From positions 1 to 28,591 of the IMG/VR virus record IMGVR_UViG_3300017756_002223: a stretch of DNA of 28,591 nt. One strand, 5' to 3'. Shown here piece after piece: positions 1 through 28,591 of this stretch; positions within the stretch are counted from its first letter, which is position 1, and the number at the start of each line of letters is the position of its first letter. The translations under genes were made by a program, and so were the position numbers. The DNA is from a virus. Under the pieces are notes generated by a model. The model saw nothing but the letters and a program-made list of their open reading frames with translations. It ran no database searches and was not told the DNA's origin.

Positions 1-1
1 A

Positions 2-124
2 GTTGTCATGGTAACTAATAACGTAGAGAGAAGGATTGATAGTCACTTCTCTAGAGAAGAACTCCTCTACCAAGAGGAACGACGTAGGCGTAAAGTTCGT
101 AGATTGGACTTTGATGTTCGTTAA
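2..124 (+). CDS. C-terminal part of a small basic/acidic hypothetical protein
   Basis: An open frame enters from the left edge and stops at TAA 122-124. An ATG sits at 8, so this may be a complete 38-residue peptide or the tail of a longer protein; the frame is open to base 2 and the window cannot decide. The visible part is highly charged: two Glu pairs are followed by a run of Arg/Lys near the C-terminus (EERRRRKVRR), which suggests nucleic-acid contact or a helical tail. I do not recognise the family. It is on the same strand as everything else. Confidence 0.5.
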   Translation, partial: VVMVTNNVERRIDSHFSREELLYQEERRRRKVRRLDFDVR

Positions 125-145
125 GATATCAACATAGTTGGTATC

Positions 146-172
146 AGTGTAGCATCTCGCTACATTAAATAA
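146..172 (+). promoter_or_regulatory. Hairpin followed by a late-promoter-like TTAAATA
   Basis: TGTAGC (148-153) and GCTACA (159-164) form a perfect 6-bp stem around a 5-base loop; a G.T and an A-T pair can extend it to 146-166. It is followed by ATTAAATAA, close to the T4-type late element TATAAATA. It lies in the 72-base gap between two small ORFs, about 25 bases before the ATG at 197. There is no T tract, so it is not a standard intrinsic terminator. A hairpin at the end of the previous transcript plus a late promoter for the next is plausible but unproven. Confidence 0.35.
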
Positions 173-196
173 CATTGTAGACACTTTCTTTCTACC

Positions 197-352
197 ATGC
201 ATCCAGACGAATCTGCCAATTGGGCAATCATCAAAGAAAAGTTTGAGGAAAACGGCACAACCGACAACTACTATTATAAGCGAGCTTGTGCTATAGTAGG
301 AGGACAACCTGATCCAATGAAGAATCTTCCAAATGTCTCACAGGATGGATGA
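197..352 (+). CDS. Small hypothetical protein (51 aa)
   Basis: Fifty-one codons from ATG 197 to TGA 350-352, too short for many gene finders. The peptide begins MHPDESANWAIIKEKFEENG and has a Tyr-rich stretch (DNYYYKRA) before a Gly/Pro-rich end. No known domain is visible. Its last codons overlap the start of the next ORF at ATGGATGA (345-352), a coupling style typical of phage early or middle gene strings. Function unknown; reality is supported by tight packing with its neighbours rather than by homology. Confidence 0.55.
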   Translation: MHPDESANWAIIKEKFEENGTTDNYYYKRACAIVGGQPDPMKNLPNVSQDG

Positions 353-518
353 GATCATACCTGACCGCCTTATATCTAAAAAGGAGTGTCAGGAAATGAT
401 TGACGCAGCAATGCGAAAACACAATCGCAATGCTTCACTAATTAGTATTGCATTGGGAACAATTGCACTGATTGGTTACGCTGATGGAATGATCAGGATT
501 TTAGAGAGGATACAATGA
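345..518 (+). CDS. Small single-span membrane protein (57 aa)
   Basis: I place the start at ATG 345, which overlaps the previous stop; an in-frame ATG at 333 would add four residues. The protein has an acidic N-terminus, an amphipathic charged stretch (ISKKECQEMIDAAMRKHNRN) and one hydrophobic segment at about residues 30-48 (LISIALGTIALIGYADGMI), so one inner-membrane span with the N-terminus in the cytoplasm is likely. The stop is shared with the next start (ATGA at 515-518). Small one-span proteins of this kind are common in T4-like cyanophages and mostly have no assigned role. Confidence 0.65.
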   Translation: MDEIIPDRLISKKECQEMIDAAMRKHNRNASLISIALGTIALIGYADGMIRILERIQ

Positions 519-637
519 AAGTCGGACTAATCGGACTCGACAGTATGGGTGAGGGAATGTCAGATAAGAGACATGTCATCTGCATAAAATGTGGTGGCAA
601 AGGATGCGAACACTGCAATAAAGGTTGGGAGAAATGA
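515..637 (+). CDS. Zinc-ribbon-like micro-protein (40 aa)
   Basis: Forty codons from ATG 515 to TGA 635-637. The C-terminal half holds four cysteines as C-x2-C-G-G-K-G-C-x2-C (residues 23, 26, 31, 34). This looks like half of a DnaJ-type CxxCxGxG zinc finger and should bind one zinc ion. The start overlaps the upstream stop by ATGA, and the stop overlaps the next start in the same way (634-637). Its small size suggests an adaptor or regulator that binds protein or nucleic acid, but that is inference from the motif alone. Confidence 0.6.
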   Translation: MKVGLIGLDSMGEGMSDKRHVICIKCGGKGCEHCNKGWEK

Positions 638-765
638 CTTTTGCCCAATTCCTTTTATGGGCGACAGCGCCCTTTGTATGTACCACCATCTTCTTTGGAA
701 TATGTAAAGGTGAGAATGACTACTACGACTCGGAAGACTACGATGGAAACGGAACCGCTCACTGA
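634..765 (+). CDS. Small membrane protein with acidic tail (43 aa)
   Basis: ATG 634 overlaps the previous stop and the frame ends at TGA 763-765. Residues 3-24 are hydrophobic (AQFLLWATAPFVCTTIFFGI) and the rest is acidic (ENDYYDSEDYDGNG), giving one membrane span and a short cytoplasmic tail. It overlaps the first 50 bases of zwf in another frame, which argues that zwf starts inside this ORF and not upstream of it. No family recognised. The hydrophobic-then-acidic plan resembles the protein just after zwf. Confidence 0.6.
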   Translation: MTFAQFLLWATAPFVCTTIFFGICKGENDYYDSEDYDGNGTAH

Positions 766-2095
766 GGTTAGTAAACGCATAGTTATCTTCGGTGCCGCTG
801 GAGATCTATGTAAGAGAAAACTTATCCCAGCACTCTATGAGTTATGGAAGAAAAATCTTCTTCCAAAGGGACTCTTAATTGTTGGTGCTTCACGTAGAGA
901 TCTCCCCAAAGAAACTTGGTTGAATCATCTTGGTGACTATCCACAGGATTTTACTGCTTGGTTAGACTTTATTTCTTGTGATTTGGACTGCCAAGAGAGT
1001 TTGAACAAACTGCACGATGAAAGTGCAGACACAACATACTTCTTATCAGTTCCGCCAAACACATATGGTGCTGCAATAACTAATCTTAAGGAGGCAGGAT
1101 TCTTAGATGATCCACAAAGATCAAGGGTAGTTATCGAAAAACCCTTTGGATACGATTATAAATCTGCTTGTAATCTACAGTCTGTGGTGGAGCGATATCT
1201 ACGCGAGAAACAAGTATATCGCATTGACCATTATCTTGGTAAAGATACTGTTAATAATATCCTTGCCACCCGTTTTAGCAATACTCTACTAGAACCACTC
1301 TGGAACCGGCAGTACATAGAAGAGGTTCAGATCTTCGCTACCGAGACTATAGGGTGTGAAGGTCGTTCACAATATTATGATGGTTCTGGCGTTGTCAGAG
1401 ACATGCTACAAAACCATATGCTTCAGGTTCTAGCATTGATTGCAATGGAAGCACCATGCAAGATGACTGCCACAGAAATTCGCAGAGAGAAAACAAAAGT
1501 TCTTGCTGCAACAAGACTCGGCCATAAAACTATTTTTGGACAATACGATGGTTACAAATCTGAAGAGGGCGTTAATCCTAACAGTGCCACTGCTACCTAT
1601 ATTGCTGGTGACTTATATATCGATAACTGGCGTTGGGAAGGAGTTCCTTTTCACTTCATGAGTGGAAAGAAAATGCCATACTCCTGCGTTGAAGTTGTAA
1701 TCAAACTCAAGGCACCACCACAACAATTGTTTGATGGACATGAATATAATGATCGCATTGTGATGAGACTTCAACCACATCCTCATTTTGATATTCGTAT
1801 TGACATGAAAGCACCTGGATTTAAGAATGATGTTGAGACTGCAACTCTGACCCATCGCTACCCAGATTGGTTAGGTGTTGATGGATATGAGAAATTACTA
1901 TATGATGCTCTGCATGATGATCAATCTAATTTTGTTCATTCAGAAGAAGTCTTGGAGTCTTGGCGAATTGTAGATGATCTTTTATGCACAGGAGAATATT
2001 GTCCTATTCGCACTGTTCCATATCTCTACTCTGGTGGCACTTGGGGTCCATCTTATAAAACAGACTTCATAACTAAGTGGGATTATCCAGAATGA
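716..2095 (+). CDS. zwf: Glucose-6-phosphate 1-dehydrogenase
   Basis: Oxidises glucose 6-phosphate to 6-phosphogluconolactone with NADP+, the entry step of the oxidative pentose phosphate pathway; cyanophages carry it to raise NADPH and pentose supply for nucleotide synthesis. With the start at ATG 716 (AAGG five bases upstream) the protein has 459 residues, slightly shorter than the usual 480-510. The N-terminal Rossmann motif GAAGDLCKRKLIPALYEL is at about residues 26-43, EKPFG at 141-145, and the active-site signature RIDHYLGKD at 169-177 with D171 and H172. The second catalytic His is H234 in QNHMLQ. GKD replaces the usual GKE. An in-frame ATG at 743, also with a purine-rich stretch upstream, is an alternative start; the longer frame back to 641 is unlikely because a better small ORF occupies it. 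Confidence 0.97.
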   Translation: MTTTTRKTTMETEPLTEVSKRIVIFGAAGDLCKRKLIPALYELWKKNLLPKGLLIVGASRRDLPKETWLNHLGDYPQDFTAWLDFISCDLDCQESLNKLHDESADTTYFLSVPPNTYGAAITNLKEAGFLDDPQRSRVVIEKPFGYDYKSACNLQSVVERYLREKQVYRIDHYLGKDTVNNILATRFSNTLLEPLWNRQYIEEVQIFATETIGCEGRSQYYDGSGVVRDMLQNHMLQVLALIAMEAPCKMTATEIRREKTKVLAATRLGHKTIFGQYDGYKSEEGVNPNSATATYIAGDLYIDNWRWEGVPFHFMSGKKMPYSCVEVVIKLKAPPQQLFDGHEYNDRIVMRLQPHPHFDIRIDMKAPGFKNDVETATLTHRYPDWLGVDGYEKLLYDALHDDQSNFVHSEEVLESWRIVDDLLCTGEYCPIRTVPYLYSGGTWGPSYKTDFITKWDYPE

Positions 2096-2301
2096 ACCCA
2101 GTAATACTTCTAGCATGTCTATCGCCCATTGCCATCATTTTCATTGTTATGAAACTAGCGGTGTTCTTATCAGAAATTTATTCTGAGGAGAAGTATGTCG
2201 AATCAGAATCAAAAAAACCACACGGACCATATGTGGCAAACCCATATGAAGACGTTGACGAAGAGGAAGAAGAATTTACAGATCGCACAGACTATCGATG
2301 A
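2092..2301 (+). CDS. Small membrane-anchored protein with very acidic tail
   Basis: Sixty-nine codons from ATG 2092, overlapping the zwf stop (ATGA). Residues 3-25 form one hydrophobic span (PVILLACLSPIAIIFIVMKL); the rest is hydrophilic, with the run DVDEEEEEFTDR near the C-terminus. It is probably co-translated with zwf. Its stop codon lies inside the left arm of a 12-bp inverted repeat. No known domain; the tail could recruit a basic partner to the membrane, but nothing in the sequence names one. Confidence 0.7.
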   Translation: MNPVILLACLSPIAIIFIVMKLAVFLSEIYSEEKYVESESKKPHGPYVANPYEDVDEEEEEFTDRTDYR

Positions 2302-2332
2302 AGCGATTAGCGAGCATTATTCGCTTCATCGA
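2295..2332 (+). repeat. 12-bp perfect inverted repeat across a stop codon
   Basis: TCGATGAAGCGA at 2295-2306 is the exact reverse complement of TCGCTTCATCGA at 2321-2332; the loop is 14 bases. The left arm contains the TGA of the preceding gene (2299-2301) and the right arm ends five bases before the GGAGAG ribosome-binding region of the next gene. No T tract follows, so it is a poor intrinsic terminator. It may stabilise a 3' end, be an RNase processing site, or restrict translation of the following gene. Confidence 0.7.
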
Positions 2333-2346
2333 TTGTAGGAGAGATT

Positions 2347-3000
2347 ATGAGCATTAATGATATTCCTTTTATAGAATTAGATTTGCATATTGATTACTCT
2401 AAATTACTCTCTGAGTATGAAGAAGTTAAGAAAAGATATGAGTTTAGGGGATATGAGTCTGGTTACTTTGGAGTAAGAAAAAAATATAGAGAAAGTTGGT
2501 CTGGAATAGGATTGATTAGTTCTGATGGAGAACTATACTCTGATATGTCTGAGGAAGAACCAGACAACTTAAAACCAACAGAGTTAGAAAAGATCTGCCC
2601 ATACATGTTCTCCTTGATTAGAATGTTGGGTGCAGATGATGATAGATGTAGAATAATGAGAATTGCCCCAAGATCTTCATTAGTCTGGCATAGTCATGTA
2701 CTTGAACACGGTCAACCACCTTGGCAACTGACGTGTCAAATACCAATCATAGTGCCTAGAGGGTTTGATTATTATGTGCTACATAAAGATGATTTTCGAT
2801 GGTGGAAAAGATTTCATAAACCTCGGTGGTTAAAGAATGTAACCAGAGGAAATTTTGCTGCAGGAAAAGCGTTTATTTTTAATTCTTATCACTATCACAA
2901 TGTATATAATCATAGTAATGACCATAGAGTTTCTTTGATGGTATACTTAGATTATCGCAAACCAAAAGTAAAAAATATTGTTGATAGAGGTGTCAAATGA
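2347..3000 (+). CDS. Aspartyl/asparaginyl beta-hydroxylase-like 2OG-Fe(II) oxygenase
   Basis: 217 residues. The C-terminal half carries a double-stranded beta-helix pattern of the Asp/Asn beta-hydroxylase type: IMRIAPRSSLVWHSH at about 103-117, a central strand QLTCQIPIIVPRG, and HNVYNHSNDHRVSLMVYLD at 184-202. Likely iron ligands are H115 or H117 and H184, and R194 would hold 2-oxoglutarate. The second ligand of the usual HxD/E is not a clear acid here (HSH), so activity is uncertain. The family hydroxylates side chains using 2-oxoglutarate and O2; phage copies may act on virion or host proteins. GGAGAG lies just before the ATG. It overlaps the next gene by ATGA. Confidence 0.65.
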   Translation: MSINDIPFIELDLHIDYSKLLSEYEEVKKRYEFRGYESGYFGVRKKYRESWSGIGLISSDGELYSDMSEEEPDNLKPTELEKICPYMFSLIRMLGADDDRCRIMRIAPRSSLVWHSHVLEHGQPPWQLTCQIPIIVPRGFDYYVLHKDDFRWWKRFHKPRWLKNVTRGNFAAGKAFIFNSYHYHNVYNHSNDHRVSLMVYLDYRKPKVKNIVDRGVK

Positions 3001-3662
3001 AAAATAGTCTTACATCTAATATCGATAATGATTTAATGAATGAGATTAGAGGATCTCTTTTTAATCCTAATGGTGCGTATTTGAGAAATCTAAGAGAGGT
3101 AAAAGAGATTGATTGGTCTTGGAATAACGGACAAACAAAAACTATGATAACCTATGGTAATAACGCAACTGAGACTAGAGATAATTCTGAAGTTCCACCG
3201 ACACAAGCTTGCCATGACATAGCACATTTCATTGCTGCTTTGAATGGCAATATGGAGTGGGATTATGTTCAACCCATTAATCACATATCAGAATACAATG
3301 CTGTTGTGATTGAAACAATTCTATCCAAACTATGCCATAGTATTCAATATGGTATTGAATTTGATTATGATAGAGATATGATGGAGGTGAAGCAACACAT
3401 GAGATGGTTCTCTGAGGACTACTATTTGATATCCAAGTATCACCCTAGTAAAAAAACTGATAAAGAGTTGCTACACGACTTTTTAGAAATCTTTGATATA
3501 GATAAAGCAACCAATGCTTTTCAAATATTTTATGAGGTTTGGTGTATAGAAAATTCTGTTGGGAGTGGTAACTTTGAACTGAAAGTCAACATGGGATCAG
3601 ACCTTGACTTTTATGATGAAAGGATATATTCTTACCTATATAATGCAAAGAAATTATTGTAA
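2997..3662 (+). CDS. Hypothetical protein with HDxxH motif
   Basis: 221 residues, coupled to the hydroxylase-like gene by ATGA. The central part contains CHDIAHFIAALNGNMEWDY (72-90) with H73, D74, H77 and E87, then an Asn/Glu-bearing helix (HISEYNAVVIETI) and KLCHS. The spacing HDxxH...E resembles the metal site of COQ4-like proteins, but the rest does not let me assign that family. The remainder is acidic and aromatic-rich, with predicted helices. There is no signal peptide or membrane span. Its pairing with a putative Fe(II) enzyme suggests that the two act together; this is inference. Confidence 0.65.
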   Translation: MKNSLTSNIDNDLMNEIRGSLFNPNGAYLRNLREVKEIDWSWNNGQTKTMITYGNNATETRDNSEVPPTQACHDIAHFIAALNGNMEWDYVQPINHISEYNAVVIETILSKLCHSIQYGIEFDYDRDMMEVKQHMRWFSEDYYLISKYHPSKKTDKELLHDFLEIFDIDKATNAFQIFYEVWCIENSVGSGNFELKVNMGSDLDFYDERIYSYLYNAKKLL

Positions 3663-3678
3663 TCTCTTTTATAGAACT

Positions 3679-3852
3679 ATGAAATTTTATTCAGTGGAAT
3701 ACTGGCAAGAGAACTGGGAAGAGTTGATTGATAAAATAGAGAATGGTGAATCAATAGGAGTGGAAAATAAAAACGGCGAGAAAGCAGTGATGATGCCTGC
3801 AGATGATGAACTCATACGAATATACACAGAGCAAAATAACGAAGCATCATAA
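3679..3852 (+). CDS. Phd/YefM-like antitoxin domain protein (57 aa)
   Basis: A 57-residue protein from ATG 3679. The pattern MKFYSVEYWQENWEELIDKI followed by ENGESIGVENKNGEKAVMMP and a short helix matches the N-terminal DNA-binding fold of Phd/YefM antitoxins: an initial strand, a helix with W/L positions, a GE turn, two strands and a loop ending near D42-D43. It lacks the long C-terminal toxin-neutralising tail of plasmid Phd proteins. No toxin gene (Doc or RelE type) lies next to it, so it may work alone as a transcription regulator. The frame is open upstream to 3604 but the extension would overlap the preceding gene. Confidence 0.65.
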   Translation: MKFYSVEYWQENWEELIDKIENGESIGVENKNGEKAVMMPADDELIRIYTEQNNEAS

Positions 3853-3859
3853 ACTTCTT

Positions 3860-3952
3860 GGAAGTGTAGCTCAATTGGCAGAGCGAGAAGCTTATACCTT
3901 CTGTATGCACCAGATTAGTGCGCGGTTGTGGGTTCGAGTCCCTCCACTTCCA
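3860..3952 (+). tRNA. tRNA-like gene, anticodon UAU (Ile, AUA) by fold, long variable arm
   Basis: The fold is clear: acceptor GGAAGTG (3860-3866) with CACTTCC (3945-3951); D arm GCTC/GAGC (3869-3872, 3881-3884) with GG in the loop; anticodon stem AGAAG/CTTCT (3886-3890, 3898-3902) around loop CTTATAC, giving anticodon TAT at 3893-3895; T arm GTGGG/CCCTC with loop TTCGAGT (3928-3944) and one T-T mismatch; discriminator A3952. The variable region is 25 bases (3903-3927) and forms its own stem GCAC/GTGC (3907-3910, 3918-3921). That is class II length on a class I-type D arm. UAU would read AUA. CCA is not encoded. The extra arm makes the identity uncertain. Confidence 0.75.
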
Positions 3953-3982
3953 TTGACAGATACCCCGTCTGTCCTGTATAAT
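3953..3982 (+). promoter_or_regulatory. Strong sigma70-type (early) promoter after the tRNA
   Basis: TTGACA (3953-3958) and TATAAT (3977-3982) are both perfect consensus hexamers, 18 bases apart, beginning one base after the tRNA discriminator. The spacer holds an inverted repeat GACAGA/TCTGTC (3955-3960, 3968-3973) that begins inside the -35 box and could be a repressor site. Transcription would start near 3989 and feed the genes at 4005 and 4220. A full-consensus host-type promoter suggests early expression. Confidence 0.85.
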
Positions 3983-4004
3983 ACTAAGGTCAATACGAAA
4001 GACA

Positions 4005-4223
4005 ATGACACTGACTAGTAAGTTCAAAAAAGATCTGCAGACCCTGCGTGGAGCAGTAAACGGCGATTTCTTCCTTGATGTAAAGAATCCAAAACTTCTC
4101 AAAAAGGTTCGCCGCTTTTATGAAAACAATGGTGTACAGTTCAGTGGTGATGCTCTTGACGACTATGATATGCTGATAGAGCAAATCGCTATTGATCTTG
4201 AATCTGTTGAGGTTACCCAATGA
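4005..4223 (+). CDS. Small early-type hypothetical protein (72 aa)
   Basis: First gene after the consensus promoter; ATG 4005 lies about 16 bases from the predicted transcription start, with GAAAGA upstream. The protein has a basic N-terminal half (SKFKKDLQTLRGAV, NPKLLKKVRRFYENNG) and an acidic C-terminal half ending in a predicted helix (DDYDMLIEQIAIDLESVEV). No known domain or membrane span. The charge plan is compatible with a small nucleic-acid- or protein-binding takeover factor. It overlaps the next gene by ATGA. Confidence 0.75.
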   Translation: MTLTSKFKKDLQTLRGAVNGDFFLDVKNPKLLKKVRRFYENNGVQFSGDALDDYDMLIEQIAIDLESVEVTQ

Positions 4224-4492
4224 AAGTCACCAAGAAACCCACCGTTCTTCTTGAGCGGTTTCCTTATCGTTATATCCAGTGTGGCAAACTAGAAATCAAT
4301 GGTATGCCAGACTGTCGTATTCAAAAGGTAGACTCCTATACTGGACGTTACCGTGACATGTATCTTTGTGATAATCAAATGCAGTTGCTAACTGCAATGG
4401 AAGACCACGATTACACTTGTTGGTTGGACCCTGATGGTGTTCCAGCCTATGTCAAGGAGAATTGTAGTAATCCATATTCAGTCGCGGAGTGA
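4220..4492 (+). CDS. Hypothetical protein (90 aa)
   Basis: Coupled by ATGA to the previous gene and under the same promoter. Ninety residues rich in aromatic and beta-prone positions (LLERFPYRYIQCGKLEING, DYTCWLDPDGVPAYVKENC). Five cysteines are spread along the chain without a regular zinc pattern. No membrane segment or signal peptide. Its stop codon (4490-4492) lies inside the left arm of an 8-bp inverted repeat (4489-4531). Function unknown; position suggests early expression. Confidence 0.75.
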   Translation: MKVTKKPTVLLERFPYRYIQCGKLEINGMPDCRIQKVDSYTGRYRDMYLCDNQMQLLTAMEDHDYTCWLDPDGVPAYVKENCSNPYSVAE

Positions 4493-4531
4493 CTTAAAAT
4501 CTGCCCTGGTCGGGATCCCCCCCTAAGTCAC
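4489..4531 (+). repeat. 8-bp inverted repeat spanning the end of the early gene pair
   Basis: GTGACTTA (4489-4496) pairs perfectly with TAAGTCAC (4524-4531). The 27-base loop contains the self-complementary GGGATCCC (4513-4520) and a run of C. The left arm includes the stop codon of the upstream gene. It opens the only sizeable non-coding stretch of the window (4493-4738). Confidence 0.55.
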
Positions 4532-4533
4532 GG

Positions 4534-4671
4534 ATGGACTATAACAGCACTGGTGGAGTCATAGACCCTACTTTGGTTTCTTGCTTCACCCAAGAGCAAG
4601 TGGTGCGGATGGAGGTAACACTCCCGTCCTGTTTCTTGCTTCAGGCAAAAGAGCAAGTGGCGTGCATGTAA
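4534..4671 (+). CDS. Possible 45-aa ORF in the structured spacer
   Basis: ATG 4534 to TAA 4669-4671 is open for 45 codons through the hairpin repeats. The peptide has two similar parts, SCFTQEQVV and SCFLLQAKEQVA, because the two DNA repeat units are read in the same frame over their right arms, though not over their left arms. The ribosome-binding site is poor (CACGG before ATG). It may be a real micro-protein, or the frame may be open by chance within a structured RNA. Confidence 0.35.
   Translation: MDYNSTGGVIDPTLVSCFTQEQVVRMEVTLPSCFLLQAKEQVACM
4576..4660 (+). repeat. Two copies of a hairpin-forming direct repeat
   Basis: GTTTCTTGCTTCA recurs at 4576-4588 (as GGTTTCTTGCTTCA) and 4631-4643, each followed after a few variable bases by AGAGCAAGTGG (about 4593-4602 and 4650-4660). 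Within each copy CTTGCT (4580-4585; 4635-4640) pairs with AGCAAG (4595-4600; 4652-4657), so both units form a 6-bp hairpin with loops of 9 and 11 bases. The loops differ (TCACCCAAG against TCAGGCAAAAG) while the arms are the same, as expected if the stem is what is kept. A third hairpin, the terminator at 4682, follows. Confidence 0.6.
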
Positions 4672-4681
4672 AGACCTTACG

Positions 4682-4709
4682 AGCAGGGTTGCATAAACCC
4701 TGCTTTTTT
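4682..4709 (+). terminator. Intrinsic (rho-independent) terminator
   Basis: AGCAGGGTT (4682-4690) pairs over 9 bp with AACCCTGCT, reading into the first T of the tail (4696-4704); the loop is GCATA and TTTTTT runs 4704-4709. It closes the early unit that begins at 3953 and separates it from the glycan cluster. Confidence 0.9.
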
Positions 4710-4717
4710 CGTATAAT
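4689..4717 (+). promoter_or_regulatory. Putative promoter at the head of the glycan cluster
   Basis: A perfect TATAAT (4712-4717) begins three bases after the terminator T tract. The best -35 at 17-base spacing is TTGCAT (4689-4694), which lies in the terminator loop and matches TTGACA in only its first three bases. Start would be near 4724, 15 bases before the ATG of the first cluster gene. Weak -35, strong -10. Confidence 0.55.
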
Positions 4718-4738
4718 TAATACAAAGAAGATGTAAAA

Positions 4739-5233
4739 ATGAAAGTAGGATTCAATTGCAGTTCTTTTGACTTGTTTCATGCTGGTCATGTGACGATGTT
4801 GAAGATGGAGAAGGAGTTGTGTGATTGGTTGGTCGTAGCACTACAGGTTGACCCCACCATCGACAGACCGGGAATTAAAAACAAACCCACTCAGAGTGTG
4901 TACGAACGATACGTACAGGTGCAAGGTTGTAAATATGTTGATGAGATTCTGGTCTATGAGACAGAAGAAGATCTTTTGAATATGATCAAGACCCAGAAGA
5001 TCGACATCAGATTTTTAAGTGAAGAATATAAAGATAGAGACTTTACAGGTAGACAGTATTGTATCGATAATGATATTGAGATTCATTATCACAAGAGACA
5101 ACACAAATACTCTTCTACTGAATTAAGAAATAGAGTGTTTGAACTTGAGACAGAGAAAAGAATAGAGAAATTTCAAGATAAAGAACCCGAACAATATTCA
5201 CCTACGATCCTTGATAAGTACGAACAAAAATGA
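4739..5233 (+). CDS. Cytidylyltransferase-like nucleotidyltransferase (TagD/HldE-C type)
   Basis: 164 residues. The nucleotide-binding motif HxGH appears as FDLFHAGHVTML (10-21; H14, H17), and the C-terminal signature YSSTELRNR (124-132) corresponds to the ISTT(E/K)LR motif of this superfamily. The family transfers CMP or AMP to a phosphorylated alcohol or sugar (CDP-glycerol, CDP-ethanolamine, ADP-heptose). The substrate cannot be read; glycerol 3-phosphate is the usual default, but the setting in a sugar-nucleotide cluster fits a sugar phosphate or an alditol phosphate as well. About 30 residues at the C-terminus (KRIEKFQDKEPEQYSP) exceed the minimal domain. It overlaps rfbB by ATGA. Confidence 0.85.
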   Translation: MKVGFNCSSFDLFHAGHVTMLKMEKELCDWLVVALQVDPTIDRPGIKNKPTQSVYERYVQVQGCKYVDEILVYETEEDLLNMIKTQKIDIRFLSEEYKDRDFTGRQYCIDNDIEIHYHKRQHKYSSTELRNRVFELETEKRIEKFQDKEPEQYSPTILDKYEQK

Positions 5234-6156
5234 CAATATTAGTAACAGGCGGCGCAGGATTTATTGGAAGTAACTTTCTTCAGCATCTTAAGATAGTTAC
5301 TGATGAAGAAATTGTTTGTGTAGATAAACTCACTTATGCTGGAAAGAGAAACAATGTTCCAAGTAAGGCAAAATTATATGTTGCTGATATCGCTGGAGAA
5401 GATGCAATAGAAACTATTTTTGAACGCCATGATATCAAAACAGTCTTTCATTTTGCGGCAGAAAGTCATGTAGATAACTCCATCAAAGACTGTTCTGAGT
5501 TCATTAGAACTAATATTGTGGGCACTGTCAATCTACTGAACGCATCTTTGAAGCATAATGTAGAGAAGTTTATGCATATCTCTACTGATGAAGTGTATGG
5601 GTCTATTGAAAACGGGTCATTTACAGAGAAAACTAACTATGATCCTAGGAATCCATACTCTGCATCCAAGGCATCCAGTGATCATTTTGTAAGAGCATTC
5701 CATAATACCTATGGTTTGCCTACAGTAATCACAAACTGTTCCAATAACTATGGACCGAGACAGCACAAAGAAAAACTCATCCCACAAACAATTCTCAACC
5801 TTTTGAATGACAAAAAAATTCCTGTTTATGGTGATGGTAAGCAAATTAGGGACTGGCTATATGTCCAAGACCACTGTGAAGCACTGATTGAGGTATGGAA
5901 ACACGGTGTTGTAGGTGAAAAATACAATATCGGTGGTGAGTGTGAGATACAAAACATTGATTTGATTAAGAAAATCATCTCTTTGATGAGAAAAGACGAG
6001 AGTATGATAGAATATGTCAAGGATCGTCCTGGACATGACAGGAGATACTCAACTGACATTAGTAAAATTACTAAAGATTTAAATTGGAAACCAAGATTTG
6101 ATATCGATGATGGACTTACAAAAACGATTGAATGGTATGAACGCTATAGGAACTGA
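5230..6156 (+). CDS. rfbB: dTDP-glucose 4,6-dehydratase (RmlB)
   Basis: Converts dTDP-glucose to dTDP-4-dehydro-6-deoxyglucose, the common precursor of dTDP-rhamnose and other deoxysugars. 308 residues, an extended SDR: NAD-binding GGAGFIG (7-13), the diagnostic STDEVYG (118-124; T119, D120, E121 are the catalytic Thr-Asp-Glu of 4,6-dehydratases) and YSASK (Y143, K147). NNYGPRQHKEKLIP near 172-185 is also typical. It is slightly shorter than cellular RmlB (about 340-360). RmlA, which makes dTDP-glucose, is not in the window, so host dTDP-glucose is presumably used. Its end overlaps rfbC by 20 bases. Confidence 0.95.
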   Translation: MTILVTGGAGFIGSNFLQHLKIVTDEEIVCVDKLTYAGKRNNVPSKAKLYVADIAGEDAIETIFERHDIKTVFHFAAESHVDNSIKDCSEFIRTNIVGTVNLLNASLKHNVEKFMHISTDEVYGSIENGSFTEKTNYDPRNPYSASKASSDHFVRAFHNTYGLPTVITNCSNNYGPRQHKEKLIPQTILNLLNDKKIPVYGDGKQIRDWLYVQDHCEALIEVWKHGVVGEKYNIGGECEIQNIDLIKKIISLMRKDESMIEYVKDRPGHDRRYSTDISKITKDLNWKPRFDIDDGLTKTIEWYERYRN

Positions 6157-6679
6157 ACTCCAAGACGTTTACATTATTGAGAATAAATTGTTCCAGGATG
6201 GCCGTGGTTTCTTCATGGAATCCTTCAATTTGCAACAATTTCAATACATTGTTCAATATCCTGTGGAGTTTGTGCAGGATAATCACTCAAAATCCTCTCA
6301 ATCTGTGCTGAGAGGACTGCACTATCAGGTCAAACGTCCGCAAGGAAAGTTGATGCGGTGCATTTCAGGTGCAGTTTATGACGTTGTTGTTGACCTTAGA
6401 CAGTCTTCATCTACCTTTGGTAAGTGGATTGGTGTTACCTTGAACCGACCAGAGAAGCAGTTGTGGATTCCACCTGGATTCGCACATGGATTCTATGTGA
6501 TGAGTGAAACAGCAGAGTTCACGTATAAGACCACTGATTACTACGTCCCGGATGACCAAGAGACCCTTGCATGGGATGATTCTTCACTGAATATTGACTG
6601 GTTGATCACAAGAGGACCTATTTTATCTGCAAAAGACCAAGCAGGAAAGTCATTTGAGGAGTGTCACAAGTATGAATAA
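6137..6679 (+). CDS. rfbC: dTDP-4-dehydrorhamnose 3,5-epimerase (RmlC)
   Basis: Epimerises C3 and C5 of the RmlB product. 180 residues, the family length, with start at ATG 6137 inside the end of rfbB (MNAIGTELQDVYIIE, the normal N-terminus). Motifs: DGRGFFMESFN (21-31), QDNHSKSSQSVLRGLHYQ (47-64) with catalytic H62, VYDVVVDLR (80-88) and IPPGFAHGFYV (111-121). This cupin-fold enzyme together with the SDR next to it indicates a dTDP-6-deoxyhexose branch. The frame is open further upstream but the extra residues would be a shadow of rfbB. Confidence 0.95.
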   Translation: MNAIGTELQDVYIIENKLFQDGRGFFMESFNLQQFQYIVQYPVEFVQDNHSKSSQSVLRGLHYQVKRPQGKLMRCISGAVYDVVVDLRQSSSTFGKWIGVTLNRPEKQLWIPPGFAHGFYVMSETAEFTYKTTDYYVPDDQETLAWDDSSLNIDWLITRGPILSAKDQAGKSFEECHKYE

Positions 6680-7496
6680 CCTATCTGTGTTTGGTGGAAC
6701 TGGGTTTATTGGTGGTAAATTCTGTCAATTGTATCCTGATAAGGTCACTTTAGTGCCTAGAGAAGGTAGAAATCCTCCTACAAAGGATGTTCTTTACTTC
6801 ACTAGTACGACAACAAATCAAAATGTCTTCAAGGATTTGCACGTAGATATTGACACTAACTTGACCCTGTTAATGGATGTTTTATCTAATTGTAGAGACA
6901 AAGATATCACATTTAACTTTGTGAGTTCTTGTTTTGTCTATGGAAATGACGTATTGGATGCAAAAGAAACTGATTGTTGCAATCCTACAGGGTTTTATTC
7001 TATTACTAAGAGGAGTGCAGAGCAATTATTGATCTCTTATTGCAAAACTTTTGACATTAAGTATAGAATTTTTAGGATAGGAAACGTATATGGATTAGAT
7101 CCTACTATCACTCCAGGTAAAAATGTCCTTGGATATATGATTGGTTTACTAAAACATCACAAGGATATTAAACTATTTGATGATGGAGACTACAAGAAAG
7201 ACTATATGTTTGTTGAGGATATTTGTAGAGCAATCAAGTTTTTGATCAAAAAATCTGAGACAAATCAAATTTATAACGTTGCAACTGGTAGTTCAATGAC
7301 CTTTAAGGACATACTTTTGACCGCTAGTGACATGGTTTCTAGTAGAAGTGAGTTTATTCCTGTCCCATTTCCTAAAGAACAGAAGTATTTGCAGGTCAAA
7401 AACATGACATTAAACGTAGATAAACTCAGTTCTATGGGGTTTCTACTCAAGGTGTCTTTTGATGAAGGTTTAAATCAGATGTGTGAAATCTATTGA
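6672..7496 (+). CDS. NAD(P)-dependent SDR epimerase/reductase
   Basis: 274 residues from ATG 6672, overlapping rfbC by 8 bases. Extended-SDR features: GGTGFIG (8-14), FVSSCFVYGN (83-92) and the catalytic YSITK (Y109, K113), then RIGNVYGLDP and DYMFVEDICRAI. Placed just after RmlB and RmlC, it is a candidate for the 4-keto reductase that finishes the dTDP-deoxysugar, although the fold alone does not separate reductase from 4-epimerase. Codon use here is more A+T-rich than in the next gene. The TGA stop is embedded in the next promoter's -35 box. Confidence 0.8.
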   Translation: MNNLSVFGGTGFIGGKFCQLYPDKVTLVPREGRNPPTKDVLYFTSTTTNQNVFKDLHVDIDTNLTLLMDVLSNCRDKDITFNFVSSCFVYGNDVLDAKETDCCNPTGFYSITKRSAEQLLISYCKTFDIKYRIFRIGNVYGLDPTITPGKNVLGYMIGLLKHHKDIKLFDDGDYKKDYMFVEDICRAIKFLIKKSETNQIYNVATGSSMTFKDILLTASDMVSSRSEFIPVPFPKEQKYLQVKNMTLNVDKLSSMGFLLKVSFDEGLNQMCEIY

Positions 7497-7521
7497 CGAG
7501 ACCATCTGTTTATAGTATTAT
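7493..7521 (+). promoter_or_regulatory. Sigma70-type promoter for the GDP-mannose 3,5-epimerase gene
   Basis: TTGACG (7493-7498) and TATTAT (7516-7521) are 17 bases apart; both match consensus at 5 of 6. The stop codon of the upstream SDR (7494-7496) is part of the -35 box. Expected start is near 7528, giving a leader of about 20 bases that contains GGAG at 7533-7536. Confidence 0.75.
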
Positions 7522-7547
7522 ACATATTACGTGGAGTAACTTTTTTA

Positions 7548-8591
7548 ATGTCTGAGTATAAGAAGACAGCACTTGTGCTTGGTGCTGGTGGATTTATTGG
7601 TTCTCATATGGTAAAACGCCTGCGTTCTGAGGGTTATTGGGTGCGTGGTGTTGATATCAAGCACACTGAATTTTCTAAAACAGAAGCAAACGAATTTATC
7701 TCTGCAGATCTACGTGATGCAGACATGGTTCGTCGTGCAATTCGGTTTACTGGTTATCTTGGTAACTTTTATAATCAGATTGCTGAAAAGTTTGTGCAAC
7801 CTTTTGATGAGATCTATCAGTTCGCTGCTGATATGGGTGGTGCAGGGTTTGTTTTCACTGGAGAAAATGATGCAGACATCTTGCACAACTCAGTGCAGAT
7901 TAACTTGAACGTGCTTGAGGAGCAAAGAAAACTTAATGAGTCCTCAAAGGGAAATAAAACTAAGATTTTCTATTCTGGGTCTGCTTGCATGTACCCGGAG
8001 CACAATCAACTAGACCCTGACAACCCTGACTGCCGTGAAGAATCAGCATACCCCGCCAACCCAGACTCAGAATACGGATGGGAAAAACTCTTCTCCGAGC
8101 GTCTCTTCTTGGCTTACAACCGCAATTATGGCATTCCTGTTCGGATTGCTCGTTATCACAACATCTTCGGACCCGAAGGAACCTATGAGGGAGGAAGAGA
8201 GAAAGCACCAGCTGCAATCTGCCGCAAGGTCGCTTTCCTCCCAGAGTCGGGTGGAGCTATCGAAGTGTGGGGAGATGGCTTACAAACTCGTTCCTTCCTG
8301 TTCGTTGATGAATGCATCGAAGCGACTAGACGACTGATGGATAGTGACTTCACTGGTCCTGTAAACATTGGTTCAGAAGAGATGGTAAGTATCAACGACC
8401 TGGTTGATATTGTTGCTGAGGTTGCTGGTAAAGAAGTTAAAAAGATTCATATTGATGGACCTTTGGGTGTCCGTGGTCGTAACTCTAACAATGACTTGAT
8501 TCGTGAGAAACTTAATTGGGATTACTCTCAATCACTTTCTGTAGGAATAGAAAAAACATACAGTTGGATTCATTCTCAACTTTTCAGTTGA
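7548..8591 (+). CDS. GDP-mannose 3,5-epimerase homologue
   Basis: Likely interconverts GDP-D-mannose with GDP-L-galactose or GDP-L-gulose, known best from plant ascorbate synthesis. 347 residues. SDR motif GAGGFIG (12-18); ADMGGAGF (94-101); FYSGSACMYPE (141-151) with C147; EYGWEKL (Y176, K180); YEGGREKAPAA (213-223) with K219; WGDGLQTRSF (241-250); VNIGSEEMVS; GVRGRNSNNDLI (308-318). C147, Y176, K180 and K219 correspond, with a constant +2 offset, to the catalytic C145, Y174, K178 and K217 of the Arabidopsis enzyme. The GGREKAPAA and ADMGG motifs separate it from GDP-fucose synthase. It has its own promoter. Bases 7981-8280 are much richer in G+C than the rest of the gene. Confidence 0.88.
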   Translation: MSEYKKTALVLGAGGFIGSHMVKRLRSEGYWVRGVDIKHTEFSKTEANEFISADLRDADMVRRAIRFTGYLGNFYNQIAEKFVQPFDEIYQFAADMGGAGFVFTGENDADILHNSVQINLNVLEEQRKLNESSKGNKTKIFYSGSACMYPEHNQLDPDNPDCREESAYPANPDSEYGWEKLFSERLFLAYNRNYGIPVRIARYHNIFGPEGTYEGGREKAPAAICRKVAFLPESGGAIEVWGDGLQTRSFLFVDECIEATRRLMDSDFTGPVNIGSEEMVSINDLVDIVAEVAGKEVKKIHIDGPLGVRGRNSNNDLIREKLNWDYSQSLSVGIEKTYSWIHSQLFS

Positions 8592-8616
8592 CTTTCCAAT
8601 TTAACTCTGATAACAT
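8588..8616 (+). promoter_or_regulatory. Sigma70-type promoter for the 8639-16882 operon
   Basis: TTGACT (8588-8593) and TAACAT (8611-8616) are 17 bases apart, matching 5/6 and 4/6. The TGA of the upstream gene (8589-8591) lies in the -35 box. The leader is A+T-rich and short. From here to 16882 the genes overlap or abut continuously with no other promoter that I can see. Confidence 0.6.
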
Positions 8617-8638
8617 TAATCTGTAATACTTAAAAATT

Positions 8639-9247
8639 ATGTCTGAATATCCTGATACCTGGAGACACCAGAGAGTTCTCAATGATTGTATTGGTGAAAA
8701 AGCAAAAATCAAACTACTGATCCTTGATGTTGATGGAGTTTTGACTGACGGCACGAAGGTATATACTCAAAAACATGAACCTGTCTACAAGAGATTTCGG
8801 TGTAAAGACTTCACTGCAATCAAACGATTTATTGCGGCAGGAGTAAAAGTTATCATGCTTTCTGGTGACAACTGGAACGCTGATATGGCACGTCAAAGAA
8901 ATATTCCTTTCTATTGCACGCGAGGCAAAGACCTGAGTTTGGATAAGTCAGTGCATTTGAGTCACCTTGAAGATCAATATAATGTAAAGCGAGAGAACAT
9001 GGCATTCGTTGGAGATGATTTCTTTGATCTCTCTATGTTTAAGACTCTGTTTTGGACCTTTGCTCCGTCTGATGCACCTAAAATCATTAGACAGAACTGC
9101 CTTTATCAGCTTGAATCGCGAGGTGGTGAAGGTGTCGTCCAAGAACTGTATGACTTCCTTGTTGGTAAAGGCATCGTAGAGGATGCAACTGAAGAGGCAG
9201 TTGCAGAGTTGGATAAGCAAGAAGCATCTAGTGCAGCAATGAAGTAA
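8639..9247 (+). CDS. KdsC-like HAD phosphatase
   Basis: 202 residues with the C0-type HAD phosphatase motifs of KdsC (KDO-8-phosphate phosphatase): LDVDGVLTDG (29-38; nucleophile D30, acid D32), LSGD (74-77) and VGDDFFDLSMF (124-134; D126, D127). A KdsC-like GGEGVVQE stretch follows. About 25 residues at the N-terminus and an acidic C-terminal tail (EDATEEAVAELDKQEA) lie outside the domain. The family also covers phosphatases for sialic-acid-like and heptose phosphates, so KDO is not proven; no KdsA or KdsB is in view. The stop is shared with the next start (TAATG). Confidence 0.8.
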   Translation: MSEYPDTWRHQRVLNDCIGEKAKIKLLILDVDGVLTDGTKVYTQKHEPVYKRFRCKDFTAIKRFIAAGVKVIMLSGDNWNADMARQRNIPFYCTRGKDLSLDKSVHLSHLEDQYNVKRENMAFVGDDFFDLSMFKTLFWTFAPSDAPKIIRQNCLYQLESRGGEGVVQELYDFLVGKGIVEDATEEAVAELDKQEASSAAMK

Positions 9248-9924
9248 TGTGTAAAAGTGTCACCTTATACGGACATCTCACTGTAGATAGAATCCTAGTT
9301 GACTTCAAAGAGACACCATCTCTTGGAGGAATCGCTAATGTATGGTCTGGTTTAGTATCACAAGGACAGGGATTGAATGTTTCTATTCAACCTCTGTCTA
9401 TTGGACATGCTTTGGTTTTGGTTGACAAAGAAAATAATTATAGAGTTGGTAGATGTTCCTTCAATGTAAAGGAGAATCCTGCGTCTCCCACTGACTCTGA
9501 TTGGCATCATATCTCTTACGTTAATCAGTTGAGTGATACTTCTTTTGTGTCTCAACTTGATGGTATTGTGTCTGCTGACATCACTAAAGAAAACCCTGAG
9601 CGTTGTGTTGATCAACTGAAATACCTTGACTATCTCTTTATTGCTAAAGAAGATTTGTTCATGGATATCAAAGAACTTGGCTCCTTAGTTAAGGGTCATG
9701 TTATTATGCACCATCCTCATGGTAGTGTTATTTCAGATGGTAATACAGTAGAAGAGTATGTTCTCCCTGAGGAACTATATCTATCTGATGTCAATGTTCT
9801 TGGGGCAGGCGATTACTTTGCCTCTGGGTTCATTAAATCGATGATTAGTGGTAATGATATCAAAGCATCGGTAGTCAATTCTCATCATATTGCCACAAAT
9901 TTATTAAAAGAAAATTTACTATGA
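9247..9924 (+). CDS. PfkB-family sugar kinase, compact
   Basis: 225 residues, well short of the usual 300. N-terminal GGIANVW (27-33) matches the family GGxxxN substrate-binding turn; the C-terminal signature VLGAGDYFASGFI (184-196) contains the anion hole and catalytic base D189. The family phosphorylates sugars or nucleosides with ATP. HldE uses such a domain for heptose 7-phosphate, and the neighbouring KdsC-like phosphatase and nucleotidyltransferase make an activation route for a sugar phosphate plausible. The missing part appears to be internal (lid and central sheet), so activity should not be assumed. Substrate unknown. Confidence 0.75.
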   Translation: MCKSVTLYGHLTVDRILVDFKETPSLGGIANVWSGLVSQGQGLNVSIQPLSIGHALVLVDKENNYRVGRCSFNVKENPASPTDSDWHHISYVNQLSDTSFVSQLDGIVSADITKENPERCVDQLKYLDYLFIAKEDLFMDIKELGSLVKGHVIMHHPHGSVISDGNTVEEYVLPEELYLSDVNVLGAGDYFASGFIKSMISGNDIKASVVNSHHIATNLLKENLL

Positions 9925-10664
9925 TACATTTTGGTATGAAAAAGTATAACCTTCTTATCCCAATGGTGGGTAGAGGACAAAGATTCCGGGACGAAGGATT
10001 TGTTTTGCCGAAACAATTGATTGATGTTGGTCATCAGCAGATGATTGATTGGAGTATGTCTTGCATTAAGACAGAAGAATATAATATGATCTTTGTCATC
10101 CGTAGAGATACTGTTGACAATAATCAGATGGATGAAGTTCTTCGTTCAAAGTTCGGTGATGACATCACTATTGTCATTGCTGAGACTGAGACTGAGGGAA
10201 CTGTGTCATCTTGTTTACTTGCAGAGGAATATATTGATAATGATCTTCCTCTGAGTATCACAACTTTGGATATGTATTTTGAACCTTACTTCAATCCTTC
10301 AGAGATTAATGGTGACGGAACGGTGCTAACCTTTGATGCTGACAATCCAGCGTACAGTTACTCTCAACTAGGTGAGGATGGGTATGTAACTAGAACTGCA
10401 GAGAAAGAAGTGATTAGCAACAATGCACATGCTGGTCTCTATCACTTTGGTAAGGGTTCTGACTTTGTTCGTCTCGCTAAAGAGATGATTAAAAGAAACA
10501 TCAGAGTAAAGAATGAATTCTATGTAGCACCACTGTATAATCTTTTCATTGAGGAGGGTAAGAAAATCTCTATCCTTCCTATCGATAGACTTTGGTCGAT
10601 GGGAACACCTGATGAGCGTAGGCACTTTTTGGAGGAGGAATATGCAGACCTTCAAAATCAATGA
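9921..10664 (+). CDS. Sugar-phosphate nucleotidyltransferase (NTP-transferase fold)
   Basis: 247 residues from ATG 9921 (ATGA overlap); ATG 9936 is an alternative start that begins with the usual MKKYNLLIP. The nucleotide-binding signature is PMVGRGQRFRDEG (14-26) followed by PKQLIDV (30-36). TTLDMYFEPYF (114-124) supplies the metal-binding Asp (D117). These match the GT-A-type nucleotidyltransferases that charge sugar 1-phosphates. The specific NTP and sugar cannot be read. It sits directly after a PfkB kinase and a phosphatase, as in activation pathways for heptose or related sugars. Confidence 0.8.
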   Translation: MIHFGMKKYNLLIPMVGRGQRFRDEGFVLPKQLIDVGHQQMIDWSMSCIKTEEYNMIFVIRRDTVDNNQMDEVLRSKFGDDITIVIAETETEGTVSSCLLAEEYIDNDLPLSITTLDMYFEPYFNPSEINGDGTVLTFDADNPAYSYSQLGEDGYVTRTAEKEVISNNAHAGLYHFGKGSDFVRLAKEMIKRNIRVKNEFYVAPLYNLFIEEGKKISILPIDRLWSMGTPDERRHFLEEEYADLQNQ

Positions 10665-10959
10665 CATGAAGAGGGGATGGTTCGTTGGTGACTTTGAACC
10701 ATCCGCATTTAAGAATCCTTTCTTTGAAGTTGCTCATCACAAGCACCCTAAAGGTAAAGGAGAACCTCACTATCACAAAGTAACCACAGAACTCACCTAC
10801 ATTATTGAAGGTGAGATGCTTGTATCTGGGCAACACCTCAAAGCAGGTGATATGTGGATATACGAACAGAATGAAGTTGCAGATGTTGAGAATTTAACTG
10901 ATGTTAGCTTGGTGGTAGTAAGATGGCCATCTGTTCCCTCCGATAAGTATTTGGTATGA
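10642..10959 (+). CDS. Small cupin-domain protein
   Basis: 105 residues from ATG 10642, which has a very strong GGAGGAGG ribosome-binding site (10631-10638) inside the end of the previous gene. Cupin motif 1 is seen as HHKHPKGKGEPHYHKVTTELTYIIEG (33 on), with H43, H45 and E50 as likely metal ligands, followed by LKAGDMWIYEQNE. The second motif lacks its usual His (NEVADVEN). Single-domain cupins in sugar clusters are often epimerases, isomerases or sugar-binding proteins; which one applies here is not clear. It overlaps the next gene by ATGA. Confidence 0.75.
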   Translation: MQTFKINDMKRGWFVGDFEPSAFKNPFFEVAHHKHPKGKGEPHYHKVTTELTYIIEGEMLVSGQHLKAGDMWIYEQNEVADVENLTDVSLVVVRWPSVPSDKYLV

Positions 10960-11411
10960 AACTGATAGCACATAGAGGGAATGTCTCTGGTCCTAAACCA
11001 ACACAAGAAAACAACCCAGATTACATTGATGAAGCACTCTTTGCCGGGTTTGATGCTGAGATTGATTTATGGTATCATCCACTGACAGAGACGATATGGT
11101 TGGGGCACGATGAACCACAATATAAAATTACCTGGTGGTGGTTGGCAAAGAGAAACGAACAACTATGGATTCACTGTAGGGATCTCAATACCCTGGATTA
11201 CTTGTCCTCTCATACCGGTGGATACAACTATTTCTGGCACGAGAATGACACCTATACTTTGACAAGTAAGAAGATTATTTGGTCTAGTCCAAATACACCA
11301 TCAACTCTAAATAGTGTGATTTTAATGCCAGAGTTTTCTAACAAAGATTTCTCTAGGTTAAAGGTAAAAAACTGCTATGGTATTTGTAGCGATTACGTAG
11401 GGCAAATGTAA
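10956..11411 (+). CDS. Short GDPD-like (glycerophosphodiester phosphodiesterase fold) protein
   Basis: 151 residues, about 60% of a normal GDPD domain. Starts at once with KLIAHRGNVSGPKPTQENNP (2-21): the HRG turn and E18-N are the first catalytic motif. GFDAEIDLW (31-39) gives E35 and D37, and LGHDEP (49-54) gives the second catalytic His, H51. The N-terminal half of the TIM barrel is therefore intact while the C-terminal strands are short. Similar short forms occur in surface-polysaccharide clusters. It could cleave a phosphodiester in the glycan or its precursor. Neighbours are coupled by ATGA and a one-base overlap. Confidence 0.7.
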   Translation: MKLIAHRGNVSGPKPTQENNPDYIDEALFAGFDAEIDLWYHPLTETIWLGHDEPQYKITWWWLAKRNEQLWIHCRDLNTLDYLSSHTGGYNYFWHENDTYTLTSKKIIWSSPNTPSTLNSVILMPEFSNKDFSRLKVKNCYGICSDYVGQM

Positions 11412-12034
11412 TGTCATCAACTCTTATTCCTGGTATGGAGGAGCTAAAAGTATATGATCATATCAATGTTATAGATGTTGGTGCTGCTAGAGGTTCTTTT
11501 ATGCTAGAATTAGAGCAGATTGTAGACATAGAAAAAATCTACTCTATCGGTATTGACCCTAAACTTGGTGGTGGTCATGGTAAGTATGATCAATTCATCA
11601 CAGGATGTGTTGATAATGTGAGTGCTCCTACAAAAGTAAAACTTCTTACGACTGATGATGAGCAGGCAAGCACTATTTGTAAACCAACTGAAGAATCAGA
11701 AAAGTTTGAAGAACAAGAGGAAGAGATTGATGTATTCAACTTGGAACAAATCATACAAGAAGAGTTACCTGACGAAGCAGACATTCATTTCTTAAAGATT
11801 GATGCAGAGGGAAAGGACTTTACCATCCTTGAATCTCTTAGTGATAATACTCTTAGTAGAATAGTATTTGTCGCAACTGAATGTGTAAGTGAAACTCCTA
11901 GATTTGAAGAGGAGAGACTAAAGGAGGAGGTTATTGAATACATGAACTTAAAAAAATTTGATGTATTCCATGATCACGTTACTGATAATGGAACTAGAAT
12001 TTCTGATGTTATTTTTAAGAATAGAGAAAAATGA
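11411..12034 (+). CDS. FkbM-family methyltransferase
   Basis: 207 residues. SAM-binding motif I is VIDVGAARGSF (20-30), and the FkbM hallmark is FLKIDAEGKDFTILES (127-142). The family O-methylates sugars, so it probably methylates a residue of the cluster's glycan. Between these motifs is an unusually acidic stretch (EESEKFEEQEEEIDVF, 94-109) that is not typical of the fold and may be an insert. The start overlaps the previous stop by one base (TAATG), and the end overlaps the next gene by ATGA. Confidence 0.85.
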   Translation: MSSTLIPGMEELKVYDHINVIDVGAARGSFMLELEQIVDIEKIYSIGIDPKLGGGHGKYDQFITGCVDNVSAPTKVKLLTTDDEQASTICKPTEESEKFEEQEEEIDVFNLEQIIQEELPDEADIHFLKIDAEGKDFTILESLSDNTLSRIVFVATECVSETPRFEEERLKEEVIEYMNLKKFDVFHDHVTDNGTRISDVIFKNREK

Positions 12035-12771
12035 AAATTGCACTTTGTTTATCCGGGCAACCTAGAGTTGTTGAGGTTGGATTTCAAAAACTAAATGAAA
12101 CTATCTTACAGCACAATGATGTTGACGTGTTCATTCACACCTGGTTTGACCCAGAGAATCTGAGCACTCAGTCTGTCATTCCTGGTAGAGAGGGACATCA
12201 ACTATCACCAAATGCTTTGTATGTTCTACAGGAGTTATACAAACCCAAGATGATGATGGTTGAGAAACCGAAGACTTGGGGTAGAACATTTGAGTATCCT
12301 CAGAAAACTTTTGAGAAAGCGCACACCTGGGCACTTGAGGTGCCAACTGGACTTGATGATGCAAAGGGATATCTAAACAACACCACTCATTGCATGTGGT
12401 ATAGTTTGATGATGTCAAACATTCTCAAAGAGAGGTATTCCTCTGATGTTGGTGTTCAATATGATTGGGTTATCCGTAATCGTATTGATTATGGTCCTCA
12501 TCTTCACCTAACATTTGAAGAAGAACCCGAGGAAGACACTGTATATTACCAACACAACCCAGACCACCCTGATGGTATGTTGGGAGATTGGTTCGCCATG
12601 GGTTCTAACAGCTCTATGAACGTGTATTCTAGTGTGTTCTCAAGTCTGTATCCTCTTGTCAAACAATCTAATGAGGATGTAGGATACTGGTGTAATGAGT
12701 TGCTTTTGAAGTATCACTTGATGAACAATCACATCAAACCAGAACCAATTGATTTACAAGTTCATCACTGA
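12031..12771 (+). CDS. Putative glycosyltransferase-like protein
   Basis: 246 residues. It starts MKIALCLSGQPRVVEVG with VDVFIHTWF at 31-39, and later YDWVIRNRIDYGP (144-156) and LGDWFAMGSN. This CxSGQPR / DVFIHTW / RxRxD pattern is found in uncharacterised proteins of viral and bacterial polysaccharide clusters that are thought to be GT-A-type transferases. No canonical DxD is seen; NRID could play that role. No signal peptide or membrane span. It lies among sugar-nucleotide genes and not with the main transferase block after 16927. Family-level function is inferred. Confidence 0.6.
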   Translation: MKIALCLSGQPRVVEVGFQKLNETILQHNDVDVFIHTWFDPENLSTQSVIPGREGHQLSPNALYVLQELYKPKMMMVEKPKTWGRTFEYPQKTFEKAHTWALEVPTGLDDAKGYLNNTTHCMWYSLMMSNILKERYSSDVGVQYDWVIRNRIDYGPHLHLTFEEEPEEDTVYYQHNPDHPDGMLGDWFAMGSNSSMNVYSSVFSSLYPLVKQSNEDVGYWCNELLLKYHLMNNHIKPEPIDLQVHH

Positions 12772-13778
12772 TGAAGACAGTATTTGCTAAAGCACCTTTG
12801 AGATTAGCAATGTCTGGTGGAGGCACAGACTTGCAACCATACTGGAGCAAGTATGGTGGTGTAGTTTTGAATGGAACTATAGATCAATATGCATACTGTA
12901 AGATAGAACCCCATGATGAATGGGTTTTCAAAAGTGTTGACCTTGGATTAGAGGATAGTATTTCTCTTAAAGATTACCATGATGGTCCTCTAAAACTTTT
13001 AATCAATACTTATCAATACTTGACTAAGAGTTTGCGTAGGTCTCCTGTTAAGATTACGACCTATGTCGAGGCACCCCCTGGAAGTGGTTTGGGAAGTTCT
13101 AGTGCCCTTGTAGTTGCGCTGGTATCTGCTATCACTGAATATTATGGTCTTGCAAAGGGAGAGTATGATATTGCTGAAGATGCCATTATGATTGAGAGGG
13201 AGATATGTAGTCTCCCCGGCGGAAAACAAGACCAGTTTGCTGCTGCGTTTGGTGGATTTAACTTTATGGAGTTCTTGCCTGATGGTAGAACCATTGTTAA
13301 TCCACTGAGATTGAATTATAAAACCCAAAACATGGTGGAATTAAATACGGTTCTCTACTATGTTGGCAAACCACGTAAAGATGCAAACGTTATTGTAAAT
13401 ACCTCAAAGAATCTGGTGGATAATAGTAAAGTCATCCAGGCAACTCATAAAATTAAAGAAACTTGCATTGAATATAAGAATGCATTACTCACCGGAGACT
13501 TTGATATGATATCTCAGTTGATGAATACTTATTGGAAGATGAAGTTAGAGACCAATGAAAACGTTGCCTCTGATGAACTAATCGATGTTTATAATTTTGC
13601 TTTGCAAAATGGTGCTACTGGTGCTAAGATATCAGGTGCTGGAGGTGGCGGACATATGATTCTCTTTACTGACTTTGAAAAGAGACATCAACTGATCACT
13701 GCCCTTAAGAAAAGAAAACTTGGAAGAGTTGTTCCTTTTAAGTTTGTTAAACATGGTGTTGATGTTTGGAGATCTTAA
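12771..13778 (+). CDS. HddA-like GHMP sugar kinase
   Basis: 335 residues, the normal length for D-glycero-alpha-D-manno-heptose 7-phosphate kinase (HddA) and related GHMP kinases. Motif 1 KAPLRLAMSGGGTDL (7-21) is characteristic of this subgroup; motif 2 APPGSGLGSSSA (101-112) is the phosphate loop; motif 3 GAKISGAGGGGHMILF is near the C-terminus. HddA phosphorylates C1 of heptose 7-phosphate; fucokinase-like relatives share these motifs. A small HAD phosphatase, a cupin and an HddC-like guanylyltransferase follow directly, which supports a GDP-heptose-type pathway. GmhA, the first step, is not in the window. Confidence 0.85.
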   Translation: MKTVFAKAPLRLAMSGGGTDLQPYWSKYGGVVLNGTIDQYAYCKIEPHDEWVFKSVDLGLEDSISLKDYHDGPLKLLINTYQYLTKSLRRSPVKITTYVEAPPGSGLGSSSALVVALVSAITEYYGLAKGEYDIAEDAIMIEREICSLPGGKQDQFAAAFGGFNFMEFLPDGRTIVNPLRLNYKTQNMVELNTVLYYVGKPRKDANVIVNTSKNLVDNSKVIQATHKIKETCIEYKNALLTGDFDMISQLMNTYWKMKLETNENVASDELIDVYNFALQNGATGAKISGAGGGGHMILFTDFEKRHQLITALKKRKLGRVVPFKFVKHGVDVWRS

Positions 13779-14107
13779 TGAATTACGTGATTGATATTGA
13801 TGATACTATCTGTATCCCTGGTCCTACAGAGGAGACAAAGTATACGGGTGCTACACCAATCAATGATAGGATCTCTAAAATAAACAATCTATATACTCAG
13901 GGGAATCGTATCATCTATCACACTGCTAGGGGTATGGGTAAGCACAAGAACTCTTCCAAACTTGCACATGAAGAGCACTACAATTTCACTCTTAAACAAT
14001 TAACATCTTGGGGATGTATGTTTAATGAATTACATATGGGAAAACCATCTGGTGATTACTATATTGACGACAAGGGAGTAAACACGAATGACTTCTTCGG
14101 AAATTAA
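13778..14107 (+). CDS. Small HAD-like phosphatase of capsule/LPS clusters
   Basis: 109 residues from ATG 13778 (TAATG with the previous stop; GGAG seven bases upstream). HAD motif I is YVIDIDDTIC (3-12) with D6 and D8; motif II is IIYHTARG (45-52); motifs III/IV are MGKPSGDYYIDDKG (87-100) with K89, D97 and D98. No cap domain is present. Proteins of this short type occur beside heptose or capsule nucleotidyltransferases. Between an HddA-like kinase and an HddC-like transferase, it is the best candidate for the phosphatase step that GmhB fills elsewhere. It overlaps the next gene by 20 bases. Confidence 0.78.
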   Translation: MNYVIDIDDTICIPGPTEETKYTGATPINDRISKINNLYTQGNRIIYHTARGMGKHKNSSKLAHEEHYNFTLKQLTSWGCMFNELHMGKPSGDYYIDDKGVNTNDFFGN

Positions 14108-14444
14108 AATAGTTCCAAAAGGATGGGGACACGAAAAGTGGATTGTCAACACTGAAGAGTATTGCGGTAAACTTCTTTTCTTTAATGAAGGCAAGGGATG
14201 CTCCTGGCACTATCACAAAGAGAAAGATGAAACTTTCTATCTTCAGAGTGGTCAGATGTATTTGACTTATGGGGACTCTGATAATATTAAAGATGCAAAG
14301 ACAATAATTCTAAGAGAGGGAGATAAGTTTCATATTTACCGTGGGCTTAGGCATCAAATGAAAGCAATCACTGATGCTGAATTGTTTGAATTTTCTACAC
14401 AACATTTTGAAGATGATAGTTACAGAGTTATCAAAGGGGATTAA
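14088..14444 (+). CDS. Cupin protein, sugar isomerase/epimerase-like
   Basis: 118 residues. WHYHKEKDETFYLQSGQM (40-57) carries H41, H43 and an acidic ligand near 47-48; the second motif is GLRHQMKAITDAELFEFSTQH (86-106) with H89. The pattern resembles D-lyxose isomerase-like and mannose-6-phosphate isomerase-like single cupins (metal bound by three His and one Glu). It begins inside the preceding HAD gene and ends inside the next gene, so three consecutive reading frames overlap here. A role in supplying the ketose or aldose precursor for the HddA/HddC-type route is possible but not shown. Confidence 0.75.
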   Translation: MTSSEIKIVPKGWGHEKWIVNTEEYCGKLLFFNEGKGCSWHYHKEKDETFYLQSGQMYLTYGDSDNIKDAKTIILREGDKFHIYRGLRHQMKAITDAELFEFSTQHFEDDSYRVIKGD

Positions 14445-15054
14445 ATTATACTTATTGGTAGGTGGCAGAGGAACCAGGTTGCTATCCATTACAAATGGTG
14501 CACCAAAACCAATAGTAGATGTAAATGGTAAACCATTTATTCAAAGAGTATTAGATAACTTGTCTGGGTTTGATATTACTTTAGTTTGTTCTGACCTAAA
14601 CTATGAATACTTCAAAGACTTAGGTGTTGATGTATTCAATGAAGGAGAACCATCTGGGACTGCTGGATTTCTACGTAAAGTAGATTTACCAGAGTCCTTT
14701 TGTGTTATGAATGGTGATACTTTTTTCTCTGGTGATATAAACCTTGACTGTGATGGGTCAACCATATTCGTTGCAGAAGAAGATGTAACCCATGATGTTG
14801 GTTATATTCATGGTAAGGATGGAAAAGTTCAATACTTTGTAGAAAAAGACTCTAGAGCAACTGGGAAAAGACTTGTTAGTCTTGGTATCTACAAATTGTT
14901 TAAGAAAGATTTAGATATTCCAAATATATTGCCAATTAGTATGGAATATGATATACTGCCAAGGATGGAACTATCTTACAAAATAATTAAAACAGATAAG
15001 TTTGACATCGGAACACCCGAAAGACTTGAAAAATTTAGGGAGTGGGTATGTTAA
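14413..15054 (+). CDS. HddC-like sugar-1-phosphate nucleotidyltransferase
   Basis: 213 residues from ATG 14413, which gives a 32-base overlap with the cupin gene; the usual N-terminus of the family would begin near 14440 (KLYLLVGGRG), where only an ATT codon exists, so the start is uncertain. Signature GGRGTRL (17-23), PKPIVDVNGKPF (31-42) and VMNGDTFF (98-105; D102 binds metal). Length and motif layout fit D-glycero-alpha-D-manno-heptose 1-phosphate guanylyltransferase or similar short transferases. Directly after HddA-like kinase, HAD phosphatase and cupin, GDP-heptose is the most coherent product. Glucose or mannose activation cannot be excluded. Confidence 0.8.
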   Translation: MIVTELSKGIKLYLLVGGRGTRLLSITNGAPKPIVDVNGKPFIQRVLDNLSGFDITLVCSDLNYEYFKDLGVDVFNEGEPSGTAGFLRKVDLPESFCVMNGDTFFSGDINLDCDGSTIFVAEEDVTHDVGYIHGKDGKVQYFVEKDSRATGKRLVSLGIYKLFKKDLDIPNILPISMEYDILPRMELSYKIIKTDKFDIGTPERLEKFREWVC

Positions 15055-15863
15055 AAATTATTGGGGCAACCGGAAACGTTGGTAAAAGACTTTTGGAGAA
15101 GTCTTTAAGTGTTTGGCACGATGATGTTGAGGCAATTGCAACACGGTTAGATAAGGATGAACTTGATTATAATTTCAAGTCTCTTTCACACAATGATACG
15201 ATTGCATTTTGTGCTGCTATCTCAGAACCAACAGTATGTGCTAACAACCCTGAGTTAGCACGAAAGGTAAACGTAGAAAAGACGATTGAATTTATTGAGA
15301 GATCAATTCAATACGGGGCAAAGGTTATCTTTATGTCAAGTGATGCTGTCTATGGTGACATAGATAAACCATTTGATGAACAGTGGGCGACGAATCCTAT
15401 TGGCGCATACGGTATGATGAAAGCAGAGGTAGAAAGATATTTTATCGGGCATCACAATGTAAAGATACTGAGATCCTCATACAACTTTTTTAGAGAAGAT
15501 CGATTTACTTCTTACCTAGAGAAGTGTGCATTATCTGGGGAGACAGCAGAGGTATTCTCTCCATTCAAGCGGTCAGTCATTCACCTGGATGATACCGTGG
15601 ATGCTATTCTTAGTCTCTCTAGGAACTGGGAGGGACCACAGATTATCAATTGCGGTGGACCTGAAACCCTTTGTAGAGCAGAGTTTGCTAAGATTCTAAA
15701 GGAAGAAGTTTTCCCTGAACTTGAAATAAAAATTGTAAGACCACCAGAAAAATTTTATATGGATAGACCTTGTGAGGTTTCGATGATGTCTATTTCACTC
15801 AAAGAAGTTTTAGGGAAACTCCAAAAGACTTTGAGAGAAGCAATTCGCATGGAGTTTGAATGA
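15048..15863 (+). CDS. RmlD-like SDR (NDP-4-keto-sugar reductase candidate)
   Basis: 271 residues from ATG 15048, overlapping the previous stop by 7 bases. NAD(P) motif GATGNVG (6-12) at the very N-terminus, SSDAVYGD (97-104) and YGMMK (Y121, K125) make a complete SDR active site; SVIHLDDTVDAIL follows. The short LKIIGATG start, the length and the SDAVYG...PxxAYGxxK layout resemble dTDP-4-dehydrorhamnose reductase (RmlD). It may reduce the RmlB/RmlC product or the Gmd product encoded next door. It ends in an ATGA overlap with Gmd. Confidence 0.75.
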   Translation: MLKIIGATGNVGKRLLEKSLSVWHDDVEAIATRLDKDELDYNFKSLSHNDTIAFCAAISEPTVCANNPELARKVNVEKTIEFIERSIQYGAKVIFMSSDAVYGDIDKPFDEQWATNPIGAYGMMKAEVERYFIGHHNVKILRSSYNFFREDRFTSYLEKCALSGETAEVFSPFKRSVIHLDDTVDAILSLSRNWEGPQIINCGGPETLCRAEFAKILKEEVFPELEIKIVRPPEKFYMDRPCEVSMMSISLKEVLGKLQKTLREAIRMEFE

Positions 15864-16882
15864 AAACAATTCTCATAACTGGCATCACAGGACAGGTAGG
15901 ATCTCAATTAGCAGACTACATCCTTGATAATACTAATTATAATGTGGTTGGTATGATGCGATGGCAAGAACCACTTGATAACATCTACCACCTTACTGAT
16001 CGTATCAATAAAAAAGATCGCATCTCTCTTTTCTATGCAGACCTGAATGATGGTATGTCTGTAAAGAGGATGATTGATGAGGTCAGACCTGATTATATCT
16101 CTCACCTTGCCGCACAGTCATACCCAAAGACATCATTTGATATTCCCATCGAAACTCTGCAGACAAACATCATTGGCACTGCAAATCTACTTGAAGCTGT
16201 CCGTCAGACGCCCAAGTATTACCCTGTAGTACACATCTGTTCATCTAGTGAGGTATATGGTAAAACGCCTACTGGAGTAGTCCTTAATGAGGATACGCCA
16301 ATGCACGGAGCAAGTCCTTATAGTATCAGTAAGATAGGTGCAGATCACTTAGGAAAGTTCTATGGTGAGGCATATGGAATGAAAACATTTATGACTCGCA
16401 TGGGAACACACACTGGACCCAGAAGGAGTGATGTTTTCTTTGAGAGCACGGTAGCAAAACAGATTGCGTTGATTGAAGCAGGATACCAAGAACCTGTTGT
16501 ATATGTTGGCAACCTGTCTAGCACTAGAACATTCCAAGATGCTAGAGATGCAGTAAGAGCATACTTCATGTTACTAGAGGCAAGTGCCAAAGGTAGGATT
16601 GAACCAGGAGAGCACTTTAATATTGCCGGTGATGAGGCATATAATTTAACAGAGGTAGTTGATTTATTACTGAGTTTTAGTACACGACTAGATATAGAGG
16701 TCAAAACTGATGTGAATCGATTGAGACCCATTGATGCAGACTACCAGATGTTTGATAACGCAAAAATCAAAAGCGTCATCGATTGGAAACCTGAGATTCC
16801 TACCGGACAAATGTTCCATGATCTTTTAGATCATTGGAGACATCAGATTTTTAAGATGGGTAAAATCCCATTGAATCGTTGA
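15860..16882 (+). CDS. gmd: GDP-mannose 4,6-dehydratase
   Basis: Makes GDP-4-dehydro-6-deoxy-D-mannose, the precursor of GDP-L-fucose, GDP-D-rhamnose and GDP-perosamine. 340 residues, close to the family norm. GITGQVG (8-14); HLAAQSY (82-88); CSSSEVYG (127-134) with the Ser-Glu pair of the dehydratases; SPYSISK (Y154, K158); THTGPRR (183-189) and GNLSSTRTFQDARDAVRA, both typical of Gmd. The dimer-type NHTGPRR motif reads THTGPRR here. A GT11 fucosyltransferase downstream (22879) points to GDP-fucose, though no clear GDP-fucose synthase is seen. ManC is absent, so host GDP-mannose is presumably used. Confidence 0.9.
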   Translation: MKTILITGITGQVGSQLADYILDNTNYNVVGMMRWQEPLDNIYHLTDRINKKDRISLFYADLNDGMSVKRMIDEVRPDYISHLAAQSYPKTSFDIPIETLQTNIIGTANLLEAVRQTPKYYPVVHICSSSEVYGKTPTGVVLNEDTPMHGASPYSISKIGADHLGKFYGEAYGMKTFMTRMGTHTGPRRSDVFFESTVAKQIALIEAGYQEPVVYVGNLSSTRTFQDARDAVRAYFMLLEASAKGRIEPGEHFNIAGDEAYNLTEVVDLLLSFSTRLDIEVKTDVNRLRPIDADYQMFDNAKIKSVIDWKPEIPTGQMFHDLLDHWRHQIFKMGKIPLNR

Positions 16883-16907
16883 CTGTTTACCAACTTCATT
16901 CTATAAT
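16879..16907 (+). promoter_or_regulatory. Strong sigma70-type promoter for the glycosyltransferase operon
   Basis: TTGACT (16879-16884, 5/6) and TATAAT (16902-16907, 6/6) are separated by exactly 17 bases. The stop of gmd (16880-16882) lies inside the -35 box. It marks the boundary between sugar-nucleotide genes and the transferase block; no further promoter is evident until 24527. Confidence 0.85.
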
Positions 16908-16926
16908 ATAAAAAATATCATCAACT

Positions 16927-17880
16927 ATGGATAAGAGTAATAAGATCATTCTGTGGGGGCACAAGCACTATACAGACACAGCATCATACTTTCTGGTGTG
17001 TGTCTACAGAACATTTGAAAAACTTGGTTATGATGTTTACTGGTTTGATGATAGAGAGTTTCCAAACACTGTAGAATTTGATTATAACAATTCTATTTTC
17101 TTTATTGACAATCAATCAGGTACAGACATCAACTGCCCTGTAATCTCAAGTGGTATCTACATCTCTTGGGATAGGTTCCGTAATGTTGACAAGTATCTTG
17201 GTAATGTGAAGCGTCTCATCAATATGAGAGTGCCTGAGTTCAAGCGTCCAAACCCTGATGGTGTTCGCTTCATTGAGGCAGACAAGGGAGTCATCTATGA
17301 CAAGACCCCTGAGGTTCCTTATGAAGTGATGTACTTCTCACTGGCAACAAACATCTGGCCAGAGGAAATGGAGATTGAAGATATTGATATCACCAGGAAC
17401 AATGAATATAACTTTATTGGAACTATTCATGCGCCAAGACCCAATGCAGAACCTCTGCATCAACAGTTCATTGAGATTGTGAAGCAGAATGGTATTACCT
17501 TTAATCACTATGATGCAGAGAAAGTACACGTCCCTACAGGTGATAAGGCAATTGACGAAGACACAAACATCAAGTTGATGCAGAAGTCATTCTTTGTCCC
17601 TGACTTTAGACCACAAGAGCAGAAAGACACTCTCTATGTGTCTTGCCGTGTTATGAAAGCAATCAGTTATGGTTGCCCTGTTGTATGTGATGCTCCTTAT
17701 GTAAAAGACTTTATTGATAAGGAAGTCTTATGTGCTGAGACTGCACAAGAAATTTTTGATCTTGGTGTAGAGCATCAGTATGATAAGGATAGAATGCGTC
17801 ACCTCTTTGAAGTTGTCAAACGAGATCATACTTACATGAATCGTTGCAATGGTATCATTGAAGTTATTAACGGACTATGA
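16927..17880 (+). CDS. GT-B-like glycosyltransferase
   Basis: 317 residues. N-terminal half: KIILWGHKHYTDTASYFL then LGYDVYWFD, a Rossmann-like acceptor domain. C-terminal half: NFIGTIHAPRP (162-172), a long helix, SFFVPDFRPQEQ (221-232) and RVMKAISYGCPVVCDAPY (241-258), which is the donor-binding E/K-A-x-x-x-G-x-P-V motif of GT-B enzymes, followed by a helical tail (RDHTYMNR). No membrane segment. First gene of the transferase operon, overlapping the next by ATGA. Donor and acceptor are unknown. Confidence 0.7.
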   Translation: MDKSNKIILWGHKHYTDTASYFLVCVYRTFEKLGYDVYWFDDREFPNTVEFDYNNSIFFIDNQSGTDINCPVISSGIYISWDRFRNVDKYLGNVKRLINMRVPEFKRPNPDGVRFIEADKGVIYDKTPEVPYEVMYFSLATNIWPEEMEIEDIDITRNNEYNFIGTIHAPRPNAEPLHQQFIEIVKQNGITFNHYDAEKVHVPTGDKAIDEDTNIKLMQKSFFVPDFRPQEQKDTLYVSCRVMKAISYGCPVVCDAPYVKDFIDKEVLCAETAQEIFDLGVEHQYDKDRMRHLFEVVKRDHTYMNRCNGIIEVINGL

Positions 17881-18683
17881 CAAACGAAGAATCAGCAAAG
17901 TATATTCAAACTTATTACATGAAAACTAACGTCTATTATCATATCTGGGCACCAGCAGATACTGATATGTGGAAACTGATGGTAGATGAGCAGATTAAAA
18001 GACTTTATCGCTCTGGGTTGCCTGAGGTTGCTACTGTAAAGTGTGCTATCAAAGGACCCCAGGCATCTAGGATTGCTGAGTTTGTTTCTCTTTATGATTG
18101 GATTAACATCATTGGTGTGCAGGATAGTGATGAAGAGTATGAAGGTTTCACACTGAAGCATCTCTATGAGGATTGTGTGAACGAACGTGCAACCAAGGTC
18201 ATGTATTTTCATACCAAGGGTATGAGTCACATATGTGGAACCAGAGATCATTACTCTGACCGTAAAGTGCGAGCAATAAATAGTTGGCGACACCTCATGG
18301 AATGGGGTTGTATTGATAAATGGAAAGAAAACCTTGATAAACTAGACGAACATCAAGTATCTGGGGTAAACTATTGTTTGGATCCCTGGCCACATATGAG
18401 TGGTAACTTCTGGTGGGCAAGAGCAGACTACATTGCAACCCTACAGCACCCAACCAAAGACGCATTTGTCAGAGAGAAAGAGGACTTCGGTCCTATTGAG
18501 CGGATGAATTTTGAAAAGTGGGTTGGTATGAAGAACCCATCCACGTTCAGTTTCTATAATCCACCGTTCAGTTACGATTTCAAAGGTATGAAACCTGATG
18601 TGCAACCCACACCACCTGGGGAACCACATTGGTTCTGGTTGTATCGTGACGACATTCATCCACATTACTTAAAGGAATCATGA
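17877..18683 (+). CDS. Putative glycosyltransferase (FHTKG / GNFWWA type)
   Basis: 268 residues. Recognisable blocks are VMYFHTKGMS (108-117), NSWRHLMEWG, and PHMSGNFWWARADYI (172-186). This combination is found in uncharacterised proteins of capsule and viral glycan clusters that are regarded as glycosyltransferases; the GNFWWA block ends with an Arg/Asp pair. The C-terminus is rich in Pro and Trp (PTPPGEPHWFWLYRDD). No DxD in the classical place. Overlaps both neighbours by ATGA. Reaction unknown. Confidence 0.6.
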   Translation: MTNEESAKYIQTYYMKTNVYYHIWAPADTDMWKLMVDEQIKRLYRSGLPEVATVKCAIKGPQASRIAEFVSLYDWINIIGVQDSDEEYEGFTLKHLYEDCVNERATKVMYFHTKGMSHICGTRDHYSDRKVRAINSWRHLMEWGCIDKWKENLDKLDEHQVSGVNYCLDPWPHMSGNFWWARADYIATLQHPTKDAFVREKEDFGPIERMNFEKWVGMKNPSTFSFYNPPFSYDFKGMKPDVQPTPPGEPHWFWLYRDDIHPHYLKES

Positions 18684-19408
18684 GCACAAAATTTGGATGT
18701 TTTCATACGGTATATGAGAACAAGAAAGCAACGGAGTTTATCCTGCAGGAGTTTAGAAAGTATCACCCTGATGCACCATACACAATCTGCTGTGATGGTG
18801 GTGTAGATTACTCCGATCTGTGTGAGAAGTATAATATAAACTATGTTCATTCCTACATGAGGATTGGTCGTAGAAACTGGGGACATGAGTCTGGTGTGTA
18901 TGGATTTACCAAAGACGAAACCCTGCATTGGATTCACATGTTCCGTGAGGCAGCACGATATGTAAAGTCATCTGGTGGCACTCACATGATTATGATGGAG
19001 GATGATGTCCTTACTCAAGGTAAAGTAAAGATTCCGCCTGAGTGGGAGTGTGCTGGATTTGAAGTTCCTGAGAATAAGATTCAACCAGCACTATTAGACT
19101 TTATCAAAACTAAGTATGGTGCTAATCCAAACGTGGATTGGTATGGTGCAGGCGGCGGTAGCATCTACAACATCAATACTTTCCTTGATAACTACCACAA
19201 GATCTATGACTTCCTGGATTTTGAGTTTGATTATATTCTCAAGTATATGGATCACAGATTTGGATGGTTAGATTTCTACATGCAGATTGTATATTTTGTC
19301 TGTGGTAAAGACTATTCTATCAACACTAACTTAACTGAAACCTGGAAGACACCTAACTTCCGTGAGACTGATTTCTCTCTTGTTCATGCATATAAGGAGC
19401 TTTATTGA
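18680..19408 (+). CDS. Putative GT-A-type glycosyltransferase
   Basis: 242 residues. Early strand FGCFHTVYENKKAT resembles the GT-A nucleotide-binding start, and HMIMMEDDVL (102-111) supplies an E-D-D acidic motif of the type that binds the donor metal. GAGGGSIYNINTF (about 156-168) would be the acceptor-side loop. Ends with a helical region and YxLxxAYKELY. Not a classic GT2 by motif order; the family is unassigned. It abuts the next gene (TGATG) and follows the preceding gene by ATGA. Confidence 0.6.
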   Translation: MSTKFGCFHTVYENKKATEFILQEFRKYHPDAPYTICCDGGVDYSDLCEKYNINYVHSYMRIGRRNWGHESGVYGFTKDETLHWIHMFREAARYVKSSGGTHMIMMEDDVLTQGKVKIPPEWECAGFEVPENKIQPALLDFIKTKYGANPNVDWYGAGGGSIYNINTFLDNYHKIYDFLDFEFDYILKYMDHRFGWLDFYMQIVYFVCGKDYSINTNLTETWKTPNFRETDFSLVHAYKELY

Positions 19409-20385
19409 TGAGACTTGCACTTGTTGGACCTGGCATTATGCCCATTCCCCCTGATGGATGGGGTGCTGTTGAAAGTTTGATTTGGGATTATGCCCTAGAA
19501 CTAGATGAACTAGGACATGAAGGGACGATTGTTAATACTCCCAACTATGATGAGATTATCAACTTTTTGAAAGAAGAGCAATATGACTTTGCTCACGTTC
19601 ACTATGATGTCTTTCATCCAATTATGGATAGGATTGCTTCTGAAACTGACATTCCTAAATTAGCATTCAGTAGTCACTATCCTTACATCGATCAACCACA
19701 TATGCATCGCCGTGATGGGTATGATCGTATCTTTGATTGGATTATCAATAATAAAAAATACTATGTATTCTGCATCTCAAAGAAAGACTATGAGACTTTT
19801 AAGAATGCTGGAGCAGATGAGAGTACACTTCTCCTCTCTGAGAATGGTGCCAACCACAAGAGATTTACCTATAGTAGTGAAGCACTAAAACCTGACCGCT
19901 CCCTGTATCTGGGACAGATCTATCACCGTAAGAAGCAGTGGTTGTATCAAGGTATTGAGTCTATCGACTACGTAGGCAAGGACACTGGTGCTACACCATT
20001 CGATCAGTCTAAGAACTACCTTGGTGAATGGAGTGATGACTATAAGCGTGAGCACTTCACTGACTTTGCAAGTCTTGTTCTGCTGTCTGACGGAGAGAAC
20101 GGCACACCTCTGGTTGTAAAAGAGGCAATCATCAATGGACTTGGTGTAGTCATCTCTAAGTATGCTGCACACGATTTGCCTGAGGGTCTGCCTTTTGTTA
20201 CTGTGATCCCTGATGACAAACTTGAGGACATTCCATATGTCGAGGAGAAGATTAAGGAGAACCGTGAGATCTCTATCGGCATGAGAGATGAGATCAGACA
20301 ATTTGGTATTGATAACTTCTCTTGGGAGAGTCTTGTTAAACTCTATACTCAGAATGTTGAGAAGTTAGAACCCAATGCGAATTAG
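19408..20385 (+). CDS. GT4-like glycosyltransferase (GT-B fold)
   Basis: 325 residues from ATG 19408 overlapping the previous TGA. Starts MRLALVGPGIMPIPPDGWGA (G-rich loop and WGAVES, which hold the acceptor). C-terminal half: LYLGQIYHRKKQ, FDQSKNYLGEW, LVLLSDGENGTPLVVKEAIINGLGVVIS, the EX7E-like donor motif of GT4 with K-E-A for E-A. It is a clear paralogue of the N-terminal 310 residues of the next gene, sharing GWGAVESLIWDY, FDQSKNYLGEW and VTVIPxDK; a tandem duplication is the obvious explanation. Retaining mechanism expected from the fold. Confidence 0.82.
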   Translation: MRLALVGPGIMPIPPDGWGAVESLIWDYALELDELGHEGTIVNTPNYDEIINFLKEEQYDFAHVHYDVFHPIMDRIASETDIPKLAFSSHYPYIDQPHMHRRDGYDRIFDWIINNKKYYVFCISKKDYETFKNAGADESTLLLSENGANHKRFTYSSEALKPDRSLYLGQIYHRKKQWLYQGIESIDYVGKDTGATPFDQSKNYLGEWSDDYKREHFTDFASLVLLSDGENGTPLVVKEAIINGLGVVISKYAAHDLPEGLPFVTVIPDDKLEDIPYVEEKIKENREISIGMRDEIRQFGIDNFSWESLVKLYTQNVEKLEPNAN

Positions 20386-22042
20386 TATTATTGGACCAGA
20401 CACCCCAATCCCACCAAAGGGATGGGGTGCTGTTGAGTCTTTAATCTGGGACTACAAGATAATATTAGAGAAGTTAGGACACGAGGTTCAGATCATAAAC
20501 ATCGGAGACCCGATGAAGATTCTGGGCATGATTGACGAGTTCAAACCCGACTTCGTACATATCAACTATGATGACTGGGTTCCTCTATATCCTTACATTA
20601 GATATCCCTGTGCCATAACAACTCACTTTGCTTATATTGAAAGACCTGAACTGATGGGTCCATATAAGCAAAGGGTTTTTGATGTTTTCAGACAAATTAA
20701 ACCAACAGTCTTTGGACTGTCTGATGATATCAATAAAGTTTATGAAACTGATTGTGGGATTCCTTCTGATAGGTTATACTTGAATCCTAATGGAGTTATG
20801 TCAGACAACTTTAGAGTGACTGATACTCCTAAGTTTGCTGACAGATCTATCTTCCTCGCAAAGGTGGATTATAGAAAGAGGCAGTGCTTCTTTCAGTCTA
20901 TTGATAGTCTGTGGTATGCGGGTAATATCGTAGACCATAGATTCGATCAGTCTAAGAATTATCTTGGTGAGTGGGAGAAAGATTATCTCTATGATAATCT
21001 CACTGACTATGGAAACCTTGTGCTTCTATCTGATGGTGAGGCACATTCGCTGGTCATCATGGAAGCATTTGCTGCTGGTCTTGGTGTTGTTGTTAGTCAG
21101 TGGGCAACAGCAAACCTTGACTTGAGTAAGAAGTTCATCACTGTAATCCCTGAAGATAAAGTTGATGACCTTGAGTATGTTGAGAGAGCAATCACTGAGA
21201 ACAGAGAATACTCTGTGAATAATAGAGATGAAATCCTAGAATACTCTAAGCAGTTTGACTGGACTAATGTAATTCAAAATTATTTCATACCAAATATTGA
21301 GAAGATGATTGAGAATAAAAAGAATAAGGTTGCTATCTGCTTCATAGGAACAGGGAAGTATTTGAACTATCTTCCTAATTACTATGAGCACATTGAAGAG
21401 CACTTTCTACCAGAGTCTGAAAAGACATTCTTAGTCTTCACAGACGGAGAACTGGAGGAAATGCCTGACAATGTGATTCGTTATCATCAGGATCATTTAG
21501 ACTGGCCATTCATCACTCTTAAACGATTTGAGATTCTCAATCAAGCAAGACAAGAGATTATGAAGAACGATTGGTTTGTTTTCATTGATGCTGATGCTCT
21601 GGTGACTAGTGACATTACTGAAGAAGAATTCTTTGACCCTAGCAAACCATTCTTTGGGGTGCATCACCCGTGTCACTTCCTTGGTATGCAACCACATGGT
21701 AAGTTTCCTGGTGCTTTTGAGACGAACCCTAAGTGTCGTGCATCTATTACAGAGGATGCTGATGTCTCAACCTACTGGCAAGGATGTCTGTGGGGTGGTA
21801 AAGTGCCCTATGTGTTTGAACTGATTGATGAACTTCAGAATAGAACCAATGATGATCTAAAAGATGATATAATAGCAGTGTGGCACGATGAAAGTCATCT
21901 AAATAAATTTTTTATAGAGAATAAAGAGAGAGTACATACCTTACCTTCGTCATATGCATACCCAGAAGACTTTGCTGACGCATGTGATTTTGAAGCGAAG
22001 ATAGTACATCTATCAAAAAATAATTCTAATTATCATATCTAA
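20375..22042 (+). CDS. Two-domain glycosyltransferase: GT4-like plus GT6-like
   Basis: 555 residues, roughly two domains. Residues 1-312 are GT4-like: MRISIIGPDTPIPPKGWGAV, FDQSKNYLGEW (190-200) and LVIMEAFAAGLGVVVS (226-241). Residues 318-555 start afresh with KVAICFIGTGKYL and carry the GT6 (ABO/alpha-1,3-galactosyltransferase) features: FIDADALV (403-410, DxD = D405/D407), HHPCHF (430-435), YWQGCLWGG (467-475), and the hallmark AVWHDESHLN (501-510), then KIVHLSKNN. GT6 transfers Gal or GalNAc with retention, usually to a fucosylated Gal. The start overlaps the previous gene by 11 bases. A GT11 fucosyltransferase follows two genes later. Confidence 0.88.
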   Translation: MRISIIGPDTPIPPKGWGAVESLIWDYKIILEKLGHEVQIINIGDPMKILGMIDEFKPDFVHINYDDWVPLYPYIRYPCAITTHFAYIERPELMGPYKQRVFDVFRQIKPTVFGLSDDINKVYETDCGIPSDRLYLNPNGVMSDNFRVTDTPKFADRSIFLAKVDYRKRQCFFQSIDSLWYAGNIVDHRFDQSKNYLGEWEKDYLYDNLTDYGNLVLLSDGEAHSLVIMEAFAAGLGVVVSQWATANLDLSKKFITVIPEDKVDDLEYVERAITENREYSVNNRDEILEYSKQFDWTNVIQNYFIPNIEKMIENKKNKVAICFIGTGKYLNYLPNYYEHIEEHFLPESEKTFLVFTDGELEEMPDNVIRYHQDHLDWPFITLKRFEILNQARQEIMKNDWFVFIDADALVTSDITEEEFFDPSKPFFGVHHPCHFLGMQPHGKFPGAFETNPKCRASITEDADVSTYWQGCLWGGKVPYVFELIDELQNRTNDDLKDDIIAVWHDESHLNKFFIENKERVHTLPSSYAYPEDFADACDFEAKIVHLSKNNSNYHI

Positions 22043-22043
22043 A

Positions 22044-22892
22044 ATGAAAGTCACAGTATTGGGATCTTCGGGTCAAATTGGTGCATACCTAACAGAATAT
22101 CTCCGTGGTAAAGGTCACGAGGTAATAGAGTTTGATGTTGCTAGACACCACGGTGAAGACCTCACACAAATTCCTAATCACAACTTAGATCGTGCTATTA
22201 AGAATGCAGACTTTGTGTTCTTCCTGGCATTTGATGTTGGTGGGTCTAGGTATCTGAAGAAGTATCAGCATACATTTAAATTCATTGATAACAACACCCG
22301 TATGATGGCGCAGACCTTTGGTTTGCTTGAGAAATATCATAAGCGTTTTGTCTTTGCATCGTCTCAAATGAGTAACATGAGTTACTCTCCATATGGTGTG
22401 ATGAAGCGTGTTGGTGAAATGTATACCACTACACTTAAGGGTCTCACTGTTAAGTTTTGGAATGTGTATGGTATTGAAAAAGACCTGGAAAAGGCACACG
22501 TCATTACTGACTTCATCCGCAAAGGGTTTGAAGAAGGTGACTTTGAGATGATGACTGATGGCACTGAGGAACGTCAGTTCCTCTATGCTGAAGACTGCTG
22601 TGAGGCACTGGAAACAGTGATGGAAAACTTCACTGACTTTAAACCAGAAGACCCTCTACACATCACTTCATTTCATTCAACCACCATTAAAGATGTTGCA
22701 TCAATTATCATGGGGCAATTCCGCTTGATTGATAAAGAAGTTAACATCAAACCTGGACTTGCAAAAGATAGTGTTCAATTAGATAAGAGAAACGAAGCAG
22801 ATAGTTACATAACTGGATGGTGGTTACCCAAAACCAACATGCAGAATGGAATTGCAAAAGTGTTTGAGGCTATGAAGAATGATTGGGTTTAA
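22044..22892 (+). CDS. SDR NDP-sugar epimerase/dehydratase
   Basis: 282 residues. N-terminal VLGSSGQIGAYL (5-16) is the NAD(P) loop; FVFASSQMSN (103-111) and YSPYGVMKRVGE (114-125; Y117, K121) form the active site; FWNVYGIE and ERQFLYAEDCCEAL are typical of extended SDRs. It is the sixth SDR in the cluster and the only non-transferase in this operon, so it probably supplies a donor to an adjacent transferase, for example by 4-epimerisation. Specificity cannot be read. There is one spacer base after the GT6 stop, and it overlaps the next gene by 14 bases. Confidence 0.78.
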   Translation: MKVTVLGSSGQIGAYLTEYLRGKGHEVIEFDVARHHGEDLTQIPNHNLDRAIKNADFVFFLAFDVGGSRYLKKYQHTFKFIDNNTRMMAQTFGLLEKYHKRFVFASSQMSNMSYSPYGVMKRVGEMYTTTLKGLTVKFWNVYGIEKDLEKAHVITDFIRKGFEEGDFEMMTDGTEERQFLYAEDCCEALETVMENFTDFKPEDPLHITSFHSTTIKDVASIIMGQFRLIDKEVNIKPGLAKDSVQLDKRNEADSYITGWWLPKTNMQNGIAKVFEAMKNDWV

Positions 22893-23730
22893 TCACATTG
22901 GAGCCATTGGAAGATTTGGTAACCAGATGTTCCAGTATGCAGCACTGAAAGGTATTGCCGCTAATCGTGGTTTTGATTACACAATCCCACCAGAGAATTC
23001 CCAAATTCAAATTGATAACTATGGATTGCTAGAAGCATTTGAGTTGTCTACCAATAAGAATGTTGGTTGGAAAGAAAGCAGTGACACGGTGCAGGAGAGG
23101 CACTTTCATTTTGATGAGGAAATCTTTAATAAATGCCCTGACGATGTAAACATCCATGGATTCTTTCAAACAGAAAAGTATTTCAAGCATATTGAAGATG
23201 ATATCCGTAAGGACTTTACTTTCAAAAGTGAGTGGTTAGAACCTTGCCAAAATATGATTGAACAATTAGACACTGATCCAATCCTCCTTCATGTTCGTCG
23301 TGGTGACCCTGGACTTGCTGACAAAAGAGGGTTTAAGTGGGCATATGTGAACCTTGCTCATCAGCATCCTGTACAACCCCTAGAATATTACAAGAAGGCA
23401 CTTGCAGAGTTTGATGACGAACAACCTGTGATTGTGTTCTCTGACTCAATTGACTGGGTGAAAGAGCAACCATTCTTCCAAGGTGATAGATTTATGTTTT
23501 CTGAACCAGAGGACAAGCACTCTGACGGAGCACTAGTTCCTTACCTTGATATGTGCTTGATGTCTCTCTGTAGTCATGCTATCATTGCTAATAGTTCTAT
23601 GTCATGGTGGGGTGCCTGGTTGATTAAAAATCCAAACAAAAAAGTCATAGCACCAAGCATGTGGTTTGGTTCTGACTATGCTGATAAAGATACCTCTGAT
23701 TTATATTGCGAAGGATGGAAAGTAATTTAA
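22879..23730 (+). CDS. GT11 alpha-1,2-fucosyltransferase
   Basis: 283 residues, the normal family length. GRFGNQMFQYAALKGIA (11-27) is the GT11 N-terminal motif; NIHGFFQTEKYF (91-102) matches the G-x-x-Q-x-x-K-Y-F block; LLHVRRGD (136-143) is the GDP-fucose-binding HxRRGD; VFSDSIDWVK and ANSSMSWWGAWL are motifs II and III. It transfers L-fucose from GDP-fucose in alpha-1,2 linkage, commonly to galactose, which is the acceptor type GT6 enzymes then extend. Gmd at 15860 supplies part of the donor route. The start lies inside the previous gene. Confidence 0.92.
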   Translation: MIGFNHIGAIGRFGNQMFQYAALKGIAANRGFDYTIPPENSQIQIDNYGLLEAFELSTNKNVGWKESSDTVQERHFHFDEEIFNKCPDDVNIHGFFQTEKYFKHIEDDIRKDFTFKSEWLEPCQNMIEQLDTDPILLHVRRGDPGLADKRGFKWAYVNLAHQHPVQPLEYYKKALAEFDDEQPVIVFSDSIDWVKEQPFFQGDRFMFSEPEDKHSDGALVPYLDMCLMSLCSHAIIANSSMSWWGAWLIKNPNKKVIAPSMWFGSDYADKDTSDLYCEGWKVI

Positions 23731-24530
23731 TGGATAAGAATAAGTCCGCATACAAGTTACAGGGTATCGGACCAATATGTTGCATCAACCTGGATGGTCA
23801 ACCAGAGAGATGGGAGTATATGCAAACTCAATTTAAGTATTGGGAGATTACTGATAAGGTCACTCGTGTTTCTGCATATGATGGTAGGGATGATGATCTT
23901 AGTGACATCATCACAGGCAAATACCCTGACAATATGAACTCAGGTGAGATTGGATGTGTAACCAGTCATCTCAAGGCAATGAAGCATTGGTTAGAGACAT
24001 CTGATAGTCCTTATGCAATTATGATGGAGGACGACTGTAGCCTGGACCTTGTTAGGTTTTGGAATTTCCGTTGGACTGATTTGATTGCACACCTTCCTTA
24101 TGACTGGGATGTGTTTCAGATTGCAATCATCTGCACTGGAGACATTCATGTCAAACTGCACAAGAGATTTGTGAATAATTTCTCTACTGCTTGCTACTTG
24201 ATTACCAGACACCATGCAGAAAAACTATTGAGGTTGCACACTCGCGGAGAAAAGTATAAGTTAGACCAGGGTGTCAAACCTCGTGCTGTTGCTGATGATT
24301 TGATTTACAACTCTGGTAACACATTCTCTATGCCACTCTTGGTATATAAGACTGAGTTGGGATCGTCTATTCACCCAGAGCACGTCGGTGCTTTTCACCA
24401 AGGGAATTTCAATGCACTTACAAACTTCTGGGAACAGCAGGGTGCCAGTATTGACATTGCAGAGTATATGAACTATGATCCTTACCTCGGTCGCGTTACT
24501 GAACCGTCCGGGCAACCGAACCAAGGTTGA
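23730..24530 (+). CDS. GT25-family glycosyltransferase (LOS/LPS type)
   Basis: 266 residues with start at ATG 23730 (TAATG with the previous stop); in-frame ATGs at 23706 and 23715 would extend it into the fucosyltransferase gene. Motifs of GT25: CCINLDGQPERWEYM (17-31), GEIGCVTSHLKAMKHWL (72-88), YAIMMEDDCSL (95-105) with E100-D102, STACYLITRHHAEKLL and AVADDLIY. Family members add galactose or glucose to lipooligosaccharide. Last gene of the cluster; its TGA is part of the -35 box of the next promoter. Confidence 0.88.
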   Translation: MDKNKSAYKLQGIGPICCINLDGQPERWEYMQTQFKYWEITDKVTRVSAYDGRDDDLSDIITGKYPDNMNSGEIGCVTSHLKAMKHWLETSDSPYAIMMEDDCSLDLVRFWNFRWTDLIAHLPYDWDVFQIAIICTGDIHVKLHKRFVNNFSTACYLITRHHAEKLLRLHTRGEKYKLDQGVKPRAVADDLIYNSGNTFSMPLLVYKTELGSSIHPEHVGAFHQGNFNALTNFWEQQGASIDIAEYMNYDPYLGRVTEPSGQPNQG

Positions 24531-24560
24531 CAAAATCTTAAAAGTCTTTTAAGATAAATA
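24527..24560 (+). promoter_or_regulatory. Composite early/late promoter with a 21-base palindrome
   Basis: TTGACA (24527-24532) and TAAGAT (24550-24555) are 17 bases apart. GATAAATA (24553-24560) fits the T4-like late element NATAAATA and overlaps that -10. The spacer and -10 are filled by a perfect palindrome: nine bases ATCTTAAAA (24535-24543), centre GTC, and TTTTAAGAT (24547-24555). The palindrome could be an operator or form an RNA hairpin in read-through transcripts. The upstream stop TGA (24528-24530) lies inside the -35. Confidence 0.7.
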
Positions 24561-24562
24561 AA

Positions 24563-24651
24563 ATTGGCACACAGTAGAAATACTTACTACAGTGTGCCAG
24601 TTTACAAACAGACCCATGTCGAGGGTCTTTCCATCCGTGGGACACTCCACG
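24563..24651 (+). ncRNA. Structured 5' leader with three consecutive hairpins
   Basis: Hairpin 1 spans 24563-24601: ten pairs built on TGGCACAC/GTGTGCCA, one A-A mismatch, then GTAG/CTAC (24574-24577, 24587-24590) around a 9-base loop. Hairpin 2 is AGACCC/GGGTCT (24610-24615, 24623-24628) with a 7-base loop. Hairpin 3 is CGTGG/CCACG (24636-24640, 24647-24651) with a 6-base loop. It starts about three bases after the late-type promoter element and ends 23 bases before the ATG at 24675. The frame is also open here but encodes no recognisable peptide. Confidence 0.65.
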
Positions 24652-24674
24652 AGATATACTTAAAGGTAACAAAA

Positions 24675-25046
24675 ATGTTTAAATCTGTATTCGCAGCCTC
24701 CGCTGCTCTATTCGCTTCTGCTGGCGCTGCCCTTGCAGGTCCCTACGTCAACGTCGAAACCAATGCAGGTTGGACCGGCGGCGATTACACCGGAGCTACT
24801 ACAGATCTCCACGTTGGATACGAAGGTCCCGTTGGTGAATCTGCTGCATACTACGTCCAACTAGGTGCTTCCGTTGTCTCCCCTGATGCCGGAGAATCTG
24901 ACACTGTTCCTTCTGGTAAGGCAGGTCTTTCCGTTGCTGCTACCGACGCAGTGGGTGTCTATGGTGAAATCTCCTTCATCGGTTCTGGTGATGATGACGT
25001 TGACCGTGGTTATGGTGGTAAACTGGGTGTGAAGTATAGCTTCTGA
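24675..25046 (+). CDS. Secreted beta-barrel-like (porin-like) protein
   Basis: 123 residues from ATG 24675 (AAAGGT about 8 bases upstream). The first 21 residues are a classic signal peptide (FKSVFAASAALFASAGAALA, cut before G22). The mature part is an alternating polar/hydrophobic pattern of short strands with Gly/Asp turns (VNVETNAGWTGGDYTGATTD, AYYVQLGASVV, GVYGEISFIGSGDDD) and ends in GVKYSF; a C-terminal Phe is the usual outer-membrane barrel signal. About eight strands would fit. Codon use is unusually C-ending and G+C-rich compared with neighbours. It is expressed from its own composite promoter. Outer membrane placement in the cyanobacterial host is inferred. Confidence 0.75.
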   Translation: MFKSVFAASAALFASAGAALAGPYVNVETNAGWTGGDYTGATTDLHVGYEGPVGESAAYYVQLGASVVSPDAGESDTVPSGKAGLSVAATDAVGVYGEISFIGSGDDDVDRGYGGKLGVKYSF

Positions 25047-25048
25047 TA

Positions 25049-25077
25049 TAGACAATAATACATCTAGGTGTTATAAT
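25049..25077 (+). promoter_or_regulatory. Sigma70-type promoter abutting a terminator
   Basis: TAGACA (25049-25054, 5/6) and TATAAT (25072-25077, 6/6) are 17 bases apart. The expected start (about 25084) falls inside the left arm of the terminator that begins at 25079. Confidence 0.65.
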
Positions 25078-25078
25078 G

Positions 25079-25105
25079 GGGGTGCTGACGAGCGCCCCTT
25101 TTTTT
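25079..25105 (+). terminator. Intrinsic terminator after the porin-like gene
   Basis: GGGGTGC (25079-25085) pairs with GCGCCCC (25092-25098), seven pairs with one T.G, loop TGACGA, followed by seven T (25099-25105). It lies 32 bases after the stop codon. Confidence 0.88.
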
Positions 25106-25306
25106 ATGCTTGCAAGGTCTCTTAGGGTGTTATTTCATCCGGTCACTCAGTTCAATTTAATGACATTGGGTGTTTTAATTTTAATTCAAACTCTTCATCT
25201 TCATGCTCATCATACGATGGAGATTGATGCTGATTCTTATGTTAGAAACTTTTGCAAGAAAAATATTGAGAAATGCGAATCCTTTATCAATGTCAATGAT
25301 TATTAA
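25106..25306 (+). CDS. Small single-span membrane protein
   Basis: The frame from ATG 25106 gives 66 residues; an ATG at 25160 gives 48 and neither has a good ribosome-binding site. The N-terminal part is basic and hydrophobic (LARSLRVLFHPVTQFN), then one span (MTLGVLILIQTLHL), then a hydrophilic His-containing stretch and an end with two cysteines (FCKKNIEKCESFINV). No family recognised. It lies just before the wall hydrolase gene (8-base gap), so a lysis-related role is possible but not supported by any motif. Confidence 0.6.
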   Translation: MLARSLRVLFHPVTQFNLMTLGVLILIQTLHLHAHHTMEIDADSYVRNFCKKNIEKCESFINVNDY

Positions 25307-25314
25307 AAACGATT

Positions 25315-25710
25315 ATGCTTGAACTTATTCTTGCTTTAACCCCAATTGATTATGATCACCTTGCAAGGACAATTCAGGTTGAAGCAGCAAAAGGAACAAT
25401 GGACGAATACTGTGTTGCAGTGTCTGTTCTGAATCGTGTTCGATCTCCTAAGTTTCCTAACACAGTCTCTAGTGTTGTGTATGCTCCAGGACAGTATGAG
25501 GGTTTCACCAAATGGAGACCATCTGCAAATTATGCACTAGTAAATAGACTTAGGTCCAAAGAAGGACAATTTAAACTCCTTGCCGCGTACAGCATCATCG
25601 GAGACCGAACAGACTTTAAAGGTCAAAGTCAACTTAGATATAGAGTTGCATCTGAGGACCCGATGTGCGATAATAGGGGGAACTTCTACCACTACCACTG
25701 GCAGTCATGA
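25315..25710 (+). CDS. SleB-type cell wall hydrolase
   Basis: 131 residues forming one Hydrolase_2 (SleB/CwlJ) domain: YDHLARTIQVEAAKGTMDEY (13-32) with the catalytic Glu E23, CVAVSVLNRVRSPKFPNTV (33-51), and VVYAPGQYEGF (54-64). SleB enzymes cleave peptidoglycan glycan strands; in cyanophages such proteins serve as endolysins or virion lysins. There is a hydrophobic stretch at the N-terminus (LELILALTP) but no clear signal peptide. The C-terminus NFYHYHWQS is aromatic. Overlaps the next gene by ATGA. Confidence 0.85.
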   Translation: MLELILALTPIDYDHLARTIQVEAAKGTMDEYCVAVSVLNRVRSPKFPNTVSSVVYAPGQYEGFTKWRPSANYALVNRLRSKEGQFKLLAAYSIIGDRTDFKGQSQLRYRVASEDPMCDNRGNFYHYHWQS

Positions 25711-26093
25711 TCAAACAAATCTTGTCTAAGTTATTCTCACAAAAATTCAAAGATATTGAGTGTGCTATTGATGAAGATAAAGTTGATTGTGAACATTTAG
25801 ATGATGACCAGGATAAGGCATATGTCGGAGTTCCTGCTCCTATTCTAAATCCTGTTGATGAGTGGTTTGCATCTCCATATGGTTGCCCTTCAGCAGTCAC
25901 TGAGAAACAAAAAGATTATATGGAACAAGAAACTGAGATGAAACAGAAAGAACAAAACTCTTCTGTTGAATCTGACAATATCCATGAAGTGATGTATGGG
26001 ATTGCAACCAAAAGTGGTGCTACTACTGTTCAACTTGATCCCATTGGAGGATCTGAAAACTTTCAAGGTGGTTCGGAGAATATTTATCGATGA
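25707..26093 (+). CDS. Acidic hypothetical protein (128 aa)
   Basis: Coupled to the hydrolase by ATGA. Very acidic in its first half (DIECAIDEDKVDCEHLDDDQ), then a Pro-rich linker (VGVPAPILNPVDEW), a polar Gln/Glu stretch (YMEQETEMKQKEQNS) and a Gly-rich end (DPIGGSENFQGGSENIYR). It looks partly disordered. No signal peptide or membrane span. Family unknown; it could be an inhibitor or partner of the hydrolase given the position, but there is no motif for it. Confidence 0.7.
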   Translation: MIKQILSKLFSQKFKDIECAIDEDKVDCEHLDDDQDKAYVGVPAPILNPVDEWFASPYGCPSAVTEKQKDYMEQETEMKQKEQNSSVESDNIHEVMYGIATKSGATTVQLDPIGGSENFQGGSENIYR

Positions 26094-26305
26094 GTTATGA
26101 TGATTGGCGCTACAATGATTTCAACACTAAGTTGAGGCAAGAAGTGTTAAAGATTCTTCTTTCAAAATATGGTAGTCAAATGGACAGCGTTGGACCTAAA
26201 TACAGCACCAAATCAATCTATGAGTGTGCCCACGATTGGGTTTCTCAGGGTCACAAAAATAGTTTTGGTGTTACAAAATACTTTGAGGCTTATTACACAA
26301 AATGA
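26090..26305 (+). CDS. Hypothetical protein (71 aa)
   Basis: Overlaps both neighbours by ATGA. Seventy-one residues with predicted helices (NTKLRQEVLKILLSKYGSQM; KSIYECAHDWVSQG) and an aromatic C-terminus (KYFEAYYTK). One cysteine, no membrane span. The general look is that of a small helical protein of unknown function. Confidence 0.7.
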   Translation: MSYDDWRYNDFNTKLRQEVLKILLSKYGSQMDSVGPKYSTKSIYECAHDWVSQGHKNSFGVTKYFEAYYTK

Positions 26306-26976
26306 AAAAGATTATTATGGCCTTGATGGCAGCATGTCTTGCTGCTCCTGCAATGGCAGATCCTATTGGAAAGGATGATTATTATACTAATCATTCTATG
26401 GGGTGTATGCTTCTTCAGGAATGCACTGATGATGTGAAGGAAGTACATAGTTTGTTGGATATCTCCTCAAATTATGACAACCCTGAATCATTTACTTCAG
26501 TGGCACAAGAGTTCAATCATATGATGTCTTCACTGAACCATGTTGGTGTGAGGGTATATCTTGCTGATGAGAAGTATTTTCCAGTAGGACATCGTGGTGT
26601 CTATCATACTGTGAGTAATAACTTCTATCTAAACAGAACATTCATGGGTCGTCCTCATGTTTTAATGAGTGTGATGCGACATGAAGGATGGCACGCAGCA
26701 CAAGATTGTATGGCAGGAACCATTGATAATAGTTTGATTGCTATTATCCTACCAGAAGAGAGTGTTCCCGAGATGTGGCAAGAGATGGCACGTAGGACCT
26801 ATGCATTTCAACCAGGAGCAATTCCATGGGAGAAGGAAGCAATGTGGGCAGGTAAGACTGAACACATGACTATGAATGCATTGAATGCCTGTGCTGCTGG
26901 TCAAATGTGGAAGGAATATGAACCGACTCCATTGACTCGTAAATACCTGGTTGAAAATGGTTTTATTAATAAATAA
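26302..26976 (+). CDS. Secreted HExxH zinc metallopeptidase-like protein
   Basis: 224 residues. Signal peptide at 1-19 (KKIIMALMAACLAAPAMA, cut before D20), so it is exported. The catalytic HEGWH (127-131) sits in a helix, VLMSVMRHEGWHAAQD, with H127, E128 and H131. A second helix, VPEMWQEMARRTYAF, and later EKEAMW provide candidate third zinc ligands of the gluzincin type. Cysteines C35, C41 and C136 could form disulfides in the periplasm. The family is not assigned. Next to the wall hydrolase, it may act on envelope proteins or on peptide links. The stop overlaps a late-promoter element. Confidence 0.72.
   Translation: MKKIIMALMAACLAAPAMADPIGKDDYYTNHSMGCMLLQECTDDVKEVHSLLDISSNYDNPESFTSVAQEFNHMMSSLNHVGVRVYLADEKYFPVGHRGVYHTVSNNFYLNRTFMGRPHVLMSVMRHEGWHAAQDCMAGTIDNSLIAIILPEESVPEMWQEMARRTYAFQPGAIPWEKEAMWAGKTEHMTMNALNACAAGQMWKEYEPTPLTRKYLVENGFINK
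26968..26975 (+). promoter_or_regulatory. T4-like late promoter element
   Basis: AATAAATA fits NATAAATA and overlaps the TAA stop (26974-26976) of the metallopeptidase-like gene. The next start codon is about 105 bases downstream (27080). Confidence 0.45.
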
Positions 26977-27018
26977 TAAGACCTAAGATAAACCAGGTAC
27001 TCACCCAAGACAAATTCA

Positions 27019-27047
27019 TTGACATAATCCTCTGAGTCTAGTAATGT
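27019..27047 (+). promoter_or_regulatory. Possible sigma70 promoter, weak -10
   Basis: A perfect TTGACA (27019-27024) is followed after 17 bases by TAATGT (27042-27047), which matches only 3 of 6; AGTAAT at a 15-base spacing matches 4 of 6. Reported because of the perfect -35 in a non-coding gap. Apart from this and the late element at 26968 I see nothing in 26977-27079. Confidence 0.35.
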
Positions 27048-27079
27048 AGAATTTGTTGTTGGACAACAAGCACTTACAT

Positions 27080-27277
27080 ATGACACATTTAACAAGGGAT
27101 GTGTTAATCAAGTCCATCGTTGCTGAAGAAATGAAAAATTGCAACGATGGAAATGATTACGTCCAAACCTTAAAGAATGCGTATCAAAGATGGGAACATC
27201 AATCAAGTGATGATCTCTGTAAACAATTTAATAAAATAAAGCACACAAAAATCTCTGTAGAGTCATTGAACCCCTAA
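27080..27277 (+). CDS. Hypothetical protein (65 aa)
   Basis: ATG 27080 is preferred; TTG codons at 27053-27061 would add nine residues. The ribosome-binding region is weak. Mixed helix-forming sequence (RDVLIKSIVAEEMKNC, NAYQRWEHQSSDDLCKQFNK), no membrane span. The TAA stop (27275-27277) is inside the CTAAATA late element. Function unknown. Confidence 0.55.
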   Translation: MTHLTRDVLIKSIVAEEMKNCNDGNDYVQTLKNAYQRWEHQSSDDLCKQFNKIKHTKISVESLNP

Positions 27278-27280
27278 ATA
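27274..27280 (+). promoter_or_regulatory. Late promoter element CTAAATA
   Basis: CTAAATA, followed by AATC, lies 21 bases before the ATG at 27302 and contains the stop codon of the preceding ORF. Spacing to the gene and sequence fit cyanophage late promoters, pointing to late expression of the membrane proteins that follow. Confidence 0.6.
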
Positions 27281-27301
27281 AATCTGCCATGCTTTTACAA
27301 C

Positions 27302-27754
27302 ATGCCAGAAGAAGTAAAGAAAGAAGATCCTAAGAAGAATGGTATCTTCAGTAAACTTAAAGAGGCATCTGAAGACAAGGAAGAGCAACTAGCAATCTTG
27401 TCTACATTTGTAAGGTTAGGAATTTTGGTATGGTCTGGTGGCATTCTAACTCTAGCGTATGTAGATCTTCCTAAGGCACTTCAGGTCCCAGAACAAGATC
27501 TCGATCCAACTTTTATCGCCAGTGTCTTTACTGGAGTTTTAGCTACTTTTGGGGTCCAGACGGCAAAGAAATCTGGTGACGGCACTATGAAGATGCAACA
27601 GCAAAATGCTGCTGCTGCCGCTGGTACTGGTGGTATCACCAAAGCAGACATCGAAAAACTAATCGCTGCGGCTAGAGAAAGTGGACCTGTTCAAACAATC
27701 AGAGTTGAACAAGCACCACTCAAAATTTCCACAGATGAAACTTATAAAATGTAA
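27302..27754 (+). CDS. Two-span membrane protein (holin or virion membrane candidate)
   Basis: 150 residues. A charged, Lys/Glu-rich N-terminus (EEVKKEDPKKNG) leads to a first hydrophobic segment at about 32-54 (FVRLGILVWSGGILTLAYV) and a second at about 70-87 (FIASVFTGVLATFGVQ). The tail is Gln/Ala-rich, then has a helix (KADIEKLIAAARESG). The two-span plan and late promoter would suit a holin, but structural roles are equally possible. Charged tails face the same side if both spans cross. Confidence 0.72.
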   Translation: MPEEVKKEDPKKNGIFSKLKEASEDKEEQLAILSTFVRLGILVWSGGILTLAYVDLPKALQVPEQDLDPTFIASVFTGVLATFGVQTAKKSGDGTMKMQQQNAAAAAGTGGITKADIEKLIAAARESGPVQTIRVEQAPLKISTDETYKM

Positions 27755-27758
27755 TGAT

Positions 27759-28316
27759 ATGAATATCAAGTGGGCGACATTGACTGCGGGAGCAATATTT
27801 GGATTTGCTCATATCGGTATTTTAGGACATCTTCTTAATAGACCACAATACCCTGTTATTAATTTCCCAGACGGTGATTACTCATCGTTTAAGGTTCAGT
27901 CTGGGAAAAATGGTTACAGTTTTGAATATAAGGCAAACGATCCTATTGTATTAGAATCAACCAAATCCTTGAGTGTTGATAAGGATAAGCGTGGATTGTT
28001 TGGTCCTACTACTGATAGGCGTCGTGAACTTCATAGTGATCAATATACCATGGATGGCACTCGCAATTTGGGAGGCGTTGCAGTAGATGCTGAGGGAAAG
28101 CCTCTTGCAAAAAGCGAAGAGTGCATCAGGGCGGACGCTGGCGCACGAAGTCAAGGTGCGATGGCGGGAACCGCAATTAGTGCTGGTGTTGTAGTTCCAG
28201 CAGTCTCCAGTATTCCTTACATTGGATGGTTGGCATCTGGTTGGGCACTACTCTTGGGTCAGCGAGCTGGTTCAGAACTTGGATCTGAGATTGGTTCTTC
28301 ATTCAATGATTGCTAA
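27759..28316 (+). CDS. Membrane-anchored protein with glycine-zipper-like C-terminus
   Basis: 185 residues with start at ATG 27759; earlier in-frame ATGs (27681, 27735) would overlap the upstream gene. One N-terminal hydrophobic anchor (about 4-24, ATLTAGAIFGFAHIGILGHL), a hydrophilic middle, and a C-terminal Gly/Ala/Ser-rich segment (GAMAGTAISAGVVVP, GQRAGSELGSEIGSSF) whose G/A spacing resembles glycine-zipper helices that pack in membranes. Two cysteines. Could be a membrane-active lysis or virion protein; no family recognised. Confidence 0.65.
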   Translation: MNIKWATLTAGAIFGFAHIGILGHLLNRPQYPVINFPDGDYSSFKVQSGKNGYSFEYKANDPIVLESTKSLSVDKDKRGLFGPTTDRRRELHSDQYTMDGTRNLGGVAVDAEGKPLAKSEECIRADAGARSQGAMAGTAISAGVVVPAVSSIPYIGWLASGWALLLGQRAGSELGSEIGSSFNDC

Positions 28317-28510
28317 TGAATTTATTATTACATCCTTTAGATAATCCAAATGATCCTGTATGGTCAGTGATCTTTATGGTGTTCCTTGCTGTCGCAGGGG
28401 CATTATATTGTATCTACTATATACTAGGAATTGACAAAAGAGAGTCCCATGGGAGCAATGACACCACCGAGCAGGAAGAGTTGTTACAATTTCCGAGTGA
28501 CGGAGATTAA
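28316..28510 (+). CDS. Small single-span membrane protein (64 aa)
   Basis: ATG 28316 shares its A with the previous stop (TAATG). Residues 16-38 form one hydrophobic span (VWSVIFMVFLAVAGALYCIY), followed by an acidic tail (GSNDTTEQEELLQF). It overlaps the nuclease gene by about 60 bases in another frame. Function unknown. Confidence 0.65.
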   Translation: MNLLLHPLDNPNDPVWSVIFMVFLAVAGALYCIYYILGIDKRESHGSNDTTEQEELLQFPSDGD

Positions 28511-28591
28511 TCGTGTCCTTGATGGTGATACTATTGACGTTACTATCGACCTCGGGTTTGATCTATACAAGAAAGAAAGAGTTAGAGTTGC
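28449..28591 (+). CDS. SNase-like (thermonuclease) nuclease, N-terminal part
   Basis: Runs off the right edge. From ATG 28449 (or ATG 28458) the peptide reads MGAMTPPSRKSCYNFRVTEI, then RVLDGDTIDVTIDLGFDLYKK and ERVRV. VxDGDTIxVxIDLGF...ERVR is the first half of the staphylococcal-nuclease fold: the DGDT acids bind Ca2+ and the Arg after ER is catalytic in the family. Expected to cut DNA or RNA near single-stranded ends. The catalytic Glu and the second Arg lie outside the window. No signal peptide, so an intracellular role is likely. Confidence 0.8.
   Translation, partial: MGAMTPPSRKSCYNFRVTEINRVLDGDTIDVTIDLGFDLYKKERVRV

What the first reader, a model, noticed from the sequence alone, without database searches (positions are those of the whole stretch)
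20375..22042. GT4-GT6 fusion with an intact DxD
Seen: one ORF joins a GT4-like domain (1-312) to a domain with WHDESHLN, the ABO-type GT6 hallmark, and DAD at 405-407. Known: GT6 is mainly vertebrate with scattered bacterial members and a reported cyanophage copy; many bacterial GT6 enzymes have NxN in place of DxD. Inference: a bifunctional enzyme adding two sugars in sequence, possibly metal-dependent in its second half.
Basis: partly seen in the sequence, partly recalled or inferred. Interest (0 to 1): 0.8.

Follow-up and report, generated by a model that had tools for sequence, protein, structure and literature searches.

The report
Cyanophage two-enzyme sugar transferase fusion
A virus of marine cyanobacteria carries one protein made of two complete sugar-transferring enzymes, the second related to the enzymes that make human A/B blood-group sugars, and in relatives that second enzyme almost always sits near a fucosyltransferase-type gene, as expected if these viruses build blood-group-like sugars.

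Summary
ORF 20375-22042 (555 aa, no break) joins a GT-B-fold GT4-like enzyme (1-312) to a GT-A-fold GT6 enzyme (318-555) with DAD at 405-407 and WHDE at 503-506. It is no assembly error: the in-frame fusion recurs in nine other viral contigs (67-98% identity per half), both halves are under purifying selection, and both fold confidently onto GT4 and GT6 structures. A second, separately evolved GT4-GT6 fusion exists in six further contigs; relatives of those carry the two genes unfused, abutting in different frames. The same GT4 head is also fused to a carbamoyltransferase and to a GT25, so it is a recurrent fusion head.

The "intact DxD" is not special: all 92 distinct viral GT6 sequences compared have DAD. 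More informative is context: 50 of 52 GT6 loci carry a GT11 (alpha-1,2-fucosyltransferase family) gene, often overlapping GT6, the H-antigen-then-A/B logic known from E. coli O86. In several isolates a GDP-mannose 3,5-epimerase precedes GT11, so the branching sugar may be L-galactose. Most likely the fusion is a bifunctional surface-glycan enzyme whose two steps need not be consecutive. No activity, donor or acceptor was tested.

The parts
20375..21310 (+). GT4-like head, GT-B fold, residues 1-312; EX7E = E222/E230, R167/K168, H84
21311..21325 (+). Linker between the halves (residues 313-317); no stop, and no start codon conserved among the fused relatives near it
21326..22039 (+). GT6 domain, GT-A fold, residues 318-555; DAD 405-407, QGC 469-471 in the donor loop, WHDE 503-506, K548
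19405..20385 (+). Paralogous GT4 (GT4a, 43% identical to the head); overlaps the fusion start; found just upstream of the head in most relatives
22044..22892 (+). NAD-dependent sugar epimerase/reductase between fusion and GT11; same place in the window-type fused relatives examined
22879..23730 (+). GT11, alpha-1,2-fucosyltransferase family, with an HVRRGD motif
7548..8591 (+). GDP-mannose 3,5-epimerase-like (possible source of GDP-L-galactose for GT11)

Best explanation
A bifunctional, retaining glycosyltransferase of a Synechococcus-infecting T4-like phage (Kyanoviridae). The N-terminal GT4 enzyme adds one sugar to a surface glycan of the host (less likely of the virion). The C-terminal GT6 enzyme, probably metal-dependent, adds an alpha-linked galactose-type sugar to a galactose already carrying an alpha-1,2-linked L-fucose or L-galactose put there by the neighbouring GT11. 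The fusion arose by joining of adjacent glycosyltransferase genes and keeps two steps of one pathway in a fixed ratio and place. Shown: the fusion, the predicted folds, motif retention, selection, recurrence, GT11 linkage. Inferred: activity of each half, donors, acceptors, order of steps, target glycan, benefit of fusion.
For: Fusion in 10 window-type contigs and 6 of a second type. dN/dS 0.03-0.08 in both halves between the window protein and its fused relatives where dS can be estimated. Full-length model pLDDT 89.6, GT4 half 94.9. GT6 half matches BoGT6a with TM 0.90 by target length; GT4 half matches MshA with TM 0.78 by query length. W66, T70, H122, WHDE and K231 of BoGT6a are kept and the NXN position is DAD. 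GT11 in 50 of 52 GT6 loci; among GT4-query loci of at least 9 kb, GT11 in 43 of 43 with GT6 and 0 of 12 without. In E. coli O86 a GT11-type enzyme and the GT6 enzyme WbnI serve the same O unit (PMC4202792, PMC4506291).
Against: No enzyme activity of a viral GT6 was found in the papers read. The donor-loop triplet QGC differs from BoGT6a (AGG) and from the human A and B enzymes (LGG and MGA, from memory), so the donor cannot be read off. No GDP-fucose pathway above curated cut-offs in the window. The GT11 linkage counts contigs that are related to one another. P-SSM2, with a distant GT6, was not scanned for GT11.
Confidence: 0.55

Rival explanations
1. The fusion has no functional coupling: loss of the boundary between two abutting genes left two independent enzymes on one chain.
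For: Unfused relatives are common; in L145-L157 GT4 and GT6 genes abut in different frames. GT4 heads also join a carbamoyltransferase and a GT25, as expected if any neighbour can be joined.
Against: Recurrence at the same head and maintenance over long divergence (dS to saturation) suggest some benefit, though they do not prove it.
Confidence: 0.25
2. The two halves act consecutively, GT6 adding its sugar directly onto the sugar added by GT4.
For: Direct fusion; some GT6 enzymes (alpha-1,3-galactosyltransferase) use unfucosylated galactose (general knowledge).
Against: GT11 lies near GT6 in 50 of 52 loci and was absent from the GT4 loci that lack GT6.
Confidence: 0.15
3. One half is a non-catalytic anchoring or recognition domain.
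For: The N-lobe of the GT4 head differs sharply in L008/L010 while the rest does not, which could reflect target recognition.
Against: EX7E, RK and DxD/WHDE residues are conserved and both halves are under strong purifying selection.
Confidence: 0.05
4. An assembly or sequencing error joins two genes.
For: The record is metagenome-derived.
Against: Same in-frame junction in 9 other contigs, no stop.
Confidence: 0.01

Closest known systems
BoGT6a of Bacteroides ovatus (GT6, PDB 4ayj/4cj8)
   Same: Fold, length, WHDE and Lys231 positions; about 30% identity
   Different: NAN instead of DAD; AGG instead of QGC in the donor loop; not fused
Human ABO transferases GTA/GTB (GT6)
   Same: Fold and DxD; sequence match about 1e-14
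   Different: About 22% identity; donor-determining residues differ; not fused to a second transferase
Stand-alone cyanophage GT6 (S-CAM9, S-PRM1, Bellamy, B23, DSL-LC02/03, ACG-2014f)
   Same: 50-64% identity, DAD and QGC, GT11 beside or near it
   Different: Single-domain gene, no GT4 head
SynMITS9220M01 gene 208 (GT4 head + carbamoyltransferase)
   Same: GT4 head 88% identical, same fusion point
   Different: Partner is a carbamoyltransferase; this phage has GT6 as a separate gene next to GT11
E. coli O86 WbnH/WbnJ/WbnK/WbnI pathway
   Same: A GT-B enzyme, a GT11-type enzyme and a GT6 enzyme build one blood-group-B-like O unit (PMC4506291, PMC4202792)
   Different: Separate proteins in a bacterium; donors and acceptors known
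Dual-domain transferases such as KpsC and the exostosins
   Same: Two transferase modules on one chain
   Different: Different families and substrates; compared from abstracts only

Membership tests
GT6 (CAZy) | Significant match to a curated family model | tested here: met
   PF03414 71.5 bits, cut-off 25. NCBIfam NF041524 (171.8 bits) is below its cut-off of 250.
GT6 (CAZy) | GT-A fold of the GT6 kind | tested here: met
   Foldseek best hit 4ayj, E 4e-21, TM 0.90 by target length
GT6 (CAZy) | Catalytic WHDE and C-terminal Lys | tested here: met
   W503-E506 and K548 align with W189-E192 and K231
GT6 (CAZy) | Metal dependence expected of the DXD type | not testable with these tools
   DAD present; activity not measured
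GT6 (CAZy) | Alpha-1,3 transfer of Gal or GalNAc | not testable with these tools
   No assay possible
GT4 (CAZy) | Match to a curated family model | tested here: inconclusive
   Below cut-off for the window protein (PF13439 23.3 of 28.5 bits); the homologous head in L101 passes (33.1 bits)
GT4 (CAZy) | GT-B fold most like retaining GT4 enzymes | tested here: met
   MshA, BshA, PglA, WbnH, GlgM; E down to about 1e-14, TM up to 0.78
GT4 (CAZy) | EX7E motif and R/K pair | tested here: met
   E222, E230, R167, K168 invariant in 42 sequences
H/A/B antigen-type pathway | GT11 gene linked with GT6 | tested here: met
   50 of 52 GT6 loci
H/A/B antigen-type pathway | GDP-L-fucose synthesis genes in the window | tested here: not met
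   No gmd or fcl above curated cut-offs among the proteins scanned; nearest are a GDP-heptose 4,6-dehydratase and a GDP-mannose 3,5-epimerase. The window is a genome fragment.

The most novel reading that the evidence does not exclude
Many Kyanoviridae carry a compact histo-blood-group-like pathway, GT11 followed by a metal-dependent GT6, in which the branching sugar is often L-galactose (from a phage GDP-mannose 3,5-epimerase) in place of L-fucose; a subset has fused the GT6 step to a GT4 head that repeatedly picks up new partner enzymes. The product would remodel the surface of infected cyanobacteria, for instance to block other phages.
Probability: 0.25. Interest if true: 0.75.

Novelty: new variant of a known kind. 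Interest (0 to 1): 0.5.

Why it matters
GT6 enzymes are known mainly from vertebrate blood groups and from bacteria with a metal-free NXN variant. Here a large DXD-type viral branch, tied to GT11 genes and in part fused to GT4, gives ready candidates for testing whether marine phages make blood-group-like glycans and what these do to infected cells. The recurring GT4 head is also a natural example of how bifunctional glycosyltransferases are assembled.

Tried and rejected
Assembly error: rejected by nine same-type contigs. Special status of the DxD: rejected, DAD in all 92 distinct viral sequences. Single origin of all GT4-GT6 fusions: rejected on the GT6 tree, AU p 2.6e-55 (group named after seeing a tree). 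Separate expression of the GT6 half from an internal start: an ATG exists at residue 310 in the window, but L011 has no start codon there. A close cellular relative: none found by the genome scan, which reaches close relatives only. Curated GDP-fucose pathway in the window: not found. PDB sequence search with the GT4 profile: no convincing hit, replaced by a fold search. Literature: the terms used found no paper on a GT4-GT6 fusion. Promoter-like and terminator-like scans near the gene were uninformative.

Full report
Observation. The ORF 20375-22042 is continuous and codes for 555 residues. The window is a 28.6-kb virus record; the annotated record that covers most of its first 16 kb is Synechococcus phage SynMITS9220M01, Kyanoviridae (35% covered, 79% identity). 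The second half passes the Pfam GT6 cut-off and matches BoGT6a and human ABO enzymes by sequence. The first half is only a sub-threshold Pfam GT4 match but belongs to a phage glycosyltransferase family (PHROG 33732).

Structure. A 63-sequence alignment gave a full-length model of pLDDT 89.6. Against the PDB its best matches are BoGT6a entries (E 4e-21, TM 0.90 by target length), then ABO enzymes. The GT4 half alone (pLDDT 94.9) matches retaining GT-B enzymes: MshA (TM 0.78), BshA, PglA, GlgM, WbnH. Its EX7E motif (E222, E230) and the R167-K168 pair are invariant in 42 relatives.

Is the fusion real and shared? Nine further IMG/VR contigs have the same in-frame fusion, with 67-98% identity per half. 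A second type is found in six contigs with a GT6 half only about 41% identical. Several relatives of that second type have the two genes abutting in other frames, with the GT6 start within a few bases of the GT4 stop, so joining of adjacent genes is the likely origin. On the GT6 tree the window-type fusions form one clade, while the second type is mixed with unfused sequences; one common clade is rejected (p 2.6e-55; the group was named after a tree had been seen, so take the value as indicative). The GT4 head is also fused to a carbamoyltransferase in SynMITS9220M01 and to a GT25 in L063, and most copies are unfused. Identity to the window protein is uneven along the fused relatives: L008/L010 have 43-61% in the first 180 residues and 68-88% after that, and L011-L013 have 81-98% in GT4 and 66-78% in GT6. 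This points to recombination between modules.

Are both halves kept? dN/dS between the window protein and its fused relatives is 0.03-0.08 in each half where dS is not saturated; other pairs give 0.07-0.18, some of them on few changes. Of the BoGT6a residues mapped, W66, T70, H122, W189, H190, D191, E192 and K231 are kept (window W377, T381, H431, W503-E506, K548); Asn69 is Ile, Thr134 is Ala, and NAN is DAD (roles in BoGT6a from PMC3961637).

DxD. PMC3961637 describes NXN as the usual bacterial motif and reports that a bacterial GT6 with DXD is metal-dependent. All 92 distinct viral GT6 sequences compared have DAD; P-SSM2 has DVD and one gut phage has NAN. The donor loop reads QGC in the Synechococcus-phage branch and AGG in P-SSM2 and BoGT6a. 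This position helps to decide Gal versus GalNAc in ABO enzymes, so the donor is open; Gal is my guess, because Cys is larger than the Gly found in GalNAc users.

Context. GT11 is found in 50 of 52 GT6 loci, overlapping or abutting the GT6 start in 28. Among GT4-query loci of at least 9 kb, GT11 is present in 43 of 43 with GT6 and in 0 of 12 without (the contigs are related, so the p-value is not a true probability). In S-CAM9, S-PRM1, Bellamy, S-8S56 and SynMITS9220M01 the order is epimerase-GT11-GT6. The epimerase matches GDP-mannose 3,5-epimerase in the two that were compared with solved structures, and the others are 72-97% identical relatives. Several fucosyltransferases accept GDP-L-galactose (PMC8787198). 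In the window this epimerase lies at 7548-8591, and another sugar epimerase/reductase lies directly before GT11, as in the window-type fused relatives examined. Some other loci carry a GDP-fucose synthase relative instead.

Mechanism. In E. coli O86 an alpha-1,2-fucosyltransferase and the GT6 enzyme WbnI, whose acceptor is Fuc-alpha-2-Gal, serve one O unit. By analogy the GT6 half here should act after GT11, while the GT4 half may act earlier, so the two halves need not add neighbouring sugars. The glycan is most likely part of the host surface, as proposed for glycosyltransferases of marine phages (PMC7029224, PMC9602691); this is inference.

Verdict. Real, sound and recurrent; a new domain combination within known families. 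Function is unproven.

Noticed in passing
window 15860-16882: Very close homologue of GDP-D-glycero-D-manno-heptose 4,6-dehydratase (PDB 7us5, E 3.7e-164); with an HddA-like kinase at 12771-13778 (below its curated cut-off) it suggests a phage-borne GDP-6-deoxyheptose pathway.
   Followed up: partly
window 19405-20385: The GT4 paralogue just upstream has its acidic pair spaced by 8, not 7, residues (ENGTPLVVKE).
   Followed up: no
L004 5001-7520 (SynMITS9220M01): Same GT4 head fused to a carbamoyltransferase, annotated 'hypothetical protein'.
   Followed up: partly
L063 5001-6752: GT4 head fused to a GT25; in L152 a GT4 stop is followed at once by a similar reading frame in another phase.
   Followed up: partly
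L101, L141, L145 and relatives: Second-type GT6 lack the Trp of WHDE and the conserved C-terminal Lys, although they pass the Pfam GT6 cut-off; activity may differ.
   Followed up: no
L066-L118 group, e.g. L113 1784-2536: A GT6 branch with FYEESYMN or similar in place of WHDESHLN, also near GT11.
   Followed up: no
window 24672-25046: Cyanophage outer-membrane-type beta-barrel protein (PF24653, 1e-49) at the end of the sugar cluster, followed by a terminator-like hairpin at 25078-25099.
   Followed up: no
window 18680-19408: Weak, sub-threshold match to SseK/NleB glycosyltransferases (PF24688, E 0.0018); probably just another transferase of the cluster.
   Followed up: no

What the first reader, a model, noticed from the sequence alone, without database searches (positions are those of the whole stretch)
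22879..23730. ABO/H-antigen-like logic: GT11 fucosyltransferase beside GT6
GT11 makes Fuc-alpha-1,2-Gal (H-type) and GT6 adds Gal or GalNAc to that structure in blood-group synthesis. Having both within 3 kb, with Gmd in the same cluster, suggests that the phage could build a blood-group-like cap. This is inference from family specificities; phage enzymes may differ.
Basis: partly seen in the sequence, partly recalled or inferred. Interest (0 to 1): 0.75.

Follow-up and report, generated by a model that had tools for sequence, protein, structure and literature searches.

The report
Phage two-step sugar-capping enzyme pair
A virus of aquatic cyanobacteria carries the same two kinds of sugar-adding enzyme that build human A/B blood-group antigens, and related viruses keep the pair together, but here the first sugar is more likely L-galactose than fucose.

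Summary
The GT11 gene (22879-23730) and a GT6 domain (21323-22042, C-terminal half of a fused GT4-GT6 protein) are real and about 840 bp apart. The pairing exceeds chance: among dereplicated virus loci with full flanks, GT6 has a GT11 within 3 kb in 30 of 30, against 13 of 25 for GT25 anchors; GT11 has GT6 in only 6 of 40. That asymmetry fits GT6 acting on GT11's product, as in ABO synthesis. The GT6 model overlays BoGT6a bound to 2'-fucosyllactose (Z 31.8) and keeps its main catalytic residues.

The donor half of the reading fails. The "Gmd" (15860) is a GDP-heptose 4,6-dehydratase (549 bits, against 144 for the best GMD). The window shows no fucose synthase but has a GDP-mannose 3,5-epimerase (GME, product GDP-L-galactose). 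Of 38 hand-picked GT11-bearing records, 18 carry only GME, 15 only fucose synthase, 3 both, 2 neither (p=9e-6). GT11 clades follow donor type.

Best reading: a two-step cap with exchangeable donor modules, L-galactose-type here. No product is shown; host-made GDP-fucose remains a rival. Single genes were already reported in other cyanophages. New variant of a known kind.

The parts
22879..23730 (+). GT11 (alpha-1,2-L-fucosyltransferase family) with motif HVRRGD at residues 138-143
   Evidence: PF01531 E 6.7e-24; model pLDDT 90.1, nearest solved folds NodZ, POFUT1, FUT8, AtFUT1
21323..22042 (+). GT6 domain, C-terminal half of ORF 20375-22042; DXD = D89-A-D91, E190, H115 in domain numbering
   Evidence: PF03414; model pLDDT 91.5, 4ayj Z 31.8; D89, D91, H115, E190 invariant in 13 phage GT6 and in 23
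20375..21322 (+). GT4-like glycosyltransferase half fused in front of GT6
   Evidence: phrog_33732 E 9e-146 over aa 1-315; GT4-like stretch directly before GT6 in 12 of the 76 GT6 loci that carry a GT11
22044..22892 (+). Extended SDR ('SDR22') between GT6 and GT11, overlapping the GT11 start by 14 bp; probable nucleotide-sugar enzyme, often beside GT11 or GME
   Evidence: Pfam Epimerase; 41 of 85 phage SDR22 rows adjacent to GT11, 25 adjacent to GME, rows not dereplicated and the window itself among them
7548..8591 (+). GDP-mannose 3,5-epimerase (GME) by homology, source of GDP-L-galactose
   Evidence: 2c59 281.6 bits against at most 65 bits for GDP-fucose synthase
15860..16882 (+).
   Evidence: 7us5 549.1 bits against 143.8 bits for the best GMD entry; close relatives have HddA within 3 kb in 8 of 8 full-flank loci and Gmd or Fcl in 0 of 8
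23706..24530 (+). GT25-family glycosyltransferase downstream of GT11; used as a control anchor
   Evidence: PF01755 E 2e-10

Best explanation
A phage-encoded two-step capping module. GT11 transfers an L-fucose-type sugar from a GDP donor to a (probably galactose-like) acceptor, and the GT6 domain then adds an alpha-linked UDP-sugar (Gal/GalNAc-like) to that product, the same order as in ABO synthesis. In this phage the GDP donor is most likely GDP-L-galactose made by the phage's own GDP-mannose 3,5-epimerase, perhaps altered by the SDR between GT6 and GT11; other phages use Gmd plus fucose synthase (GDP-L-fucose) in the same slot. Shown: family membership, conserved gene coupling and its asymmetry, donor-module exclusion, fold and catalytic residues. 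Inferred: acceptor, linkage, donor sugars, order of action, and that the glycan sits on host surface or virion.
For: Coupling: 30 of 30 dereplicated full-flank GT6 loci have GT11 within 3 kb (25 adjacent), against 13 of 25 (2 adjacent) for GT25 anchors; p 1.2e-5 and 1.4e-8; reverse direction 6 of 40. Whole records: all 20 GT6+ records among 44 are GT11+, though several were picked by GT11. Two gene orders, GT11|GT6 and GT4+GT6|SDR|GT11, with GT11 from separate clades. Donor: GME in the window; GME|GT11|GT6 contiguous in 17 of 80 loci and in Bellamy, S-CAM9, S-8S56, S-PRM1, SynMITS9220M01. Of 38 records hand-picked by GT11/GT6: 18 GME only, 15 Fcl only, 3 both, 2 neither; p 8.6e-6, 8.6e-5 after removing near relatives by hand. 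0 of 6 GT11-less cyanophages have either. Donor type clusters on the GT11 tree: 7 changes against 35 in shuffles. Some L-fucosyltransferases accept GDP-L-Gal (PMC8787198, passages). GT6: 4ayj Z 31.8, rmsd 1.4 A, 223 aligned; R68, H115, W187-E190, K232 equal BoGT6a in the sequence alignment.
Against: No product chemistry. 88 of 151 host-family genomes match the fucose-synthase profile, so host GDP-fucose could feed GT11. GT11 lies within 3 kb in only 11 of 39 GME-anchored loci (13 of 21 at 7.5 kb); in the window GME and GT11 are 14 kb apart. Three records carry both donor systems (S-SCSM1, G008, G171) and two neither (B23; G170, a 95-kb fragment). P-SSM2 has SDR22 next to fucose synthase, so SDR22 is not GME-specific. 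In cellular genomes GME can sit beside true Gmd and Fcl (L459, L490, L509), and GT11 is the next gene in only 4 of 64. Scans kept the best 80 loci, biased to window relatives; outside cyanophages coupling is looser or unknown: in a 634-kb uncultured phage GT6 and GT11 are 11 kb apart, and two short faecal phage fragments with GT6 were not among the 60 of 103 GT11 records listed. The G/T change at GT11 residue 142 follows donor type (G in 67 of 85 GME-linked, 8 of 41 Fcl-linked) but has only 3 supported independent pairs; human FUT2 also has G there (recalled).
Confidence: 0.5

Rival explanations
1. One reading: GT11 makes Fuc-alpha-1,2-Gal and GT6 extends it, with GDP-L-fucose supplied by the host rather than by a phage Gmd.
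For: 88 of 151 host-family genomes match the fucose-synthase profile. Some relatives have fucose synthase directly before GT11|GT6 (L049, L073, L098) or a few genes upstream (ACG-2014f, DSL-LC02). BoGT6a acts on 2'-fucosyllactose (PMC3961637, passages).
Against: The window's 'Gmd' is a heptose enzyme; no Fcl-like score in the window nor in the complete record of SynMITS9220M01; of 20 GT11-bearing records without Fcl, 18 have GME.
Confidence: 0.27
2. No functional coupling: GT11 and GT6 are neighbours only because cyanophage polysaccharide islands shuffle glycosyltransferases.
For: GT11 is common in these islands: 13 of 25 GT25 anchors have one within 3 kb. In one distant 634-kb phage GT6 and GT11 are 11 kb apart.
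Against: 30 of 30 against 13 of 25 and 25 of 30 adjacent against 2 of 25; asymmetry of the dependence (6 of 40 in reverse); the pair persists in different orders and GT11 clades.
Confidence: 0.12
3. GT11 here transfers a 6-deoxy-heptose from the GDP-heptose pathway encoded at 12771-16882.
For: The pathway is in the same cluster; 7 of 8 full-flank relatives of the dehydratase have GT11 within 7.5 kb.
Against: The dehydratase is absent near most GT11: 0 of 40 full-flank GT11 anchors at 3 kb and 0 of 17 at 7.5 kb; it is adjacent to GT11 in 0 of 8 of its own full-flank loci.
Confidence: 0.08

Closest known systems
Vertebrate FUT1/FUT2 + ABO (GT11 + GT6) blood-group synthesis
   Same: Same two CAZy families, proposed same order; GT6 with metal-binding DXD and the WHDE catalytic stretch
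   Different: Phage GT6 is fused to a GT4-like domain, with Q-G-C where ABO has L/M-G-G/A (ABO letters for B type, otherwise recalled); donor for GT11 likely GDP-L-Gal; acceptor unknown
Bacteroides ovatus BoGT6a (PDB 4ayj)
   Same: Nearest solved structure: Z 31.8, 31% identity; same main catalytic residues
   Different: BoGT6a has NXN and is metal-independent (PMC3961637, passages); the phage enzymes have DXD
GT6 of Prochlorococcus phage P-SSM2 and other cyanophages
   Same: Phage GT6 with DXD and a GT11 with two genes in between; GT6 in 'two cyanophages' was noted in print in 2014 (PMC3961637, passages)
   Different: P-SSM2 GT6 is 31% identical to the window's, has A-G-G instead of Q-G-C, and its phage carries a fucose synthase, not GME
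Cyanophage S-SCSM1 cell-wall gene set
   Same: Carries GME, an alpha-1,2-fucosyltransferase and other GTs; the authors already state that GME makes GDP-L-galactose (PMC9602691, passages)
   Different: No GT6 match; has both donor systems; no link between GME and GT11 is drawn in the passages seen

Membership tests
CAZy GT11 (alpha-1,2-fucosyltransferase) | Pfam PF01531 over the full length | tested here: met
   E 6.7e-24, 85.1 bits, cut-off 23.9
CAZy GT11 (alpha-1,2-fucosyltransferase) | HxRRxD donor motif and GDP-fucose-transferase GT-B fold | tested here: met
   H138, R140, R141, D143 invariant in 19 sequences (a few more distant GT11-like rows lack it); NodZ Z 14.8, rmsd 3.2 A, 220 aligned, then POFUT1, FUT8 and AtFUT1
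CAZy GT11 (alpha-1,2-fucosyltransferase) | Transfers L-Fuc from GDP-Fuc to O2 of Gal | not testable with these tools
   needs enzyme assay
CAZy GT6 | PF03414, GT-A fold of BoGT6a/ABO | tested here: met
   E 7.1e-20; 4ayj Z 31.8, ABO entries Z about 27
CAZy GT6 | Metal-binding DXD and catalytic Glu | tested here: met
   D89, D91, E190 invariant in 13 and in 23 phage GT6
ABO-type A/B antigen synthase | Acts on Fuc-alpha-1,2-Gal acceptor with UDP-Gal or UDP-GalNAc | not testable with these tools
   only gene coupling and overlay on acceptor-bound 4ayj
GDP-mannose 4,6-dehydratase (Gmd) | Closest to characterised GMDs; over NCBI's equivalog cut-off | tested here: not met
   549 bits to heptose dehydratase 7us5 against at most 144 to GMDs; TIGR01472 172.5 of 415 bits; 126 bits to E. 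coli Gmd against 464-500 for four true phage Gmds
GDP-mannose 3,5-epimerase (GME), ORF 7548-8591 | Closest to solved GMEs over the whole length | tested here: met
   2c59 281.6 bits, aa 10-345
GDP-mannose 3,5-epimerase (GME), ORF 7548-8591 | Catalytic Cys, Lys and YxxxK (roles recalled) | tested here: met
   C147, K219, Y176/K180 invariant in 10 phage GMEs; role assignment is recalled

The most novel reading that the evidence does not exclude
Cyanophages build an L-galactose version of the A/B-type blood-group motif (sugar-alpha-1,3-[L-Gal-alpha-1,2]-Gal), a glycan that no described organism is known (to me) to make, by swapping the fucose donor module for GDP-mannose 3,5-epimerase in front of GT11 and GT6.
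Probability: 0.38. Interest if true: 0.78.

Novelty: new variant of a known kind. Interest (0 to 1): 0.55.

Why it matters
It turns a family-name coincidence into a testable pathway: a virus-borne glycan module with a swappable first-sugar donor and a dependent second transferase. In 151 picocyanobacterial-family genomes drawn, GME matched 1 (the centre genome itself), GT6 1 and GT11 13, so the phage would bring a glycan that is foreign to most such hosts. That bears on why cyanomyoviruses carry large polysaccharide islands (surface masking, exclusion of other phages, or virion decoration), a question still open as far as I know.

Tried and rejected
Sequence search of GT11 against the PDB gave nothing real (BamD, E 0.43); structure comparison was used instead. 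NCBIfam gave no match for GT11; the GT6 domain scored below its subfamily cut-off (171.8 of 250); HddA was the best hit of 12771 but below cut-off, and HddC only the second-best hit of 14389.

Residue 142 of GT11 (G or T) as a donor-specificity marker was tried: strong raw association but only 3 independent pairs on supported branches, so not used as evidence.

GME beside GT11 in cellular genomes: GT11 is the next gene in 4 of 64 and in the locus in 5 of 80 by my phage-built profile; too few to lean on. The Pfam count of 6 of 64 for PF16363 is not a count of true Gmds, because that model also matches other SDRs. GT6 sugar specificity from Q153-G154-C155 was not inferred: no characterised enzyme with that triplet is known to me.

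Dropped rows and selection: the tree used 126 of 390 GT11 rows (85% dereplication to 220; 86 with no donor gene in the locus and 8 'both' or 'none' left out). Donor class for most IMG/VR loci is read from at most +-8 kb. The 38 records of the donor table were hand-picked: 22 named phages taken from the GT11 and GT6 hit lists with near copies left out (I had already seen the GME hit list; S-CAM7, with GT11, was not included), then 8 long IMG/VR records, then 8 more added on re-checking because one of them, L083, had been missed. Left out of the table: W23 (found by GME), G009-G015 (found by GME or Fcl) and the six controls. In one search Fcl and the other genes of the added eight were scored on 20-kb pieces.

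Literature: in searches no listed title, abstract start or passage that I saw links GT11 with GT6 or GME with GT11 in phages; passages were opened in four papers only, and only open-licence PMC papers are held.

Full report
WHAT IS THERE. The window is a 28,591-base IMG/VR virus record; its nearest named relative by DNA is Synechococcus phage SynMITS9220M01 (26% of the query covered at 80.5% identity). ORF 22879-23730 is a complete GT11 protein (Pfam PF01531, E 6.7e-24). ORF 20375-22042 is a fusion of a GT4-like half (phrog_33732) and a GT6 half (PF03414, aa 308-536). Between them lies an extended SDR (22044-22892) that overlaps the GT11 start by 14 bases; a GT25 gene follows GT11. Phage records with matches: 103 for GT11, 71 for the GT6 domain, mostly cyanophages.

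THE 'GMD' IS NOT A GMD. Against E. coli Gmd it scores 126 bits, while four true phage Gmds score 464-500. It follows a HddA-like kinase at 12771 (best NCBIfam hit, 292 bits, below the 600-bit cut-off) and a weakly HddC-like nucleotidyltransferase (54.8 of 300 bits, second-best hit). In full-flank relatives it has HddA within 3 kb in 8 of 8 and Gmd or Fcl in 0 of 8. It therefore belongs to a GDP-6-deoxyheptose-type pathway and does not support fucose supply.

THE LIKELY DONOR ENZYME. ORF 7548-8591 matches GDP-mannose 3,5-epimerase at 281.6 bits against at most 65 bits for GDP-fucose synthase. [quoted passage not shown] PMC8787198, passages). No ORF of the window scores like a fucose synthase: the best is the GME itself, 64 bits to E. 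coli Fcl against 309-353 for four phage Fcl. SynMITS9220M01 has GME and no Fcl match in its 190 kb. L-galactose is fucose with a hydroxyl on carbon 6 (established chemistry), and several L-fucosyltransferases, an Arabidopsis alpha-1,2 enzyme among them, transfer it (PMC8787198, passages and reference titles).

IS THE PAIRING REAL? I scanned virus contigs for GT6, GT25, GT11, GME, the heptose dehydratase and Fcl (the best 80 loci each, 13 for the heptose enzyme; GT25 and the heptose enzyme with one protein as query, the others with alignments) and annotated them with profiles of my own. After 95% dereplication and with 3 kb on both sides: GT6 has GT11 in 30 of 30 (25 adjacent), GT25 has GT11 in 13 of 25 (2 adjacent), GT6 has GT25 in 14 of 30, GT11 has GT6 in 6 of 40. 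Fisher tests: 1.2e-5 for presence, 1.4e-8 for adjacency. Of all 80 GT6 loci, 76 have a GT11, always on the same strand; in the other four GT6 lies within about 0.8 kb of a contig end. In 44 whole records all 20 with GT6 have GT11, though several were picked by GT11; of the 24 without GT6, 16 have GT11. The dependence is one-sided, as expected if GT6 needs GT11's product but not the reverse. Limits: the sample is of cyanophage type. In a 634-kb uncultured phage with a distant GT6 the two genes are 11 kb apart, and two short faecal phage fragments with GT6 could not be judged.

REPEATED ASSEMBLY. Two main layouts exist: GT11 then GT6, and the window's GT4+GT6, SDR, GT11 (9 of 80 loci). On a GT11 tree of 126 rows the window's GT11 sits in a starred group of 46 (43 GME-linked) apart from the main GT11|GT6 operon rows, and GT6 adjacency needs at least 7 changes on the best tree. 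The pair was therefore probably brought together more than once, or kept through replacement of its GT11.

EXCHANGEABLE DONOR MODULE. Contiguous GME|GT11|GT6 occurs in 17 of 80 GT6 loci and Fcl|GT11|GT6 in 3, plus 2 with a gap before GT6. In 30 hand-picked GT11-bearing records (22 named phages, 8 IMG/VR records): GME only 16, Fcl only 11, both 2 (S-SCSM1, G008), neither 1 (B23); Fisher 1.5e-5. On re-checking I added 8 further IMG/VR records: Fcl only 4, GME only 2, both 1 (G171), neither 1 (G170, a 95-kb fragment). Together: 18, 15, 3 and 2 of 38; Fisher 8.6e-6, and 8.6e-5 after near relatives are removed by hand. Six GT11-less cyanophages have neither (0 of 6). Donor type is clustered on the GT11 tree: 7 changes against a mean of 35 in shuffles, 0 of 500 as low; near-copies contribute to this. 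A G or T at residue 142, inside the HxRRxD motif, follows donor type (G in 67 of 85 GME-linked, 8 of 41 Fcl-linked), but the independent-pairs test has only 3 supported pairs and cannot reach significance.

THE SDR IN BETWEEN. Relatives of 22044-22892 are adjacent to GT11 in 41 of 85 phage rows, to GME in 25, to either in 55 (rows not dereplicated). GME-SDR-GT11 runs with gaps of 9 bases or less in, for example, L193, L196 and L299. Two Prochlorococcus genome contigs carry GME directly followed by it (L444, L445). But P-SSM2 has it right behind fucose synthase, and of 37 whole records only 6 have it, 5 with GME and 1 with Fcl. The simplest reading is an enzyme that further alters a GDP-L-hexose; its reaction is unknown. 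By profile its closest solved relatives are SDR epimerases, GME and, weaker, GDP-fucose synthase.

STRUCTURE. The GT6 model (pLDDT 91.5) overlays BoGT6a bound to 2'-fucosyllactose (4ayj) at Z 31.8, rmsd 1.4 A, 223 residues, and human ABO entries at Z about 27. In the sequence alignment, BoGT6a residues R73, H122, W189, H190, D191, E192, K231 correspond to R68, H115, W187, H188, D189, E190, K232; its N95/N97 are D89/D91 here, so metal dependence is expected. G157 of BoGT6a is C155 here. The GT11 model (pLDDT 90.1) is nearest to NodZ (Z 14.8), POFUT1, FUT8 and Arabidopsis FUT1, all GDP-fucose transferases.

HOST. In 151 genomes drawn from the family of a Prochlorococcus genome: GME 1 (the centre genome itself, which was reached through a GME hit, so otherwise 0 of 150), Fcl 88, GT6 1, GT11 13. 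At least three other Prochlorococcus genome contigs carry GME (L444, L445, L447), so it is rare rather than absent in hosts. The phage's GT6 and GME are thus foreign to most hosts searched; GDP-fucose often is not, which keeps the host-fucose rival alive.

KNOWN OR NEW. GT6 in two cyanophages was mentioned in 2014 (PMC3961637, passages), and GME plus a fucosyltransferase in S-SCSM1 in 2022 (PMC9602691, passages). In the searches made nothing that I saw connects them. E. coli O86 and other bacteria with GT11 plus GT6 making B-like antigens are recalled, not tested. I file this as a new variant of a known kind.

Noticed in passing
window 12771-16882: Probable GDP-6-deoxyheptose pathway in a phage: HddA-like kinase, a short ORF that I read as HAD-like, cupin, weakly HddC-like nucleotidyltransferase, SDR, GDP-heptose 4,6-dehydratase. 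13 virus loci with a close dehydratase were found with a single-protein query.
   Followed up: partly
window 20375-22042: Fused GT4+GT6 protein; the ORF at 19405-20385 matches the same PHROG as its GT4 half (phrog_33732). A GT4-like stretch directly before GT6 occurs in 12 of 76 GT6 loci with GT11.
   Followed up: partly
L012 6007-6699 and L013 5998-6690: P-SSM2-type GT6 has A-G-G where the other 11 of 13 aligned phage GT6 have Q-G-C at the position aligned with the ABO specificity residues, which might mean different donor sugars.
   Followed up: no
L487 (Lokiarchaeota MAG) 4986-7033, L491, L458, L459: GME directly beside a GT11-family gene also in archaeal and bacterial contigs.
   Followed up: partly
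L444 and L445: Prochlorococcus genome contigs with GME followed by the same SDR as in the window; host origin or phage contamination was not settled.
   Followed up: no
window 4739-7496: Cytidylyltransferase-like, dTDP-glucose 4,6-dehydratase (426 bits, over cut-off) and dTDP-4-dehydrorhamnose 3,5-epimerase: a dTDP-sugar block beside GME.
   Followed up: no
window 24564-25046: Short ORF with a signal-like start directly after the GT25 gene (own reading, not tested); the relative DSL-LC02 has an annotated outer membrane protein at this place.
   Followed up: no
window 3859-3953: tRNA-Ile with anticodon TAT of 95 bases; a tRNA-Ile of the same length is annotated in SynMITS9220M01.
   Followed up: no
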